A stretch of 64,000 nucleotides of DNA from Pelagibius sp. Alg239-R121. GTDB lineage: Bacteria > Pseudomonadota > Alphaproteobacteria > Kiloniellales > Kiloniellaceae. This document shows, piece by piece, positions 1-64,000 of the stretch; the stretch's first letter is position 1, and the number at the start of each line of letters is the position of its first letter. Location of the stretch: contig NZ_CAMZOF010000001.1 of NCBI RefSeq assembly GCF_947331435.1, positions 124,001-188,000 on the forward strand, in the 5' to 3' direction. The position numbers and the translations under genes are program-made. The notes under the pieces are model-generated. The model was not told where the DNA came from, did no database searches, and worked only from the letters and a program-made list of their open reading frames with translations.

Positions 1-1
1 G

Positions 2-190
2 CGCTTTCCGGGCGGTCAAGTCATGCGCCTTAGCGCCGTGGATGTTCACCACGATTGCTTTCGCTTCACCTGGACTATGCAGCTGGGCGAAGGGAAACAA
101 CTGCCAGAAAGTATCGATTTCGGCAGGCTCGCGGAAGATGGGCGCATCGCTGAGATTGTTGGGTTTTTCGGATTGATCGGCGGCGAGTGA
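2..190 (+). CDS. C-terminal end of an NTF2/SnoaL-like protein (5' truncated by window)
   Basis: An open frame enters from the left edge and stops at TGA 188-190, giving the last 62 residues. The visible part alternates beta-strand-like segments (FRFTWTM) with the pattern DFGRLAEDGRIAEIVGFFG near the end. That pattern is typical of the last strands of the SnoaL-like / nuclear-transport-factor-2 fold, a small cone-shaped domain used by many hydrolases, isomerases and ligand-binding proteins. The start and the active-site half lie outside the window, so no reaction can be named. The family call is pattern recognition from a short fragment. Confidence 0.6.
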   Translation, partial: RFPGGQVMRLSAVDVHHDCFRFTWTMQLGEGKQLPESIDFGRLAEDGRIAEIVGFFGLIGGE

Positions 191-360
191 ACCGGTGATT
201 TCAGCGCGTGAACGACATATCCTATTAGGTTAGTACTGCTAATCCAATTCGTTACCAAGTTTAACTTTTTTACTCGTCCGACTCACCATAAATCTGAAGA
301 CAACAGCGGCCTCGGATGTCCCGATGGCCTTTCGCACTTCAGATTCAAAGGAACAGAGCA

Positions 361-1197
361 ATGGACCTGCTACGGATTTCAGCCTTTTCGGAACATGGCA
401 ATGGCGGCAACCCGGCCGGCGTCGCCTTCGTAGAGACCATGCCGACCGAAGCGGAGATGCTGAAGACCGCTGCCGAGGTGGGCTATTCGGAAACCGCTTT
501 CCTCACCCAGACCGACAAGGGTTGGCGCGTTCGCTACTTCGCGCCGGAAACCGAGGTGCCCTTCTGCGGTCACGCCACCATCGCAAGCGGCGCGGCATTG
601 GGTGCGCGCTTTGGGGCCGGCACCTACGCGCTGGAGCTCAATGATGCCAACATCACCGTCGACGCGGAGCAAACCGGCAGCAACGGTTGGGGCGCAGCCC
701 TGCAGTCGCCCGAAACCTGGTCCAAATCCGCGCCCGAAGACCTGACCAAACCGGTTCTCGCCGCTTTCGGTCTCAACCAGGATGACTTGGACCCACGCCT
801 GCCTCTGCGTATCGCCAACGCCGGTGCCTCCCACCTGGTCATCGGCCTGGCCAGCCGGGCAACTCTCGCCGGGATGAGTTATCCCTTCGATGAGGTCAAA
901 GCCATCATGGCCGACGCCGGCCTGACCACCATCAGCCTGATCTGGGCCGAAAACGACAGCCGCTTCCATGCCCGCAACCCCTTTGCGGTCGGCGGCGTCT
1001 ACGAAGATCCGGCTACCGGGGCGGCAGCCGCCGCTTTCGGCGGCTATCTGCGCGATATCGGCTGGCTCAAGGACGGCGGCACCATCGAGATCCTGCAGGG
1101 TCAGGACATGGGTGCGCCCTCTGCACTAATGGTCAAGATTAGCCCGACTAAAGGAGAGAGCGTACGGGTATCAGGCGGCACGCATGTGATTGAATGA
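361..1197 (+). CDS. PhzF family isomerase/epimerase
   Basis: A 278-residue protein of the PhzF / diaminopimelate-epimerase-fold family. The N-terminus (ISAFSEHGNGGNPAGV) has the family's conserved GNPA(G/A)V element. FCGHATIASG around residue 70 and the late EDPATGAAAAAFGGYL segment are the two glycine-rich loops that form the active site between the pseudo-symmetric halves. In phenazine makers PhzF isomerises trans-2,3-dihydro-3-hydroxyanthranilate; outside such operons the substrate is usually unknown, and no phenazine genes are visible here. I chose ATG 361 because AAGGA lies 8-12 bases upstream. An earlier in-frame codon at 316 would add 15 residues with no family similarity. It stands alone and converges on the pyruvate carboxylase gene. 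Confidence 0.9.
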   Translation: MDLLRISAFSEHGNGGNPAGVAFVETMPTEAEMLKTAAEVGYSETAFLTQTDKGWRVRYFAPETEVPFCGHATIASGAALGARFGAGTYALELNDANITVDAEQTGSNGWGAALQSPETWSKSAPEDLTKPVLAAFGLNQDDLDPRLPLRIANAGASHLVIGLASRATLAGMSYPFDEVKAIMADAGLTTISLIWAENDSRFHARNPFAVGGVYEDPATGAAAAAFGGYLRDIGWLKDGGTIEILQGQDMGAPSALMVKISPTKGESVRVSGGTHVIE

Positions 1198-1233
1198 ATG
1201 GGAATGAGCTGCGCATAAAGTTCAGCACAGCCC

Positions 1234-4200
1234 TCACCCCGCCTCGATCACCACCACCAGATCATGCGGCTCTACGCGAGTGCCCGCCGGAGCGACGACC
1301 TCAATCACTTTACCGCTCACCTCCGCGTAAACCGCCGTCTCCATCTTCATGGCTTCGATGGTGAAGAGGCGGTCGCCCTGTTCGACGGCATTGCCCGGTG
1401 AGGCAGAGACAGAAACGATCAGGCCGGGCATGGGCGCGCCGATCTGGCCGGGGTCGTTTTCGTCGGCCTTACGGTGCGTACGTGCGTTGGCGGCGAGCTG
1501 TCTGTCGGTAACCTTGACCGTACGTGGCTGGCCGTTGAGCTCGAAAAAGACCGTACGTTCACCGTCATCATTGGCATCGCTGGTGGCCTGATAGCGGATG
1601 ATCAGGGTTTTGCCGCGTTCGATATCGACACCAATCTCCTCGCCATGTTCCAGGCCGTAGAAAAAGGCGGGGGTCGGGAGGATTGCGACGTTACCGAAGC
1701 TGCGGCGGTGCTTGGCGTATTCCTCAAAGACGCTCGGATACATCAGATAAGAAGCCAGATCCCGGTCGCCGACCTTGCGGCGCAGCTTTCGCTCGATCTC
1801 GGCGCGTTCCTGCTCCAGGTCCAATTCCGGCACCACGGAGCCCGGACGCACGGTGATCGGCGTCTCGCCCTTAAGGATCTTGTCCTGCAGCGCCTTGGGA
1901 AAGCCACCCGGCGGCTGCCCCAGGTCGCCGCGGAACATCTCGATTACGGACTCGGGGAAGGCGACATCGTGGTTGGGATCCTGGACCTCGGCGGGGGTCA
2001 GATCGTTGGTTACCATGAACAGCGCCATGTCGCCGACCACCTTCGAAGAGGGCGTAACTTTGACGATGTCGCCGAACATTTCATTGACCGCAGTGTAGGC
2101 TGCGGCGACTTCGGGCCAGTGGGCTTCAAGACCCATTGAGCGCGCCTGCTGACGCAGGTTGGTATACTGACCGCCGGGCATGCCATGCTCGAATACACCC
2201 GCCGAGCCGGAGCGCATATCGCTCTCAAAGGCCTGGTAATAACGCCGGACGCCGTCCCAGTAGTTCGCGGTCGAACGCAGAGCCACCCGATCCAGGCCCG
2301 GATCCCGCGGCTGACCGCTCAGGGCCTCGACGATCGAACCCAGGTTGGGCTGTGAGGTCAGGCCGCTCATGGAATCCATTGCAGCATCGGCAGCATCCAC
2401 ACCGGCTTCTGCAGCCGCAAGAACCGAAGCACCGGCAATACCACTGGTATCGTGCGTGTGGAAATGGATCGGCAAGCCGACCTCTTGCTTCAGTGCGCCG
2501 ATCAGCTCACGCGCAGCAACCGGTTTGCAAAGACCCGCCATGTCTTTGACCGAAATGACGTGAGCGCCGGCCGCTTCGAGCTGCTTCGCCATATCGATAT
2601 AGTATTTGAGGTCGTATTTGGTCCGGCTCGGATCGGTTATGTCGCCAGTATAACAGATCGCGGCCTCGCAGATCTTGCCGGTTTCGATCACAGCATCCAT
2701 TGCGACACGCATGTTCTCGACCCAGTTCAGAGAATCGAAGACCCGGAAGATATCGACACCTGCGTCGGCAGACTGCTGTACGAAAAAGCGCACCACATTG
2801 TCAGGGTAGTTCTTGTAGCCAACACCGTTGGAACCGCGCAGCAGCATCTGGAACAGGATGTTTGGAATTCGTTCGCGCAGTTCGGACAGACGCTCCCAGG
2901 GATCCTCCTTCAAGAAGCGCATGGCAACATCGAATGTCGCGCCACCCCAGCATTCGAGCGAAAAGAGCTGCGGCAGGGAACGTGAATAGTGCTCGGCGAT
3001 CGCCAGCATGTCATGGCTGCGCATACGTGTCGCGAAGAGCGACTGATGGGCGTCCCGGAAGGTCGTATCTGTAACCAACAGCTGTTTCTGCTCCAGCATC
3101 CATTTGGACAGGCCCTCGGCGCCAAGCTCATCGAGCAGATCGCGACTGCCTTTGGGCACTTCATCGACGTCCGACGTGGTGGTGACGAGGATCTTGGTTG
3201 CAGGAAGCTGAGGCTCTGGCATAGGCCCGGGCAGCGGGCGCCCCTCAACCTCGGGATTGCCGTTGATCAGGACATCGCCTATGAACGAAAGCAGACGGGT
3301 CGCCCGATCGCGGCGAGGATGTACTTCGAAGAGCTCCGGCGTCTGATCGATGAACCGCGTCGTATAGTCTCCGGCAACAAAACTCGAGTGGCCGATCAGG
3401 GTTTCCAGAAAGAACAGGTTGGTCGCCACACCGCGAATCCGGAACTCGCGCAGAGCCCGGTCCATGCGATTGACGGTTTCTTCAGGCGTCGGCGCCCAGG
3501 CTGTCACCTTTTCCAGCAGCGAATCGTAAAACGGCGTGATCAATGCGCCGGAATAGGCTGTGCCGCCGTCCAGGCGAATGCCGAAGCCGTTGGCACCGCG
3601 ATAGTTGGTGATGCGCCCATAGTCGGGGATAAAGTTGTTCTGTGGATCCTCGGTCGTGACCCGGCACTGTAGGGCGTGACCGTTGAGCTGAATGTCTTCC
3701 TGTGACGGAACACCGCTCTCCGGCGCACCAATCTTCGCACCCTGAGCGATGCGGATCTGTGCCTTGACCAGATCGACGCCGGTAACCTCTTCGGTCACGG
3801 TATGCTCGACCTGGATCCGTGGGTTTACCTCGATAAAGTAAGTCTCGGCGCTGTCCACATCGTAGAGGAATTCGACCGTCCCAGCGTTCTGGTAGCCCGC
3901 TGCACGGGCCAGCTTTACCGCGGACTGACAGAGTTTTTGACGTTGCGCCTCGTCGAAGTAGGGGGCCGGAGCACGCTCGACGACCTTTTGATTGCGTCGC
4001 TGCATGGTGCAGTCGCGCTCGTAGAGGTGCACGATGTTGCCGTGCAGGTCGCCCAGCACCTGAACTTCAACATGACGCGCCCGTCGTACAAGTTTCTCGA
4101 GGAACACTTCGTCCCGGCCAAAAGCAGCCCTGGCTTCGCGTTGGCCGGCTGCGACCTGTTCGAAGAGCTCATCCGCGGTTTCGATGATCCGCATGCCGCG

Positions 4201-4731
4201 GCCGCCACCGCCCCAACTGGCTTTCAGCATCACGGGATAACCGACCTTCTCGGCCAAGGCCGCGATTTCGGCTTTGTCGTTGGGCAGCGGACCGGTCGCC
4301 GGCATGACCGGTACGCCGGCAGCTTCGGCCATCTGACGGGCCTCGACTTTACTGCCGAAGCTGCGCATCACGTCCGGCGACGGACCGATAAAGGTAATAC
4401 CGGCACGACGGCAGGCGTCGGCAAAGTCAGGGTTCTCAGACAAAAAGCCGTAGCCGGGGTGAATGGCATCGACTTTGGCTTCCTTGGCAACCCGAAGAAT
4501 TTCGTCGATTGCGAGGTAGGCCTGAACAGGCTCACGACCCTTACCGATCAAATAGCTCTCGTCCGACTTGAAACGATGCAGAGCGAAGCGGTCTTCGTGG
4601 GAATAGACGGCAACAGTGCGAATGCCCAGTTCACTGGCGGCACGCAGCACGCGAATCGCAATCTCACTTCGGTTTGCAACCAGGAGCTTCCGAAAACCCT
4701 TATGACCGCTTTTACCCTGTGCTCCCGGCAT
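1234..4731 (-). CDS. pyc: Pyruvate carboxylase
   Basis: Full-length 1165-residue anaplerotic enzyme that makes oxaloacetate from pyruvate, bicarbonate and ATP in the cytosol. Domains in order: biotin carboxylase (about residues 12-465) beginning FRKLLVANRSEIAIRV and carrying the glycine-rich ATP-grasp loop KASWGGGGRGMR; the carboxyltransferase TIM barrel from about 545 with TFRDAHQSL and the metal-binding HFHTHDTSG; the PC_OADA region; and a C-terminal biotinyl domain whose EAMKMET places the biotinylated lysine at about residue 1129. All parts are present and uninterrupted. The ATG at 4731 is preceded by CAGGAG at about 9 bases. It stands alone, convergent with the PhzF gene. Large antisense open frames across it are shadows. 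Confidence 0.98.
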   Translation of the reverse strand: MPGAQGKSGHKGFRKLLVANRSEIAIRVLRAASELGIRTVAVYSHEDRFALHRFKSDESYLIGKGREPVQAYLAIDEILRVAKEAKVDAIHPGYGFLSENPDFADACRRAGITFIGPSPDVMRSFGSKVEARQMAEAAGVPVMPATGPLPNDKAEIAALAEKVGYPVMLKASWGGGGRGMRIIETADELFEQVAAGQREARAAFGRDEVFLEKLVRRARHVEVQVLGDLHGNIVHLYERDCTMQRRNQKVVERAPAPYFDEAQRQKLCQSAVKLARAAGYQNAGTVEFLYDVDSAETYFIEVNPRIQVEHTVTEEVTGVDLVKAQIRIAQGAKIGAPESGVPSQEDIQLNGHALQCRVTTEDPQNNFIPDYGRITNYRGANGFGIRLDGGTAYSGALITPFYDSLLEKVTAWAPTPEETVNRMDRALREFRIRGVATNLFFLETLIGHSSFVAGDYTTRFIDQTPELFEVHPRRDRATRLLSFIGDVLINGNPEVEGRPLPGPMPEPQLPATKILVTTTSDVDEVPKGSRDLLDELGAEGLSKWMLEQKQLLVTDTTFRDAHQSLFATRMRSHDMLAIAEHYSRSLPQLFSLECWGGATFDVAMRFLKEDPWERLSELRERIPNILFQMLLRGSNGVGYKNYPDNVVRFFVQQSADAGVDIFRVFDSLNWVENMRVAMDAVIETGKICEAAICYTGDITDPSRTKYDLKYYIDMAKQLEAAGAHVISVKDMAGLCKPVAARELIGALKQEVGLPIHFHTHDTSGIAGASVLAAAEAGVDAADAAMDSMSGLTSQPNLGSIVEALSGQPRDPGLDRVALRSTANYWDGVRRYYQAFESDMRSGSAGVFEHGMPGGQYTNLRQQARSMGLEAHWPEVAAAYTAVNEMFGDIVKVTPSSKVVGDMALFMVTNDLTPAEVQDPNHDVAFPESVIEMFRGDLGQPPGGFPKALQDKILKGETPITVRPGSVVPELDLEQERAEIERKLRRKVGDRDLASYLMYPSVFEEYAKHRRSFGNVAILPTPAFFYGLEHGEEIGVDIERGKTLIIRYQATSDANDDGERTVFFELNGQPRTVKVTDRQLAANARTHRKADENDPGQIGAPMPGLIVSVSASPGNAVEQGDRLFTIEAMKMETAVYAEVSGKVIEVVAPAGTRVEPHDLVVVIEAG

Positions 4732-4888
4732 GCCTGCACTCCTGTCTTTTCATCTATTCGCCTTAGATTGGCGTCCCATTTTTTCGCCGTTCTCATGACG
4801 GCGCCCCTTGAGTTCGATCGCTTCACTCCTCCCCCGAGCGAAACGTGAATCAGCCACAGCCTGATTAATTTAGAGTGCGATTCACGTC

Positions 4889-4916
4889 CTTGATTACTTC
4901 AATCAAGAACGATCGC
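4889..4916. repeat. Dispersed palindromic repeat, copy 1
   Basis: The 19-base core CTTGATTACTTCAATCAAG is a near-perfect inverted repeat with a 3-5 base centre, followed by the flank AACGATCGC. The same core plus flank recurs near 6779-6806, 7457-7480 and 19230-19257. See the other repeat entries for the comparison. Confidence 0.7.
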
Positions 4917-5195
4917 GCTCTATATGCCCCAGCGCCCTCTGCGACTCCAGGAATTCGGTTGACCAAACGTCTGTTTTGCCAGCTTTAGAGGGCCAAATGA
5001 CTGCATGACCGAGAGTCCGAAGGGGATCAAGCGCGTTAATCGCGTTGTAATCTTCGAACCAACCTGACTCTCGAGTCTTTTGTCCACCCAGCCAGATCGC
5101 TTTATCTCTCCGCCTGGAGTCGCGCCGCCCCAGCACTGGATTGATCAGCTTGGTCTGGAACCTTTTGGGGGAAGCGGTTAGTGTTCAGAGCTTGC

Positions 5196-5224
5196 TGTGA
5201 AAGGTAGGTTCTACGCCTTTCACA
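5196..5224. repeat. Perfect 9-bp inverted repeat upstream of the cupin anti-sigma-like gene
   Basis: TGTGAAAGG (5196-5204) and CCTTTCACA (5216-5224) pair perfectly around an 11-base loop, about 70 bases before the downstream start codon. It could be an operator or an RNA hairpin. There is no T-tract on either side, so a terminator is unlikely. Confidence 0.45.
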
Positions 5225-5294
5225 ACCTGGGTCGGCGAGGACTCACCACGGCAAGCTTCGGTTCTCTTTTTGCGCAAGGTTCGACTCAGGTTCG

Positions 5295-6131
5295 ATGAAC
5301 CACAAAGAAGTACAGATGATGGCTGCGGAGTTCGTGCTCGGAACGCTGAACCGGGCCATGCTGCTGCAGTTCAAGGACGAACTGACCAATAATCCGGCAT
5401 TGCGTGAAGCCGTTAAAGATTGGGAGCGCCGCCTGGGCGTTGAACGCACGGGCGTCGCATGCCAGCCCAAAGCGCAGAGCGATTTGAAAACAGCGCGACA
5501 ACCTTCCATACAAGGTGCAGGCGGCGACCAGGAAAACGGGAAAACTGCCGCTACTGACGTTGCGGTGCCGGTCAACAATCTGGAAGAAGCTGCCTCACCT
5601 CCAATTGTCGAAGCTGTTCGCAGTGAACCCCAAACCGGACTAAGGGCGTCCGAGACTGGTCCTGAAGCGGAAAAATCAGAGGCCGAACCTGAGGCCGAAC
5701 AGTGGGTCGAACCGACGCAACCTCAATCGGTGAAGGCAGAATCTGCAGAATCTACTGAATCGCAGGCCCCTGCAGATAAGGCGACCCGCGAAAATCCACT
5801 TGTACTGCGCGCGGAAGAAGGCGAATGGGAAGCCTTGGCACCACGGGTCTACAAAAAACTCCTGAACCGCGACGATAGTTTTAACCGGCAGAGTTATCTG
5901 CTGCGAATGATCCCGGGCGGCCGGATACAACCCCAGCGCCGGGGCGGCATTGAAGAAGTTTACATTCTGGAGGGCCGGCTCTCGATCGGTGAGAACTCAC
6001 TTGGCCCAGGTGACTTCCACGCCTTTCCGGCGAAGAGCTTCGTCCCCGAATTCACAGCGTCGAGCGACAGCCTCATCCTGGTCCGCGGACATATCGCCGA
6101 ACGGATTCCAGATCCTGCGGGCACGGCTTGA
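5295..6131 (+). CDS. ChrR/RskA-like orphan anti-sigma factor with degenerate cupin
   Basis: A 278-residue soluble protein. Residues 8-45 (MAAEFVLGTLNRAML, then NNPALREAVKDWERRLG) match the start of anti-sigma proteins of the RskA/ChrR type, where this helix bundle binds an ECF sigma factor. Residues 50-155 are a Glu/Ala/Gln-rich linker. Residues 160-270 form a ChrR-type cupin (GGIEEVYILEGRLSIGEN, then GPGDFHAFPAKS). Cupins of this group normally coordinate Zn through an HxH pair before the glutamate; here the place reads IQPQRRGGIEE, so the histidines are missing. There is no sigma-factor gene beside it, unlike the usual sigma/anti-sigma operon. I infer an anti-sigma or scaffold protein that no longer senses through bound metal. 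The start is the first ATG and its ribosome site is weak. Confidence 0.65.
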   Translation: MNHKEVQMMAAEFVLGTLNRAMLLQFKDELTNNPALREAVKDWERRLGVERTGVACQPKAQSDLKTARQPSIQGAGGDQENGKTAATDVAVPVNNLEEAASPPIVEAVRSEPQTGLRASETGPEAEKSEAEPEAEQWVEPTQPQSVKAESAESTESQAPADKATRENPLVLRAEEGEWEALAPRVYKKLLNRDDSFNRQSYLLRMIPGGRIQPQRRGGIEEVYILEGRLSIGENSLGPGDFHAFPAKSFVPEFTASSDSLILVRGHIAERIPDPAGTA

Positions 6132-6302
6132 TTTTTTCAGATTTATACGCAAGCACTTGACTTTTGGCACCTTTTGCCACTAGACCGGAATGTTGGTTAA
6201 CCATATTCACTCAAGACTAGTGCCGGATATAACCGTCAGTTCGTTTACGTCTTGGTCATAAACTGCTGCGAGACTGTTCGAGCTGAACAACGGCAATTGA
6301 GG

Positions 6303-6632
6303 ATGAAATACGTGTCGATACTGCCTATCGGACATCTCGCGTTTACCAAGGCCGATATCAACGTGCTCGTCGAGGCGGGCAACACTTTGGTGGACGACCG
6401 TTTGGCCGGATCCTGCGTTCCGGTCGAAATCGACAACGGCGAGGTTGTCGTCGCTATCCTGGACCAGGACGACGAATATCTCCTCTGCGCGTTCGGAAAA
6501 GACCACGGTTGGTACTGCGCTTACGATTCGGAATGGTCTGTGATTGCCCGCAGCCAGTTTATCCAGGACGTTATGGATGTGCTGCCTGGTGTAGCGGCAA
6601 ACGACCGAAGGTCGGCAGCCAACGCCGCCTGA
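6303..6632 (+). CDS. Hypothetical protein, about 109 residues
   Basis: Not recognised. A small cytosolic acidic protein without signal peptide or membrane segments: a beta-like start (KYVSILPIGHLAFTKADINVL), several acidic stretches (LDQDDEYLL) and a short basic tail. Start choice is uncertain. ATG 6303 overlaps its own GAGG, whereas GTG 6312 sits 8 bases after GAGGA and would give 106 residues; a TTG at 6252 is also in frame but lacks a ribosome site. Codon use resembles neighbouring genes, so it is likely real. It follows the cupin gene after a 170-base gap and is probably transcribed separately. Confidence 0.6.
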   Translation: MKYVSILPIGHLAFTKADINVLVEAGNTLVDDRLAGSCVPVEIDNGEVVVAILDQDDEYLLCAFGKDHGWYCAYDSEWSVIARSQFIQDVMDVLPGVAANDRRSAANAA

Positions 6633-6719
6633 GCACTCGCCTCAAACCTGATCAAGTTTCCCTCTGCGTCCACCGATCCACGAAGTGCGTCCGGATCGGG
6701 CGGGCGGCAGAAACCGAAA

Positions 6720-6746
6720 GACGGCGGCCCCGAAAGGGCCGCCGTC
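6720..6746. terminator. Strong GC hairpin, possible bidirectional terminator
   Basis: GACGGCGGCCC and GGGCCGCCGTC pair perfectly over 11 bp around the loop CGAAA. The minus-strand side runs into TTTCGGTTTCTG, which is T-rich; the plus-strand side is only weakly T-rich. It lies between the hypothetical gene (plus) and the small lipoprotein gene (minus), both of which point towards it. That placement fits a shared terminator. Confidence 0.6.
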
Positions 6747-6778
6747 AATTCGCTCAGATAGGTCTTTCCCGCTGAAGC

Positions 6779-6806
6779 GCGATCGTTCTTGATCGAAGCG
6801 ATCAAG
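6779..6806. repeat. Dispersed palindromic repeat, copy 2
   Basis: The left flank GCGATCGTT (6779-6787) joins the core CTTGATCGAAGCGATCAAG (6788-6806), a perfect 8-bp inverted repeat around AAG. The bases after it (AGGATG, then CTTCAACTC) resemble the right side of the copy at 14317. Confidence 0.75.
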
Positions 6807-6953
6807 AGGATGAACACCCTTCAACTCATCATGACAGAGCCCGGTTCGCGCTTTTCGCTTTAACAGCGAAAAGCAATCAGACTCTCGATCAAACTCTCCA
6901 CCTCAATTGTTTCCAATTAGAGGCAGTTTGATCTGACCCCGATGACGGGCTCC

Positions 6954-7118
6954 CTACTCCTTGGGAACCGCCGGATCCTGGGACGATTGGGCGTCAGGCA
7001 CCTGCTCAAGAGCCGGTACTTCACTCTGCTGTTGCTGCGAGGGATCATCGCAAGCAGCAACCGCTGCACCCAAAGCAAACACCGCAAGGATTGGCGCAAA
7101 TCGCTTCACTTCAAACAT
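6954..7118 (-). CDS. Small lipoprotein, 54 residues
   Basis: A very short minus-strand gene. ATG 7116-7118 has GGAGG 8 bases upstream and the frame ends at TAG 6954. The product starts with a basic residue pair, a hydrophobic stretch (FAPILAVFALGAAV) and the lipobox VAAC, so it should be cleaved and acylated at Cys22. The mature part is 33 residues, rich in Gln, Ser, Glu and Pro (SQQQQSEVPALEQV) with no fold. Many alphaproteobacteria have such entericidin-like or spacer lipoproteins. Asp follows the acylated Cys, which in Lol-sorting systems can signal inner-membrane retention, although this rule is best supported in enterobacteria. The strong ribosome site and perfect lipobox make the gene credible despite its size; the function is unknown. 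Confidence 0.75.
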   Translation of the reverse strand: MFEVKRFAPILAVFALGAAVAACDDPSQQQQSEVPALEQVPDAQSSQDPAVPKE

Positions 7119-7466
7119 TTCAGTAACCTCCATAACAATACACCATCGTTATGAATCGGATATTTGAGTCGGTAAAGTGACATTCAATCGTTTTTTACAT
7201 TGTTTCTTTTATGTCACAGAATGTCATTTATTTGACATCCATTAATCACTGCGCGATCACAGAAGCATGTCTCTGTGATGACTTGTTGTTGGACAGTGAA
7301 CGCCATCCGCCTAACTTCATATATCTCGCGCGTTACTTATTCGGCACTTGTTTGCTCGCCAACCCGCGTCCCCGGAGTCCGACAATTTTCACTGCCTCAA
7401 TAAAAAATATGAGCCAGTCTCTGCTATGACACTTTGGAGGGCGGGTGAATTTCTAAATCGCTTCGA
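7119..7466. other. AT-rich intergenic region
   Basis: A 348-base gap between two minus-strand genes: the small lipoprotein and the upstream MFS gene. The right-hand part should contain the lipoprotein promoter, but no convincing -35/-10 pair stands out. A 72-codon plus-strand frame (7211-7429) has no ribosome site and no family pattern, and I did not accept it. Confidence 0.45.
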
Positions 7467-7480
7467 TCAAGAACGATCGC
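7457..7480. repeat. Dispersed palindromic repeat, copy 3
   Basis: AATCGCTTCGATCAAG followed by AACGATCGC repeats the core and right flank of the family. It overlaps the last codons and the stop of the MFS gene (stop at 7467), so the repeat supplies the protein's final residues (DRS). Confidence 0.7.
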
Positions 7481-8720
7481 TTTTCAGCGGCTTCATGTCC
7501 TTGGCCGTGGCGTAGATCAAAGACGCCAACAACAAAGCGGCGGCGATCGATGCAAAGCCCAGACGATATCCCTGTTCATTCGACAATCCATTGCGATTAC
7601 TGATCTCCAGCACGATGCCGAAGCCGCTTTGCATCAGCGGAATGCCGGCCACCGAAACCAGAGTCAGTAAGGTCGAGGCCCGGCCGACGAAATGATCCCC
7701 AAAAAGTGACCGATTATGTGCGGCCAGAGGCAGGTAGAACTGCTGGCAGAACGTCATGAGGACCAAACAGGCGATTGCCGCAACAAGTGGAACCTGTGGC
7801 CAGATCGCAAGCAGAGAGAGGCTGCAGAACGACAGGCAGGCGCAGCCGAGAATCACACCTTTACGCGTTCCGAAACGGCGGTCCAACGGACCCACAACCA
7901 GTCCCGCAACACTGGTCGACAGAAAAAGGGCGAAAAGGATCATACCGGTTTGAGTTCGTGTGAGGCCGTGTATCTCCTGAAAGTAAGGACCACCCCAGAG
8001 TCCAGCGATAGCCGTAATGGGCGCAAAGGTGACCAGACCCAGGGCCAAGATCTTGTAAAAATCCCGATTACCGAAGATCTCACGGTAACCGTACAGGGTT
8101 TCCTTGATCGAACTGGGGCGGGCCTGGCTTTCGCGATACTCGGGCGGTGCATCCCGGATCGTTAGATACCCGAGCAGAGACACTGCCAAGATGAGCAGGC
8201 CCACAGCGGCGAAATTTGCGCGCCAACCGAAAAGTCCGATGGCTTCGGCAAGCGGATAAGTCCCCGTCAATCCGCCAATCCCGCCGATCGCAACCATTAG
8301 GCCTGACAGTGTGGCGAATCTGTCCTGAGGATACCATCTGGTAAAAAGGAGATAAGCCCCGGCCGTGAGGGACGCAAATCCAACACCCAACATGATGCGC
8401 GCGGCCAGGAGCCACTGGACGTCGTCGGCCTGGGAAAAAAGCAGGCTGCCAAATCCAGACACGGCAAGAGATAGCGGAACGACCCGTCGAACGCCGTAGC
8501 GATCCAACGCAATGCCCGCCGGCACCTGCATAATCACCGTGGCAATAAACATCGCGCCGATTACGCCACCCAGCGCTGTCGGCGTCAGCTCAAGTTCTTC
8601 AGTCAGAACCGGCGATATGATCCCGCCGGCCGCACGATGAAACTGCGCGACACTGAAAGTCATGGCACTGAAGAGGACGATCCAGATCCGAGCCAAAGGC
8701 GAAACAGATGAAAAGATCAA
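7467..8720 (-). CDS. Major facilitator superfamily transporter
   Basis: A 417-residue polytopic inner-membrane protein with about 12 hydrophobic segments in two halves of six. The loop after helix 2 (GIALDRYGVRRVVPLS) is the family's conserved DRxGRR signature, and the equivalent loop between helices 8 and 9 reads GPLDRRFGTRKG. Glycine-rich helices such as GGVIGAMFIATVIMQVPAG near residues 50-70 are typical of the nitrate/sugar-phosphate/aromatic-acid branches, but the substrate cannot be read from sequence. It starts at TTG 8720 with GAGAG upstream. No in-frame ATG exists before helix 1. Its last codons are supplied by a copy of the dispersed repeat. No regulator or enzyme is adjacent. Confidence 0.85.
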   Translation of the reverse strand: MIFSSVSPLARIWIVLFSAMTFSVAQFHRAAGGIISPVLTEELELTPTALGGVIGAMFIATVIMQVPAGIALDRYGVRRVVPLSLAVSGFGSLLFSQADDVQWLLAARIMLGVGFASLTAGAYLLFTRWYPQDRFATLSGLMVAIGGIGGLTGTYPLAEAIGLFGWRANFAAVGLLILAVSLLGYLTIRDAPPEYRESQARPSSIKETLYGYREIFGNRDFYKILALGLVTFAPITAIAGLWGGPYFQEIHGLTRTQTGMILFALFLSTSVAGLVVGPLDRRFGTRKGVILGCACLSFCSLSLLAIWPQVPLVAAIACLVLMTFCQQFYLPLAAHNRSLFGDHFVGRASTLLTLVSVAGIPLMQSGFGIVLEISNRNGLSNEQGYRLGFASIAAALLLASLIYATAKDMKPLKSDRS

Positions 8721-8962
8721 GAAAACCGCACTCTCTTACTTCCCCGCCGCTTTTGTCGTGAACACATCAAAATCCCTCACAACCTTTGCTGCGACAAGGA
8801 AGGCTCTACCTTCGTCCGATACGGGATCGCATAACCAAAGGCGCATTCTCTGCCTGTAAAGCCACGAAATGCTGTGATCTTGGAGAACGCCGGCCGACCG
8901 GCAGCAAAACTTAACGGACAGCAGGCCGTTTCCCAAAGAATTTTGATTGGTCACTGGAAGAA

Positions 8963-9036
8963 TGGAGCGGGCGAAGGGAATCGAACCCTCGTCGTAAGCT
9001 TGGGAAGCTTCTGCTCTACCATTGAGCTACGCCCGC
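8963..9036 (-). tRNA. tRNA-Gly, anticodon CCC
   Basis: On the minus strand the acceptor arm GCGGGCG (9036 downwards) pairs with CGCCCGC, and the D arm GCTC-AATGGTA-GAGC, an anticodon loop TTCCCAA and the T arm GAGGGTTCGATTCCCTT follow in order. The loop places CCC at positions 34-36, so it reads GGG codons. A genome-encoded CCA is present (TGG at 8963-8965 on the plus strand). One mismatch closes the anticodon stem. It stands alone between the MFS gene and the ABC importer genes. Confidence 0.95.
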
Positions 9037-9233
9037 GACAGGCATTTTGTATAAGCGATGGACAAAGGCGATGCAATGGCGCTGCCGCCAAGCCTGCCTC
9101 CCGCGTGACAGCCTTGATTCACCGCACGAAAGGTAAAAGCCGCGTGAACGCGATTTGCAATTACTGACATTGATGGATATGCGCGTTAGGTTGCGGCTCG
9201 CTCAAGGGTATCCGAAGCCGAAGAAAAGAAATA

Positions 9234-10481
9234 ATGATGCGCACCATTTACACCCGAATTCGCCAGATTTTTATTGGACTGGCCTGCTTGATTGTTGTCG
9301 CAAGCGCCGCTCAATCCCAAGCCCTGGCGCAAACTCAATCTCAAAACCCGACCTGGGACGAGACCCTTGCCGCAGCCCGTGGTCAAAACGTCTATTGGAA
9401 TGCCTGGGGTGGAGACGAGCGCATCAACGCCTACATCGCCTGGGTCGGCAAGCGTGTCTGGGACGAATACGGGATCAGCCTGAATCATGTTAAACTTGCG
9501 GATACAGCCGATGCGGTGTCCCGCGTTCTGGCAGAGAAAGCCGCAGGAAGGACCTCTGGCGGCTCGATCGACCTTATCTGGATTAACGGTGAAAACTTCG
9601 CCGCCATGAAGGAAAATGGATTGCTGCATGGCCCCTTCACCGAGCAGCTTCCCAGTTTTGCCGCCGTCGATTTCGAGCACAAGCCAAGCACGCGTGTAGA
9701 CTTCACAGTCCCGGTCGAAGGCCTGGAAGCGCCCTGGGGCATGGCCAAGATCAACTTTATCTACGACAGCGCCCGTGTAAAAACCACCCCGCGCTCAGTG
9801 CCGGATTTTCTAACCTGGGCTGAGGCCAACCCGGGCCGATTCACCTACCCAACCCCACCTGACTTCATCGGTTCGACTTTCCTCAAACAAGTTTTGATTG
9901 AGCTGACTGAGGATCGTGACGAACTGCAGAAGCCTTTTGTCAGCGAAGAGCGCTTCACGGCAGTCACCGCACCACTGTGGGAGTATCTCGACAACCTGCA
10001 TCCGCATCTCTGGCGCAAGGGCGAGCTGTTTCCGGCCAACGGGCCAGCCCAGCGGCAGCTTCTCGATGACGGCGAAGTCGATATTCACATCTCCTTTTAC
10101 CCATCGGAGGCATCGTCGCTGATCGCAACCGACCTGCTGCCGGGCAGCGCGCGTGTCTTCGTGCTTGAGGAAGGCACGATCGGGAACACGCACTTTGTGG
10201 CCATTCCCTTCAACGCGTCCGGAAAGGAAGCCGCGATGGTTGTTGCCAACTTCCTGATGAGCCCGGAGGCACAGGCCGAAAAGCAGAATGAATCCGTCTG
10301 GGGCGACGACACGGTGCTGGCAATGGCAAAGCTTTCGAACGAAGACCGCCGGCGCTTCGACGATCTGCCCCGTGGCGCGGCCACATTGCCTCCGGAAGAA
10401 CTGGGCGCCACCCTTTTGGAGCCACATCCCGCCTGGATGACCCGGATCGAGGCAGAATGGCAAAAACGCTACAGTCGCTAG
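9234..10481 (+). CDS. ABC transporter substrate-binding protein, YnjB-like
   Basis: A 415-residue periplasmic binding protein with a Sec signal peptide (hydrophobic IFIGLACLIVVASAA, cleavage near AQSQALA). The mature start (VYWNAWGGDERINAYIAWVG) and the segments IDLIWINGENFAAMKENGLL and APWGMAKINFIYDS are typical of the YnjB family, a group of type-2 periplasmic binding proteins distantly related to thiamine/iron/spermidine binders. The late segment HFVAIPFNASGKEAAMVVANFLMS is the usual hinge and C-lobe helix. It is followed by permease and ATPase genes in the order BCD, so it delivers the ligand to that transporter. The substrate is unknown for the family. Confidence 0.88.
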   Translation: MMRTIYTRIRQIFIGLACLIVVASAAQSQALAQTQSQNPTWDETLAAARGQNVYWNAWGGDERINAYIAWVGKRVWDEYGISLNHVKLADTADAVSRVLAEKAAGRTSGGSIDLIWINGENFAAMKENGLLHGPFTEQLPSFAAVDFEHKPSTRVDFTVPVEGLEAPWGMAKINFIYDSARVKTTPRSVPDFLTWAEANPGRFTYPTPPDFIGSTFLKQVLIELTEDRDELQKPFVSEERFTAVTAPLWEYLDNLHPHLWRKGELFPANGPAQRQLLDDGEVDIHISFYPSEASSLIATDLLPGSARVFVLEEGTIGNTHFVAIPFNASGKEAAMVVANFLMSPEAQAEKQNESVWGDDTVLAMAKLSNEDRRRFDDLPRGAATLPPEELGATLLEPHPAWMTRIEAEWQKRYSR

Positions 10482-10633
10482 AGGGCGAATTACGTTCGTG
10501 CTTGTTTCAGACGGGAATGACCGCACTCTGGAGCAATGATCAGCGAAAGTGCCTCGAAAGTGAGCGCTGGATCGGCGCGCAGGTTTGCCCTGCGGCACCG
10601 TGACTTGCGCTTCAGTATCCGGGTGAATGAGTT

Positions 10634-12340
10634 GTGAGCAAATTTCAGCGGATTGAGGTCCTTCGCTTTGCGCCCATCTTCACCATGGTGTTGTTTCTGG
10701 CCCCGGTCTGCGCAGGATTGATCGGAACCTGGTTGCCGGCAGTTGGAATTTTCCCAGCCTTGGGCGGAGAGGAATTCAGCCTCGCCGGTTGGCACGAACT
10801 CTTCGCTTACCCCGGCCTTGGCTCGGCGCTCCGCCTGACGTTGACCTGCGGTCTTCTATCAACCGTCCTGTCGCTGGTTCTGGTCATCGGGTTCGTGGCG
10901 TCCTGCAACGAGCGAAAATCCTTTCGTGCTCTCCGTCGCTTCATTACCCCGCTCCTGGCGGTGCCACATGTGGCCATCGCAATCGGTCTTGCGTTTCTGA
11001 TTGCTCCCAGCGGATGGTTCGTGCGTCTGTTTTCGCCCTGGGCGACCGGTTGGACGACGCCTCCGGACATCGCCAGCGTGCAAGATCCTTACGGATTCGC
11101 CCTAACCGCCGGATTGGTGGTCAAGGAGTTGCCGTTCCTCTTTCTCATGACGCTTGCAGCCGTGCACCAGACCCACGCCGATCGCCGACTGGCAATTGCC
11201 CGATCGCTTGGGTACGGTCCGGTCACCGCATGGATTAAGACCGTGCTCCCGGCAATCTATCCGCAGATCCGTCTGCCGGTATATGCCGTTCTCGCCTTTT
11301 CACTGTCCGTCGTCGACATGGCCATGATCCTGGCTCCGACCACTCCGCCACCGCTGGCGGTGCTGGTTCTGCGCTGGTTTAACGACCCCGATTTGAGCAT
11401 GCGCTTCGTAGCTGCGGCCTGTGCAAGCCTGCAGTTCGGCATTGTCGCGGCCGCCATCGGCGGTTGGCGGCTGCTCGAAATCCTGGTCGCCAGACTTGCA
11501 AGACCCTGGTTGATCGACGGGCGGCGGGGCGGCGGCGGTGATACCCTTGCATCCATCTTCGGCTTCACGGCCACAATGGTCTGCGGATTAGGGGCGCTCA
11601 GCATCCTAGGGATGGCGCTTTGGTCCTTCACGCGACGCTGGCGTTACCCGGATGTGTTGCCAAGCGCCATTTCCCTGGACAGCTGGATGCGTCAGGGCGG
11701 ATCGATCCTGCAGGCCGGCCTGAACACACTGTCGATCGGGCTGGCATCCGCGGCAATCGCGACGATTCTCGTTGTCGCCTGCCTGGAGAACGAGCGCCGG
11801 CAAAGCGTGCAAACAACAACGCGCGGTCTTTGGCTGCTCTACGCGCCCCTGCTGGTGCCGCAGATCGGCTTCCTCTTCGGCACCCAGGTTCTGGCGGTGC
11901 AATTGAACATCGACGGCACCTGGTGGGCCTTAGTCTGGACCCATCTTCTATTCGTGCTGCCCTACGTGTTCCTCTCACTTTCCGACTCCTACCGCAATCT
12001 CGACGAACGCTACGTGAGAAGTGCACTTTGCCTCGGTGCATCGCCCAACCGGACCTTCTGGCGGGTCAAGGTTCCCATGCTGCTGAGGCCAATCCTCTAT
12101 GCCATGGCGATCGGATTCGCGGTGAGTGTCGCCCAGTATCTGCCAACTCTATTTGCAGGTGGTGGCCGATATGTCACTCTGACAACCGAAGCTGTCAGTT
12201 TGGCGGCCGGTGCCAATCGCCGTGTTGTCGGGGTTTTTGCTCTGTTGCAGGCGACCTTGCCGATGATCGCATTCGGTTTGGCAATCGGCATACCGGCACT
12301 TCTTTATCGCCATCGGCGCGGCTTGAGGGGAATCGCGTGA
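10634..12340 (+). CDS. ABC transporter permease, YnjC-like (two fused permease domains)
   Basis: A 568-residue inner-membrane protein with two tandem MetI-like permease domains of about six helices each. Each carries the cytoplasmic coupling (EAA) loop: AIARSLGYGPVTAWIKTVLP near residue 195 and SALCLGASPNRTFWRVKVPM near residue 465. A fused permease is normal for YnjC and related iron/thiamine transporters, so one polypeptide makes the whole channel. It starts at GTG 10634, since an in-frame stop at 10628 excludes earlier starts. Its stop overlaps the ATPase start (GTGA), which indicates translational coupling. A 152-base gap separates it from the binding-protein gene. Confidence 0.9.
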   Translation: MSKFQRIEVLRFAPIFTMVLFLAPVCAGLIGTWLPAVGIFPALGGEEFSLAGWHELFAYPGLGSALRLTLTCGLLSTVLSLVLVIGFVASCNERKSFRALRRFITPLLAVPHVAIAIGLAFLIAPSGWFVRLFSPWATGWTTPPDIASVQDPYGFALTAGLVVKELPFLFLMTLAAVHQTHADRRLAIARSLGYGPVTAWIKTVLPAIYPQIRLPVYAVLAFSLSVVDMAMILAPTTPPPLAVLVLRWFNDPDLSMRFVAAACASLQFGIVAAAIGGWRLLEILVARLARPWLIDGRRGGGGDTLASIFGFTATMVCGLGALSILGMALWSFTRRWRYPDVLPSAISLDSWMRQGGSILQAGLNTLSIGLASAAIATILVVACLENERRQSVQTTTRGLWLLYAPLLVPQIGFLFGTQVLAVQLNIDGTWWALVWTHLLFVLPYVFLSLSDSYRNLDERYVRSALCLGASPNRTFWRVKVPMLLRPILYAMAIGFAVSVAQYLPTLFAGGGRYVTLTTEAVSLAAGANRRVVGVFALLQATLPMIAFGLAIGIPALLYRHRRGLRGIA

Positions 12341-13116
12341 ATCAATCGTCCGGACAAGGCAGGACACAGGGCCGCTTGGCCTTGCGCAACGTGACGCTTG
12401 GAATCGGTGGCCGCCCCCTCATTGCACCGCTTGATCTGGAAGTTACCGGCGGTGAGATCGTGACCCTCATGGGGCCGAGCGGATCGGGAAAGTCCAGTAT
12501 CCTTGCCTTTGTCTGCGGCACATTGGACCCGATCTTCGACACGGCGGGAAAAATTTTCATCAATGAACAGGATATGACCAACCTCCCGCCCGAACGTCGG
12601 CGGGCCGGTATTCTTTTCCAGGACGATCTGTTGTTTCCACATCTGTCGGTAGGCGAAAACCTCGCCTTTGGCCTGCCTCAGCGAATCACCTGTCGACAGG
12701 AACGCCAAGAGCGCATCGGCCAGGCTCTCATCGAAGCGGACCTGGAAGGATTTGAACGGAGAGACCCGGCAACATTGTCCGGCGGGCAGCGCGCCAGGGT
12801 CGCGCTGATGCGCACACTTCTATCCGAACCGCGAGCATTGCTGCTGGATGAGCCCTTTTCGAAGCTTGACGTGCATCTGCGCGAGCGGGTGCGCCGGTTC
12901 GTCTTCGATCATGCGCGCTCCGAGGGATTGCCGACTTTACTGGTGACCCACGATCCCGAAGATGCAGCCGCAGCGGGAGAAAAGGTTCTTGAAGTCAAAC
13001 CCGCTATGGTTGACAATTTCGCCGCACCTATTACGCCGCAAAAAAATCATGAAATGTCCACAAATGATCGCGCCGAAGTCGGGATAATAAAAAAATCGAT
13101 CACTGTAACGCGATAG
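12337..13116 (+). CDS. ABC transporter ATP-binding protein, YnjD-like
   Basis: A 259-residue ATPase with Walker A (GPSGSGKSS), Q-loop (ILFQDDLLFPHLSV), signature (LSGGQRARVALMRTL), Walker B (ALLLDEPFSKLD) and H-loop (LLVTHDPEDAAA) in the right order. It powers the preceding fused permease. GTG 12337 overlaps the permease stop. A longer upstream frame to 11620 runs through the permease gene in another frame and is an artefact. The last 45 residues after the H-loop are polar and not conserved in the family. The 180-base gap after it carries the promoter of the next gene. Confidence 0.92.
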   Translation: MNQSSGQGRTQGRLALRNVTLGIGGRPLIAPLDLEVTGGEIVTLMGPSGSGKSSILAFVCGTLDPIFDTAGKIFINEQDMTNLPPERRRAGILFQDDLLFPHLSVGENLAFGLPQRITCRQERQERIGQALIEADLEGFERRDPATLSGGQRARVALMRTLLSEPRALLLDEPFSKLDVHLRERVRRFVFDHARSEGLPTLLVTHDPEDAAAAGEKVLEVKPAMVDNFAAPITPQKNHEMSTNDRAEVGIIKKSITVTR

Positions 13117-13153
13117 GATCAGAGTCGGCGTGGATATTTGCCGTCAAACAGTT

Positions 13154-13182
13154 TTGACAGCAGGAATCGCTACAACTAAACT
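13154..13182 (+). promoter_or_regulatory. Sigma-70-type promoter for the OmpA-like lipoprotein
   Basis: TTGACA (13154-13159), a 17-base spacer and TAAACT (13177-13182) form a close match to the sigma-70 consensus, about 125 bases before the next start codon. A perfect inverted repeat, GTCAAA-CAGT-TTTGAC, overlaps the -35 box around 13143-13158 and could be an operator. Confidence 0.6.
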
Positions 13183-13305
13183 GCGGTCTCACCAGTATCA
13201 AGTCAGTAACAACACGTATTGCAAAGCCACTTGGATCCGGATCAGAATTACATCGTTATTATATTCGGCGCGCCATATTGAGCCGCCGTCAAGGAGAGTG
13301 TGAAT

Positions 13306-14181
13306 ATGTTCCCCACTAAATTACTCGGCGCTCTCGCCGCTTTGACCCTTTTAAGCGGCTGTGCTGGATTCGGTGTTGGCTACGACATCGAGAACATGCG
13401 CAACGCCACTGCGAGCGGCGGCACGCCTTTTACCCAGGCGCTGACCGACGAATATCGGCAGATCACTCTGTTCGAAGCCGATGAAATGTATGACTGGCAG
13501 GATGCTGGTTATTTTGCCCAGAAAGGCCTTCGCGCCTCGGGCGGCGAGACTGTACTGCCTGAAGAAATCAGCGCATGGCACCTACCGGCCGATAAGGTTG
13601 GCGAGTTGACAGATGCCCGTGCCAGACTCATGGCTGCCCTCGATGGGGGCGGACGCGAGAACAAGCCCATGAAAGCGGCGCATGCACAGGGTCGTTTCGA
13701 CTGTTGGATCGAACAACAGGAAGAGAACCATCAGCCTGATCACATCGCAGCCTGCCGCGACGAGTTCTACGCAGCGATCGAAGCTCTGGAAGACAAGCCT
13801 GCGCCGGCACCTGCGCCAGCACCTGCACCTGCGCCAGCTCCGGTAGAAGCGCCTAAGCCTTTCGTCCTTCTGTTTGATTTCGACAGCTCCAGTGTTCGGG
13901 GCGGTGACTTCCAGAAGCTCGACGAGGCCGTTGCAGCAGCAAGCGCTTTGGATGACGCCGAATTTGCCGTTACCGGTCACGCAGACCGCGCCGGCGCCGA
14001 AGATTACAACATCGATCTTTCTCTCAAGCGTGCGGACGCGGTTCGTGCGGCTCTGATAGAGCGTGGTGTGGCTTCGGACGCTGTCTCGGTCGGCGGTCGC
14101 GGTGAAGCCGAATCTGCAGTTCCGACTGCTGACGGTGTACGCGAACAGGCCAACCGTCGCGTCGAGGTTATTATCCAGTAA
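13306..14181 (+). CDS. OmpA family lipoprotein (peptidoglycan-anchoring)
   Basis: A 291-residue outer-membrane lipoprotein. The signal peptide ends in LLSGC, giving acylation at about Cys19. A helical domain of about 140 residues has no recognisable family. A Pro-Ala repeat linker (about residues 166-180) follows, then a C-terminal OmpA-like domain: LFDFDSSSV, VTGHADRAGAEDYNIDLS with the Asp and the NxxLSxxRA-type helix (LSLKRADAVRAALIERG), and EQANRRVEVI with the terminal Arg. This domain binds diaminopimelate in peptidoglycan, tying the outer membrane to the wall. AAGGAG lies 9 bases before ATG 13306; a GTG six bases earlier is too close to it. It is monocistronic, with a promoter and a terminator of its own. 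Confidence 0.88.
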   Translation: MFPTKLLGALAALTLLSGCAGFGVGYDIENMRNATASGGTPFTQALTDEYRQITLFEADEMYDWQDAGYFAQKGLRASGGETVLPEEISAWHLPADKVGELTDARARLMAALDGGGRENKPMKAAHAQGRFDCWIEQQEENHQPDHIAACRDEFYAAIEALEDKPAPAPAPAPAPAPAPVEAPKPFVLLFDFDSSSVRGGDFQKLDEAVAAASALDDAEFAVTGHADRAGAEDYNIDLSLKRADAVRAALIERGVASDAVSVGGRGEAESAVPTADGVREQANRRVEVIIQ

Positions 14182-14224
14182 CCTGAAGCGTACTTAACCG
14201 GGGTCATCCCCGGCTGATCCAAGG

Positions 14225-14260
14225 GAACGGCGTCGCGCAAGCGGCGCCGTTCTTATTTTG
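14225..14260 (+). terminator. Rho-independent terminator after the OmpA-like gene
   Basis: GAACGGCGTCGC and GCGGCGCCGTTC pair over 12 bp (one G-T pair) around a GCAA tetraloop and are followed by TTATTTTG. It lies 44 bases past the stop codon. Confidence 0.85.
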
Positions 14261-14316
14261 CTTGATCGCTAGTCGCGATATACTAAGGTCCGCCCGAGAA
14301 AGAGAGCAGGGCCTTT

Positions 14317-14335
14317 CCTGATCGAAACGATCAAA
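14317..14335. repeat. Dispersed palindromic repeat, copy 4
   Basis: CCTGATCGAAACGATCAAA matches the family core with changes at both ends. It lies in a larger imperfect hairpin whose outer arms are GAAAGAGAG (about 14299) and CTCTCTTC (about 14347). The bases after it (AGGTG, then CTTCAACTAGT) parallel those after copy 2. Confidence 0.6.
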
Positions 14336-14495
14336 AAGGTGGTTCTCTCTTCAACTAGTTAGAGTAGAGACTGTTTCACACTTCATCTCGAGCCGAAGTG
14401 ATGTAATCAGGCTCTGAATGGCCTCATGGCCGCAAGCGGGCGAGGCCACGAGGGTCTGCGCGGCGGCAGTAGTCAGGCAAGGAGTTCCACGGGCC

Positions 14496-14888
14496 ATGTA
14501 TTCCGCGACGACGCGCGGTATCCGCGTTACGGTCAAACCGGTCTATCTGGAAGAACAGTCATCTCCTTCCGATAGCCATTTCGTATGGGCTTATCAGGTC
14601 CACATCGAAAATACCGGCAACGAGATCGTCCAACTCCTCAACCGCTATTGGCGGATTACCGATTCGCTGGGCCGGGTTCAGGAAGTTCGGGGGGCCGGCG
14701 TTGTTGGCGAACAGCCACAGCTCAGTCCCGGCGAATCCTATGAATATGCCAGCGGCACACCGCTTTCGACCCCATCAGGCATCATGGTCGGCTCCTACGA
14801 GATGGAATGCCCGAATGGCGAACGTTTTGACGTCGAAGTCCCGGCCTTCTCGCTCGATAGTCCGCACCAACCCGTGCAGTTGAACTGA
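14496..14888 (+). CDS. apaG: ApaG domain protein
   Basis: A 130-residue protein consisting of one ApaG (fibronectin-III-like beta sandwich) domain. [53 protein letters not shown]-type and [17 protein letters not shown]-type segments are the conserved core, with the GxGxxG-like turn present. ApaG is a cytosolic protein linked to Co/Mg tolerance and Ap4A metabolism in enterobacteria; its exact biochemical role is open. I chose ATG 14496 since AAGGAG is 11 bases upstream and family members start at MYSxTTRGIxV. The extra 26 residues of the longer frame are not conserved. It precedes folE by 131 bases in the same direction. Confidence 0.93.
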
Positions 14889-15019
14889 CACCGGAACAGC
14901 ATCGAACCGCCGCTAGACCCGGCAAAATGACCCTACACCCCCTTGCCTGCTGCGGATCCTCGTCCAGATCATTGCCGAAACAAGGCGAAATTGGGCCGCA
15001 GTAACATGGAGTTTCGAGC

Positions 15020-15658
15020 GTGAACACAGATCCTTCCTCAGACGCTTCATCAATACCGGAGCACGGCAGCCAGGAAAAACCGACGCGCGAAGAGGCACTG
15101 CGCGCTGTGGAAACCCTGTTGCGTTGGGCCGGCGACGACCCAAAGCGCGAGGGTTTGCTTGGCACACCGGACCGCGTGGTGCGCTCCTATAATGAGTTTT
15201 TCGGCGGATACGACGTTGATCCCGACGAAGTGCTTCAGAGGACTTTCGAAGAAGTCGAAGGCTATGACGAGATCGTTTTGTTGCGCGATATCAACTTTGT
15301 CTCACACTGCGAACATCACATGGCCCCAATCATCGGCCGTGCACACGTCGCCTACATGCCCGATAACCGGGTCGTAGGCATCAGCAAGCTGGCACGGGTG
15401 GTCGAAGCCTATGCTCGCCGTCTGCAGATTCAGGAAAAAATGACCGCGCAGGTCGCAAATACGATCAACGACGTGCTGAAACCCAAGGGCGTCGCCGTGG
15501 TTATCGAAGCGTCTCACCAGTGCATGACGACTCGGGGCGTCAATAAATCCGGTGTCACGATGGTTACCAGCCGCATGCTCGGTTTGTTTCGCAGTAACGC
15601 CTCGACCCGCCGGGAATTTCTGGCGCTGGTCGGCTCGCCACAGACCAGGTCTTCCTGA
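15020..15658 (+). CDS. folE: GTP cyclohydrolase I
   Basis: A 212-residue cytosolic enzyme that converts GTP to 7,8-dihydroneopterin triphosphate, the first step of tetrahydrofolate (and tetrahydropterin) synthesis. The type IA signature is complete: [20 protein letters not shown] with the zinc-binding Cys and His, [17 protein letters not shown], and [16 protein letters not shown] with the second zinc Cys. The first 25 residues are a polar extension that varies among species. It starts at GTG 15020 behind a GGAG-like site. Length is usual for the family. Confidence 0.97.
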
Positions 15659-15858
15659 AAGCAGGCAGGTTCAACCTGAAACACTTGAGTTCCAGGCCTC
15701 AACTGCGCCTAATAGAGCGGGTTCAGCGGCAAAATATAACTGATGACAGAACGCGACGATAAGATAACTCGGTACACGGTGCGCCCGGCGGCGCCCGGCA
15801 CGCCTTCTTGCCGGGAACCCTTGGCCACATCGAAAACGCAGCGCGGAGCCTCAGCGTG

Positions 15859-17301
15859 ATGGAGCTGCGCCCGGTCGTTTTTGTTGCCGGTATCCTGATG
15901 TCAATTCTTTCAGTGGCGATGATGATCCCTGCAGTCGTCGACGCTGCCGCCGGCCACTCTGACTGGCAGGTTTTCGCAGCCTCGTCGGCCATTGCCCTGT
16001 TTCTCAGCGTCTGCATGGTTCTGACAACCCGTTCCGGCTGGTTGACCTTCACCCTGCGCCAGGCCTTCATGATGACCAATCTTTCCTGGCTAATGATCGC
16101 TACAGTCGGTGCGCTGCCTTTCGCTTTCAGTGAGCTCGAGTTGAGCTTCACCGACGCCTTTTTCGAATCCATGTCCGGCGTTACAACCACCGGCTCGACA
16201 GTAATCGTCGGCCTCGACAATGCGCCACCCGGTATTCTCCTTTGGCGAGCCATTCTTCAGTGGCTCGGCGGCATTGGTATCATCGTCATGGCAGTCGCGA
16301 TCCTGCCGATCCTGCAGGTCGGTGGTATGCAGATGTTCCGCGTCGAGGCCTTTGATACCGACAAGGTCCTGCCGAAAGCCGCCCAGATTGCGGCTGAGAT
16401 CTCCATCGTCTATGTGTCGCTGACCGTCTTCGCCGCGATTCTGCTCTGGAGTCTGGGCCTCTCCGGCTTCGATGCCATCGCCCATGCCATGACCTCGATC
16501 GCAACTGGCGGCTTTTCGACCTATGACGCCTCAGTCGGGCAGTTCGACAGCAGCGCCGTCGACTGGTCGATCAGTCTCTTCATGATTTTGGGCAGCCTGC
16601 CCTTCGTGCTCTATCTGCGGGCAGTACGTGGGAATTTCCGTTCCCTGATCAACGACAGCCAGGTGCGTGGTCTAATTGCGTTGGTCGTTCTTGCGATTCT
16701 GGCGACCGCTGCCTGGGTAGTATCCCATGAGATCATGGATATACCGGCCGCCCTACGATACAGCACATTCAACGTCATTTCGATTATCACCGGAACCGGC
16801 TATTCAACTGCGGACTTTGGCCAGTGGGGCGGCTTCGTCGTGATTCTTTTCTTTATGCTGATGTGCGTCGGCGGCTGCGCCGGCTCAACCACTTGCGGCA
16901 TCAAGATCTTCCGCTTTCAGGTACTCTACGCCACCGCGAAAACCCAGCTGCATCGCCTGATGCAGCCTCACGGTATCTTCTTTCCCTATTACAACAGAAA
17001 GCCGATTTCCGAAGGCGTCTCGGAATCCGTGATGGGCTTCTTCTTTCTCTTCGCCGTCAGCTTCGCGTTACTGGCCATTGGTCTTGGCATGTTCGGCCTC
17101 GACTACATCACAGCGCTTTCCGGTGCTGCGACCGCACTCGCCAACGTAGGTCCCGGCTTTGGCGAAACCATCGGGCCTTCGGGCACCTTCGCGCCCCTTC
17201 CGGATGGTGCAAAGTGGCTTATGAGCGCCGGCATGCTGCTCGGCCGGCTCGAACTCTTTACAGTTCTGGTCCTCCTCACCCCCGCGTTCTGGCGCGGATA
17301 G
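15859..17301 (+). CDS. trkH: TrkH family potassium uptake protein
   Basis: A 480-residue inner-membrane K+ translocating subunit. Four M1-P-M2 repeats are visible, and each pore loop carries the selectivity glycine: SMSGVTTTGSTV, MTSIATGGFSTYD, ITGTGYSTADFG and ALANVGPGFGET. It works with cytosolic TrkA, which is not in this window. I chose ATG 15859 because GGAG lies 10 bases upstream and homologues begin there (MELRPVVFVAGILMSIL); the longer frame from 15808 adds a GC-rich leader. The argE-like gene starts 30 bases downstream and may be co-transcribed. Confidence 0.94.
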   Translation: MELRPVVFVAGILMSILSVAMMIPAVVDAAAGHSDWQVFAASSAIALFLSVCMVLTTRSGWLTFTLRQAFMMTNLSWLMIATVGALPFAFSELELSFTDAFFESMSGVTTTGSTVIVGLDNAPPGILLWRAILQWLGGIGIIVMAVAILPILQVGGMQMFRVEAFDTDKVLPKAAQIAAEISIVYVSLTVFAAILLWSLGLSGFDAIAHAMTSIATGGFSTYDASVGQFDSSAVDWSISLFMILGSLPFVLYLRAVRGNFRSLINDSQVRGLIALVVLAILATAAWVVSHEIMDIPAALRYSTFNVISIITGTGYSTADFGQWGGFVVILFFMLMCVGGCAGSTTCGIKIFRFQVLYATAKTQLHRLMQPHGIFFPYYNRKPISEGVSESVMGFFFLFAVSFALLAIGLGMFGLDYITALSGAATALANVGPGFGETIGPSGTFAPLPDGAKWLMSAGMLLGRLELFTVLVLLTPAFWRG

Positions 17302-17331
17302 GCACCCAAATCCATTGAAATAGGTTACATC

Positions 17332-18498
17332 ATGGCAAGACAGACGTTCACGACGCGCGAAATGATCGACCGGCTGATCGGATTCGACACCACCTCCGCT
17401 CTGTCGAACTTGGCGCTGATCGACTTCGTCGAAGACTATCTGCACGGCTATGATGTTCCGACCCGGCGCACCGCCAATGCTGAGGGGACGAAGGCAAATC
17501 TCTTCGCAACCATCGGCCCCGAGATCGAAGGTGGAATTGTACTCTCCGGCCATACCGATGTGGTTCCCGTCACCGGGCAAAACTGGGCAAGCGACCCCTT
17601 CACGGTCGTTGAACAGGATGGGCGGCTTTACGGTCGCGGCACGTCGGATATGAAATCTTTCAGCGCGGCGGCGCTCGCGCTGGTCCCGGAATTCCTCGCC
17701 AGGCCGCTGAAAAAACCGATCCACCTTGCGCTTTCCTATGACGAGGAGGTCGGCTGCCTCGGCGTTCGGAGCCTGATCGCCGATCTGGCTGCGAATCTGC
17801 CCCGCCCTGCCATGGTGATCATCGGCGAACCAACCTCTATGCGCATCGTCAACGGTCATAAGGGGATCGCGGTCTACGAAACCCGCATCACCGGTCAGGC
17901 GGCACACTCCAGCCAACCGCATCGCGGCGGCAACGCAATCATCGCGGCAGCTATGCTAATTGATTTCATCCGCAAAATGGCCGAAGAAAAACGTGCCAAC
18001 GCCATGCCGGAATCAGGCTACGAACCACCCTATACAACCTTCAATGTCGGGGTGATCGAAGGCGGTACCGCGCAAAACATCATTGCACAGAACTGTAACT
18101 TCCAGTGGGAACACCGGACATTACCCGGCGACGACCCTGCAGCCATTCTTGCCAGCTACCAGGGCTTTGTCGCAGAAACCGTCTTACCGAAACTGCGGGA
18201 GTTCGCACCGGAGGCTGAGATTTCCACCGAACTGCGCTCAAGCGTGCCAGCATTGATGCCAGAAGAAGAAGGGGCAGCCGAACAGCTTGTGCGCCTGTTG
18301 ACCGGTCTGAACGCCAGTGAGGTGGTTTCATTCGCAACCGAAGGCGGACTGTTCCAGGAGATCGGCATCTCGACCGTCATGTGCGGACCCGGCTCGATCG
18401 ATCAGGCACATCAACCAAACGAATTCATCGATCTCTCACAGGTCGAACTCTGCGAGTCCTTCCTGAACAAGCTCGCCGATTGGGCAGCGAGCGCGTGA
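17332..18498 (+). CDS. argE: Acetylornithine deacetylase
   Basis: A 388-residue M20-family metallohydrolase that releases acetate from N-acetylornithine in arginine synthesis. The metal site is complete: SGHTDVVPV (His, Asp), GRGTSDMKSF (bridging Asp), SYDEEVGCLGVRSL (catalytic Glu plus metal Glu), IGEPTSMRIVNGHKG, and the late MCGPGSIDQAHQPNEF (His). The lid domain carries GQAAHSSQPHRGGNAI. The closest M20 branch is ArgE; other amidohydrolases share the fold, but the proximity of argD and argF some 3 kb away supports the arginine assignment. It directly follows trkH and converges on a lipoprotein gene 18 bases after its stop. Confidence 0.93.
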   Translation: MARQTFTTREMIDRLIGFDTTSALSNLALIDFVEDYLHGYDVPTRRTANAEGTKANLFATIGPEIEGGIVLSGHTDVVPVTGQNWASDPFTVVEQDGRLYGRGTSDMKSFSAAALALVPEFLARPLKKPIHLALSYDEEVGCLGVRSLIADLAANLPRPAMVIIGEPTSMRIVNGHKGIAVYETRITGQAAHSSQPHRGGNAIIAAAMLIDFIRKMAEEKRANAMPESGYEPPYTTFNVGVIEGGTAQNIIAQNCNFQWEHRTLPGDDPAAILASYQGFVAETVLPKLREFAPEAEISTELRSSVPALMPEEEGAAEQLVRLLTGLNASEVVSFATEGGLFQEIGISTVMCGPGSIDQAHQPNEFIDLSQVELCESFLNKLADWAASA

Positions 18499-18516
18499 TC
18501 GCCACCATCCAGGAAC

Positions 18517-19119
18517 TCAAAGTGTCATGTAGGGGAAAAACACGCGCCGGATCGTTGGGTCGAGTTGCTGATCGATATCGCGCATGATGTCTTCAGTCAG
18601 CTTGAACCAAACTTCCTCGCGTTCACGCAGAGACAGGTCTTCCGGTGTTGTGGTCGAGCGTTCAGCCCTTGCATTCAGATTCGCGAGCGTGTTGCCGAAG
18701 TTGTCGACGATCTTCATCTCAACGACCATACGTGCCAGATAACGCTCCGTCTGCTCAGTCGTGAAAGCGCCAGTCAGACCGCCTTTGGTCTCAAGCTGCT
18801 CTTCTGTCACCGATGCGTCTTTCAGGATGAAAAACGCCTTGTTATCGGGCCCCACGGCGCGCAGGCGATCCGCTGCCCAGCGCTCAGCTGCCTGAGCCGG
18901 CGCCACCGGAAAAATATGATCGACATTCGGAGCGGTCTTTGGGGCCTCGTACTCGGACTCGTAAACGATCTCACTGACGTTCAGCTTGATCTCGGGCAAG
19001 TGACGGAATGTGATTTCCGCGAAGTTGTTCTGTGAAGGCGGCGTCTCACAGGCAGCAAGAACCAGACCGAACAGTACCATCACGGCCACACGAGCCGTAC
19101 CGCGCAAAGCGAGGTGCAT
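18517..19119 (-). CDS. Putative lipoprotein of unknown function
   Basis: A 200-residue exported lipoprotein. The signal peptide (RVAVMVLFGLVLAAC) ends in a perfect lipobox. The mature part has a beta-rich beginning (EITFRHLPEIKLNVSEIVYESEYE), a middle with VAPAQAAERWAADRLRAVG and a helical end with DIMRDIDQQLDPTIRRVFFPY. This looks like the alphaproteobacterial hypothetical lipoproteins that assemble beside cell-envelope genes; I cannot name a function. I chose ATG 19119 because GAGAGGA lies about 10 bases upstream and a signal peptide follows at once; the longer frame would put 16 polar residues before it. It converges on argE. Confidence 0.75.
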   Translation of the reverse strand: MHLALRGTARVAVMVLFGLVLAACETPPSQNNFAEITFRHLPEIKLNVSEIVYESEYEAPKTAPNVDHIFPVAPAQAAERWAADRLRAVGPDNKAFFILKDASVTEEQLETKGGLTGAFTTEQTERYLARMVVEMKIVDNFGNTLANLNARAERSTTTPEDLSLREREEVWFKLTEDIMRDIDQQLDPTIRRVFFPYMTL

Positions 19120-19229
19120 TTTCCCCAATCCTCTCGAAAGCAATCGTCTTGAACTTGGTCGGTCCATTCTGAATCAAAACAAACCGGGAATCAGTCCCTT
19201 TTTCAATAAAAGAGAGAGCGGCTCGCATC

Positions 19230-19257
19230 CCTGATTGTTCCGGTCAAGAACGGTCAC
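19230..19257. repeat. Dispersed palindromic repeat, copy 5
   Basis: CCTGATTGTTCCGGTCAAG followed by AACGGTCAC is a diverged copy of the core and right flank. A second, weaker copy (CTTGCTTCGAACGATCAGA) lies at 19317-19335. Both are in the gap between the lipoprotein gene and the end of hslO. Confidence 0.55.
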
Positions 19258-19373
19258 ACCCTGATCAGACTTATAGCAGTAAATTGTGTTCAAAAAACAG
19301 CTGCAGTACGGGCGTTCTTGCTTCGAACGATCAGAGACTTGAACCAGATACATAAAGACCGGCGGAATTCCGA

Positions 19374-20333
19374 CTACTTATACAATCGGTCCAGCGCTGT
19401 GTCGTCATAGCGATAGTCGGTGTTGCAAAATTCACAGGTCGCAACGACCTCACCGTCAACCTTTAACGTCTCCACCTCTTCGCGCGGCATCTGACTCAAG
19501 ACGGCCTCAAGACGACTGCGTGAACAGCGGCAACCGAACATGACAGCCCGGCGTTCAAACACACGAACGCCTTCCTCGTGGAACAGGCGGAACAATAAGT
19601 CGTTGGCTGGCAGGTCGATGTCGAGGAGCTCATCTTCCGTGCAGCTGGCTTGCAGTATCATGGAGCGGCGCCAGTCTTCTTCACGCAAATCATCGTTCTG
19701 CCCGCTAGTCTTGGCTTCGTCCGGCAGGCGTTGCAAACCAAGCCCGCCGCCGCGCCATCGCCCGCCGACCTTTTGCACAGCGATCATCAGGCCAGTCTGG
19801 AGCTGTTCCGATTGCCGGAAATAATGCAACAGACAATCGGATAGACTGTCGCCATCCAAATCGACGATGCCTTGATAACGCTCACTCGCAGACCCCTGAT
19901 CGACGGTAAAGGCCAGATAGCCTTTACCAAGGAGTTCGGGGACGGTGAAACGCCCGGAATCCACGTCCCGAGAGGCCATGACAGCAGACAGCTTATCTTG
20001 ATCAAATCCGGCATAGCCGCGCAGATCACCTTCAGAAGTGACGTCCGCCACCATGATGTTGATGGCGCCTTCCCCCTTGACCTGCAACGTGAAGACCCCG
20101 CTGTACTTGAGCATACTGGAGAGAAGACCAGCAAGCAGGAGCAATTCACCAAGCGTTGCCGCCACGGCGTCGGGATAATCGTGCCGCCCGAGTATGGTCT
20201 CCAAGCTATCGCCCAGCTTAACCAGACGGCCACGAATGCCCGATGTCTCAAGGATGAAGGGCTGAACCAAATCGTCGAGAATCGGACTATCGGAGGGGCC
20301 GGCACCTCTATCTGAAGTTATTTCGCCAGGCAC
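19374..20333 (-). CDS. hslO: Hsp33 redox-regulated chaperone
   Basis: A 319-residue cytosolic holdase chaperone. The N-terminal domain carries [18 protein letters not shown] and a glycine-rich core ([11 protein letters not shown]). The C-terminal redox switch has the zinc-binding pair CxC ([11 protein letters not shown]) and CxxC ([13 protein letters not shown]); oxidation of these four cysteines unfolds the domain and activates the chaperone. I chose GTG 20333, which overlaps the end of argF by 16 bases and has AAGGGA about 10 bases upstream. The longer frame to 20450 reads through argF and is not conserved. Alphaproteobacteria often place hslO after argF, so co-transcription with argD-argF is likely. 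Confidence 0.95.
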
Positions 20334-21247
20334 CAGTAGAGAATCCCTTTTTGAGCGTGCAGTCGGTTCTCGGCTTCGTCCCAGATCACCGACTGTGGCC
20401 CATCGATTACCGATGCGGTCACTTCGTCGCCGCGATGTGCGGGCAGACAATGCATGAAAACCGCGTCCGGCTTCGCGAGTGCCATCAAGCGGTCGTCAAC
20501 CTGATAGCCGCGCAGAACATTGTGCCGAGTCGTCCCGTCATCGTCCCCCATGGAGACCCAGGTATCGGTAACCACGCAGTCCGCGCCCTGGACCGCGGCC
20601 TCCACATCCGGCGTCACAACGATCCGCCCACCCTCGCGCGCCGCCCATTCAAGAACGTCTTCGGGCGGAGACAGGATATCCGGACAGGCCAGCCGGAGTT
20701 CAAATCCAAAGCGGGTCGCCGCATGGATCCAGGAAGTGGCCATGTTGTTGCCATCGCCGGACCAGGTAATGACCTTGTCCTTGATGGCGCCACGGTGTTC
20801 CTCGAAGGTCATGACGTCTGCCATGAGCTGACAGGGATGTGTCCGGTCTGTCAGCCCGTTGATCACAGGGACCGTCGCGTACTCCGCCATCTCCAGAAGG
20901 ATATCCTCCCTGGTGGTACGGATCATGATGGCGTCGACATAACGCGAGAGAACACGCGCTGTATCGGCTACGGTCTCACCCCTGCCAAGCTGAGTGCCGC
21001 TGGGTTCCAGAACCACAGCATCGCCACCGAGTTGACGCATGCCAACCTCAAAGGAAACACGGGTTCGGGTCGACGGTTTCTCAAAGATCATCGCAAGCAT
21101 CTTGCCGGCGAGCGGCTTGCTCTCCCCACCAAGAATTTCACCCTGCTTTAGAGACTTTCCGATGTCGAGGATGCCATGTAGCTCCTCACCGCTGAAGCTG
21201 TCGAGATCAAGAAAGTGATTGAGATCGGATTTCGAGGACGATGTCAT
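20318..21247 (-). CDS. argF: Ornithine carbamoyltransferase
   Basis: A 309-residue cytosolic enzyme that forms citrulline from ornithine and carbamoyl phosphate. The carbamoyl-phosphate loop [15 protein letters not shown], the [15 protein letters not shown] segment, the ornithine-side [10 protein letters not shown] and the final [13 protein letters not shown] (catalytic Cys) are all intact. ATG 21247 overlaps the argD stop (ATGA), which indicates translational coupling. The length is typical. Confidence 0.97.
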
Positions 21248-22437
21248 GCGACACCGCCCAAAGCCGTCTTAGGCCAATCGGCACAGACCTGCTCGAGAGC
21301 AGTCAGAGCCTCATCGACCTGCTCTTCCTCAATAATCAGCGGCGGCAGGATACGAATCACGTTTTCCGCTGCACCGACCGTCAAAAGTCCACGATCCCGC
21401 AAAGCAGCAATGAGTTCACCGTTGGTGGGAACTGCCTTCAGGCCAAGAATAAGTCCCGTGCCGCGAACTTCTTCAAAGACATGCGGATTGGCGGCAACGA
21501 GCTTCTCCAGCTTCGCTTTGAGAAGCTTCCCGATAGCTTCAACGTGCTTAAGGAAACCTTCGTCCAGCATGACATCCAATACGGCGTTACCGATGGCCAT
21601 AGCCAGCGGGTTGCCGCCGTAGGTGCTGCCATGAGATCCGGCTTTCATCCCCGAGGCAGCCTCTTCGGTCGCCAGGAAAGCCCCAAGCGGGAAACCGCCG
21701 CCAATGCCCTTGGCCAATGCCATGACATCCGGTGTGATCCCGGCCCACTCGTGGGCAAAGAGCTTTCCGGTCCGGCCCATACCGCACTGAATCTCATCAA
21801 AGATCAGCAGGAGGCCGAACTCGTCGCAGACTTCCCGCAGGGCGCGTAGGTATTCCGGCGACGCAGGACGGATCCCGCCTTCGCCCTGAACCGGCTCAAC
21901 CAGGATCGCAGCCGTTTCCGGCGTAATCGCTGCGCGCAGTTCATTCATATTGCCAAAAGCAACATGATCAAAGCCTTCGGGCTCCGGACCAAAACCTTCC
22001 AGATACTTCGCATTGCCGGCCGCAGAAAGCGTGGTCATTGTCCGGCCGTGAAAGGCGTTGTTACAGGCAATCACCCGATAGCGTTCCGGATGTCCTTTGG
22101 CGTGATGGTATTTGCGAGCAAGCTTCAGCGCCCCCTCCATCGCTTCGGCCCCGGAGTTCGAAAAGAACACGCGATCGGCAAAACTGTCGGCTACCAGCCG
22201 TTCGGCCAGGCGCTCACCATCAGGAATCTGATAAAGATTGGAAACATGCCACAGCTTGGCGCCCTGCTTTGTCAGCGCGTCGACCAGATGTGGATGGCTG
22301 TGTCCCAACGCGTTTACGGCGATACCTGCAGCAAAGTCGAGAAATCGTCGTCCATCGGCCGTGTACAGGTAAGGGCCCTCACCTCTTTCGAAGGCGAGGT
22401 CAGCGCGGGCGTAGGTTGGCAAGAGTGCTTGGCTCAC
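21244..22437 (-). CDS. argD: Acetylornithine aminotransferase
   Basis: A 397-residue PLP-dependent class III aminotransferase that makes N-acetylornithine from N-acetylglutamate semialdehyde. Landmarks: [16 protein letters not shown] near the start, [18 protein letters not shown] (phosphate-binding loop), [30 protein letters not shown] with the PLP-ring Asp, and [16 protein letters not shown] with the Schiff-base Lys. GTG 22437 has a strong AAGGAGG site 5 bases upstream. It heads the argD-argF-hslO operon. The closely related succinylornithine aminotransferase is a less likely alternative given the argF neighbour. Confidence 0.96.
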
Positions 22438-22466
22438 GAGGTCCTCCTTCTGGCTGCACGTCGACC

Positions 22467-22501
22467 AAAAAAAATGCCCGGGGAGGCCGAAGCCACCCCG
22501 G
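22467..22501 (-). terminator. Rho-independent terminator between the TraB-like gene and argD
   Basis: Read on the minus strand, CCGGGGTGG and CCTCCCCGG pair over 9 bp with one T-T mismatch around CTTCGG and are followed by eight T residues within a few bases. It lies after the TraB-like gene and 30 bases before the argD start. It therefore ends the upstream transcript, or it could act as an attenuator in an argD leader. Confidence 0.7.
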
Positions 22502-22597
22502 ATACCAGCAGAATATTCGCTGAAAGCTTCTTTCTGTCAACAGAGCGCTGCGCAAAGCAGCTATGAGCGCAAGGGAGCGCATCTAGTGGAGAGAGAA

Positions 22598-23554
22598 TCA
22601 GTAGAGGCGGGTAAGCCGGTAGCCCTGGCCTTGCAGAAGTTTCAAAACACCTTTTTCGCCCGGTAAGTGGAGAGCGCCAACGGCGACGAATGCCGCACCT
22701 TCGTGCAATCGCTCCTGCATGCGCTCAACCATCAGGAAGTTACGCCGATCAATAACATCGGTTTGAAAACTCTCCCAGGCCTCTCTGTCGGCCTCGTCGA
22801 GACTTTCCATGGCCAGCGACTGTATCGCCGAAATATCCCGGGCCAGATAAAGCTGAAGCAGCCGTTCGAACTGCATTTCGAATTGATCAAGCTGGCGCAG
22901 AACGGAATCCAGATATGCCACCTGCACCTCATCCTGGAGGCTATCGAAAAGCGCAAGCTGTTCGTCCAGCGTTTCCAGACCATAGACCGGAACACCAAAA
23001 TCTCTCGCTCTCGTCTGCAGGGCAAAGTCGAGTGCCTTTTTACCCTTTGCTTTGCGCTGTTGTTCTGACGGCGGGACTGAAAACATCAGGTACAGCGCCC
23101 AGGGCTTGAAACGCTGTAAGACGTGCTCGGGCAAGCCGTAGAGCTCTGCAGCCTTGCCGACCAGCTTCAACTGCTCCCGGTTCAGATAATCGCCAAGTGT
23201 CTTGCCGCCATCGAGAGACATCAATTTGAGGGCCCTGGCCTGATCGCTCGAGGATTGGCGAATTTCAAAGGTGGCCGACTTTGCTAAGGCAAAGGCCTCG
23301 CGAACCGCCTTTGGCAGGTTGAGAATGCGTGGGTCCGATACATGGATCGTTCCCAGGACGTAACTCGGTTCCACACTATCGTTTGGCGCCTCTACTTTCC
23401 AAAGAAGACCCTGACCGTAAACCAGCTCCCGGGACTGGACCGATGATCCCACTGGCCAAACGACGAGCAGCGCAAACACCAGCGAAGCGGAACGGTGCCG
23501 CGCGCCCTGCAAAATCAAGTCAGCGATTGTTGAAATTTTTCCCGCCAAGCTCAT
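22598..23554 (-). CDS. TraB/GumN family protein
   Basis: A 318-residue exported protein of the TraB/GumN (TIKI-related) superfamily. A hydrophobic segment (SLVFALLVVWPVGSSVQS) is probably an uncleaved anchor or signal peptide. Family motifs follow: LWKVEAPNDSVEPSYVLGTIHVSDPRI-type (Gly-Thr-x-His), then a pair of conserved glutamates in ATFEIRQSS and in the middle, and GAAFVAVGALHLPGEKGVL near the end, with the second GxxH. In animal relatives these GxxH and Glu residues form a metalloprotease site; bacterial members are mostly uncharacterised. I chose ATG 23554 behind TGAGGG; eight further upstream residues are possible. A terminator separates it from argD. Confidence 0.85.
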   Translation of the reverse strand: MSLAGKISTIADLILQGARHRSASLVFALLVVWPVGSSVQSRELVYGQGLLWKVEAPNDSVEPSYVLGTIHVSDPRILNLPKAVREAFALAKSATFEIRQSSSDQARALKLMSLDGGKTLGDYLNREQLKLVGKAAELYGLPEHVLQRFKPWALYLMFSVPPSEQQRKAKGKKALDFALQTRARDFGVPVYGLETLDEQLALFDSLQDEVQVAYLDSVLRQLDQFEMQFERLLQLYLARDISAIQSLAMESLDEADREAWESFQTDVIDRRNFLMVERMQERLHEGAAFVAVGALHLPGEKGVLKLLQGQGYRLTRLY

Positions 23555-23695
23555 ATCGGCCCTCACCAATCCACACACCTACTCGTTTATGCCTGAGCCC
23601 GAACCACTTCCCAGTACGCCATTTCCACCCCAAATTATAGAAATTCTATTAAAGATTGCATTTGATCAAATTTACGATGCCCCACTCACACAGGT

Positions 23696-24520
23696 TCACG
23701 CTTTGATTCGATATCCAATGGCGAACAACCGCCAGGCAAGAAGCGCCAACAACCCAGCAAGTCCCGCGATAAACAATCCTCCGGCCAGCACAGATGCATC
23801 GCTGTGGCCGGTCAGAGCGGTCCTAAAGCCATTAATTGCATGGAACATCGGATTGCCGAGCAACAGCCAGTCATAGCCGTCAGGCACGCGGTCGATGGAA
23901 AAGAAGGTGCCGGAAAGCAGCCCCAAAGGCATCACCAGGAAAGTCTCGGCTGCGCTGAAGTGATCCCAACGTTCCGCCCAAATTCCAACGATTACGCCAA
24001 CCAAAGAAAAAAGCACGGTCCCACCAAACGCAAAACCAACAGCCATCATAGGGTCGGAAAAGGGCAGATCGATGAAGATCGCAAAGATCGCCATCAGCAC
24101 GCCGCCTGTGATGAGGCCGTTGGTCGCTGCTCCCAGGCAATAACCAAGGGTGATTTCGAACGGCGTCAGTGGCGCCATCAGCACGTCCTCGATAATGCCT
24201 TCCTGTTTATCGTGGATGATCATCACCGCCGCGGAGTCGAAAGCGACCTGGGCGAGCGTAAACATCGCGATGCCGGGTATGACGAATTGAGCTAGCGTGA
24301 GATCGGGCGACATGGGGGCACCGCCACCCAGAGCCAGGACAAAGACAGTGACGAAAATACAGCTTGAGACCACCGGACCTGCAATTGATTCCAGACCATA
24401 GCGCAGGAACCGCAACACCGCCTTTCGCGAGTAGAGCACCCAAAGTCCGCGCCAATTCACCGAACCATAGCGTCTGGCCAGTCTTGGTCGTCTCGTATGC
24501 TGCATCGCGCCCGAGCTCAT
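23696..24520 (-). CDS. ABC-2 type transporter permease
   Basis: A 274-residue inner-membrane protein with six hydrophobic segments in the ABC-2 layout: a basic N-terminus (RGLWVLYSRKAVLRFLRYG), a cluster of early helices, and the ABC-2 signature around residues 190-235 (GLLSGTFFSIDRVPDGYDWLL, with NPMFHAINGFRTALTG). This is the NodJ/polysaccharide- or drug-export type. It needs an ATPase partner, but none is encoded nearby. Its neighbour 70 bases upstream on the same strand is a paralogous permease with the same FLSGTFYSI-type signature; the two may form a heterodimeric channel. Confidence 0.87.
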   Translation of the reverse strand: MSSGAMQHTRRPRLARRYGSVNWRGLWVLYSRKAVLRFLRYGLESIAGPVVSSCIFVTVFVLALGGGAPMSPDLTLAQFVIPGIAMFTLAQVAFDSAAVMIIHDKQEGIIEDVLMAPLTPFEITLGYCLGAATNGLITGGVLMAIFAIFIDLPFSDPMMAVGFAFGGTVLFSLVGVIVGIWAERWDHFSAAETFLVMPLGLLSGTFFSIDRVPDGYDWLLLGNPMFHAINGFRTALTGHSDASVLAGGLFIAGLAGLLALLAWRLFAIGYRIKA

Positions 24521-24590
24521 GAATGACCCGCTTTTGCTCTACTGAAAGACGCCCTGGACGGGCAATCGCCCATGCCGTTTCACAACGGTA

Positions 24591-25403
24591 TCATGCTTTA
24601 AGGCGATAACCTGTCGCAATCATGCGATGGGCTGTAAATCCCAGAAAAAGGTTCACCGCAAGAACCAGAAAGAAACCTATCGCCAGCGAACCGTCCGCAT
24701 GGCCGATGAAGCCATAGCGAAACCCGTCAATCATGTAAAAGAAGGGGTTGAGATGGGCGATGAAGCTCCAATTCTCGGGAAGCCGCTCGATGGAATAGAA
24801 GGTGCCTGAGAGGAATGAAAACGGTGTAATGATGAAGTTGGTCACGGCGGCGATGTGATCGAACTTTTCGGCCCAGATCCCTCCGATCAAGCCAAGTAGC
24901 GCCAGCATCAACGATGCATTGACCGCGTGCCAGACAATAAATCCGGGATTATGGATCGACAAGGGAACGAACAACGACATGCCCAACGCAACCACGAAGC
25001 CGACCATCACACCACGTGTGACACCGCCGCCGGCCACGCCGATCACAAGCTCAGCCGGAGACAGCGGCGGCATCAGCAGATCGACAATGTTGCCTTGGAC
25101 CTTGGCAATCAAGATCGAGGAAGAGGTATTGGCAAATGAGTTCTGCACCATGGACATCATGATCAGGCCGGGGCCCAGGAACAGGATGTAGTCAACGCCC
25201 CCCGCCTGACGCCCTGCGCCACCCAGCGCGAGCGCGAAGACAGCGAGAAACAGCAGGGTGGTTACCATGGGGGCCAGAAGCGTCTGGGAAAAGACGTTCA
25301 TGAACCGGCGGACTTCCTTGACGTAAAGCGTCCAGAGTCCGCGCCCGTTGATCGCCCCCATCTTGCGCGGGGACAAGGGTTTTGTCGTCGGAGAAGATTG
25401 CAT
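24591..25403 (-). CDS. ABC-2 type transporter permease (paralogue of the neighbouring permease)
   Basis: A 270-residue inner-membrane protein resembling its downstream neighbour throughout: GRGLWTLYVKEVRRFMNVF at the start, an early helix pair, SFLSGTFYSIERLPENWSF in the ABC-2 signature and NPFFYMIDGFRYGFIG near the end. I chose ATG 25403 because this matches the start of the paralogue; the longer frame to 25514 adds 37 Cys- and Arg-rich residues without family likeness. No ATP-binding gene is present on either side, so the ATPase must be encoded elsewhere. Confidence 0.87.
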   Translation of the reverse strand: MQSSPTTKPLSPRKMGAINGRGLWTLYVKEVRRFMNVFSQTLLAPMVTTLLFLAVFALALGGAGRQAGGVDYILFLGPGLIMMSMVQNSFANTSSSILIAKVQGNIVDLLMPPLSPAELVIGVAGGGVTRGVMVGFVVALGMSLFVPLSIHNPGFIVWHAVNASLMLALLGLIGGIWAEKFDHIAAVTNFIITPFSFLSGTFYSIERLPENWSFIAHLNPFFYMIDGFRYGFIGHADGSLAIGFFLVLAVNLFLGFTAHRMIATGYRLKA

Positions 25404-25554
25404 AGCGGATGAAATAGTCCTCTCACGCGCCGCTTGCAAGCCGTGCGTTGCGCAATCAGCCTGGCAACGGTTGCACCGACATTCAAACAACGCGTCGAAA
25501 CATGGCCGGAACACCCGCCTGTAAGCAGTGTCGAGAAGCTTTGCGAGGGCGTCG

Positions 25555-27849
25555 TCAGCCCGACCGCGCTATTTTCAAAGGAGCCTCGAGCGGGCGAGGA
25601 AAACAGATTCGAACAGATGTGCCTTGGCCGGAACTGCTGGTAATCGATAAGCTACCGCCGTGAAGCTCAATCAAACTCTTTGCAATCGGCAATCCGAGCC
25701 CGGTACCGTCATAGCGCCGTTCCAGACCGTCATCCACCTGCGTAAAAGGCTGCAAGATCCGGTCAATATCCACTTTCGCAATTCCTATCCCGCTATCCTC
25801 AACGACCAATAACACCTGGTCTTCCTGCGAAATTGCCTCAATGTCCACGGATCCGCCGGGCATCGTGAATTTGATCGCATTGCCCATTATATTCAGCAAA
25901 ATTTGCCGTAGGGCCTGTCGGTCGGCATCCAATTGAATAGACGTTTCGCAAGTGCGACAATGAAGCGTTATGCCCGCTTCTTCAGCCTGAAGCGAAAGAA
26001 ACACAATTGCCTCACCCACCGCCGCACCAACGTCCACCGTCTCGTAGCGCAATCGTTTATGTCCTGCCTCGATCTGCGCCATCTCGAGAATACCATTTAC
26101 AATGTTGAGCAGATGGATGCCCGCACCGTTGATCGTTTGCGCATAGTCTTCCGCCTTTTCAGCAGAAACCTGGGTAGCAGCGAGAAGTTCAGAGAAGCCG
26201 ATAATCGCGTTCAGCGGCGTTCTTAGCTCATGACTGGTCGCAGCTAGGAACGCTGTCGTGGCTCGCGATGCAGACTTTGCTTCCTCCATCGCCTCGCGCA
26301 ATTGAACCAATGCCGCTTCGCGGATCGTAACATCCGACCCGACGCCATGCCATCTGCCGTCATCTCTCTTTCGGCCGGACAGGGAGATCCAGCGATCCCG
26401 ACCGCCCACATCCTGCGTCCGGACGATCAGATCGCGAAAACGGTCCTGTTTTGACAAAGCTTCCAACAGCTCCGTCCAACCCGAATCTTCTCCGCCTGTC
26501 ACTAGATCCTGGAACCGGCAGCCAGCAAGACCGTCACCGCGTCCTCCGAAGAGAAGTTCCATTCGTTCAGGCGGCGAATGCAGCCGCTGTTGCGTGTCTG
26601 TTTCCCATAACCAGTCGGATGCTTGCTCTTCGTAGGTATTTAGAACCAATGCGATGGTTTCGGCCTGGCGAGCCTGTGCTTGGCGGGCCAAAACATTCCG
26701 CGCAAAACTGTGGTAGGCCTGCCCAAGAAATGCGCCCATGGAGCCAGCATAAATGATGCAAAGGATTGCTAGAATTGCAAAGCCGTCGCCATCCAACGTC
26801 GCAAAGCGCAGTGCCGCCGGCACTAGAATTGACCCGGTGTAGGCAAGCGCAGCGGAAGGCACCGACGCCAACGTCGCCGTCCCGCCCGCCGCCATTCCGA
26901 GCCCCAGCGCGATAAGAACAAACCGGCCGAGGGTATCAGCGCCAGTGAAAAACACGGAGAGGGCGATCCCCCAAGACAGACCAAGCAGCCCGGCTTGGTA
27001 CGTCATGCGGCGAAGGGTTTGCTTGGAAACCGAAACAGGTAGTGGGCGGTTGCGGTTACGCAGCCACACGCGGAGGTTAAAAACCGCCATCGAACCGATA
27101 ACGGTCGCCCAAAGGATCAGAAATTCCTGCGGCACCTGTGACCACAGACTGCCGACGAGACACGCACCATTCGAGAGCACCAGCACCATGGTAAAGCCCG
27201 ATTGCCGGACAATCACGGCGACCTGATCAGGCCGCAATGCAGCGAAATCCGCATGGTCGCGTCGAAGAAACGGGCTTGAAATGGCGGCAAGCGGAGAGAG
27301 TGGTAAAGCTTCACCCGACTCCTGCGAACTGCGGGAAATTACGAAGAATCGAAGCCCGGCCCACGCAGCCGCCACGAGGCCGATAAGGGCTCCAAGGGTG
27401 AGCACGATATGGCTGCCGACGGAACGCATCGCCGATGGATCGATAAGAACCCTTTCCAGCGTGAGTTCGCCGACGTGATTGCCATCCGCTTCGAGAGGGA
27501 TGGTTTGGGAAACCACATCCTTCGGGTTCGTGTCTGGCCCCGTCATCTGGCCGACACTGACGAGAACGCCGGCCCGGGCACCGGAAACTGCGAGATACGA
27601 GAGATCGTGATCGACCGCGATCTCTCGGAGAATGCGCCGGAGAACCGGACGATCGGCCTCCCCGAGCTGGGGTATTGCGGAATGGGAGGCTTCGCGTGCG
27701 ACGAGCGACAATTCGGTCTGTATCAGGCGACGCCGCTCGCTGTCGGCACTGTCAATGAAGAACCCTGCCAATAGCATTAGCGCGACCAGGATAGCTGCGA
27801 AGAACGCGTAGACCTGCGCTTCGACCGATTTTCTAACCGACCCCGTCAT
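25555..27849 (-). CDS. Membrane-bound PAS sensor histidine kinase (paralogue A)
   Basis: A 764-residue sensor kinase. A first transmembrane helix (about 13-33) and another near 146-170 bracket a periplasmic domain of about 110 residues. A second membrane-embedded block of about six helices (about 215-385) follows, then a PAS domain (about 405-510, EEQASDWLWETD to WHGVGSDVTIRE). The HisKA helix carries SHELRTPLNAIIGFS with the phosphorylated His at residue 540. HATPase boxes are N (NIMGNAIKF), G1 (DSGIGIA) and G2 (GTGLGLPIAKS). There is no receiver domain, and no response regulator gene is adjacent. It is closely similar along its whole length to the kinase at 32805-35090, so the pair arose by duplication. 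Confidence 0.93.
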   Translation of the reverse strand: MTGSVRKSVEAQVYAFFAAILVALMLLAGFFIDSADSERRRLIQTELSLVAREASHSAIPQLGEADRPVLRRILREIAVDHDLSYLAVSGARAGVLVSVGQMTGPDTNPKDVVSQTIPLEADGNHVGELTLERVLIDPSAMRSVGSHIVLTLGALIGLVAAAWAGLRFFVISRSSQESGEALPLSPLAAISSPFLRRDHADFAALRPDQVAVIVRQSGFTMVLVLSNGACLVGSLWSQVPQEFLILWATVIGSMAVFNLRVWLRNRNRPLPVSVSKQTLRRMTYQAGLLGLSWGIALSVFFTGADTLGRFVLIALGLGMAAGGTATLASVPSAALAYTGSILVPAALRFATLDGDGFAILAILCIIYAGSMGAFLGQAYHSFARNVLARQAQARQAETIALVLNTYEEQASDWLWETDTQQRLHSPPERMELLFGGRGDGLAGCRFQDLVTGGEDSGWTELLEALSKQDRFRDLIVRTQDVGGRDRWISLSGRKRDDGRWHGVGSDVTIREAALVQLREAMEEAKSASRATTAFLAATSHELRTPLNAIIGFSELLAATQVSAEKAEDYAQTINGAGIHLLNIVNGILEMAQIEAGHKRLRYETVDVGAAVGEAIVFLSLQAEEAGITLHCRTCETSIQLDADRQALRQILLNIMGNAIKFTMPGGSVDIEAISQEDQVLLVVEDSGIGIAKVDIDRILQPFTQVDDGLERRYDGTGLGLPIAKSLIELHGGSLSITSSSGQGTSVRICFPRPLEAPLKIARSG

Positions 27850-28224
27850 ATATCACGCCACCTGTCCCCACGCAGCCCTGTCTCATCTCTTCACTGCAGC
27901 TCATGAAGTGTATTGTGAGACGAATTTCCTAAAATTTAGGCCTACTACGTACGAGTTTCTGCACCCGCGAGAGTGAAGTTTGCGCCGAATGCAACCATTT
28001 CGACTAATTATAGCACCTTCGACACAATCCCAAGTGCGCACGAACGCTCGAGCTTGGATATGCTCTGTCGATTTTAACTGCGTACCCGCCGAGTCACTTT
28101 CGAATCCGACCGCAGGCAGCTTTGGAGTTATCTTTTCGCAGTCCCCATTTCTTTTACGCACTTCGACCGTCGGTCACTTCTTAAACCGTGAAAATCCCTG
28201 GCACTCGTGGCATCGTAGATTCAT
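27850..28224. other. Intergenic region between the histidine kinase and recX
   Basis: A 375-base gap between divergently transcribed genes that must hold both promoters. An 86-codon minus-strand frame (27901-28161) lacks a ribosome site and any family pattern. I see no strong hairpin or repeat. Confidence 0.4.
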
Positions 28225-28824
28225 ATGTCTGGAACCCATGAAAACGAGCGCGGAGAGCAACGATCTCAGCAGCGCAGACGCGCGCCGAAAAAGGCAACCG
28301 CGCGCTACCTGGAAAACGCAGCGCTTTACCATCTGGACCGCTTCGCGACCTCCCGTGCGCATTTGGGCCGGCTCCTGATGATGCGGGTCGAACGCTCGGC
28401 CCGAGCCCACGGCACCGACCGCGAAGAGGGCCGCCAGCACGTCGAGGCAATTCTGGAAAAACTAACTCGGAATGGCCTCCTAGACGATCAAAGTTATGCG
28501 GAAACCCGCGCCCGAAGCCTTCATCGCCGCGGCACGTCAGCGCGCGGCATCCGGGCCGATCTGGCTGCCAAGGGTGTGGCACTGGATCTGGTTGAGCGTG
28601 CGCTCGCCGGACTAGCCGAATCAGTATCGAACCCTGAAATCGAAGCCGCAATCGTCTATGCCAGAAAGCGCCGCCTGGGCCCCTATCGCAGCGGCGAACA
28701 ACGGGCGGAAAAGCGCGAAAGAGACATGGCGGCCCTGGGCCGAAAGGGCTTTAGTTACGATCTGGTTCGGCGGGTTATCGACGCGGAAAACCTGGAAGCG
28801 CTCGAAGAATTGATTGAACGATGA
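28225..28824 (+). CDS. recX: RecX-family regulatory protein
   Basis: A 199-residue small helical cytosolic protein. RecX proteins bind RecA filaments and dampen their activity. The three-helix repeats are visible: ATARYLENAALYHLDRFATSR, then HVEAILEKLTRNGLLDDQSYAETRARSLHRRGTSARGI-type, and a last repeat GFSYDLVRRVID. The RLxxKG-type motif appears as IRADLAAKGVALDLVE. It is Arg-rich as usual for alphaproteobacterial members, which are longer than the enterobacterial type. recA is not in this window. It starts at ATG 28225. Confidence 0.85.
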   Translation: MSGTHENERGEQRSQQRRRAPKKATARYLENAALYHLDRFATSRAHLGRLLMMRVERSARAHGTDREEGRQHVEAILEKLTRNGLLDDQSYAETRARSLHRRGTSARGIRADLAAKGVALDLVERALAGLAESVSNPEIEAAIVYARKRRLGPYRSGEQRAEKRERDMAALGRKGFSYDLVRRVIDAENLEALEELIER

Positions 28825-28951
28825 GATGTAAGATCAGAGATGACTTCGAACGAGCGAACAGTCAAAATTGCGTTCACCTGCATCTGTATCCGGAATCCTG
28901 AAGAACATCTGCTGGCAGATGACAACGATGACGCCAATGCTTAAGGCCGAT

Positions 28952-29455
28952 ATGACAATGATGAACTGTACCGCAGCCTGCAATTCCGCCCGGTTCTTGA
29001 GCGCACTAGCCCTCGTTGTCTTCGTTCTCCTGCCGCAGAACACCCCTCAGGCAACGGCAGCCGGGCCAATCGGGTATGGCACCGAAGAGGGAACCGACGA
29101 TGAACTGCTGCGGGCCGTAAAGCTTATCAATCTAGGCAGTTACGCCTCGGCGATCCCGCTGCTCAAGAAAGCCATCGCGACAGACCCTCGTAATCCCGAC
29201 GCCTTCAGCCTGATGGGTTTCAGCCAAAGAAAAATCGGGAAACAGAAAGCCGCCCTCGGTTACTACTATAAAGCACTGGAGCTTGAACCAGCGCATTTGG
29301 GCGCCAACGAGTATCTTGGGGAACTCTACCTGGAGATGGACGATCTAACGCGTGCAGAAGAGCGTCTTGAAGTTCTGAAGTCCGCCTGCGGCACGAGTTG
29401 CGACGAATACCGGCAACTTGAAAAAGCCGTTTTGGAATTCAAGTCCAAAAGCTGA
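28952..29455 (+). CDS. Secreted tetratricopeptide-repeat protein
   Basis: A 167-residue exported protein. The signal peptide has the hydrophobic run FLSALALVVFVLLP and a likely cleavage after ATAAG. Three TPR units follow: ELLRAVKLINLGSYASAIPLL, NPDAFSLMGFSQRKIGKQK and LGANEYLGELYLEMDDLTR, with the alternating small/large residue pattern. TPRs bind partner proteins, here in the periplasm. Start choice: ATG 28952 with AAGG five bases upstream; ATG 28958 is nearly as good, and the ORF extends further upstream without a signal-like sequence. The small CGTSCDEY segment near the end may form a disulphide. It converges on the cyclase gene. Confidence 0.8.
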   Translation: MTMMNCTAACNSARFLSALALVVFVLLPQNTPQATAAGPIGYGTEEGTDDELLRAVKLINLGSYASAIPLLKKAIATDPRNPDAFSLMGFSQRKIGKQKAALGYYYKALELEPAHLGANEYLGELYLEMDDLTRAEERLEVLKSACGTSCDEYRQLEKAVLEFKSKS

Positions 29456-29479
29456 GAAACCCCGTTAAAGGGGCATGAG

Positions 29480-31180
29480 TTAAGGGGCCTCTGCAGGTTC
29501 CACCTTGCTCGTCGTTGCTGTCTCGTCGATAGCAAGGTCCGTGGCCTGCTCAACGACCCGGACCATCAAGCCACCCTCCCGGCCGCGGACTTCGATGTGG
29601 TGGCTGGTAAAATCTTTAGCATCCAGACCAGCCAACTCCGCGACCGGGTCTGAAACTACGAGCTGTGCACCGAATTCCTTCGTCATGGTCTCAAGCCGGC
29701 TTGCAGTATTCACGGCGTCACCAATTGCCGTGACGGAGGTCGCAGAGCCATATCCCATTTCGCCGACGATCACGGGCCCCACGTGGATGCCTATCCCTAT
29801 CCGAAGCGGCGTCTGCAAATCGTTGGCCAAGGCACGGTTCAGTTCGGCAAGACGCTCCGCCATGGCGCGCGCGGCACTCAACGCGTTGCGGCTGCCGGCT
29901 TCCGGTCCGCCTTCAATACCGAAGAGAGCCATCACGCCGTCACCGATAAACTTATCCAGCCGGCCACCAGATGACTCGACTGCAGCCCCCATCGCAGCAA
30001 AATACCGATTCAGGATAAAGACGACGTCGTAGGGCAGTTTATGCTCCGCCAGGGTGGTGAATCCGCGCAGATCCGCGAAGAGTATTGCGATCTCCCGTTC
30101 CTGGCCCTGAAGATAACCAGGACCATCAGCCGACTGGCGCGGGCTGACGCTGGCGGGAAGCATCGGCGTCACTTCCAGATCAGCTTGCGGCCGCGTCTGG
30201 CAGGCCAGGCGTTGATTGGGTGGCGCACCGACTCGATCAAGGACTCGCTTTTCCTCCGGGCTAGGTTCCGGCAGGCCCTGGGCGCCGGCGCCGATGCGGA
30301 CTCTGCAAGTCGAGCAGCGCCCGCGTCCTCCGCAGACCGAAGCATGTGCAATGCCGCCGCTGCGGCTGGCCTCCAGGATTGTCGTCCCCTGGACCACCGA
30401 AACCCGCTGACCGTCCGGATAGGTCAGATGAACCAAACCACGCATGCGATCGACCGTCCGCCGAATCACGCGGCCGAGTAAAGCAACGACCAGCAGTGCG
30501 CCCAGGCCCCAGAGAATAGCATTTTGCAACCACATCGCCTCTGCCACCTGGCTGCTGTTTGCGAACTGTACCGTGGCTTGGACTTCCTTCAGCCAGAAGG
30601 GGTCCTGCGCCAACACCTGGATCTGGCGCCCGGCTACAAAAATGCCGATCGCAGCCAAAACGGGTATGAGCAATGCGAGGGCGGCAGCGATCGGCATGAC
30701 TCGTGGATACCAAGGCTTGAGACGCAGCCAGAAATGTATTCCGAGACAGCCGTGAATCCAGACAACGCCGATAGTGATGAATTGCTTGATTCCGTAGTCT
30801 GGGCGGAAAACGAAGAAGATCATGAGTTCAGCGAGATAGTTATCCTGGACCCCAAAAACTTCGTAAAGAAAGCGCGTGCCCAGGATGTGCCCCACAAGAA
30901 GCGGCGGAATTGCAAATCCCAGTGCCGTTTGCCAAAACTCCCAAGGCGCCATTTTTAGACGCCGGCGCTGATACAGAGCCCAGAACGCCAAAGATACATG
31001 CAGGATGAGCGAGCCGTAGAACAGGATGCTTGCCGGCGCCGAACGCCAGAACGCAATAAAAACACGGCGTCCCGCCTCCAGCCACTCCAGTGAAAGGATC
31101 CCAAGCGCGTGGTTCGCGAAGTGCGAAAGAACGAACGCCAGCAAGAACAGCCCGCTGCAGAGGCGTAATCGACGAACCAT
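29480..31180 (-). CDS. Membrane [2Fe-2S] ferredoxin-adenylate cyclase
   Basis: A 566-residue multidomain signalling enzyme. Residues 1-240 have six or more transmembrane helices with many helix-embedded histidines (20, 24, 61, 98, 143, 149), a pattern like cytochrome-b/succinate-dehydrogenase anchors and so possibly haem-binding. Residues 248-340 are a plant-type [2Fe-2S] ferredoxin domain with Cys283, 289, 292 and 327. Residues 362-530 are a class III nucleotidyl cyclase with metal aspartates at 370 (LFADLRGFT) and 414 (FIGDGVMALFG), and the ATP-selecting Lys410/Asp488 pair (IGDAVNTASRLE). I infer that electron flow or redox state in the membrane sets cAMP output. Homologous ferredoxin-cyclases are known in alphaproteobacteria; the ligand is unproven here. 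Confidence 0.88.
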   Translation of the reverse strand: MVRRLRLCSGLFLLAFVLSHFANHALGILSLEWLEAGRRVFIAFWRSAPASILFYGSLILHVSLAFWALYQRRRLKMAPWEFWQTALGFAIPPLLVGHILGTRFLYEVFGVQDNYLAELMIFFVFRPDYGIKQFITIGVVWIHGCLGIHFWLRLKPWYPRVMPIAAALALLIPVLAAIGIFVAGRQIQVLAQDPFWLKEVQATVQFANSSQVAEAMWLQNAILWGLGALLVVALLGRVIRRTVDRMRGLVHLTYPDGQRVSVVQGTTILEASRSGGIAHASVCGGRGRCSTCRVRIGAGAQGLPEPSPEEKRVLDRVGAPPNQRLACQTRPQADLEVTPMLPASVSPRQSADGPGYLQGQEREIAILFADLRGFTTLAEHKLPYDVVFILNRYFAAMGAAVESSGGRLDKFIGDGVMALFGIEGGPEAGSRNALSAARAMAERLAELNRALANDLQTPLRIGIGIHVGPVIVGEMGYGSATSVTAIGDAVNTASRLETMTKEFGAQLVVSDPVAELAGLDAKDFTSHHIEVRGREGGLMVRVVEQATDLAIDETATTSKVEPAEAP

Positions 31181-31445
31181 TATAATCCTGCCCTTGCGCG
31201 CGTAGCGTTGAAGCAGAGGCTGACTATCGTCCGATACAATGAATCGAAATAAAACAATCAGGCTCTAGCAATTCGACTTGAAAGGATATATGGGGTTTTC
31301 CCCTGTAGGCAAACACGCAGTCTGTTTCGGGAAACACGTTCTTGTTAAGACAGTTAAAGTTTCCAAAGGTTAAATTCAGATGCATGAGGCATCAAAACTC
31401 GGAAGGCAGTTCCATGAGGGCCGCTGAATTGAGGATTTCACGCAC

Positions 31446-31694
31446 TTGAGCGAATCCCAAGACACAGAGCGCGCTGCCCGCAGAGCGCGTCGCCGGCAAG
31501 CCCGTCTTCGAGGACTCGACCGGTCGGTCCCTTCTCCCTGCATCAGCGTCTGTCAGCTCGATGATGCCAGCGGATTGTGTATCGGCTGTCACCGCAACGT
31601 CGACGAGATCAGAGACTGGCCCATACTAAGTGCCGACGAAAAGCGCGCCGTTCTGGCTGAGATCGAGACGCGCGGGCAAAAAAACGACCCGTAG
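31446..31694 (+). CDS. DUF1289 domain protein
   Basis: An 82-residue protein dominated by the DUF1289 motif: SPCISVCQLDDASGLCIGC, then HRNVDEIRDW. Four cysteines (C-x3-C-x8-C-x2-C) probably bind a metal ion or iron-sulphur centre. The N-terminus is basic (RRARRRQARLRG). The function of the family is unknown, although members are common near dehydrogenase and Fe-S genes. It starts at TTG 31446 with GAGGA about 11 bases upstream; no ATG or GTG is available in frame. A 295-base AT-rich gap without a gene follows. Confidence 0.85.
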   Translation: MSESQDTERAARRARRRQARLRGLDRSVPSPCISVCQLDDASGLCIGCHRNVDEIRDWPILSADEKRAVLAEIETRGQKNDP

Positions 31695-31989
31695 AATTAC
31701 TACATTCGGTGGCAATATTACGTGTAGTAAAATTAATGCATGTTTTTGCAATCTAAAATAGATTTCGGGAATTTTCACTGCTTTCGACATAAAAAATTAA
31801 CCATTTAAACACCGAATATCATTAAAACTTCCATTTCGAATTACAAATCCCCGATTTAATACTTCCATAGCCTGTATTCGTTGACTAACATCGCCACAAA
31901 ATAAGCAACCTCCAGATGAAATTTGGACAGAATTCACAGGCTTGTTCAGATCAACAGAACAGCTTCCCAACCACAGACAAGGTTAGACG

Positions 31990-32610
31990 ATGAATAGAAC
32001 TTTTCGGCGTGCGTTTGCTGGTGTCGTACTTGCGGCATCCGCGTTTGTAGTTTCCGGTTGCGCGACGGTCATCAAGGGGACGGACGAAAGCATAAGCGTT
32101 ATCACTGAACCCGAAGGCGCCACCTGCACCCTGGTTCGCGAGGGTAAGACGGTCGGCGTTGTTAACCCCACACCAGGTTCAGTCGAAGTCGACCGCGACA
32201 AGGACGATGTCACGGTCAATTGCGTCTTGGAAGATTACGAAGACAGCTACGAGGTCGTCAGCGCTGAATTTAGCGGGTACACAGTCGGCAACGTAATTGC
32301 AGGCGGTCTCATAGGCGTCGCCGTCGACGCTGCGTCAGGCGCCAACAGTGAGTATCCTGATGAAGTGACGGTCCTCATGGTTCCCAAGGAATTCGCTTCC
32401 ATTGAACAGCGCGATGAAGTCTACGGCAAACTCAAGGCGCGTGTTACCGAGCGGACTGCAAAGAAGACAGAAGAAGTCAATGCGCAGTGTAATCCGGACG
32501 GACGCCGGCAATGCGAAAAAGAAATCGCAGAAATGGAAGAAGCCAGAGACAAAGAAATCGCAGAAATCGAAGAAAAGCGGCTGAACGCAAAGCTAAGCGG
32601 TTCGATCTAA
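31990..32610 (+). CDS. PEGA-like lipoprotein with coiled-coil tail
   Basis: A 206-residue exported lipoprotein. The signal peptide ends in VVSGC. The mature start (ATVIKGTDESISVITEPEGATCTLVR) resembles PEGA-type repeat domains, in which a TxPxGA-type turn leads into beta strands; such proteins are often mislabelled as translation initiation factor 2. VGNVIAGGLIGVAVDAASGAN near residue 100 is a glycine-rich hydrophobic hairpin, perhaps membrane-dipping. The last 45 residues are a charged coiled coil (EIAEMEEARDKEIAEIEEK) with a pair of Cys before it. It starts at ATG 31990 and has its own terminator. The function is unknown; an envelope structural role is a guess. Confidence 0.8.
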   Translation: MNRTFRRAFAGVVLAASAFVVSGCATVIKGTDESISVITEPEGATCTLVREGKTVGVVNPTPGSVEVDRDKDDVTVNCVLEDYEDSYEVVSAEFSGYTVGNVIAGGLIGVAVDAASGANSEYPDEVTVLMVPKEFASIEQRDEVYGKLKARVTERTAKKTEEVNAQCNPDGRRQCEKEIAEMEEARDKEIAEIEEKRLNAKLSGSI

Positions 32611-32655
32611 ACGATACGAAAGTGCGGGCGGCGGAGCCGTAACGCAAAAAGAATT

Positions 32656-32703
32656 GATCCCCGACAAGAGTTTACCAACTCGTGGCTCGGGGATCTTTTT
32701 TTT
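32656..32703 (+). terminator. Rho-independent terminator after the PEGA-like lipoprotein
   Basis: GATCCCCGA (32656-32664) pairs with TCGGGGATC (32687-32695), with a smaller inner GAG/CTC pairing, followed by TTTTTTTT. It is 45 bases after the stop codon. Confidence 0.88.
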
Positions 32704-32804
32704 GAGGGGATCGATGCCGCCCAAGCGGTCTTTCAAACTCGCAAACATTCTGTCATCACCATCAAAGGCGCAGAGAAACTCCGACCTTCTGACGAGCATT
32801 AAGG

Positions 32805-35090
32805 CTACGCGCGTTCGTAGAGATGGCGAGGTAGTTTGATCGTCAGAGTCGTCCCTTGGCCCACTTTGCTGGTGAGTGACAGATTGCCGCCGTGGAGTTC
32901 GATCAACCCCTTGGCGATCGATAGTCCCAGTCCGGTACCCTCGTAGCGCCGCGCCAGGCGGTCATCGGCTTGGGCAAAAGGTTGAAACACGCGATCGATA
33001 TGGCGGCTTGCGATTCCGATGCCGGTGTCACGCACCATGATATCCACCATTCCTTGCACCTCGCGAAGCCTGATATCGACTGAGCCGCCAGCAGGTGTAA
33101 ACTTAACTGCATTGCCAATGATGTTGAGAAACACCTGACGAAGCGCCTGACGATCAGCATGCAGGATCACCGGCTTTTCGCCTGGATCGCAACGGATTTG
33201 CACTTTTGCCTGTAGGGCCTGCAGCGAGAGGAACTCAACAGATTCCCTGACAACCGCTTCGAGATCGAAATCTTCTCGGATCAAGCGCTTGTTGCCCGCC
33301 TCAATCTGCGCCATTTCAAGGATTCCATTGACGATCAACAACAGATGCTGGCCAGCCTGGTTTATTGTCTCTATGTAATCGCTCACCTTCTCGGGCGGGA
33401 GCTTGTCCAGGGTCAACATCTGCGAAAAACCGATAATCGCGTTCAAAGGCGTGCGAAGCTCGTGACTGGTGGTCGCCAGAAAAGCAGAGGTCACACGGGA
33501 CGCTGACTCAGCCGCCTCCGTCGCCTCTCGCATGGAAGCAAGCGCCTGCTCCCGTGCCGTTACGTCCGACCCTACACCATGCCATTCGCGGTTGGCTCTG
33601 CAGCGGCCGGACAAGGAAATCCAGTGCTTCTTGCCACTCTTGTCGATGGTTTCAACGACTTTGTCGCGAAAACTTTCACCCTTTGCAAAACTCTGAAAGA
33701 GTCCCCTCCATCCAACACTTTTCACAATGTCGCCGAGCTCTTGAAAACTTCGGCCGTTCAATCCACCAGGATCTGTGCCGAACAACATCTCCATACGTTT
33801 GGGCGCGAGGCGAAGACGTCCCTCGGGATCGGTTTCCCAGAGCCAATCCGACGCCTGTTCCTCGTAAGTGTTCATAACCAGCGCAAGTGTCTCTGATTGC
33901 CGCGCCTCCTCCAGCCGAGCCAGAACGTTGCGGGCAAAAGCGTGGTAGACCTGGGCTAAGAACGCCCCCATAGCACAGGCATAGAGCACGCAGAGAATCG
34001 CGAGTGTCGTAAAACCTTCTCCCTCAAGTGTCGCGAACCGCAGTGCGCCAGGTACAAGTATCGCGCCGGAGAACGCAATGGCGGCGGAGGGAATTGGTGC
34101 AAGCGCGGCCGTTCCGCCGGCTGCCGTGCCAAGCCCGACGGCAATGAGGATGTAACGCGCGACCGGACCGGCATCGGTAAAGAACACAGATAAAGCAATG
34201 CCCCAGGCCAGACCGAGCAGACCGGTGCGAACTGTCATCTTGCGCAACGCTCGCTTGGAGACTGCCGCGGGCAGGGGCCGTTTGTGATTCTTCCACCAAG
34301 ACCAAAGGGCGGAAAGCACCAGAAGGTAAACTATCAACGACCACGCCACGAGCAGCAGGCGGGGGACTTCCGACCAAAGAATGCCAAGAAGGAACGACAC
34401 ATTGGCGAGGTTTACCAACATGGTGAAGCCAGCCTGGCGAACTACGGCCGCAACCTGATCGGGTCGCAAGGCGGCAAAGTCGGGCGAGTCCTGTTGACGA
34501 AAGGGACTCGCAATCGCATGCAGCGGAGAAAGAGGACGCATTGCGGCTTGGCTCGACGAAACGCGCGCAACGATAAAGATCTTGAGACCGATCAATGCGG
34601 AAGCGGCCACGGCAACAAGAGTCAACAGTGATATCAGCAGATGTGCACCGATGGACCGCGATTCGGACGATGGAAAGACCGTCTTTTCCAACTCAAGCTG
34701 CCCTTGCAGCTTGCCGGCGTAGATGACAGGTACATCGAGCGTAATGGTGACGAACTTCGCAGCGGTCTGCTGGTCGTCAAATTTCCGGCTTTTACGATCT
34801 ATCTCGTAGATCTTTGCTGTCAGGCTATCCATATACTGGATGCGAGAGAGACCTTCGGCCGCGGCAAGCTGCTCTAACAGCTGCTCTAATTTTGGGGTTG
34901 GCGAAGACCTCAACTCGAAGGCCGCCAGCCTGGCGATCCCATTGGCAACGGCCTTCAGTTCAGCTTCGGCCAACCGTCGATGTTCGCTCTCGGAACTGTG
35001 GACGAAAAACCCGATGAAAGTCAGCAGGCTAATGAGGCCGGCTGCGACCGCAATATAGGCTTTTCCTTCCTTCCGACTGTCGCTCATCAT
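32805..35090 (-). CDS. Membrane-bound PAS sensor histidine kinase (paralogue B)
   Basis: A 761-residue sensor kinase with the same layout as the kinase at 25555-27849: one helix, a periplasmic domain, a second helix, a six-helix membrane block, a PAS domain (EEQASDWLWETDPEGRL to WHGVGSDVTAREQ), then HisKA with SHELRTPLNAIIGFS (His543) and HATPase boxes NIIGNAVKF, DTGIGIA and GTGLGLSIAKG. It has no receiver domain, and the immediate neighbours encode no response regulator. I chose ATG 35090 because the residues after it align with the start of paralogue A; the ORF could extend to GTG 35135. The sensed signal is unknown. Confidence 0.93.
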   Translation of the reverse strand: MMSDSRKEGKAYIAVAAGLISLLTFIGFFVHSSESEHRRLAEAELKAVANGIARLAAFELRSSPTPKLEQLLEQLAAAEGLSRIQYMDSLTAKIYEIDRKSRKFDDQQTAAKFVTITLDVPVIYAGKLQGQLELEKTVFPSSESRSIGAHLLISLLTLVAVAASALIGLKIFIVARVSSSQAAMRPLSPLHAIASPFRQQDSPDFAALRPDQVAAVVRQAGFTMLVNLANVSFLLGILWSEVPRLLLVAWSLIVYLLVLSALWSWWKNHKRPLPAAVSKRALRKMTVRTGLLGLAWGIALSVFFTDAGPVARYILIAVGLGTAAGGTAALAPIPSAAIAFSGAILVPGALRFATLEGEGFTTLAILCVLYACAMGAFLAQVYHAFARNVLARLEEARQSETLALVMNTYEEQASDWLWETDPEGRLRLAPKRMEMLFGTDPGGLNGRSFQELGDIVKSVGWRGLFQSFAKGESFRDKVVETIDKSGKKHWISLSGRCRANREWHGVGSDVTAREQALASMREATEAAESASRVTSAFLATTSHELRTPLNAIIGFSQMLTLDKLPPEKVSDYIETINQAGQHLLLIVNGILEMAQIEAGNKRLIREDFDLEAVVRESVEFLSLQALQAKVQIRCDPGEKPVILHADRQALRQVFLNIIGNAVKFTPAGGSVDIRLREVQGMVDIMVRDTGIGIASRHIDRVFQPFAQADDRLARRYEGTGLGLSIAKGLIELHGGNLSLTSKVGQGTTLTIKLPRHLYERA

Positions 35091-35658
35091 CCGTCTGCCG
35101 CTCAGGGCGCGGCGATCGGAATCAGATCGGGCCACCCTCGATTCCGGGCAACAAACGGCCGCTTGATCGCTTCTTTTAGATTAGAACACCATCACCGCTC
35201 AAAATTGCGAACAATAGTTGCTTATACGGCATCAGGGGCGATCACTGGCATGTTGCCACTACAAATGAAGCAATACTAATTCGATAAAAGACACTCCGCG
35301 AAGAAAATCATACACTTTTCGCGGGTTATTTTTTACTTTTTTTGTCCTAATCGGTGTCTTATTTAGGCACATCCCGTCTTCGAAACGATTCCCAGGGCGA
35401 AACCGCGCCCGAAAATGTCCAGTGAACTGGGGGAATCTTCTCCACGTGAGATTGCGGTTTTCCACCTGATTTCCTTCCATTCTCCGAAGGCGCGACCCCC
35501 CTTGTGCTTCTTCTGAGTGACGACAACGCGCAGGTGAATTCAGTTTTTGGTTGACGTCAGGTCCCTCGGCCAGTCACGATGTTGCTGTACCAACACTACG
35601 TTGATACACAAACAATAAGAATACGCGTCACAAAATAACCAGGGTGGTGGTTAAGCGT
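35091..35658. other. Intergenic region upstream of the N-heterocycle cluster
   Basis: A 568-base AT-richer gap between the divergently transcribed kinase and the Mo-hydroxylase genes. It holds a terminator-like hairpin (35296-35344) although no plus-strand gene lies upstream of it. The rest should include the cluster promoter and possibly binding sites of its regulator, but no clear -35/-10 pair stands out. Confidence 0.5.
35296..35344 (+). terminator. Terminator-like hairpin with no gene in front of it
   Basis: CCGCGAA (35296-35302) and TTCGCGG (35318-35324) pair, with extra A-T pairs in the loop, and are followed by a T-rich run (35326-35344). The nearest plus-strand stop is at 32610, which already has its own terminator. 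It could end a small RNA or act as a leader attenuator for the cluster that begins at 35659. Confidence 0.6.
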
Positions 35659-36513
35659 ATGGGGAATTTTTCGAGACCAACTTGTCTCGACGACGCCTTG
35701 CGGAACATGGAAAACGGATCGTGGCGAATCCTCGCCGGCGGAACCGATTTCTATCCGGCGCAGGGTGACCGGCCGATCACCGAAAACCTTCTCGACCTGA
35801 CGGCTATCCCCGAACTACGCGGTATCTCCCAGCTTGACGATGGATGGCGCTTTGGGGGTCTGACGACCTGGAGCGACGTCATCAAAGCATCTCTGCCACT
35901 GGCCTTTGACGGCCTGAAAGCGGCGGCTCGAGAAGTCGGATCGATTCAGATCCAAAACAGCGGAACCATTGCCGGCAACATCTGTAATGCATCGCCTGCC
36001 GCCGACGGCATGCCGCCTCTGCTTTCTCTGAGTGCCGAAGTCGAGTTAGTTTCACCAAGCGGAACTCGTCGGATGCCGCTCGACGATTTCGTGACCGGAG
36101 TCCGGTCCACCAGTTGTCGTCCCGACGAGCTTGTACGCGCCGTTCATATCCCGGCCGTCAGCACCGGAAGCCGGAGCGCTTTTTTGAAGCTTGGCGCCCG
36201 GCGTTATCTGGTCATCTCAATTGCAATGGCCGCAGTGCTGATCGATTCAAACGATCAGGGAAAGATTACGCGCGCCCGAATTGCCGTCGGATCCTGTTCG
36301 CCGGTTGCACAGCGCCTGATCGGCCTGGAACAACGCCTGTTGGGTGAATCCGCTGCGAGCGGATTATCTGAACTGGTTACAGGCGGAGATATTTCCGTGC
36401 TCAATCCGATCAACGACGTTCGTGCATCCGCGTCCTATCGTCTGAGTGCCGCGGAAGAATTGGTCCGGCGCGCGCTCGAAGAAGCGGTTAGGCCAGGGGT
36501 CGAAGCGTCATGA
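35659..36513 (+). CDS. FAD-binding subunit of a molybdenum hydroxylase (CoxM-like)
   Basis: A 284-residue flavoprotein subunit of the xanthine-dehydrogenase family. It passes electrons from the iron-sulphur subunit to an acceptor. FAD-binding landmarks are AGGTDFYP near residue 30, GSIQIQNSGTIAGNICNASPAADG (pyrophosphate contact) and KLGARRYLVISIAMAA. The next gene overlaps it by 4 bases (ATGA) and encodes the FeS/Mo subunit, so the two form one enzyme. Start: ATG 35659; GTG 35644 is also in frame, but neither has a strong ribosome site. It opens the cluster of 13 plus-strand genes that ends with a MarR regulator. Confidence 0.9.
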   Translation: MGNFSRPTCLDDALRNMENGSWRILAGGTDFYPAQGDRPITENLLDLTAIPELRGISQLDDGWRFGGLTTWSDVIKASLPLAFDGLKAAAREVGSIQIQNSGTIAGNICNASPAADGMPPLLSLSAEVELVSPSGTRRMPLDDFVTGVRSTSCRPDELVRAVHIPAVSTGSRSAFLKLGARRYLVISIAMAAVLIDSNDQGKITRARIAVGSCSPVAQRLIGLEQRLLGESAASGLSELVTGGDISVLNPINDVRASASYRLSAAEELVRRALEEAVRPGVEAS

Positions 36514-39281
36514 ACGGCGGCATCGAACTTTCCTTTTCGCTAAACGGCGAACCACAGAACGTTATGGCCCCCCCTGCAGAACGCCTGACCAAACTTTTGC
36601 GTGAGCGCTTGGGCAAAACCGGCACAAAGGTTGGCTGCGATGCCGGCGACTGCGGCGCCTGCACAGTGCTGGTCGACGGAGATCCGGTCTGTGCCTGCAT
36701 GATGGCCTCGGCCCAGGTGAATGGCCGCACTGTGACCACGATTGAAGGTTTGGCTGCAAATGGCAGTCTATCAAAACTTCAACAGTCCATGCTTCATCAC
36801 GGGGCCGCCCAGTGTGGAATTTGCACACCAGGCATGATCGTATCCGCGGCGGCCCTGTTGGAAAAAACGTCCACCCCAAACGAAGACGAAATCATGGATG
36901 CGCTGGGCGGCGTGCTTTGCCGCTGTACCGGCTATCGCAAGATCATTCGCGCAGTGATGGACGCACCTGAGTTTGCGGAAGCGCCGCAGCGCAGCAATTC
37001 GGGTGCTGCCGTGGGTGCGCGCCTGAACCGTGTCGACGGAGACGCCAAGGTCAAGGGCACGGAACTGTTCGCCGCCGATGCGGGATTTGCTAACAGCCTG
37101 CTGATACGTGCGATCCGATCACCCTATCATCGTGCAGGCTTCAGATTCGGTGATCTCAAGTCCTACGTCTCGGCTCATCCCGGTGTCGAATGCGTCCTGA
37201 CGGCCGAAGACATTCCGGGGCGCAATCTCTTTGGCGTGATCCCGCCTTTCGCCGATCAGCCGGTCTTTGCAGAACAGGAAACGCGTTTTCGGGGAGAAGC
37301 GGTCGCTGCTGTCGTCGGTGACACCGAGGCGATCGAAGCACTTGATCTCTCCAACTTTCCGGTCGAATGGGAAGAATTGCCGCATACGCTCTTGCCAAGT
37401 GACGCCCTTGAGGAGACTGCACCGCAACTGCACGAAAACCGGCCAGGCAATCAGATGACCAGCGGTTTGGTTCGCTGCGGCGATCAAGAAGCCGGATTCC
37501 GTCAATCCGCCGCAACAGTCAAAGGTCGGTTTAGCACGGGCTATATTGAGCATGCCTACATCGAACCGGAAGCAGGCGCAGCACGGCGAGTGGGAAACCG
37601 GGTTGAAATCAAGGTCTGCACGCAAGCCCCTTACATGAACCGTGACGACATTGCCGCCATCCTCGGAATTGCGCCGGAACAAGTACGCATCATGCCGACG
37701 GCGGTGGGCGGCGGCTTCGGATCAAAGCTCGATCTTTCCACGCATCCATTTCTGGCAATTGCGGCCTGGAAGCTCGATCGAGCGGTCCGCATGGTTTATA
37801 CGCGACCAGAGTCCATGGCCTCGACCACCAAGCGGCATCCCTCCGAGATCACCGCGAAGATCGCTGCGACCCAAGACGGCAAGCTCTGCGCCATGGAATT
37901 CGAAGGAATATTCAATACAGGTGCCTACGCCTCCTGGGGCCCGACTGTTGCAAACCGGGTCCCGGTGCATGCATCCGGCCCTTATCACATCCCGAATTAC
38001 AGCGCGCGCTCACTTGGCGTTCACAGCAACGGTCCTGTGTCAGGCGCGTTCAGGGGATTCGGTGTTCCCCAATCCGCCATCGCGCAGGAAAGCCTGTTCG
38101 ATGAACTCGCCGACGCTCTGGCGGTCGACCGGCTTGAGTTCAGGATCAACAATGCTCTGGAGAACGGCATTCCGACCGTGACCGGACAGGTTTTCGACCA
38201 AGGCTGCGGCGCAAAGAAATGCCTTGAGACTCTGCGCGGCCGCTGGCAAAGCGCACGCACCAATGCGGCCACTTTCAACGCCAATTCCAAAAACACGGGC
38301 CGTAGACGAGGCGTTGGCCTCTCGGGCCTCTGGTACGGCTGCGGAAACACTTCTCTACCCAACCCCTCAACGATCCGGGTCGGTTTGCGGGACAACGGCA
38401 CGCTGGTGCTTTTCAGCGGCGCCGTCGACATCGGTCAGGGCGCCAACACCGTCATCGCGCAGATCTGCGCCGACGCTGTGGGTCTGCCCGTAGAAGCCAT
38501 GGTCTTCGTCAACGATGATACGGATCTCACGCCGGATGCCGGCAAGACCTCTGCGTCACGCCAAACGTTCATTTCTGGAAAGGCAGCATTCCTGGCCGGC
38601 GAGAATCTGCGCGAAAAGCTGTTGCGCTTTGCCAATGTATCGAATGAAGCCCGACTCGCCCTCGATGGTACGTCCCTGACGGCAAGCGAGGGCGATGCTA
38701 CGCACCGCATCGATCTCGCCAGCCTGGCGATCGACAACGAAGGTTTCGTCGCTCTGGGTGAAGGAACTTTCGACCCGCCCACCTCACCGCTCGATGAGAA
38801 CGGCCAGGGCAATCCTTACGCGGCCTTCGGCTATGGCGCGCAGATGGTTGAGCTGGAAGTCGACGAGGCGCTGGGAACCGTCAAACTGTTGAAACTCACT
38901 GCCGTGCACGATGTCGGCCGCGCCATCAATCCAACTCTGATCGAGGGCCAGATCGAAGGCGGTTCGGCACAAGGGATCGGCCTCGCGCTGATGGAAGAGT
39001 TCATTCCGGGACGCAGCGAAAATCTGCACGATTATTTGATCCCGACTATCGGCGACGTGCCACCGATCGAATCGATCATCCTGGAAGAACCGGATGCCTT
39101 CGGCCCCTACGGCGCCAAAGGACTGGGTGAACACGTTCTGGTCGCCACCGCGCCGGCAATTCTCAATGCGATCCGGGACGCCACTGGTGCCACCATCCGA
39201 AATCTGCCCGCCACACCTGACAAGGTCCGTTCGGCGATCGTTGCGGTTCAAACACAACAGGTGTCAGATGAAGCAGGCTGA
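36510..39281 (+). CDS. Molybdenum hydroxylase, fused [2Fe-2S] and Mo-binding subunit
   Basis: A 923-residue fusion of the small iron-sulphur and the large molybdopterin subunits, which are separate genes in most relatives. Residues 1-165 hold two [2Fe-2S] sites: GCDAGDCGACTVLVDG and CGICTPGM with LCRCTGY. From about 180 to the end is the Mo domain with GGGFGSK, SGAFRGFGVPQ and the catalytic GAKGLGEH (Glu873). Such enzymes hydroxylate carbon next to a ring nitrogen using water. The substrate is unknown; the neighbouring 6-hydroxynicotinate-reductase-like gene suggests a pyridine-type acid. It overlaps the FAD subunit by 4 bases and the next gene by 14 bases. An alternative would be an isoquinoline-, aldehyde- or CO-type oxidoreductase. 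Confidence 0.92.
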   Translation: MNGGIELSFSLNGEPQNVMAPPAERLTKLLRERLGKTGTKVGCDAGDCGACTVLVDGDPVCACMMASAQVNGRTVTTIEGLAANGSLSKLQQSMLHHGAAQCGICTPGMIVSAAALLEKTSTPNEDEIMDALGGVLCRCTGYRKIIRAVMDAPEFAEAPQRSNSGAAVGARLNRVDGDAKVKGTELFAADAGFANSLLIRAIRSPYHRAGFRFGDLKSYVSAHPGVECVLTAEDIPGRNLFGVIPPFADQPVFAEQETRFRGEAVAAVVGDTEAIEALDLSNFPVEWEELPHTLLPSDALEETAPQLHENRPGNQMTSGLVRCGDQEAGFRQSAATVKGRFSTGYIEHAYIEPEAGAARRVGNRVEIKVCTQAPYMNRDDIAAILGIAPEQVRIMPTAVGGGFGSKLDLSTHPFLAIAAWKLDRAVRMVYTRPESMASTTKRHPSEITAKIAATQDGKLCAMEFEGIFNTGAYASWGPTVANRVPVHASGPYHIPNYSARSLGVHSNGPVSGAFRGFGVPQSAIAQESLFDELADALAVDRLEFRINNALENGIPTVTGQVFDQGCGAKKCLETLRGRWQSARTNAATFNANSKNTGRRRGVGLSGLWYGCGNTSLPNPSTIRVGLRDNGTLVLFSGAVDIGQGANTVIAQICADAVGLPVEAMVFVNDDTDLTPDAGKTSASRQTFISGKAAFLAGENLREKLLRFANVSNEARLALDGTSLTASEGDATHRIDLASLAIDNEGFVALGEGTFDPPTSPLDENGQGNPYAAFGYGAQMVELEVDEALGTVKLLKLTAVHDVGRAINPTLIEGQIEGGSAQGIGLALMEEFIPGRSENLHDYLIPTIGDVPPIESIILEEPDAFGPYGAKGLGEHVLVATAPAILNAIRDATGATIRNLPATPDKVRSAIVAVQTQQVSDEAG

Positions 39282-40782
39282 GCAACAAGCGACAGCACCA
39301 AAGAAGGACAAGGCAGCAGAAAAAATCCGCTGCGACGCCTGCCCTGTCATGTGCTACATCGCCGACGGAAAATCCGGTGCCTGCGACCGCTACGCAAATC
39401 ATGACGGTGTACTGGTGCGCCTGGATCCACTGACCATCGTCGAACAAGCCAAAAGCGACGGACACAAGCTCGTACCTTTCATGAATCGGGACGAAGAGTG
39501 GAGCGGCGATCTTGTGGGTCAGAGCGGCTTTGTCACTGCAGTTGGAGCCGGCACGACCTATCCGGACTATAAGCCCGCACCCTTTATCGTTTCCAGCAAG
39601 GTCAGCGATGTTGACATGGTGACCGTCGTGACTGAAGGCATCTTCAGCTACTGCGGCGTCAAAGTGAAGATCGACACCGACCGGCACCTGGGGCCGGAAC
39701 AGGCTGCAGTGCGTGCCGGAGGCGAAGTGGTCGGACACGTCACGACCGGAGAGTACGGATCGCAAATGCTCTCGCTCGGTGGAGTGAATCACCTGACCGG
39801 CGGATCGAAAAAAGAAGGCCGCATCACCTGCGACGCGCTGCTGAACCTCTGCAACGGTGCCGCGGTCGAACTGACCATTGACGAAGGATCCGACGTAGTG
39901 GTCCAGGCCGGAAAGCCGCCGATCGTCAATGGATTCCAGGAAGAGCGTATGCGCGTCGGTTGCGGCTCGGCCACAATCGGCATGTTCGCTCAACAATGGT
40001 TCGGTCACAGCGACGACGTGGTGGTGGTCGACGATCACATCACCGGCGTGCTCTCAGAGCATCAAGCCGGCAAGGTGCTGGGCGTGGAGCCCACCGGTAT
40101 CAAGATCAAAGGCCGCCGATCGACCCCAGGGCGTTATTTTCAGGTCGCGGAACCCGGCGCCGGATGGGGTGGAACCGACATCGACGACCCCCTTGCCATC
40201 CTGGGGGATTTCGATCCCAAGGTCGCCAAACCAGGTCAAAGCCTGCTTATGGTCTCCACCACCGGCGAGCAATATGCCTATTTTGAACTGGATGAAAACC
40301 TGAACCCGGTGGAAGCAGACTTACCGGAAAGCTTGAGAGTCTCGGTCGACCGGATCGCGGAGAACTGCGAGCCGGCCTGCTGTTCTGTTCTCTTCATGGG
40401 TGGCGCCGGCGGGTCGCTGCGCGCCGGCGTCACGGAAAATCCAGTCCGCCTGACCCGTTCGGTCAAAGATACCTTGACCTATGTGTCCTGCGGTGGCGCT
40501 CCGGTTTACGTCTGGCCTGGCGGCGGCATCACGGTGATGGTCGATGTGACCCGCATGCCGGAGAATTCCTTCGGCTACGTGCCGACGCCCGCCATCGTGG
40601 CGCCGATCGAATTCACGATGCGCCTCGATGATTACGAACAACTCGGCGGTTACATGGATGCCGTGGTTTCCATGGAAGACGTCTTGGCGCAAAGCGATTC
40701 TCGCCGTGTACAACATCCCGACGACAACCCCTGGCCCACGACAAGCAAGCTCTTTCGGTGGGATCGGGAGCGCGGGTCATGA
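39268..40782 (+). CDS. 6-hydroxynicotinate reductase-like iron-sulphur flavoprotein
   Basis: A 504-residue protein of the family represented by 6-hydroxynicotinate reductase of the nicotinate-fermenting Eubacterium barkeri, where it reduces the ring to 1,4,5,6-tetrahydro-6-oxonicotinate. The N-terminal CDACPVMC...GAC cluster (Cys22, 25, 29 and 39) fits an iron-sulphur site, and more cysteines occur at ITCDALLNLC, RVGCGSATIG and NCEPACC. The E. barkeri enzyme carries a covalently bound flavin; an ApbE-related protein follows here, which fits. I chose ATG 39268, overlapping the Mo subunit by 14 bases; the longer frame reads through that gene. The substrate in this organism is unproven. Confidence 0.78.
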   Translation: MKQAEQQATAPKKDKAAEKIRCDACPVMCYIADGKSGACDRYANHDGVLVRLDPLTIVEQAKSDGHKLVPFMNRDEEWSGDLVGQSGFVTAVGAGTTYPDYKPAPFIVSSKVSDVDMVTVVTEGIFSYCGVKVKIDTDRHLGPEQAAVRAGGEVVGHVTTGEYGSQMLSLGGVNHLTGGSKKEGRITCDALLNLCNGAAVELTIDEGSDVVVQAGKPPIVNGFQEERMRVGCGSATIGMFAQQWFGHSDDVVVVDDHITGVLSEHQAGKVLGVEPTGIKIKGRRSTPGRYFQVAEPGAGWGGTDIDDPLAILGDFDPKVAKPGQSLLMVSTTGEQYAYFELDENLNPVEADLPESLRVSVDRIAENCEPACCSVLFMGGAGGSLRAGVTENPVRLTRSVKDTLTYVSCGGAPVYVWPGGGITVMVDVTRMPENSFGYVPTPAIVAPIEFTMRLDDYEQLGGYMDAVVSMEDVLAQSDSRRVQHPDDNPWPTTSKLFRWDRERGS

Positions 40783-41669
40783 GCTGGTCTCGCCCCAATG
40801 CCGCAATACTTTCCGACGGGCGCCTGCATCTGCAGCATGGACCAATCGATCTGATTATTGAGGCCACAGCGCAACAGGACTCGCGGGAACACGCTTTGGC
40901 GGCGGCGCAAGCGCGTTTTCAGAGTGTCCTGTTCGAACTTGTTGACGAACTGCCTGACCTGCGGTTGGAAACATCCGGCGACACAGACCCGCAGGGCCGG
41001 ATTGCATGCCAAATGGTTCGCGCAACGAAGACTCTCACCAAGCGACACTTCATCACGCCCATGGCTGCAGTTGCCGGCGCGGTCGCAGACGAGGTGCTTG
41101 AAGCAATAACCGATGCGGCGAAAATCGAAAAAGCCTATGTAAACAACGGCGGCGATATCGCTCTCTATCTAGCGCCGGGACAATCCTTTACAACCGGGTT
41201 GGTCGCCAATCCCGAGAGACCGCAGCTCGATGGACGCTTCACCGTCCGCTTCGAGCATCCAATGCGCGGGATCGCCACCAGCGGGCGCCATGGCCGCAGC
41301 TTGTCGCTGGGGATCGCCGATGCCGTCACGGTGCTTGCCGCGAATGCAGCTACAGCCGATGCAGCGGCGACCATCATTGCCAATTGCGTCGACCTGCCCG
41401 GCCATCCCGCAGTCACGCGGCAACCCGCCTGCGAGCTGGATCCGGACAGCGATCTCGGAACCCGTGAAGTCACCACTAGCGTGGGTAAGTTAAGCCATCA
41501 CGAGGTGGCGCTTGCGCTGTCGAGCGGGCTCGCTGAAGCACGTCAGCTCCAGGCAGAAGGTTTAATCCATGCCGCAGTTCTAACTCTGGAAGGCCAAGTC
41601 GAGACCTGCAACGGTAACCTTCCCTTGGCCCTTCACACTCCAACGACAGAAAGAGCGGCCTATGCCTGA
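40779..41669 (+). CDS. UPF0280 family protein (ApbE-related)
   Basis: A 296-residue soluble protein of UPF0280, whose members share the ApbE flavin-transferase fold. Landmarks are VAGAVADEVLEAI near residue 100, VNNGGDIALYL (matching the ApbE glycine-rich VNxGGD segment), GIATSGRHGRSLSLGIADAVTVLA and AATADAAATIIAN. ApbE moves FMN from FAD to a threonine in target flavoproteins. The gene overlaps the reductase gene by 4 bases (ATGA), so I infer that it attaches flavin to that enzyme; this is not shown. No signal peptide is present, so the reaction would be cytosolic, unlike classical lipoprotein ApbE. Confidence 0.85.
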   Translation: MSWSRPNAAILSDGRLHLQHGPIDLIIEATAQQDSREHALAAAQARFQSVLFELVDELPDLRLETSGDTDPQGRIACQMVRATKTLTKRHFITPMAAVAGAVADEVLEAITDAAKIEKAYVNNGGDIALYLAPGQSFTTGLVANPERPQLDGRFTVRFEHPMRGIATSGRHGRSLSLGIADAVTVLAANAATADAAATIIANCVDLPGHPAVTRQPACELDPDSDLGTREVTTSVGKLSHHEVALALSSGLAEARQLQAEGLIHAAVLTLEGQVETCNGNLPLALHTPTTERAAYA

Positions 41670-42246
41670 CGTCGAGTTGCGCAAGACATTTGTTACCGTC
41701 GAAACCATCTATCATGAGTTTGGTCCGGTGCCCGCCATGCCGCTTCGGCGTGCGGCAGCTCTTGCCATCATCCGCAATCCCTTCGCGGGGCATTACGTCG
41801 AGGACATTGCCGGCTTCATGGACGACCTGAAGCCTCTGGGCCTGGATATGGCTGATCGTTTGATTGCGGCATTAGGTGGCGATCCGGACGTCGTCGAGGG
41901 TTTTGGCAAAGGGGCGATCGTTGGAACCGGCGGCGAGTTGGAACACGGGGCGCTCTGGCATGTGCCCGGCGGCTACTCCATGCGCGAGCGGCTAGGCGAC
42001 TCAAAAGCGATCGTGCCTTCGACCAAAAAGGTCGGGGGCATGGGTACACGGATCGATATCCCGATCACCCACATCAACGCCTCTTACGTGCGCAGCCACT
42101 TCGATGCCATTGAACTCGGGTTGCCGGATGCGCCACACGCGGACGAAATGCTGCTCGCCCTGGTCATGACTACGGGGGCCAGAATTCATAATCGGGTCGG
42201 CGGCCTCGCGGCGGCGGATATCAAAGGAGAGGACGGTTTGCGATGA
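41662..42246 (+). CDS. DUF1185 (amino acid synthesis-type) protein, copy A
   Basis: A 194-residue protein of DUF1185, usually annotated as an amino acid synthesis family protein without proof of function. Shared segments with the next gene are AAALAIIRNPFAGHYVEDI, VGTGGELEHGALWH, ALVPSTKK-type (IVPSTKKVGGMG), ITHINASYVRSHFDAIELGLPDAPHADE and RVGGLAA. It overlaps UPF0280 by 8 bases and copy B by 4 bases. In this cluster the two copies could be subunits of one hydrolase or accessory protein acting on the reduced ring product; that is inference. Confidence 0.8.
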   Translation: MPDVELRKTFVTVETIYHEFGPVPAMPLRRAAALAIIRNPFAGHYVEDIAGFMDDLKPLGLDMADRLIAALGGDPDVVEGFGKGAIVGTGGELEHGALWHVPGGYSMRERLGDSKAIVPSTKKVGGMGTRIDIPITHINASYVRSHFDAIELGLPDAPHADEMLLALVMTTGARIHNRVGGLAAADIKGEDGLR

Positions 42247-42827
42247 GCGCAAAGATCAGAAAAATAATCACGTCGGTCGAAGAAACTCATCAGGAAATCG
42301 GCCGGAAGATCTCTCCACCAACACGTAAGGCGGTGGCGGTTGCCGTCATCGAGAACCCCTTCGCTGGAAAGTACGTCGAAGACCTGGATCCGCTGATGCA
42401 GATCGGCGCCGAATTAGGCGGCATGTTGGGAGATGCCTGCGTTGCGGCCCTCGGAATCGAGCCTGCTCAAGCTGAGAGTTACGGCAAAGCTGCCATGGTC
42501 GGCGAGAATGGTGAGTTGGAACATGCCGCCGCAATTCTGCACCCGCGTCTGGGCGCACCTTTACGCAAGGCGGTCGAAAAAGGCGCGGCCCTGGTGCCGT
42601 CGTCGAAGAAGATGGGCGGCCCGGGTCAGGCGCTCGATGTTCCTTTGGGTCATAAGGACGCCGCATATGTGCGCTCCCACTTTGATGGCATTGAAGTAAG
42701 CCTTCCGGATGCGCCACGCGCCAATGAAATCATGGTTGCTGTATCGGTAACAGACTCCGGTCGGCCGCTACCGCGAGTTGGTGGTTTGAAGGCGGATGAA
42801 GCCGTTGGCGAGGATGGGCTGCGCTGA
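42243..42827 (+). CDS. DUF1185 (amino acid synthesis-type) protein, copy B
   Basis: A 194-residue paralogue of the preceding gene with the same length and motif order: VIENPFAGKYVEDLDPLM, VGENGELEHAAAILHPRLG, LVPSSKKMGGPG, GHKDAAYVRSHFDGIEVSLPD-type and RVGGLKADEAVGEDGLR. Both copies end in the same GEDGLR. The overlap ATGA with copy A indicates coupled translation and so a likely hetero-oligomer. The 140-base gap after it separates it from the ferredoxin gene. Confidence 0.8.
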   Translation: MSAKIRKIITSVEETHQEIGRKISPPTRKAVAVAVIENPFAGKYVEDLDPLMQIGAELGGMLGDACVAALGIEPAQAESYGKAAMVGENGELEHAAAILHPRLGAPLRKAVEKGAALVPSSKKMGGPGQALDVPLGHKDAAYVRSHFDGIEVSLPDAPRANEIMVAVSVTDSGRPLPRVGGLKADEAVGEDGLR

Positions 42828-42969
42828 AACCAGCTCTGCTCAGGAGTAAACCGGAGAAAGAATTGACGTTCTGAAGATCATAAACGAATAGCAATAGGGA
42901 TCGAAATACCGCATTACAGATGGCTTAACTGGCTCTATTCGACCCGAACTTTAGAACGACGAGGTAAAT

Positions 42970-43284
42970 ATGATTGTGTCCGTGATCGACCGCGAAGGTC
43001 AAACCCATGAACTGACCGCCAAGCCGGGACAGGTACTGATGCGCCTGCTGCGCGAAGCCGACATGGGGATCAAAGCAGAATGCGACGGCTGTTGCGCCTG
43101 TGCGACCTGCCACATCTATGTGGACAACGACTGGTACGGCAAGTTGAACACGCCGGAAGATGAAGAACAGGACATGCTTGATGAGGCCTTCGACGTTCAG
43201 GAAAATTCGCGACTGTCGTGTCAGATCACGTTGAGCGAGGCCCTGGACGGATTGAAAGTCGTGATCGCACCTGACTGGGATTGA
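42970..43284 (+). CDS. [2Fe-2S] ferredoxin, adrenodoxin/putidaredoxin type
   Basis: A 104-residue electron carrier. Cluster ligands are Cys38, Cys44 and Cys47 (CDGCCACATC, spacing C-x5-C-x2-C) and Cys83 (RLSCQI). The adrenodoxin-type end (LKVVIAPDWD) is present. It most likely feeds electrons to the Rieske oxygenase encoded 60 bases downstream; a dedicated ferredoxin reductase is not in this cluster, so an unlinked one must serve. GAGG sits 5 bases before ATG 42970. Confidence 0.9.
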   Translation: MIVSVIDREGQTHELTAKPGQVLMRLLREADMGIKAECDGCCACATCHIYVDNDWYGKLNTPEDEEQDMLDEAFDVQENSRLSCQITLSEALDGLKVVIAPDWD

Positions 43285-43344
43285 TACCGGCCCAAAAGCC
43301 GGCTCGATCAACCAGTTTGGTGCTAGCCACTGGAGTAAGAGGTG

Positions 43345-44412
43345 ATGGAATACGTTCGGAATACTTGGTATGTCGCAGGATGGTCGCGCGAGTTCGATCG
43401 CACCCTCGCGCGTGCAACGATTCTGGAAGAGAACGTCGTCCTTTACCGCAAGAATGACGGTGGGGTTGCCGCCTTGGAAGACCGCTGTCCCCACCGGCTG
43501 ATGCCGCTATCCAAAGGCAAGCTCAAGGACGACTGCATCCAGTGCGGTTACCACGGCATGACCTTCGACCACGACGGTAGCTGTGTGCGGATTCCAGGCC
43601 AGGAACGCATCCCCGAAAGTGCCTTCGTCCGCACCTATCCGACCCATGAACGCCACGGTATTGTTTGGATTTGGATGGGCGATGCCGACAAGGCGGACCC
43701 GGATCTAATCTTCGATCTGCCACAATTCACCGACCCCAAGTGGTCGATGCATCACGGCGACGCCCTACATCTGAAATCCAACTATCTCAATGTCGCAGAA
43801 AACCTCTGTGATCCGGCGCATGTGAGTTTTGTTCACCCCACGACCCTGGGCAACGCGGCCAGCGAGAATGTCCCAGTCACAACCGAGCGTGCCGGCGATG
43901 TGGTTATCACCTCGCGCTGGATCCGCGATGCGCCACCGATCGGTTTTTTCCAGAAATTCGGGGGCTTTAGCGGCAATGTCGACCGTTGGCATTACTACTA
44001 CCTCCATGCGCCCTGTGTGGCTGCGATCGATTTCGGCAGCTCTGATGCAGAACTCGAACTGGCGGAGGATCGGCGGGACGAGGGGGTGCGAATCTTCGCG
44101 CTGCACTTCATGACCCCAGTCAATGCGACCTACACGATCGATCGCTGGATGCATCTGCGCAACACCGCGGTGGAGGATGAAACCGCGGGCGCACAGATGG
44201 ACGAGTTATTCCGGGTCGCCTTTGCCGAGGACAAGGTGATCCTGGAAGCGATTCAGGAAGAGGAACTGCGGCCCCGCAGCCGCCGGCCGATCAGGCTCGC
44301 CATCGACAAAGGACCGAATTTCTACCGCTGGATCGTCGACAAGATGATCGCTGCGGAAACCCAACCGGACGCGGAGACCGCAGGAGACGCTTCGCAGTCG
44401 GCCGCCCAATAA
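43345..44412 (+). CDS. Rieske oxygenase, vanillate-demethylase/aromatic ring type
   Basis: A 355-residue oxygenase subunit. The Rieske [2Fe-2S] motif is CPH...CGYH (Cys48, His50, Cys67, His70). The mononuclear iron site lies in NLCDPAHVSFVH (Asn153, Asp156, His159, His164); a further acidic ligand is expected downstream. This single-component alpha-only layout fits the VanA/dicamba/stachydrine-demethylase group, which oxidatively removes methyl groups or hydroxylates a ring; the substrate is unknown. Electrons would come from the adjacent ferredoxin. I chose ATG 43345, 9 bases after GGAG; GTG 43342 is too close. Confidence 0.9.
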   Translation: MEYVRNTWYVAGWSREFDRTLARATILEENVVLYRKNDGGVAALEDRCPHRLMPLSKGKLKDDCIQCGYHGMTFDHDGSCVRIPGQERIPESAFVRTYPTHERHGIVWIWMGDADKADPDLIFDLPQFTDPKWSMHHGDALHLKSNYLNVAENLCDPAHVSFVHPTTLGNAASENVPVTTERAGDVVITSRWIRDAPPIGFFQKFGGFSGNVDRWHYYYLHAPCVAAIDFGSSDAELELAEDRRDEGVRIFALHFMTPVNATYTIDRWMHLRNTAVEDETAGAQMDELFRVAFAEDKVILEAIQEEELRPRSRRPIRLAIDKGPNFYRWIVDKMIAAETQPDAETAGDASQSAAQ

Positions 44413-44461
44413 CCCTGGGGCAACAACAGAATAACAAGAACTGAAAAACAGGAGAGAACGG

Positions 44462-45676
44462 ATGTACAGGAAAGTGATTGGTTTGACGGCCGCCGTTGCG
44501 ATGGCCGCCAACGTTATGGGAATGGGGACGGCAGCCGTAGCCGCGGATACGATCAAGATCGGCGACATCAACAGCTACAAGCGCCTACCGGGTCACACGA
44601 TCCCCTATAAAAACGGCGCAGTTCTGGCGATCGAAACCATCAACGCCAGCGGCGGCGTGCTCGGCAAGCAATTGGAACTGGTTTCGCGCGACGATCAGGG
44701 CAAACCCGGTGAAGCCATTAAAATTGCTGAAGAACTTTTCACCAGTGACGAAGTAGCCATGATCTCCGGCTCGCTCTTCAGTCACGTCGGATTGGCGCTG
44801 GCTTCCTATGCGGGCCAGAAGAAACGGCTGTATCTGGCCGCTGAGCCACTCGCCGATGCTCTGGTCTGGGGTAAAGGCAACCGCTACACCTTCCGTCTCC
44901 GGCCTTCGACTTACATGCAAGCGGCCATGCTGGCCGAGATCGCAGCAAAGAACCCAGCCAAGCGCTGGGCCACGATTGCGCCCAACTACGCATACGGCAA
45001 GGACGCGGTCGCGGCCTTCAAGAAGGTGCTGATGGAAAAGCGCCCTGATGTGGAATTCGTTACGGAACAATGGCCTGGTCTCTTTAAGATCGACGCCGGA
45101 GCGGAAGTTCAGGCGATCGAAGCCGCCAAACCGGATGCCGTTTACAACGTGACTTTCGGTGGCGATCTGGCGAAGTTCGTGCGCGAAGGCGCACTGCGCG
45201 GGCTGTTCAAAGACCGGCTGATTATGGGCCTTCTGACCGGTGAGCCGGAATATCTCGATCCGCTGAAGGACGAGGCGCCGGAAGGTTGGGTCGTAACAGG
45301 TTATCCCTGGTACGACATTGAGGATTCCGCCCATAAATCCTTCGTCGAAGCCTACGAGAAACGCTGGGAAGACTATCCCCGGATCGGCTCGCTGGTCGGC
45401 TACAACACGATGCTGAGCATCGCGGCCGCCATCAAGAAGGCGGGCTCGACCGACACGGAAGCTCTGGTCGATGCCATGAAAGGCCTATCGCTGGATACGC
45501 CTTCCGGTTCAGTTACTTACCGGGCGATCGACCATCAATCCACAATGGGTGCCTGGGTCGGTACGACGACCGTCAAGGACGGCAAGGGCATGATGGTCGA
45601 CTGGGCCTACAAGGAGGGCGCGAACTACCTGCCTTCCGACGCGGAAGTGAAGAAACTGCGTCCGGCGACCGACTGA
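44462..45676 (+). CDS. Branched-chain-type ABC transporter substrate-binding protein
   Basis: A 404-residue periplasmic binding protein (type 1, LivJ-like). The signal peptide runs to AAVAA. It carries IKIGDINSYKRLPGHTIPYKNGAVL-type opening, GKQLELVSRDDQGKPGEAIKIAEELF and PAKRWATIAPNYAYGKDAVAAFKK, all typical of the group that imports aromatic and amino-acid-like compounds. AGGAG lies just upstream of ATG 44462. Its position between the Rieske gene and the liv permease genes suggests it captures the substrate of the whole pathway. A hairpin follows it and probably protects its mRNA. Confidence 0.92.
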   Translation: MYRKVIGLTAAVAMAANVMGMGTAAVAADTIKIGDINSYKRLPGHTIPYKNGAVLAIETINASGGVLGKQLELVSRDDQGKPGEAIKIAEELFTSDEVAMISGSLFSHVGLALASYAGQKKRLYLAAEPLADALVWGKGNRYTFRLRPSTYMQAAMLAEIAAKNPAKRWATIAPNYAYGKDAVAAFKKVLMEKRPDVEFVTEQWPGLFKIDAGAEVQAIEAAKPDAVYNVTFGGDLAKFVREGALRGLFKDRLIMGLLTGEPEYLDPLKDEAPEGWVVTGYPWYDIEDSAHKSFVEAYEKRWEDYPRIGSLVGYNTMLSIAAAIKKAGSTDTEALVDAMKGLSLDTPSGSVTYRAIDHQSTMGAWVGTTTVKDGKGMMVDWAYKEGANYLPSDAEVKKLRPATD

Positions 45677-45699
45677 TCCAACGCGACCTTTTAAGCGAT

Positions 45700-45727
45700 C
45701 CCGGCGGGGGCGAAACATCCCGCCGGG
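45700..45727 (+). other. Intercistronic stem-loop after the binding-protein gene
   Basis: CCCGGCGGG (45700-45708) and CCCGCCGGG (45719-45727) pair perfectly over 9 bp without a T-tract. Such hairpins between the binding-protein gene and the permease genes commonly stabilise the upstream mRNA, so that the binding protein is made in excess. Confidence 0.6.
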
Positions 45728-45839
45728 AGATCGGTTTGCATGAGCGAAATGACACCGCTTTGCCTCGAAAAACGGTCGTTATAACCCGCAATAACCACAG
45801 GCGTTCGAAAGTCATGGGCTTCGACGTTAGCGAGATCTG

Positions 45840-47717
45840 ATGGACTTCTTCGTCGTTCAAATTCTGACCGGCCTGGCGAATGCCGCTGCGCTGTTTCTGG
45901 TCGCCTCGGGACTGTCGATCATCTTCGGCGTGACCCGGGTGGTCAACTTCTCGCACGGCTCCTTCTACATGCTGGGCGCCTACATCGCCTATTCGCTCAT
46001 GACGGTGCTGCCGGGCTTCATCGGCTTCTGGGCGAGCATTCTTCTGACCGGCGTCGCGGTCGGCCTGATCGGGCTGATCGTCGAGCTGGGTGTGCTGCGG
46101 CCGATCTATAAATCGCCGGAGCTGTTCCAGCTGGTCGCGACCTTCGGGGTCATCCTGGTGATCCAGGATCTGACTCTTCTGATCTGGGGTCCGGACGACC
46201 TGATCGGCAAAAGATCCCCCGGTTTCGAGGGCGTGGTGAAGATCGGCGATCAGCTGCTGCCGGCCTACGACCTGGTGCTGATCTTCCTGTCGTTCCTAGT
46301 GCTGGGGGGGCTCTGGTATCTCTTCAATAAGACGCGCGCCGGAATCCTGGTGCGCGCCGCGACTCAGGACCGGGAGATGGTCGGTGCGCTGGGCGTCAAC
46401 CAGTCCTGGCTGTTCAGCGGTGTCTTCTTCCTGGGCTCGGCTTTGGCCGGTATCGGCGGCGCGGCGCAGCTGCCCAAGGGCGGCGCCGACCTGCTGATGG
46501 ATTTCAACATCCTGGCCCCGGTCTTCGTGGTGGTGGTGATCGGCGGCATGGGCAGCATCCCCGGCGCCTTCGTCGCGGCCCTGATCATCTCCGAGCTCAA
46601 CGTCTTCGGCGTCCAGCTTTTGCCGCAAAGCACTCTGGTGCTGATGTTCGTGGTCATGGCGGTGGTGCTGATCTTCCGGCCCTGGGGTCTCTTTGGCAGG
46701 CCGGAGATCGTCGGCAGTCACGGCAGTCAGGGTCCGCCCGAAGCGCCCCTGCGCGCTTTTTCGGGCCGGCTCTGGCTGGTCCTCGCCGCCTGCGCGCTGG
46801 CCCTGGCGGTCGTACCGCTGTTCGGCGGCAACTTCCTGCAGGTGCTGCTGGCCGACGTGATCATCGCCTGCCTCTTCGCCACCAGCCTGCACTTCATCCT
46901 GGGGCTCGGCGGACTGGTCTCCTTCGGCCATGCCGCGACCTTCGGCGGCGGGGCCTATGCCGCGGCGCTGATGGTGCAGTACGCCGAGACGCCCATGGAG
47001 CTCGCCCTCCTGCTGGCGCCGCTGGCCGCCGGGCTGCTGGCCCTGGTCATCGGCTGGTTCTGCGTGCGCCTCTCGGGCGTCTACTTCGCCATGCTGACCC
47101 TGGCCTTTGCGCAGGTGGTCTGGTCGATCGCCTTTCAGTGGAGCGAGGTCACCGGCGGCGACGACGGCATTCTGGGCATCTGGCCGAGCGCCTGGGCGAG
47201 CAGCACCACGGCCTACTACTACCTGGTTCTGGCGCTGGGCATCGGCGGCATCACGACGCTGCTGTTCATGGCCTATACGCCCTTCGGCTACGCCCTGCGC
47301 GGCAGCCGGGATTCGGCGCTGCGCAGCGAAGCCATCGGCATCAACGTGCGGCTGGTGCAATGGTCGGCCTTCATCTTCGCCGGCATGATGTCCGGGCTGT
47401 CCGGCGCGCTTTTCGTCTTCGCAAAGGGCAGTATCTTTCCCACCGAGCTGGAGATCGCCCGCTCCTTCGACGCACTGATCATCGTCTTCCTGGGCGGCGT
47501 GCAGTCGCTGTTCGGGCCGCTGGCCGGCGGCGTGGTCTTTACCCTGCTGCAGGACTGGCTTTCGCGCTTCGAGTACTGGCGGCTATGCCTCGGCCTGATG
47601 ATCATCGCCATCGTGATCCTGCTGCCCAACGGCCTCGTCGGTGTGGGACATTGGGTCCGAGGACGTTTTGGCCGGAATGCCGACCCCCTGAGCGATGCTG
47701 AAGAGGAGGCGGCCTGA
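45840..47717 (+). CDS. Fused LivH-LivM branched-chain-type ABC permease
   Basis: A 625-residue inner-membrane protein in which both permease subunits are joined in one chain. The LivH half (about 1-290) contains ASGLSIIFGVTRVVNFSHGSF and the coupling segment VRAATQDREMVGALGVN. The LivM half (about 310-605) contains LGGLVSFGHAATFGGGAYA, VRLSGVYFAMLTLAFAQV and SRDSALRSEAIGINVRLVQ. Normally these are separate genes. GC content is clearly higher than in the enzyme genes before 45.7 kb and codons are strongly G/C-ending, so transporter and enzyme genes may have different origins. It overlaps livG by one base (TGATG). Confidence 0.93.
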   Translation: MDFFVVQILTGLANAAALFLVASGLSIIFGVTRVVNFSHGSFYMLGAYIAYSLMTVLPGFIGFWASILLTGVAVGLIGLIVELGVLRPIYKSPELFQLVATFGVILVIQDLTLLIWGPDDLIGKRSPGFEGVVKIGDQLLPAYDLVLIFLSFLVLGGLWYLFNKTRAGILVRAATQDREMVGALGVNQSWLFSGVFFLGSALAGIGGAAQLPKGGADLLMDFNILAPVFVVVVIGGMGSIPGAFVAALIISELNVFGVQLLPQSTLVLMFVVMAVVLIFRPWGLFGRPEIVGSHGSQGPPEAPLRAFSGRLWLVLAACALALAVVPLFGGNFLQVLLADVIIACLFATSLHFILGLGGLVSFGHAATFGGGAYAAALMVQYAETPMELALLLAPLAAGLLALVIGWFCVRLSGVYFAMLTLAFAQVVWSIAFQWSEVTGGDDGILGIWPSAWASSTTAYYYLVLALGIGGITTLLFMAYTPFGYALRGSRDSALRSEAIGINVRLVQWSAFIFAGMMSGLSGALFVFAKGSIFPTELEIARSFDALIIVFLGGVQSLFGPLAGGVVFTLLQDWLSRFEYWRLCLGLMIIAIVILLPNGLVGVGHWVRGRFGRNADPLSDAEEEAA

Positions 47718-48511
47718 TGTCTTTCCTCGAAGTCCGCAATCTCTCCAAATCCTTCGGCGGCGTGAAGGCGGTCAACGAAGTCTCGCTGGACCTGAACGAA
47801 GGCGAGCTGCTGGCCCTGATCGGCCCGAACGGCGCGGGCAAGACCACCTGCTTCAACATGCTCTACGGCCAACTGCCCCCGGACCGGGGTTCGGTCAAGC
47901 TGAATGGCCAGGAACTGATTGGCCAGACGCCGCGCAGGATCTGGCGCATGGGGGTCGGGCGGACCTTTCAGATCACGGCGACCTACGCCTCCATGACCGT
48001 CATGGAGAACGTGCAGATGGCCCTGATCTCCCACCACCGGGGCGTCTTCTCGGTCTGGCCGCCCGCGTCGCGCCGCCACCGCGACGAGGCGCTGGCCTTG
48101 CTGGAGCTGGTGGGCATGGAGAACCAGGCGGGGCGCGCGGCTTCGGTGCTGGCCTATGGCGATCTGAAGCGCCTGGAGCTGGCCATCGCGCTCGCCCACA
48201 ATCCGCGCCTGCTGCTGATGGACGAACCCACCGCCGGCATGGCGCCGAAGGAACGCGTGGGGCTGATGCAACTGACCGCCGATATCGTGAAGGACCGCAA
48301 AATCGGCGTGCTCTTTACCGAGCATGACATGGACGTGGTCTTCGCGCATGCGCATAGAGTCCTGGTGCTGAACCGGGGCGAGATCCTGGCCGAAGGCACG
48401 GTCGATGAGGTGCGCGCCGACCCGAAGGTGCAGGAGGTGTATCTGGGCGGCGGCTCGACCTTCGGGGGCGCAGAAGGAGAAAGCGCTGAGGGGGATCTGG
48501 CCGATGCTTGA
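47717..48511 (+). CDS. livG: Branched-chain-type ABC transporter ATP-binding protein LivG
   Basis: A 264-residue ATPase with Walker A (GPNGAGKTT), an ABC helix (LAYGDLKRLELAIAL), Walker B (LLLMDEPTAGM) and the LivG-typical H-loop (LFTEHDMDVVFAHAHRVLVLNRG). It pairs with LivF on the fused permease. It overlaps the permease gene by one base and livF by 8 bases. GC-rich as its neighbours. Confidence 0.93.
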   Translation: MSFLEVRNLSKSFGGVKAVNEVSLDLNEGELLALIGPNGAGKTTCFNMLYGQLPPDRGSVKLNGQELIGQTPRRIWRMGVGRTFQITATYASMTVMENVQMALISHHRGVFSVWPPASRRHRDEALALLELVGMENQAGRAASVLAYGDLKRLELAIALAHNPRLLLMDEPTAGMAPKERVGLMQLTADIVKDRKIGVLFTEHDMDVVFAHAHRVLVLNRGEILAEGTVDEVRADPKVQEVYLGGGSTFGGAEGESAEGDLADA

Positions 48512-49205
48512 ACTGGACCGCATCAATTCCTTCTACGGCCGCGCGCACATCCTGCACGATCTGTCGCTGTCGGTGGCCGAGGGCGAGGTCGTCGCCCTGC
48601 TGGGGCGCAACGGCGCGGGCAAGTCGACCACCATGAAAAGCATCATGCGGCTGGTCGCGGCCAAGTCGGGCAAGATTAGCTACGCCGGCCGGGACATCAC
48701 GGCCCTGCCGCCCCATAACATCGCCAAGCTGGGCGTCGGCTACGTGCCAGAGGAGCGGCGCATCTTCACCGACCTGACCATTCTGGAGAACCTGGAGGTC
48801 GGCCGGCAGACGCCGCGCGCGGGCGCGCCGGAATGGACGCCAGGAAAACTCTTCAAGCTCTTCCCCAACCTGGAGGAGCGGCGCAACAATCTGGGCGGCG
48901 CCATGAGCGGCGGCGAACAGCAGATGCTGACGATCGCCCGCACCCTGATGGGCAATCCGAAATTCGTGCTGCTGGACGAACCCTCGGAAGGTCTTGCGCC
49001 GGTGATCGTCGAACAGGTCGCCTTCACCATCCGCGAACTGAAAAAGCTGGGTCTAACCATCCTGCTGTCGGAACAGAACCTGCACTTCGCCAAACTGGTC
49101 GCCGACCGCGCCTACATCATCGAGCGCGGCAGCGTGCAATATGATGGGACGATTGAAGAACTGGAAAACAACGAAGAGGTCCGGAACGCGTATTTGAGTG
49201 TTTAA
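48504..49205 (+). CDS. livF: Branched-chain-type ABC transporter ATP-binding protein LivF
   Basis: A 233-residue ATPase with Walker A (GRNGAGKST), the LivF signature (MSGGEQQMLTIARTLM), Walker B (FVLLDEPSEGLAPV) and the H-loop (LLSEQNLHFAKLVADRAYIIERG). I chose ATG 48504, which overlaps livG and follows GAGGGGGA; the longer frame from 48405 runs inside livG. It ends the transporter operon and is followed by short hairpin repeats and a 20-bp inverted repeat. Confidence 0.94.
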   Translation: MLELDRINSFYGRAHILHDLSLSVAEGEVVALLGRNGAGKSTTMKSIMRLVAAKSGKISYAGRDITALPPHNIAKLGVGYVPEERRIFTDLTILENLEVGRQTPRAGAPEWTPGKLFKLFPNLEERRNNLGGAMSGGEQQMLTIARTLMGNPKFVLLDEPSEGLAPVIVEQVAFTIRELKKLGLTILLSEQNLHFAKLVADRAYIIERGSVQYDGTIEELENNEEVRNAYLSV

Positions 49206-49213
49206 GCTGTTTT

Positions 49214-49291
49214 ATTAGGTTCGGTTTACACCGAACCGGCACCAGGAGATGCGCTTTGATTAGGTTCGGCTCGCGCCGAACCGGCACCAGC
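49214..49291. repeat. Tandem copy of a hairpin unit after livF
   Basis: Two near-identical units, TTAGGTTCGG-N4-CCGAACCGGCACCAG, at about 49214-49242 and 49258-49291. Each contains the inverted repeat GGTTCGG/CCGAACC with a 6-base loop. They follow the livF stop directly and may act as tandem terminators or as protein-binding sites near the MarR gene. Confidence 0.6.
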
Positions 49292-49294
49292 CCT

Positions 49295-49348
49295 CTCCCC
49301 CTCCCGGCCACCCATCGGAATTATCATGTGGGTGGCCGGGAGGGGGAG
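49295..49348. repeat. Perfect 20-bp inverted repeat between livF and the MarR gene
   Basis: CTCCCCCTCCCGGCCACCCA (49295-49314) and its exact complement TGGGTGGCCGGGAGGGGGAG (49329-49348) flank a 14-base loop. No T-tract follows. It is far too long and perfect for chance and could be a bidirectional terminator, an RNA processing site or a small mobile remnant. Confidence 0.75.
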
Positions 49349-49413
49349 CGGGCCGGCACCGAGCCAAATTAAAACAAACCAAATCACGCGTCCGAAACAC
49401 AACTGAGAAACAC

Positions 49414-49884
49414 ATGAAGCAAACCGCCGCAGCCAAAAGACCGCAGAGCGAAGAAGCCCCGGAGAGCGAGAATCACCTCTATCACCTGGACCAGCAGTTC
49501 GGCTTCATCCTGCGTCAGGTCAGCCAGCGCCACACGGCGATTTTCGCCGAGACCATCCCCGAGGGCCTGACGACAACCCAGTTCGCCACCATCGCCCGCC
49601 TCTATGAAATGGGCTCCTGCTCCCAGAACCGCCTGGGCCGCCTGACCTCCATGGACGCCGCCACCATCAAGGGCGTCATCGCCCGCCTGGCCAAACGCGG
49701 CGTCGCTGAAACCTGGACCGACCCGGAAGACAGCCGGCGTTTACTGGTGGGATTGACGGATGCAGGGCGCGCGTTGGCGGAACGGGCCTTTCCGAAGGCC
49801 TTCGAGATTACGGACAAGACGCTGGAGCCGTTGAGTGAAAGGGAGCGGGAGGTGTTGATGGAGCTGTTGGTGAGGTTGCGGTAA
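49414..49884 (+). CDS. MarR family transcriptional regulator
   Basis: A 156-residue winged-helix regulator. The recognition-helix region is RLTSMDAATIKGVIARLAKRG and the wing DPEDSRRLLVGLTDAGRAL, both typical. MarR proteins usually repress a nearby operon until an aromatic ligand releases them. Its position at the end of the N-heterocycle cluster suggests it senses the substrate. No clear MarR operator was identified upstream of 35659. Confidence 0.92.
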   Translation: MKQTAAAKRPQSEEAPESENHLYHLDQQFGFILRQVSQRHTAIFAETIPEGLTTTQFATIARLYEMGSCSQNRLGRLTSMDAATIKGVIARLAKRGVAETWTDPEDSRRLLVGLTDAGRALAERAFPKAFEITDKTLEPLSEREREVLMELLVRLR

Positions 49885-49939
49885 AAACGATTTAGGCCAC
49901 AAATAACGCTGCGTGTTCTTAAGCCGGGACAAAGTGAGG

Positions 49940-50959
49940 TTAAGGTTTCGTCCAACTTTTGATTGACTTGGCTGCTTTTTGAATTGCGGCAACAACATCG
50001 TGGATAGGTTGAGTGCCACCCGAAACTAAAGCTGAAACGATGACAACGTCCAAGGCTGCTGTTAACTCCTTATGATCTTTTGAAATTGGAAGATTAAGTG
50101 CCTCAACAAGGCCAATCGATCCTAATGCACCGACAAGCGCTCCAACGACAACCCCAAATCTCAGCGCCCAAGTTCTCGTTTCTGCGCGGTAGCTCAATAG
50201 ATCAATATCTGCAATCACCAGGTCATTTTGAAGCCTGACGTCCTTTGAAAACTTACTGCGCTTTCGTAAGCCTTCAACGATCGCTTCGCGAATCTCCCGG
50301 CCAGAACGTCGCCTAGCCGATATGACGACTTCGTTAACTCGCTCAAGAATAGCCGCGACAAGAGTTAAGATCAGCAACAGATAACCTATCTCAGCCAAAG
50401 CTCCCAAAGTCTTGACTGCATCAGGTATTTTCTCAAACAGCGTGGTGCTCGGTGGCGAATAACCGCGACAAGCTGAGATTGCAAGCACAATGGCAAATGT
50501 TGCCCCTGTTTTCCACCAGCGAGCGAGGGCAGTTTCGGATGCGTTGGGAACACAAGTAAAGGCACTCAACGGGGAGGTTTCGAAGATAGGTGTTTCAGTG
50601 ACGGAATCCACCGCGAAGTTAAGGTCAACACAAACCTTTCGCTTCAGATCACCTTTCTTCGGGCTGCTAACGGAAACAGGTAAGCTCAATGACAAACCAG
50701 TATCAGACGGTTGAAAACTTACTTCCGTTTTGAGAGTTTCCCCGCTTTCCCAAAACCATCCGACGCTATTCGTTACCTCGGAAGACGAAAGGCCTGAAAC
50801 AGAAACTGTCGTCCTGACGGGAACCTGGACATTCGTGATCTTCCCTTTTGCATTACCATCGCTTTGCACAAAATCAACGATTATTGTGAGAGTGCCGATT
50901 AACTTCGTGATTTGATCAGCATGCCAGAGAAGCCGGGTGCTAAGGTGAGGCTCTATCAT
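49940..50959 (-). CDS. Unknown membrane protein of the AT-rich cassette
   Basis: A 339-residue protein not assignable to a family. Residues 1-140 are beta-rich and Ser/Thr/Val-rich (VSVSGLSSSEVTNSVGW, LSLSLPVSVSSPKKG) with two Cys. Hydrophobic segments follow at about 151-165 (ATFAIVLAISACRG), about 190-210 (IGYLLLILTLVAAILE) and about 265-285 (GVVVGALVGALGSIGLVEAL), separated by basic helices (RRRSGREIREAIVEGLRKRSK). The last part (VIVSALVSGGTQPIHDVVAAIQKA) resembles the end of small-channel or holin-like proteins. ATG 50959 overlaps the upstream gene by 4 bases (ATGA). Codon use is clearly AT-richer than the rest of the window. I do not recognise it. Confidence 0.7.
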   Translation of the reverse strand: MIEPHLSTRLLWHADQITKLIGTLTIIVDFVQSDGNAKGKITNVQVPVRTTVSVSGLSSSEVTNSVGWFWESGETLKTEVSFQPSDTGLSLSLPVSVSSPKKGDLKRKVCVDLNFAVDSVTETPIFETSPLSAFTCVPNASETALARWWKTGATFAIVLAISACRGYSPPSTTLFEKIPDAVKTLGALAEIGYLLLILTLVAAILERVNEVVISARRRSGREIREAIVEGLRKRSKFSKDVRLQNDLVIADIDLLSYRAETRTWALRFGVVVGALVGALGSIGLVEALNLPISKDHKELTAALDVVIVSALVSGGTQPIHDVVAAIQKAAKSIKSWTKP

Positions 50960-51477
50960 GCTTCTGACTCAAACCCGTCTTTGAGGCCGGACAGGATTTC
51001 GAAAATCGCTTCTCCAATTTCCTTTATTTCATTGGCATTACTAATGAGATCCCCAACGTCATCTGCAGAGAATTGATCCTTCAATTCATCAACATGTTCT
51101 GAAAGCCCCTCTGCTGCTTCCTTGATTTTTTTGAGGCGCGCAGCAACTTGTGCAAACTGAGTCGCGGCGACCGGGAAAAACAGTGATGCTGCTTCGTCGT
51201 CCGCCATTTCTGCACCAAGTTTAAAAACATCACCCAACCCTTGGAAGTGTTCTTCGACGAGTTCTTCAAACTTCTGAAAGACTTCATCCGCTGCGGCTTC
51301 ATCAAGCTCATACTTCATGATTCTGAATTCGTCTCGCCTGCTTTTAGGCGACACATATCCAATTACCGCTTTGAACCGTCCCTCGGCGTCTTCCCGCAAA
51401 TCTATGTCATTGTTAGCAATTGCATCCCTTATGTCTTGCAGAGCTTTAATCGCATTTGCCTCAGCTTTATCACTCAT
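50956..51477 (-). CDS. Unknown helical protein of the AT-rich cassette
   Basis: A 173-residue acidic, almost entirely helical cytosolic protein with no signal peptide or membrane segment: long heptad-like runs (EAAADEVFQKFEELVEEHF; ARLKKIKEAAEGLSEHVDELK) and a final SNANEIKEIGEAIFEIL. It starts at ATG 51477 with AGGAAAAG upstream and overlaps the membrane-protein gene by 4 bases. The gene order lipoprotein-helical-membrane and the tight coupling suggest a complex. No family recognised. Confidence 0.7.
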   Translation of the reverse strand: MSDKAEANAIKALQDIRDAIANNDIDLREDAEGRFKAVIGYVSPKSRRDEFRIMKYELDEAAADEVFQKFEELVEEHFQGLGDVFKLGAEMADDEAASLFFPVAATQFAQVAARLKKIKEAAEGLSEHVDELKDQFSADDVGDLISNANEIKEIGEAIFEILSGLKDGFESEA

Positions 51478-51554
51478 AGTTCTTTTCCTTCAAAAGACTT
51501 GTAACTGGAATTAGGCGCACGAATTTTATTTCGAACGATTTTGCAAAAACACGC

Positions 51555-52619
51555 CTAGCTGTTTTCGTCTTCGAGAAATGGCTGCACTAAATTTTTGATG
51601 CGTTTGCCTGCAATAACGAGGTTGGCAGCACTGTAATTTCCGCACGACCACTTCAGTGACCGTATACCGCCGCATTTCTGTAAGATTTCGCGTGCTTCGG
51701 AATGCGTTTCTCCCCACACCGCAGCTGCCGCAGGAATTTTCTCAAGAGAGGCCACTCTTTGTAGTGACCAAGCTTCACTCTCCGTCAAGCCTCGCCGATA
51801 GATTGCAACAGTCTTCTCTGTAAGAGCTAGCAAACCAAGCTCGTCATGAAGGCGGGAGACGTCACTGGCACCGAACAGTTCTTCACGGATTTTGTAAGCT
51901 GTTCCCCCTAACTGATGGTTATGCCAACCAATTAGTTCAGGCCCTGCTTCGGCCTCGAGAAGATCAACCTCAAGCCTGTACAACTCATCTACAATCTTAA
52001 TTTGAGCTGCTGAAGCCAAAGTGAGACCAGTAACCAATTTGTCGATTGCACCGCCTCTCACTTCAAGCACATGCATCTGACGAGCTAGGGATTCTTGAGC
52101 CTCCGCCTTGGTTATGAGCGCTCCAACCTCTTCGATCACGGGGCCAAAAGGTGCAGCGAGTGGGTAGGCTTGACCAACCGTCTCCAATATACTCTTCACT
52201 GATGTCAAAATCGATCTTGCAGCGTCACGGCCAGTTTCACCTTTAGCCGCCAGTGCCGCGATAGCATCAGCATAGAGCACCATGGCTTCCATAGTTGCAT
52301 CTATCGTGGAGGTGTTTTCAACAAAGCTATTGTACTTTCTCTTCCAATCCGTGGACTTTCGAGCCTCCGTTAATACACATTTCTGCGCTTCACAGACTTC
52401 AAGACGTTGCACAACAGACTGAAGCCGTTCAGATGTATCTTTATTTACAGTCCCAACATCACTCGCCAGTTCGCTTGAAGCCGTCGCCCAGCCAGCCAGA
52501 TCTGGGGTTGGTGTGCAAGCTGATGCGCCAAGCAAAAGCAAAGAAAATGCTAAAAGTCTCAGGAATTGTACTTCTAAAAAGTGAGCGGTATTGCGCTTTA
52601 GAGACAAGAAATTCATCAT
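51555..52619 (-). CDS. Unknown helical lipoprotein of the AT-rich cassette
   Basis: A 354-residue exported lipoprotein. The signal peptide (FLRLLAFSLLLLGASAC) ends in a lipobox. The mature chain is predicted helical throughout: a Glu-Arg-rich stalk with two Cys (LEVCEAQKCVLTEARK), a hydrophobic block near residues 125-175 (ARSILTSVKSILETVGQAYPLAAPFGPVIEEVGALITKAEAQ-type) and a long second half with another Cys pair (QKCGGIRSLKWSCGN). Long amphipathic helices with one hydrophobic hairpin are reminiscent of alpha-pore-forming proteins, but I cannot show this. ATG 52619 has GGAG 8 bases upstream. It heads a three-gene minus-strand cassette. Confidence 0.7.
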   Translation of the reverse strand: MMNFLSLKRNTAHFLEVQFLRLLAFSLLLLGASACTPTPDLAGWATASSELASDVGTVNKDTSERLQSVVQRLEVCEAQKCVLTEARKSTDWKRKYNSFVENTSTIDATMEAMVLYADAIAALAAKGETGRDAARSILTSVKSILETVGQAYPLAAPFGPVIEEVGALITKAEAQESLARQMHVLEVRGGAIDKLVTGLTLASAAQIKIVDELYRLEVDLLEAEAGPELIGWHNHQLGGTAYKIREELFGASDVSRLHDELGLLALTEKTVAIYRRGLTESEAWSLQRVASLEKIPAAAAVWGETHSEAREILQKCGGIRSLKWSCGNYSAANLVIAGKRIKNLVQPFLEDENS

Positions 52620-53061
52620 AAAAGTTTCTCCAATGAATACAGCTAACTGCGTCAAGCAGCTCAAACCGAATGAAGAATACTGCGATCGAAACGAAGCTTG
52701 GTTAGGTCTCTTTTTATGTATCGACAGACATGTTGGAGTACATCAGGTGAGACGTGTTCCCGTTTCTATTCATTCACAGCGCGAAGGTTCGTTCAGTTCA
52801 AGCGAGAGAAATCAAGGCACATGATCCATTTGGGTCATGAAACGCGTTTTGGACTTCGGTAAATAGTCCGTGTAAGCAAAGTCAGGTCTCGATTCGTGCA
52901 TCTATAGGCATTAGACGCTTCATCTCAATGATGTATGCACAAAATAAGACCTGACCCCTTTGAATCTCTGTCGAAGTTGGAACAATATTAGCGCTAACGA
53001 TTTCCGGACTGCTCCAAAATTTCGGCTGCAGCAGCGCCAATGCTTATAATTTTTAACGGGG
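52620..53061. other. Intergenic region with GTCAGGTCT inverted repeat
   Basis: A 442-base gap that must contain the cassette promoter (minus) and the promoter of the small Cys-rich gene (plus). GTCAGGTCT occurs at 52881-52889 and, inverted, at 52947-52955 (AGACCTGAC, followed by CCC). A further direct copy lies at 53950-53958. No open frame here is convincing. Confidence 0.55.
52881..52955. repeat. Inverted repeat GTCAGGTCT / AGACCTGAC
   Basis: Nine-base arms at 52881-52889 and 52947-52955 enclose 57 bases, with a second, inner imperfect pair (CGTGCATCTAT / ATGTATGCAC). The AGACCTGACCCC end resembles short sequences seen beside REP-type/Y1 transposons, though no transposase is visible here. 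Confidence 0.5.
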
Positions 53062-53409
53062 ATGATCATGGGTCACTTATCTACTGCACGATTGGCTAGT
53101 TTGGCCTTCGGCACGAGCCTGTCCGCGCTGCTGATCAATCAACCCGATGGCCCGGCAGGACAGCTGCCCGAAATTTTGGTTGCCCAGCTTGATCCGTCCG
53201 CAAACCAAACTGCGACAGAGGATCCCGATAATCCCTGTGCCGCCAAGAACCCCTGCAAACCCTGTTCGGCTGCAAACCCGGGCACCCCGGACACTGGGGT
53301 AATTCAAAAGCGAGCGCCTGATGAAGACGTGTACATGCCGAGGCAATTCATCGATCCATGCGATTTGGAACACCGGCCATCGTTCTGCGAAGAAAACCCA
53401 ACAGAATAA
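53062..53409 (+). CDS. Small exported Cys-rich protein (NPCKPC motif)
   Basis: A 115-residue protein. An N-terminal hydrophobic segment (LASLAFGTSLSALLI) is probably a signal peptide. The Cys-rich centre (DPDNPCAAKNPCKPCSAANPG) belongs to a set of small proteobacterial proteins with NPC/CAAKNPC repeats, usually periplasmic and of unknown role; two more Cys lie near the end. It starts at ATG 53062 behind ACGGGG. It may share a transcript with the next gene (24-base gap). GC content is moderate, between the AT-rich cassette and the GC-rich right flank. Confidence 0.65.
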   Translation: MIMGHLSTARLASLAFGTSLSALLINQPDGPAGQLPEILVAQLDPSANQTATEDPDNPCAAKNPCKPCSAANPGTPDTGVIQKRAPDEDVYMPRQFIDPCDLEHRPSFCEENPTE

Positions 53410-53433
53410 TCCGAAAATTTGGTGCGTAGTGAA

Positions 53434-53943
53434 ATGTCAGTAAAAGAAGTAAGCCAAATTACCTACAACTTCGGTTTCGTCATATTGGCCGCAGTCGCAG
53501 GTTACGTGGGGTGGCACGAATACAAATCCGCCCAAACCGAACAGAAAATTGGCAGATCGATGGTGGTGTGGGAAAGATTCTACAGATCGCCCGTAAGTGA
53601 CTCCTGGAAAATAGTATCCGCATCTGTACTTAAGCACGATGGAAAAATATTAGACATTTTGAAAAACAGCACGGTGGGGAACATAGATAAAAATTATCGC
53701 GACGTTGTAATATCTATTATTGTTAAAGATGAAATCGAACATGACGTTCACGTCATATTGGATTTCTTTGATGAATCTATATTTTGCGTCGAAAGTGGGT
53801 TATGCGACCGCACAGCAATAGAAAAGCCCTTCAAACATAAGATGAAGAAGTTTCGAAATTTTTTCCGACCCTACTTCATCGAGTTAGGCACTTCTTACAA
53901 CAGCAGTATCGATGGCAACCTAAAAAGATTCATACAACATTAA
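53434..53943 (+). CDS. Membrane-anchored protein of unknown function
   Basis: A 169-residue protein with one N-terminal transmembrane helix (FGFVILAAVAGYVGW) followed by a Lys-rich coiled stretch and a soluble domain with ERFYRSPVSDSWKIVSAS, VHVILDFFDESIFCVESGLCD and KFRNFFRPYFIELG. The layout (single helix, then an NNF-type helical domain) resembles DUF4760-like anchored proteins; this is a weak match. AT-rich codons mark it as part of the island. It starts at ATG 53434; an in-frame TTG at 53419 is less likely. A copy of GTCAGGTCT follows its stop. Confidence 0.6.
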   Translation: MSVKEVSQITYNFGFVILAAVAGYVGWHEYKSAQTEQKIGRSMVVWERFYRSPVSDSWKIVSASVLKHDGKILDILKNSTVGNIDKNYRDVVISIIVKDEIEHDVHVILDFFDESIFCVESGLCDRTAIEKPFKHKMKKFRNFFRPYFIELGTSYNSSIDGNLKRFIQH

Positions 53944-53949
53944 TGGTAA

Positions 53950-53958
53950 GGGTCAGGT
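53950..53958 (+). repeat. Third copy of the GTCAGGTCT motif, at the island edge
   Basis: GTCAGGTCT lies 7 bases after the stop of the membrane-anchored protein gene and immediately before the GC-rich MFS region. With the copies at 52881 and 52947 it brackets the two small genes at 53062-53943. Confidence 0.5.
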
Positions 53959-54028
53959 CTGAGGTTGTGCGCCTTCGATAGAGGCCGGTTGGCTTTTGCT
54001 GCGTTGGCCCCGATGGCTGACACACAAG

Positions 54029-55210
54029 CTATGACCGAACACCACTTCCGGAAGCCGCCAGCCCCCCAAAGACCGTCACAAATCCCAGCGCCGCAGCGCC
54101 GAGCGAGAAGCCGGCGGCGAGGCCGAACATGTAGGGCCAGGCCAACCCCGCCGCGATGCCGGCGAGGACCGCGCCGAGGGCGCCGATGCCGTCCATCAGC
54201 GCGAAGGCGAAACCCAGGGTCGAGCCTTCGCTGTGGCCGACGTGATCGATGGCGCCTGCGAGGATGGCGGCGCGGATCGCGGTGAGGGCGGCGACCGCGA
54301 GCATCATCGCTGCGATCATGATCCAGAGCTGGGGCTGGAAGATCATCAGCAGGGCCGCCAGCGCCGCCGTGAGGTTGCCGAGCACTACGACTGGGCGGCG
54401 GCCGGCGATGTCGGAGAGTTTGCCGATCCAGGGCTGCGCAAGCGCGCCGACGATCAACATGGCCGAGAAGGCAATGCCGGCCGCCTCCGGCCCGAATCCG
54501 TGCCGATCCGCGAGATAGAGCGGGATCATGCTGAGAAGCGCCATGAGCGCCATGTTGTAGAGGCAGATCATCGCCACCAGGCGCGGACCGCTGCCCCGCC
54601 GCCAGATGTTCATCAGATCGAGCAGGCTTCCTTTGCTGACGCGCTTTCTTTCGACCCGCGGGACCGCGCGCGCGACCCAGAAGAAGCACACTCCCATAAG
54701 CACGGTGGGAAGCACCGAGATCGCCAGGGCCTCGCGCCAGTCGAGGTAGGCGAGCAGGAAGCCGACGGCGAGCGGCGACAGCACCTCGGCCAGCGAGCCG
54801 CCAATGGCGTGAATGCCCAACACATGCGCGCGCCGCTCCTTGTTTTCGCGGGTGAGCACGCCCGTGGCGATCGGGTGCCAGGCCGCATCGCCCATGCCCG
54901 CGACCGCCAGCAGCAGCGCGAGGCTCCAGAAGCCCGGTGCCAGGGAGGCCAGCAGGTATCCGATTGCGACCCACCAGAAGGTCGCGGCGAGCAGCCGGCC
55001 GCGGTCCGAGACGTGGTCCGTAAGAATACCGGCCGGCAGATAGGCAAGTGCCCCACCGAAATTGCAGATCGTGAAGAGCAGGCCGATTTCGGCCGGCGAG
55101 AGCCCCATGGCGAGGCCGGCCGTCGGCACGATCAGCCACAGCGCGGTGATCGGCCAGTCGTTGGCGAAATGGCCCAGCGCGAACCAGGTCAGGAAGCTGC
55201 GGTTGTTCAT
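54029..55210 (-). CDS. Major facilitator superfamily transporter, Fsr-like
   Basis: A 393-residue inner-membrane exporter with 12 hydrophobic segments. GHFANDWPITALWLIVP at the start (GHxxxD), PAGILTDHVSDRGRLLA after helix 2 and GMGDAAWHPIATGVLTRE in helix 4-5 are typical of the fosmidomycin-resistance-like (Fsr) branch; the second half has DRHGFGPEAAG and GKLSDIAGRRPVVVLG. Drug or metabolite export is likely; the substrate is open. I chose ATG 55210; the longer frame from TTG 55255 adds 15 residues without a ribosome site. It is divergent from an AraC-type regulator, which probably controls it. The region is distinctly GC-rich. Confidence 0.87.
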   Translation of the reverse strand: MNNRSFLTWFALGHFANDWPITALWLIVPTAGLAMGLSPAEIGLLFTICNFGGALAYLPAGILTDHVSDRGRLLAATFWWVAIGYLLASLAPGFWSLALLLAVAGMGDAAWHPIATGVLTRENKERRAHVLGIHAIGGSLAEVLSPLAVGFLLAYLDWREALAISVLPTVLMGVCFFWVARAVPRVERKRVSKGSLLDLMNIWRRGSGPRLVAMICLYNMALMALLSMIPLYLADRHGFGPEAAGIAFSAMLIVGALAQPWIGKLSDIAGRRPVVVLGNLTAALAALLMIFQPQLWIMIAAMMLAVAALTAIRAAILAGAIDHVGHSEGSTLGFAFALMDGIGALGAVLAGIAAGLAWPYMFGLAAGFSLGAAALGFVTVFGGLAASGSGVRS

Positions 55211-55284
55211 GGCGGCGGCAAGCTCTGTTCGGGGGAATGAAAGTACCCTGTTCAAATGACTTGCGTACTCTAGGTCAAAACCAT

Positions 55285-55302
55285 ATGTCTTTCATTCGAC
55301 AT
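55285..55302. promoter_or_regulatory. Inverted repeat between the MFS and AraC genes
   Basis: ATGTC-TTTCATTC-GACAT has 5-bp arms with an 8-base spacer and is followed by the further palindrome TCTAGA at 55302-55307. It lies between the divergent MFS and regulator genes and could be the regulator's operator. Confidence 0.45.
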
Positions 55303-55370
55303 CTAGACAAATGATATCGAAAATTCGTCACGTAGCATGACCGACCTAGCGCCATGACTGAGCTGCCACC

Positions 55371-56159
55371 ATGACCGAACTGAAAGACCATCCCTCAAGC
55401 GATCCCGGCGAAGCACGCATGCCGCGCTATCTGGGGGCGACGGTCAAGTCGATAGCCAGCGAGAGTTACGGCTGGCACAGCCACGGCTGGGGTCAGCTCA
55501 TCTCCGCGGCTTCAGGGTCCATGTACATCGGCACGCCGGATCGAGTCCTGTTGCTCAGCCCGGCGATGATCCTGTGGGTTCCGCCTGATGTGGAGCACTG
55601 GATGCGTTACGGGCCGAACAACGAGCTGCGCTACGTCGACGCGCGCCGGGACGAAGCCAGGGAGATCGGCACGGATTGCCGGATCATCGCCATGACGCCG
55701 TTGTTGAAGGCCCTGATGGCCGAAACCGTTCCGCGCGAGGGAAGCGGCCAGGGAGGGGGCCGCGCGAACGGCCATGACGATGCGCTTCACGATCTCCTGC
55801 GTCATGAACTTGCCGCGGCGCCGGACGTGCCGCTCTCGATCACCCTGCCGCGGGATCCCCGCATTCGCCGTTTCGCGGAATCGGCACTCGACGATCCTGG
55901 TGTCATCGAATCGGTCGAGACCTGGCTTGCCGACGCCCCCGCCAGCCGCAAGACCGTGGAGCGCCTGTTCATCGCCGAAACGGGCATGCCGCCGTCAAGA
56001 TGGCTGCGGCATGCGCGCCTTTTTCATGCTATTTCGAGGCTTTCCGCCGGCGAGAAAGTCAGTTCGGTCGCCTTCGACATGGGCTATGCCTCTTCCAGCG
56101 CCTTCAGCTATATGTTCCGCCGCAGCCTGGGGCGAAGCCCGAGCGAATTCTGCATCTGA
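55371..56159 (+). CDS. AraC family transcriptional regulator
   Basis: A 262-residue regulator. The N-terminal part is an AraC-type cupin (YGWHSHGWGQLISAASGSMYI with the ligand-pocket histidines, then VWVPPDVEHWM-like ILWVPPDVEHWM). The C-terminal 100 residues carry two helix-turn-helix motifs: ASRKTVERLFIAETGMPPSR and KVSSVAFDMGYASSSAFSYMFRRSLG, the second being the classic signature. This layout with a divergent exporter matches NimR/YdeO-like control, in which the ligand is often the exported compound. The start is the first ATG after the divergent promoter region. GC-rich, like the MFS gene. Confidence 0.92.
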   Translation: MTELKDHPSSDPGEARMPRYLGATVKSIASESYGWHSHGWGQLISAASGSMYIGTPDRVLLLSPAMILWVPPDVEHWMRYGPNNELRYVDARRDEAREIGTDCRIIAMTPLLKALMAETVPREGSGQGGGRANGHDDALHDLLRHELAAAPDVPLSITLPRDPRIRRFAESALDDPGVIESVETWLADAPASRKTVERLFIAETGMPPSRWLRHARLFHAISRLSAGEKVSSVAFDMGYASSSAFSYMFRRSLGRSPSEFCI

Positions 56160-56284
56160 GTACCGGAGGGAGAGTGCCAGGCCTGAGTCTTGGGACCTGA
56201 GTCCCGGGTCTGACAGAGTCCTGGGGCCAGGTTGTCTCCGCGCTGCCTGCGCATAACCCGGCCCTGAGACTGTTCAAAACCGCT

Positions 56285-57037
56285 CTAAATCTTCTTGGCG
56301 TAGGACTTGATGACGTAGTCGTTGCCCAGGTGCTCGACGTAGCCGGACTCCCAGTAAAAGCCGCCGGGCGCGCCGAACCACTTTTCGAAGTCGGCCGCTT
56401 TCTCGAAGTAGAAAATGCCGTAGTTGGGGTCGAAGAACATGGCGTCGGCGCCGACGAAGGCCGCGAGCGCGTGTCCGCCCGCCGAGCCATGAAGGGAGAT
56501 GATCTTGTAAGACCAGTAACCGGCGCTGTGCTTTCCGACGATGGACTTGGCCAGACGCCAGGCGAAAGCGGTATCGACGGCGCGGCTGGAGCGGCCGATC
56601 TTCATACCCGGAGAGGTGAGGTTCAGCGCCGGGTTGGAAATTTTCATCTGCCGCAGGATTCCGCGTTTGCGCAGGAACTCGTCGGTGAAGGCGTCCTTGA
56701 TACGGCCGGCCTCCGCCCAATTCCTGGCTTTGTCGAGCGCGTCGCCGTAGGCGAGCTGATTGAGGGCCATCTTCACGCCGGAATAATCACCGCCGCTGCG
56801 CGGATTAGCGCCGGACCCCATGGCCTTCGCCGCCGCGGCGAAAGAGGTGGGCTCGTCATTTGCGTGATGGGCGACCCAGTTCATACAGAGGGATTTGCAG
56901 ACCCCGTCTCTGGTTTCGGTGATCGCCCGCATGATGTTCCCTAGGCCTTCCGTTCGGTCGCCCTGGTCAAAAGCTTCGATCAGATGTCCTTTAAAAATGC
57001 GCGCGGTACCGCGCACGATCGCACTCGAGCCGAACAT
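56285..57037 (-). CDS. YopT-like cysteine protease (peptidase family C58 candidate)
   Basis: A 250-residue protein without a signal peptide. The spacing and motifs fit the YopT/AvrPphB fold: DGVCKSLCMNW with the candidate nucleophile Cys47, GSAGGHALAAFVG with the base His189, and FFDPNYGIFYFEKA with Asp203. The D-P-N-Y-G-x-F element around the catalytic Asp is highly characteristic of C58 peptidases, which are usually type III effectors or toxin domains. The protein covers just the catalytic domain with an alpha-helical N-terminal 40 residues. No type III secretion genes lie in this window, so the delivery route is unknown. Possible alternatives are other papain-fold peptidases or a dead homologue. 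Confidence 0.65.
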   Translation of the reverse strand: MFGSSAIVRGTARIFKGHLIEAFDQGDRTEGLGNIMRAITETRDGVCKSLCMNWVAHHANDEPTSFAAAAKAMGSGANPRSGGDYSGVKMALNQLAYGDALDKARNWAEAGRIKDAFTDEFLRKRGILRQMKISNPALNLTSPGMKIGRSSRAVDTAFAWRLAKSIVGKHSAGYWSYKIISLHGSAGGHALAAFVGADAMFFDPNYGIFYFEKAADFEKWFGAPGGFYWESGYVEHLGNDYVIKSYAKKI

Positions 57038-57998
57038 GTCAGTCTCCTTCTCGTGTCTGCCCTCCAGGCGTCTGCCAAACGGGGGCGATGTGTGATGATG
57101 TGGATGGTCGGGTAAGGTGACCGGTTAGGGTCTATTGAGCTTCAGGTTGTTATCAGGTGAAGGCCGGGCTGTGCCCTTCCTTCAAGGTCCGGTGTAGAGA
57201 GAGCGCTAAGCGCCCAGAGCAACCGGCGTTACGTCAATCTCGCTGGCCGCGAAGGCATTGCCGGGAATGAGCGGCAAGGACCGTGTGCCAGAGGCTGGCC
57301 GCATAGGTGCGCCCCATGGCGATGACCCCCATGATGGCGAACCCGGACAGACGGTCGTCACTGCTGCCTGCCAAGCCATTGGAGAAAGCACAATGCCGTC
57401 GTGCGGATTCGCTCTTTCGCCGCATCTCAGGGGTCGCTTAAGAGAAACTTGTGCAGGCATTCGACTGTCCTCGCTTTGGCTGGCTTACCGCCGTTCTGGC
57501 GGCCAATGAGCCTCGATATCGCAACAACAATCTGGCCGTTCACTTTATTCCAAATTTTTTTCCGTAACGCTGATCACGGGCGCGAAACAGGCTTGACACC
57601 AAATTGCATAGATATCGACCCATCGAGATCGTTTCTGCGCTCCAGCGGGCAGGAGAGAAAGCACAGGCGATACGGCGTATCGGCCAGCTTTTTCGACGCC
57701 CTCCGCTGGCGTGCAGAAGCGACCGGAACGGCGCTTTGCCGAGACTTTTGTCCGCGTTGCGCTCAGCTTGCGATAATCCATATCGCTGCGCTGGATCGCT
57801 CCTAACCAAAAGCCTCGACAAAGCGTCTGGATGAGTCGCTATCTAGGCAACTTGGTATTATGCAGTTTCCTGCGACATTTGTTCCCTTGGTGGCGGTCGT
57901 CGGTCTGGCCTATGGTCGGACAAAGGGGATCTCCGGTTCGCCGGGAGATGTCCCCACCTGGCAAAACCGGCGTTCGGTTCGATGACGGTGGATTGATT
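57038..57998. other. 960-base stretch without a supportable gene
   Basis: Between the divergent C58-like gene and the DUF2478 gene. Short frames on both strands (for example 57206-57460 minus, 57401-57805 plus, 57540-57821 minus) have no ribosome sites or family patterns and mutually overlap. Base composition is as the flanks, so this may be decayed coding sequence. No hairpin or repeat of note was found. Confidence 0.4.
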
Positions 57999-58526
57999 AT
58001 GACTTCAGCACTTCTTGCGGCGGTCCGCTGTGACCGGGGCGATGTGGATAGCCTTTTGAACGAGGTCGAGAAGGCGCTCTCCGGGCAGGGCAAGCGCGTG
58101 CGGGGCGTGCTGCAGACCCAGGGCGTTTCGAACGGAGAGTGTTTCTGCGCCGACATGGACCTGCAGGTCATCGGGTCCGACCGCAGCTTCCAGATCTCGC
58201 AGTCCCTGGGGCCTGGATCCAGCGGATGCCGCCTGAATTCCGGCGCGCTGGCCGACTGCGCGGCCTATCTGGAACAGAGCCTCACCGCCGATACGGATCT
58301 GCTGATCCTGAACCGCTTCGGCCGGGGCGAGAGCGAGGGCAAAGGCTTTCGCGATCTGATCGGCGCGGCGGTTGCATCGGACGTCCCCGTCCTGACGGCC
58401 CTGCGCCCGGCCTACGTCGAGGCCTGGACCGCCTTCGGGGCGGAGATGGCCTGTGAATTACCGGTGGAGCGGGACGCTGTTCTCGAGTGGTTCAATGCTG
58501 TGCAGGGCGCACACGAGTCCGCGTAA
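57999..58526 (+). CDS. DUF2478 domain protein
   Basis: A 175-residue cytosolic protein. ALLAAVRCDRGDVDSLLNEV at the start, RVRGVLQTQG, a central Asp/Cys segment (GECFCADMDLQVIG) and LILNRFGRGESEGKGFRDLIGAAVASDVPVLTAL are the DUF2478 core. It resembles the THEP1-like NTPase fold, in which LIVNRFG-type segments line the nucleotide site; the usual P-loop is degenerate here. DUF2478 genes often sit near molybdate transport genes; none is next to it here. I chose ATG 57999, preceded by GGTGGA; the frame upstream to 57831 reads Trp/Arg-rich and is not conserved. Confidence 0.8.
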   Translation: MTSALLAAVRCDRGDVDSLLNEVEKALSGQGKRVRGVLQTQGVSNGECFCADMDLQVIGSDRSFQISQSLGPGSSGCRLNSGALADCAAYLEQSLTADTDLLILNRFGRGESEGKGFRDLIGAAVASDVPVLTALRPAYVEAWTAFGAEMACELPVERDAVLEWFNAVQGAHESA

Positions 58527-58719
58527 GATCTCGTCAAAGCACCCATGCGAAACTTCAGCACGGCGGGAAGCCTGTGACCGGGGTTTGAGGAGATGTCACG
58601 AAATACGATTTAAATATTATGTCCCTTTATTTATAAATCGATTTCACGTTCATACATCCCAATTCTCCTTGCGGAAAAACTCTAAAGCGAAGGAGGTTGG
58701 GAAGAGTGTCCGAAACACA

Positions 58720-60768
<2,049 letters not shown>

Positions 60769-61152
60769 AGCGCTTTCTCACAGGGGCACTTAATGGGTGA
60801 CGAATCATGTACCGGAATAGTTGCAATTAGAGATAAATAAACACTTAAATTGCATGCGGAGAGCAGATACCAAACGGCGGTCAAGACAACCGTCGATCCC
60901 AAGGGTGCTGATCAGATCCGCGGGCGTCGAAGCCGACCAGGATCGGCTGCCAGTTCGTGCAAGACCGATCGCCGCCAGATGCACAAAGCCGAATCTCACC
61001 GCGATTACTGCTCAAGAGAAAAATTCTGAACGAATAACGACGAATCATTCAGAAAAGAATGCCGGTCGTACAGAAATTGCCCGGATGTGTTCCGGCAGCG
61101 GCAATCTCCGCCATATGCAGTCCACACCCTTGGATACTATCGGAGAAAAGAT
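60769..61152. other. Intergenic region upstream of the hybrid kinase and YHS genes
   Basis: A 384-base gap between divergent genes that should hold both promoters. Short frames across 60821-61156 have no family pattern. No repeat or strong hairpin was seen. Confidence 0.4.
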
Positions 61153-61521
61153 GTGACGAACGATCAACCCGCTCTTAACGGTTACTGCCCTGTCGCTTAC
61201 TTCGTTGCCGCCGGCCCGCTGGTGGGAAGTGCTGAATTTGCCTCGACGCACGATGGCAAGACCTACCATCTGGTCAGTGCCGACGCCAAAAAGATGTTCG
61301 ATGCAGACCCGGATAAATATGTGCCTGCCTACGGCGGTGCCTGCGCATTTGGAATGTCCGTCAAAGAGAAGTTCCCGGTCGAGCCCACGAACTACAAGGT
61401 CGTCAATGATCGCCTGTTTTTGTTCTTAAAGAACGCCGACACAGATGCGTTGGACCTGTGGAACAACGAAAACGAGAGCGAGATAATTGCGAAGGCGGAC
61501 ACGAATTTTTCTGCCAGGTAA
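61153..61521 (+). CDS. YHS domain protein
   Basis: A 122-residue protein with a YHS domain: LNGYCPVAYFV near the start, STHDGKTYHLVSADAKKMFDADPDKYVPAYGGACAFG-type core (the YxxxSxxxxxxFxxxPxxY pattern with a Cys and Gly pair). YHS domains bind metal ions, often copper or mercury, in oxidases and transport proteins. It starts at GTG 61153, 7 bases after GGAG; an out-of-frame ATG two bases earlier stops at once (ATGTGA). No signal peptide is apparent in this start. It lies between a hybrid kinase gene and a PAS_5 gene. Confidence 0.8.
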   Translation: MTNDQPALNGYCPVAYFVAAGPLVGSAEFASTHDGKTYHLVSADAKKMFDADPDKYVPAYGGACAFGMSVKEKFPVEPTNYKVVNDRLFLFLKNADTDALDLWNNENESEIIAKADTNFSAR

Positions 61522-61682
61522 CACCCTCGAGAGGCGGATGGTTCATGAGCTATCCGTTTCTTGTCTCTCTACGAAAAGTATGCGTTACACGAAGCGGAAC
61601 CTGACCTTGATTTCACGCAGCCAAGGCATCCTCTACCTGGCCCAAGAAACGATCCGCCAAGCAGGGTCTTCAGATAGAGGTT

Positions 61683-62351
61683 TCAGTTTAGGGAATTTGC
61701 CGAATCACCAGATTGAATTTCTCGAACAAAGGAAATCGGCCAGTTAGAGTCTCCCGCAGTCGATTGCCGTTTCAGTATTGTGAACAACCTGTCATAAGCA
61801 CCGTTCGGTGGTGTGGGGTCATAGAGGTGAACGAAGGCATCCGGACTGCGTTCGATGGAGAGGACGAACAAGCAATGGCTCACGTCCGTTTCGTTACCGG
61901 ATATCGGAATGATTGTTTTTATCGTGTCGATGAATTCTCGCTGCGGATAGCGCATTCGCCCGATGCAGACATGCGGGCGCCGCGTTGAAACACAGGCGTC
62001 AATCATGGTTTGATAGACATTCTGGCAAGGCAGATAATTCAGGTCGCTTAGCAGACTGCGGCTGAAATCTCTGCCGTAAGCGTTAACAATGCCGGTTCCG
62101 ACAACTGAAAACCTCCAATCGTCTTTTTGTGTCTTTTCGAGCAACATTACGTTCGGTAATGCACTCTTAAATCTGACTGGATCTATGGACGACTTGGACA
62201 CCCATCCCTGAGGTAATACATTCTGTTCAAAAAAACTTAGTATTAGCGCATGTAAATCACTCGCCATCCACTCATTTGCCTGAAGTTCTCTTGTCAAATT
62301 CGTATGCGTCAACAGCACTTCAATCAAATCCTCTAAGTCGAAACCCCACAA
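61683..62351 (-). CDS. PAS_5 domain protein
   Basis: A 222-residue cytosolic single-domain protein of the PAS_5 type, common in Rhodospirillales. Landmarks are DLHALILSFFEQNVLPQGWV, SSIDPVRFKSALPNVMLLEK, DWRFSVVGTGIVNAYGRDFS and FVLSIERSPDAFVHLYD. Such proteins carry no output domain and may act as ligand-binding partners of other signalling proteins. The start is the first ATG of the frame; a weak ribosome site makes it uncertain. It is convergent with the YHS gene. Confidence 0.8.
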   Translation of the reverse strand: MWGFDLEDLIEVLLTHTNLTRELQANEWMASDLHALILSFFEQNVLPQGWVSKSSIDPVRFKSALPNVMLLEKTQKDDWRFSVVGTGIVNAYGRDFSRSLLSDLNYLPCQNVYQTMIDACVSTRRPHVCIGRMRYPQREFIDTIKTIIPISGNETDVSHCLFVLSIERSPDAFVHLYDPTPPNGAYDRLFTILKRQSTAGDSNWPISFVREIQSGDSANSLN

Positions 62352-62937
62352 CCACTAGATTAACAATGGTAATGCTTTCGCTTTTTTTGATAAAGCAATC
62401 ATGTAAATTTTAGCAGATTTTTCAATATCTCTACTAATATTTTTATCTTAAAGAGTATTAACACCTAAAATTAATCATCTAAATTGAGTTATACGATCAT
62501 CGCGCGCACCCGACTTCTGCGCATGAGTAAACTAAGATCTTATCACTATTTCAAAAATCTGTTTGAATTCATGTCTCTGGTTCTTATGCGAGAAGTCGAC
62601 TTCTCGCTCACGTAGAGGTGGAGGGATTTGTCTGGACCGCTTCGTGCGTTATCTTAGACGGACCGTCGTTTGGACTATACCGCGAACAGGTTTGATCTTA
62701 TCGGATCGAAAGAAAACAACAGAATCAGCGTCGTCCAACTCTCCATTATGCCAAAACTCACCGGTGACGCTCCCAGACGGCGGGCCTGGTCGAATTCCGC
62801 CATCTTCCATACTCCTTGAACTGATCCAACGCATAAAATAAAGCTAGAAAAGATCTCCGACGAGGGTTTGCGATGCGGTACGACGGCTCGCAACGAAAAC
62901 CTATCGCGAACAGCTACAACAATTTCGAGGTTTCGCC
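62352..62937. other. AT-rich intergenic region with perfect palindrome
   Basis: A 586-base gap. The left 200 bases are the most AT-rich in the window. A perfect 20-base palindrome (62588-62607) lies in its middle. A 92-codon plus frame (62563-62841) shows no family pattern. The right end carries CGAGG just before the ATA codon where the aminotransferase begins. Confidence 0.5.
62588..62607. promoter_or_regulatory. Perfect 20-bp palindrome
   Basis: GCGAGAAGTCGACTTCTCGC is its own reverse complement over 20 bases, centred on GTCGAC. With no T-tract and no loop it looks like a dimer-binding operator and not an RNA hairpin. It lies 330 bases before the aminotransferase gene and 240 bases upstream of the PAS_5 gene. 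Confidence 0.5.
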
Positions 62938-64000
62938 ATAGCTTCCGCCCCTATCAACCGTGCCATTGCCGGGCTGAGCGCGCCGCCGATTCCGGTTATT
63001 CAGAACGCTGCCAGAAACTATGATGGCGGTTACGGCGACCTCATTGATCTCTCGCAGGCAGTGCCCGGCTACGCGCCACCGCCGCTGCTGCTGAAGTGTC
63101 TCAGCGAAGCGGCGGGCCGGCCAGAGTTGCTCGGCTATGGCAACATTGAAGGCGAGGACGCCCTCAGAAGCGCTTACGTAAAAGACCTGGAACGCAGCTA
63201 TGGCGCCCCATTCGACAGCACGGGTTTCGACAGCGCCGAAGTGCATATCACCTCCGGCTGCAATCAGGCTTTCGTCGCAGCAGCCTTGACGGTCGCAGGG
63301 CCCGGCGAAAAGCTGCTTCTGATTACGCCCTTTTACTTTAACCACGAGACCACGCTGGCCATGCTGGGCATCGGCGTCGAGAAGGTGGCGGCCACGGCGG
63401 ACAAAGGCTTTCTGCCCGCTCCGGAAGAGTTGGCGGCGGCAATCACGCCGGAGGTGAAGGCGCTTGTCTGCGTGACCCCGAACAATCCGACTGGCGCCGT
63501 TTACCAGCCTGAGCTGATGGAGGCGCTGTTCGATCTCTGTGTCGAACACGGCATATGGCTGTTGGTCGATGAAACCTATCGCGATTTTCTGCCGGAAGGC
63601 CGATCCGTTCCGCATCGACTCTTTCAAAGAGCAAACTGGCGGAAACACCTGATTGGCCTCTATAGCTTTTCGAAATCCTTCTGTATTCCCGGACACCGGC
63701 TCGGTGCCATCACCGCCGACCCGCTCATCGTCGACAACGTCGCCAAGGTGATGGATAACCTGCAGATCTGCGCGCCGCGTGCTGCTCAGGTGGCCGTCGC
63801 GCAGGCCATGCCGGATCTCGCGGACTGGCGCAGCGCGAACCGCATTGAGATCGCCCGGCGCCGGGCAACGCTCGAAGCCGTGATCTCCGGCCTGCCGAAC
63901 TGGCAGATCGAGACAATCGGGGCCTATTTCAGTTATATCCGTCACCCCTTCGAGAAATCCAGCTCGAGCGAAGTGGCGCAGCTCCTTGCCGAGAAGCATG
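62938..64000 (+). CDS. PLP-dependent aminotransferase, class I/II (3' end outside the window)
   Basis: A partial protein of about 354 residues that runs off the right edge. It reads APINRAIAGLSAPPIPVIQ, then DLSQAVPGYAPPP, LLGYGNIEGEDALR, the cofactor-binding TSGCNQAFVAAAL, CVTPNNPTGAVY with the PLP-contact Asn, LLVDETYRDF with the PLP-ring Asp, and YSFSKSFCIPGHRLG with the Schiff-base Lys. No ATG, GTG or TTG opens this frame after the stop at 62845. The codon where homologues begin is ATA 62938, 7 bases after CGAGG. The catalytic residues are intact, so the gene is either newly disabled, started at an unusual codon, or hit by a sequence error. Confidence 0.85.
   Translation, partial: MASAPINRAIAGLSAPPIPVIQNAARNYDGGYGDLIDLSQAVPGYAPPPLLLKCLSEAAGRPELLGYGNIEGEDALRSAYVKDLERSYGAPFDSTGFDSAEVHITSGCNQAFVAAALTVAGPGEKLLLITPFYFNHETTLAMLGIGVEKVAATADKGFLPAPEELAAAITPEVKALVCVTPNNPTGAVYQPELMEALFDLCVEHGIWLLVDETYRDFLPEGRSVPHRLFQRANWRKHLIGLYSFSKSFCIPGHRLGAITADPLIVDNVAKVMDNLQICAPRAAQVAVAQAMPDLADWRSANRIEIARRRATLEAVISGLPNWQIETIGAYFSYIRHPFEKSSSSEVAQLLAEKH

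Follow-up and report, generated by a model that had tools for sequence, protein, structure and literature searches.

The window, a 64,000-nucleotide stretch of the Pelagibius sp. Alg239-R121 genome, carries a cluster at 35.6-49.9 kb in which open reading frame analysis and domain search placed all named genes on the + strand, collinear and, in most cases, sharing a few bases with the next gene. The first gene (35659..36513) encodes the FAD-binding subunit of a xanthine-oxidase-family Mo hydroxylase (moFAD; FAD_binding_5, PF00941, 135 bits; CO_deh_flav_C, PF03450, 50 bits); its reading frame has a GTG opening at 35644 and an ATG at 35659. It is followed by the large subunit with N-terminal 2Fe-2S domains (moLS, 36510..39281; Fer2, Fer2_2, MoCoBD_1 and MoCoBD_2), a 504-residue 6-hydroxynicotinate reductase homologue recognized by orthologue identity (Hnr, 39268..40782) and a UPF0280 protein (40758..41669; alternative start, ATG at 40779). 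Two DUF1185/AA_synth proteins, a (41662..42246; PF06684, 232 bits) and b (42243..42827; PF06684, 249 bits), precede a 2Fe-2S ferredoxin (42970..43284; Fer2, PF00111) and a Rieske oxygenase of the VanA/dicamba-demethylase type (43342..44412; PF00355, 79 bits; VanA_C, PF19112, 160 bits). The remaining genes encode a Liv-type substrate-binding protein (44462..45676; Peripla_BP_6, PF13458, 228 bits) that falls in a Rieske-linked clade of the tree described below, a fused LivH-LivM permease (45840..47717; two stretches of BPD_transp_2, PF02653), two Liv ATPases (47717..48511, PF00005 and PF12399; 48504..49205, ABC_tran, PF00005, with the reading frame opening at 48405 and the start set from the translation) and a MarR-family regulator (49414..49884; PF01047). 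All genes listed in the sequence-only reading were thus present in the order given. The label "ApbE-related" used there was replaced: ApbE (PF02424) scored 22.6 bits, under the Pfam cut-off of 25.6, and the protein is UPF0280 (NF003322, 386 bits, cut-off 290), distantly ApbE-like (PDB 2o34, E = 2e-10). The cluster is not a chance assembly, because the full gene order is conserved at two loci of the same genus (L075 and L076) and 68 of the 385 class genomes carry Hnr.

The Hnr-like protein had no match in Pfam, NCBIfam or the PDB. Its name comes from plasmid orthologues annotated as "6-hydroxynicotinate reductase" and from 73% identity to Afipia/Bradyrhizobium orthologues; by homology, identity was 72-74% to the Bradyrhizobium, Afipia and R. 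palustris orthologues in the published cluster type described below. Eight cysteines (C22, C25, C29, C39, C129, C188, C232 and C367) were invariant in 32 sequences. We collected 144 Hnr loci, of which 140 remained after removal of four near-identical ones; this set was not random, comprising the best 80 of 588 confirmed relatives and hand-chosen loci. Removal of 28 with less than 7 kb on one side left 112, including the window and the two same-genus loci.

UPF0280 was present at 110 and DUF1185 at 103 of these 112 loci, where loci of the same clade are not independent and the Fisher values and P for co-occurrence are descriptive. UPF0280 and DUF1185 are near-constant neighbors of Hnr, and many Hnr loci are also adjoined by MarR/NicR-type genes. 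DUF1185 proteins a and b were 46% identical to each other, and b is an orthologue of the solved protein 2qtp/SPO0826 (E = 1.9e-99; 80% identical in the structural alignment). For DUF1185, both the PF06684 match and a Bacillus chorismate mutase-like fold were found. Structures of DUF1185 have been solved. Because DUF1185 is still labeled "amino acid synthesis", tying it and UPF0280 to Hnr helps annotation, and this holds even if the Rieske substrate proposed below is wrong.

The PDB matches of moLS included nicotinate dehydrogenase (3hrd, E = 4e-77), which was not the top match. Among the 112 Hnr loci, moLS (70 loci) and NicB (30 loci) were mutually exclusive, with no locus carrying both. moLS is a putative dehydrogenase of nicotinate or of a relative.

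A reductive nicotinate cluster has been reported for Azorhizobium, Bradyrhizobium, Rhodopseudomonas and strain SG-6C; it comprises the first three steps, an ABC transporter and two conserved unknown proteins, and an SG-6C Hnr is 42% identical to that of Eubacterium barkeri (PMC3511419). Reductive nicotinate catabolism is reported there for aerobic Azorhizobium and inferred for SG-6C, so that a reading of the reductase as the mark of an anaerobic route is not supported. NicB-NicA, Hnr (72-74%), UPF0280, DUF1185, the same Liv type, a MarR-type gene and enamidase occurred together at 10 of the 11 named Bradyrhizobium loci (L224, L226, L229, L233, L235, L241, L246, L248, L252 and L255), and the same full set was found in two Afipia loci (L214 and L245) and an R. 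palustris MAG (L218). The eleventh Bradyrhizobium locus (L242) is a shorter stretch with no enamidase in it. Because Bradyrhizobium and Afipia carry Hnr-UPF0280-DUF1185-Liv beside nicotinate dehydrogenase and enamidase, the core in the window is a variant of the known cluster, and the Rieske-transporter module seems to be the new part. The suggestion that the whole combination implies an undescribed route is not supported: most of the cluster is of the published nicotinate type, and this module alone is left unexplained by the literature available to us.

The sequence-only reading had also stated that enamidase was missing, which holds for the window and fails for the genome. An enamidase gene lies at C1:200179-201348, 26 kb downstream of the cluster and 12 kb past the window end. 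Its match to the E. barkeri enamidase (PDB 2vun) covers residues 6-384 of 390 (E = 3.6e-107), with the active-site positions (HxH, Glu164, two later His and Asp276) aligned. Enamidase was found at 94% in all three same-genus genomes. Further, of the 29 class genomes whose enamidase was at least 70% identical, 28 also carried Hnr; only 28 of the 68 Hnr genomes appear in this enamidase list, and the two draws comprised 385 and 376 genomes. HyuAB appears to take the place of enamidase.

The translated Rieske protein contains the motifs CPH...CGYH and DPAHVSFVH. With Rieske and VanA_C domains and the iron-ligand motif, it is a VanA-type Rieske oxygenase. Its PDB matches were 7qwt (E = 1e-40), DdmC (3gb4, E = 2e-38), SxtDIOX (6wnc, E = 3e-22) and NdmA (6icp, E = 1.5e-15). 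All 10 class genomes with a Rieske match of at least 45% carried Hnr. Of 166 loci examined, 7 had a ferredoxin homologue; each of these 7 also has Rieske and belongs to the family of the window. Two further Rieske loci of this family, L078 and L294, showed none. The ferredoxin is the putative electron donor of the Rieske oxygenase.

The Rieske gene was linked to the importer. In a tree of 61 binding-protein rows (rows with matches of 300 residues or fewer were dropped, and L161, whose stretch lacks Hnr, was added), all 19 Rieske rows fell in a starred 21-row clade and none among the other 40; a further tree held 59 of these rows. At 47 shared loci, 2 changes sufficed to explain Rieske presence on the binding-protein tree, whereas the moLS tree needed 7, the Hnr tree 8 and the UPF0280 tree (46 rows) 8. 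These trees were built with FastTree; of the 200 label shuffles, three per tree were listed. Rieske matches of at least 200 bits include two of 40-41% that lie 6.6-8 kb from Hnr (L113 and L162); at the 250 bits applied to the change counts, these and the partial L184 were not counted. The 20 Rhodobacteraceae loci were chosen from 72 matched genomes. With 2 changes on the importer tree versus 7-8 on the core trees, Rieske follows the imported compound, not the core chemistry. Related importers also occur on a plasmid of Roseomonas mucosa that gave no Hnr match; their position next to NicAB and a 6-hydroxynicotinate 3-monooxygenase (5eow, E = 5e-189) points to a nicotinate-type ligand.

Gene content agrees with the earlier proposal of an N-heteroaromatic carboxylate pathway that joins a Mo hydroxylase, a ring reductase, an O2-dependent Rieske oxygenase and their own importer. 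We consider it probable that the cluster is an aerobic catabolic operon of the reductive nicotinate type with an added Rieske/importer entry module. The Liv importer would take in a substituted pyridine-3-carboxylate, and the Rieske oxygenase with the ferredoxin would remove or alter the substituent, in the simplest case by N-demethylating trigonelline to nicotinate and formaldehyde. The FAD/2Fe-2S/Mo hydroxylase would then yield 6-hydroxynicotinate, which Hnr, with UPF0280 and DUF1185 as accessory proteins or partners, may reduce to 1,4,5,6-tetrahydro-6-oxonicotinate. The enamidase encoded 26 kb away would open the ring to give 2-formylglutarate and ammonia, the products of this enzyme, and MarR would control the operon. 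We infer each of these reactions, above all the Rieske step and its substrate. In our best reading, the Rieske oxygenase converts the imported compound to nicotinate or 6-hydroxynicotinate; the substrate is perhaps trigonelline, the N-methylated pyridine acid suggested in the sequence-only reading still being the best guess. More tentatively, the Rieske clade, so far unassigned, and its own Liv importer may be a mobile module, present in several lineages of Proteobacteria, that supplies trigonelline import and N-demethylation to nicotinate; in an aerobe, this would feed the ring-reducing pathway and would differ from the opening of the ring by TgnAB. A passage on R. pomeroyi growth on trigonelline (PMC8269262) was left unused because the correction to that paper deleted it (PMC10134881).

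The best reading gains from the fact that, among named proteins of solved structure, the closest to the Rieske protein is the O-demethylase DdmC. Counted against it, the nearest relative, 7qwt, bears a family name only, and SxtDIOX and SxtT, oxygenases of the saxitoxin pathway, rank above the N-demethylase NdmA. The closest solved relatives of the Mo hydroxylase are aldehyde oxidoreductases. No ferredoxin reductase was found near the window cluster, and a non-systematic look beside Rieske recognized no formaldehyde-oxidation gene. Among the entries listed, there was no characterized trigonelline N-demethylase sequence for comparison. At L161 (genome G398), a 47% Rieske and a 77% binding protein are not adjacent to Hnr; their neighbors are a LigAB-type dioxygenase, an MBL hydrolase and an Fe-ADH, a context that fits a ring-hydroxylated product better than nicotinate. 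Also counted against it were G302, in which Hnr and a 62-63% Rieske are on separate contigs and the Rieske stretch (L159) lacks an importer of this kind; L079 and L096, which fall in the Rieske-linked importer clade in genomes without a Rieske match; and the absence of the fused-type binding protein from the examined stretch at 7 of 33 Rieske loci (two of them weak 40-41% matches and one a cut-short stretch).

Alternatively, the operon as a whole may have shifted to a different N-heterocycle, a substituted pyridine on which the Mo hydroxylase, Hnr and ring opener act without nicotinate ever being formed, with the Rieske step later or mid-route. In favor of this, the hydroxylase is not of the NicAB type, and Rieske was never found with NicB (21 of 70 moLS loci, 0 of 30 NicB loci and 1 of 12 with neither). 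However, the same partners, together with enamidase, recur in many moLS clusters that lack Rieske. Further, the Rieske label fails to sort the Mo hydroxylase and Hnr trees, so the core enzymes do not track Rieske, and we regard such a shift as unlikely. It is still less likely that Rieske, for instance as an O-demethylase, and the importer handle a different aromatic acid and form a hitch-hiking module that has no more than its regulation in common with nicotinate catabolism. O-demethylation is common among VanA-type enzymes, DdmC is among the matches, and L161 has this pair away from Hnr; however, all 11 plasmid records with a Rieske of at least 60% hold Hnr, and the Roseomonas importers adjoin 6-hydroxynicotinate 3-monooxygenase. 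Because none of the 22 Rieske loci in the 112-locus set has the second importer type, the Rieske-linked importer seems to be that of the cluster itself and not an addition to another one. An oxidative side branch, in which Rieske hydroxylates nicotinate or 6-hydroxynicotinate at high oxygen and Hnr acts when oxygen is scarce, would suit the co-localized oxygenase and reductase and the hybrid route raised earlier, but is very improbable, as domain search found no ring-cleavage dioxygenase in the window cluster and a link to importer specificity is unexpected for a branch on a shared intermediate.

If the entry-module reading is true, three assignments become directly testable: a substrate for a Rieske clade, a pathway home for UPF0280 and DUF1185, both without assigned function, and HyuAB as an enamidase substitute. 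The mobile module, if real, would place oxygen-dependent activation and then reductive dearomatization within one operon. Bacteria would then have a further route for trigonelline or a related pyridine betaine, one that TgnAB-based searches would miss.

Among known systems, the oxidative nicotinate pathway (NicAB, NicC) shares related importer and MarR genes, which in Roseomonas mucosa adjoin NicAB and a 6-hydroxynicotinate 3-monooxygenase; by domain search, the window cluster lacks this monooxygenase and a NicB-type subunit. VanA-family demethylases, such as dicamba DdmC and methylxanthine NdmA, share the Rieske and VanA_C architecture, whereas the Rieske oxygenase in the window has a separate small ferredoxin and an Hnr context. 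Anaerobic nicotinate fermentation in E. barkeri has the same logic of Mo hydroxylase, Hnr and enamidase, the last matching that of the window genome, but the window host is probably aerobic, judging from its relatives, and has Rieske. The published reductive cluster, as seen in the named Bradyrhizobium and Afipia loci, shares Hnr, UPF0280, DUF1185, Liv, a MarR-type gene and enamidase. In contrast to that cluster, the window has a two-subunit FAD/Mo hydroxylase in place of NicAB, two DUF1185 copies where the Bradyrhizobium loci have one, an importer from a different clade, a displaced enamidase, and an added Rieske oxygenase and ferredoxin.

The thirteen genes of the cluster all lie on the + strand of the window, from 35659 to 49884. 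The first two encode the FAD-binding subunit (moFAD) and the 2Fe-2S/Mo subunit of a xanthine-oxidase-type hydroxylase. Next come genes for a homologue of 6-hydroxynicotinate reductase (Hnr), a UPF0280 protein and a pair of DUF1185 proteins that share 46% identity, and after these a 2Fe-2S ferredoxin and a VanA-type Rieske oxygenase (together 42970-44412). A Liv-type importer follows, with its binding protein (44462-45676), a fused LivH-LivM permease and two ATPases; the last gene encodes a MarR regulator. Pfam and NCBIfam matches bore out the gene calls and coordinates of the sequence-only reading; the Hnr-like protein had no match among Pfam, NCBIfam or PDB entries. Directly after the cluster, three ORFs without a Pfam match were found on the - strand (49940-52664). 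GC content there is 47% over 50-54 kb versus 62-66% on either side, and this low-GC stretch with its three ORFs is possibly an insertion. Further, a gene 4.5 kb upstream of the cluster (29483-31180, - strand) encodes a protein that combines a 2Fe-2S ferredoxin domain with an adenylate/guanylate cyclase domain.

The cluster had been read as having no enamidase. The gene is absent from the window, yet a single orthologue of the amidohydrolases seen in such clusters is encoded elsewhere in the genome, at C1:200179-201348 (C1, the contig of the window). It lies downstream of the cluster, 26 kb from the MarR gene and 12 kb from the window's end, and is 73% identical to that of Sulfitobacter pontiacus. 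Residues 6-384 of its 390 aligned with the Eubacterium barkeri enamidase 2vun (E 3.6e-107), and the alignment showed that HxH, Glu164, two later histidines and Asp276, which we take to be the active-site residues, are kept. All three same-genus genomes searched have the enamidase at 94%, and there too it lies apart from the cluster (at a distance of 62-70 kb or on a different contig); of the seven individual genomes searched, six had it. Among genomes drawn from Alphaproteobacteria, an enamidase at >=70% was detected in 29 of 376, and 28 of these 29 also belong to the Hnr-bearing genomes, which number 68 of 385 (hypergeometric P about 9e-23, with the two draws treated as one set and relatedness ignored). 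The other 40 Hnr genomes were absent from the enamidase list at >=70%, and HyuAB accounts for some of them.

We then counted ring openers in a chosen, non-random sample of 112 Hnr loci, those having 7 kb or more of sequence to either side of Hnr. Enamidase was found in 57, HyuA in 28 and both in one, and 28 loci, including that of the window, had neither within the stretch. This mutual exclusion suggests that HyuAB, a hydantoinase/oxoprolinase, replaces enamidase, and HyuAB probably opens the lactam of tetrahydro-6-oxonicotinate in its stead. HyuA-HyuB pairs lie next to hnr at the expected place of enamidase in loci L074, L115, L117, L119, L189, L217 and others.

The Mo hydroxylase varied similarly: the large subunit of the window type (moLS) was found in 70 of the 112 loci, NicB of the alternative nicotinate hydroxylase NicAB in 30, both in none, and neither was recognised in 12. 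Mutual exclusion again suggests that the two hydroxylases perform the same step. UPF0280 was present in 110 and DUF1185 in 103 of the loci (the pair lies at 40758-42827 in the window), accompanying Hnr regardless of the type of Mo hydroxylase or ring opener. Because they are near-constant with any hydroxylase or opener, both proteins more probably act at or close to the reduction step than in ring opening. A fold comparison of DUF1185 gave no functional lead; the present loci suggest that the transporter genes linked to DUF1185 encode the pyridine importer. Two proteins without a Pfam match were observed at loci with a second importer type, in which LivH and LivM are encoded separately: a conserved protein of ~487 aa (L072:6737-8200; relatives in L084, L116, L176, L203 and L280), whose family accompanies this importer, and one of 457 aa between DUF1185 and the importer (L117:16897-18270; relative in L102).

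The Rieske gene was present in 22 of the 112 loci, 21 with moLS, none with NicB and one with neither. A tree was built from 61 binding proteins of the fused-permease type. The 19 Rieske-bearing rows all fell inside one well-supported clade of 21 rows, and the remaining 40 rows had none; the genomes of the two exceptions in the clade, L079 and L096, had no Rieske match at 1e-50. When the 47 loci that have moLS and Hnr as well as the binding protein were compared (the Rieske is present in 24), the Rieske label required 2 changes on the binding-protein tree, 7 for moLS, 8 for Hnr and 8 for UPF0280 (46 rows), and 13-17 in the three label shuffles listed per tree. A careful binding-protein tree required 3 changes, and a quick Hnr tree 8, 7 of them forced by well-supported branches. 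A fused-type binding protein was within the stretch at 26 of 33 Rieske loci, 1.2-1.4 kb after the Rieske in 25 and divergent in L161, a locus of genome G398. In the alphaproteobacterial draw, Hnr was found in 10 of 10 genomes with a Rieske at >=45% (on another contig in G302 and G398). Among plasmids, 11 of 11 records carrying a Rieske at >=60% had Hnr. The tree changes and co-occurrence counts thus indicate that the Rieske tracks import, the core enzymes being common to clusters without it. Rieske presence follows the imported compound, not the core chemistry, and the window cluster is an ordinary core with a proposed Rieske/transporter entry module. In the simplest mechanism, the Rieske would convert the imported compound into the substrate of the core.

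On a Roseomonas mucosa plasmid, related importers adjoin NicAB (62% to Neorhizobium NicB) and 6-hydroxynicotinate 3-monooxygenase (5eow, E 5e-189), so pyridine-3-carboxylates are the probable cargo of the importer family. The Rieske, of VanA_C architecture, had dicamba O-demethylase as its best named relative of solved structure in the PDB; SxtDIOX and SxtT came next, and the N-demethylase NdmA ranked lower. N-methylnicotinate (trigonelline), the natural compound that would yield nicotinate, may be the substrate. Several bacteria whose plasmids carry the Rieske variant came from seawater or diatom culture (Sulfitobacter, Pseudosulfitobacter), a circumstantial pointer to trigonelline, which is reported in marine particles in the available text of PMC8269262. 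One strain with the variant is S. pontiacus DSM 110277 (locus L118). The R. pomeroyi growth result of that paper was withdrawn by correction PMC10134881, and the nearest R. pomeroyi-like locus (DUF1185 96% identical to SPO0826) had no Rieske. Among 20 Rhodobacteraceae loci, two had the Rieske, with the importer adjoining in both.

Two arrangements count against an entry step to nicotinate. In L161 (943-10032), a 47% Rieske and a 77% binding protein adjoin a LigAB-type extradiol dioxygenase, an MBL hydrolase and an Fe-ADH, none of which was near the other Rieske loci examined. If the importer there carries the same ligand, the product in G398 may be a dihydroxylated ring, which fits poorly with nicotinate; L161 possibly represents an alternative fate of the product. 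In G302, neither importer nor Hnr was in the stretch of the Rieske. Nicotinate formation is proposed, from sequence comparison, as a candidate reaction.

The suggestion that this combination is an undescribed route was not supported for the core, a known cluster type, and may hold for the Rieske and transporter module, of which we found no description in the literature searched. According to the available text of PMC3511419, reduction of 6-hydroxynicotinate to tetrahydro-6-oxonicotinate was discovered in Eubacterium barkeri and later reported for aerobic Azorhizobium; UPF0280 and DUF1185 are probably the two conserved unknown proteins of the cluster described there. A GTDB genome scan with the window's Hnr gave at least 588 confirmed relatives, of which the best 80 were kept. 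Seven loci of MAGs named as Acidobacteria (L195, L198, L201, L204, L209, L230 and L240) keep the order moFAD-moLS-Hnr-UPF0280, with Hnr at 69-73% identity and DUF1185 in all except the short L198; the cluster may cross phyla, MAG names being taken as given and misbinning being possible. In L112 (genome G050), hnr is broken across two reading frames near 9821-11256, and the other cluster genes are present. Among the best 80, 10 of 11 Bradyrhizobium loci had NicB-NicA, Hnr (72-74%), UPF0280, DUF1185, the same Liv type, a MarR-type gene and enamidase; enamidase was not seen in the shorter stretch of the eleventh, L242. Two Afipia loci and one R. palustris MAG had the same gene set, with Hnr likewise at 72-74%. 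By homology, the core of the window cluster is probably ordinary reductive nicotinate catabolism, with its enamidase displaced.
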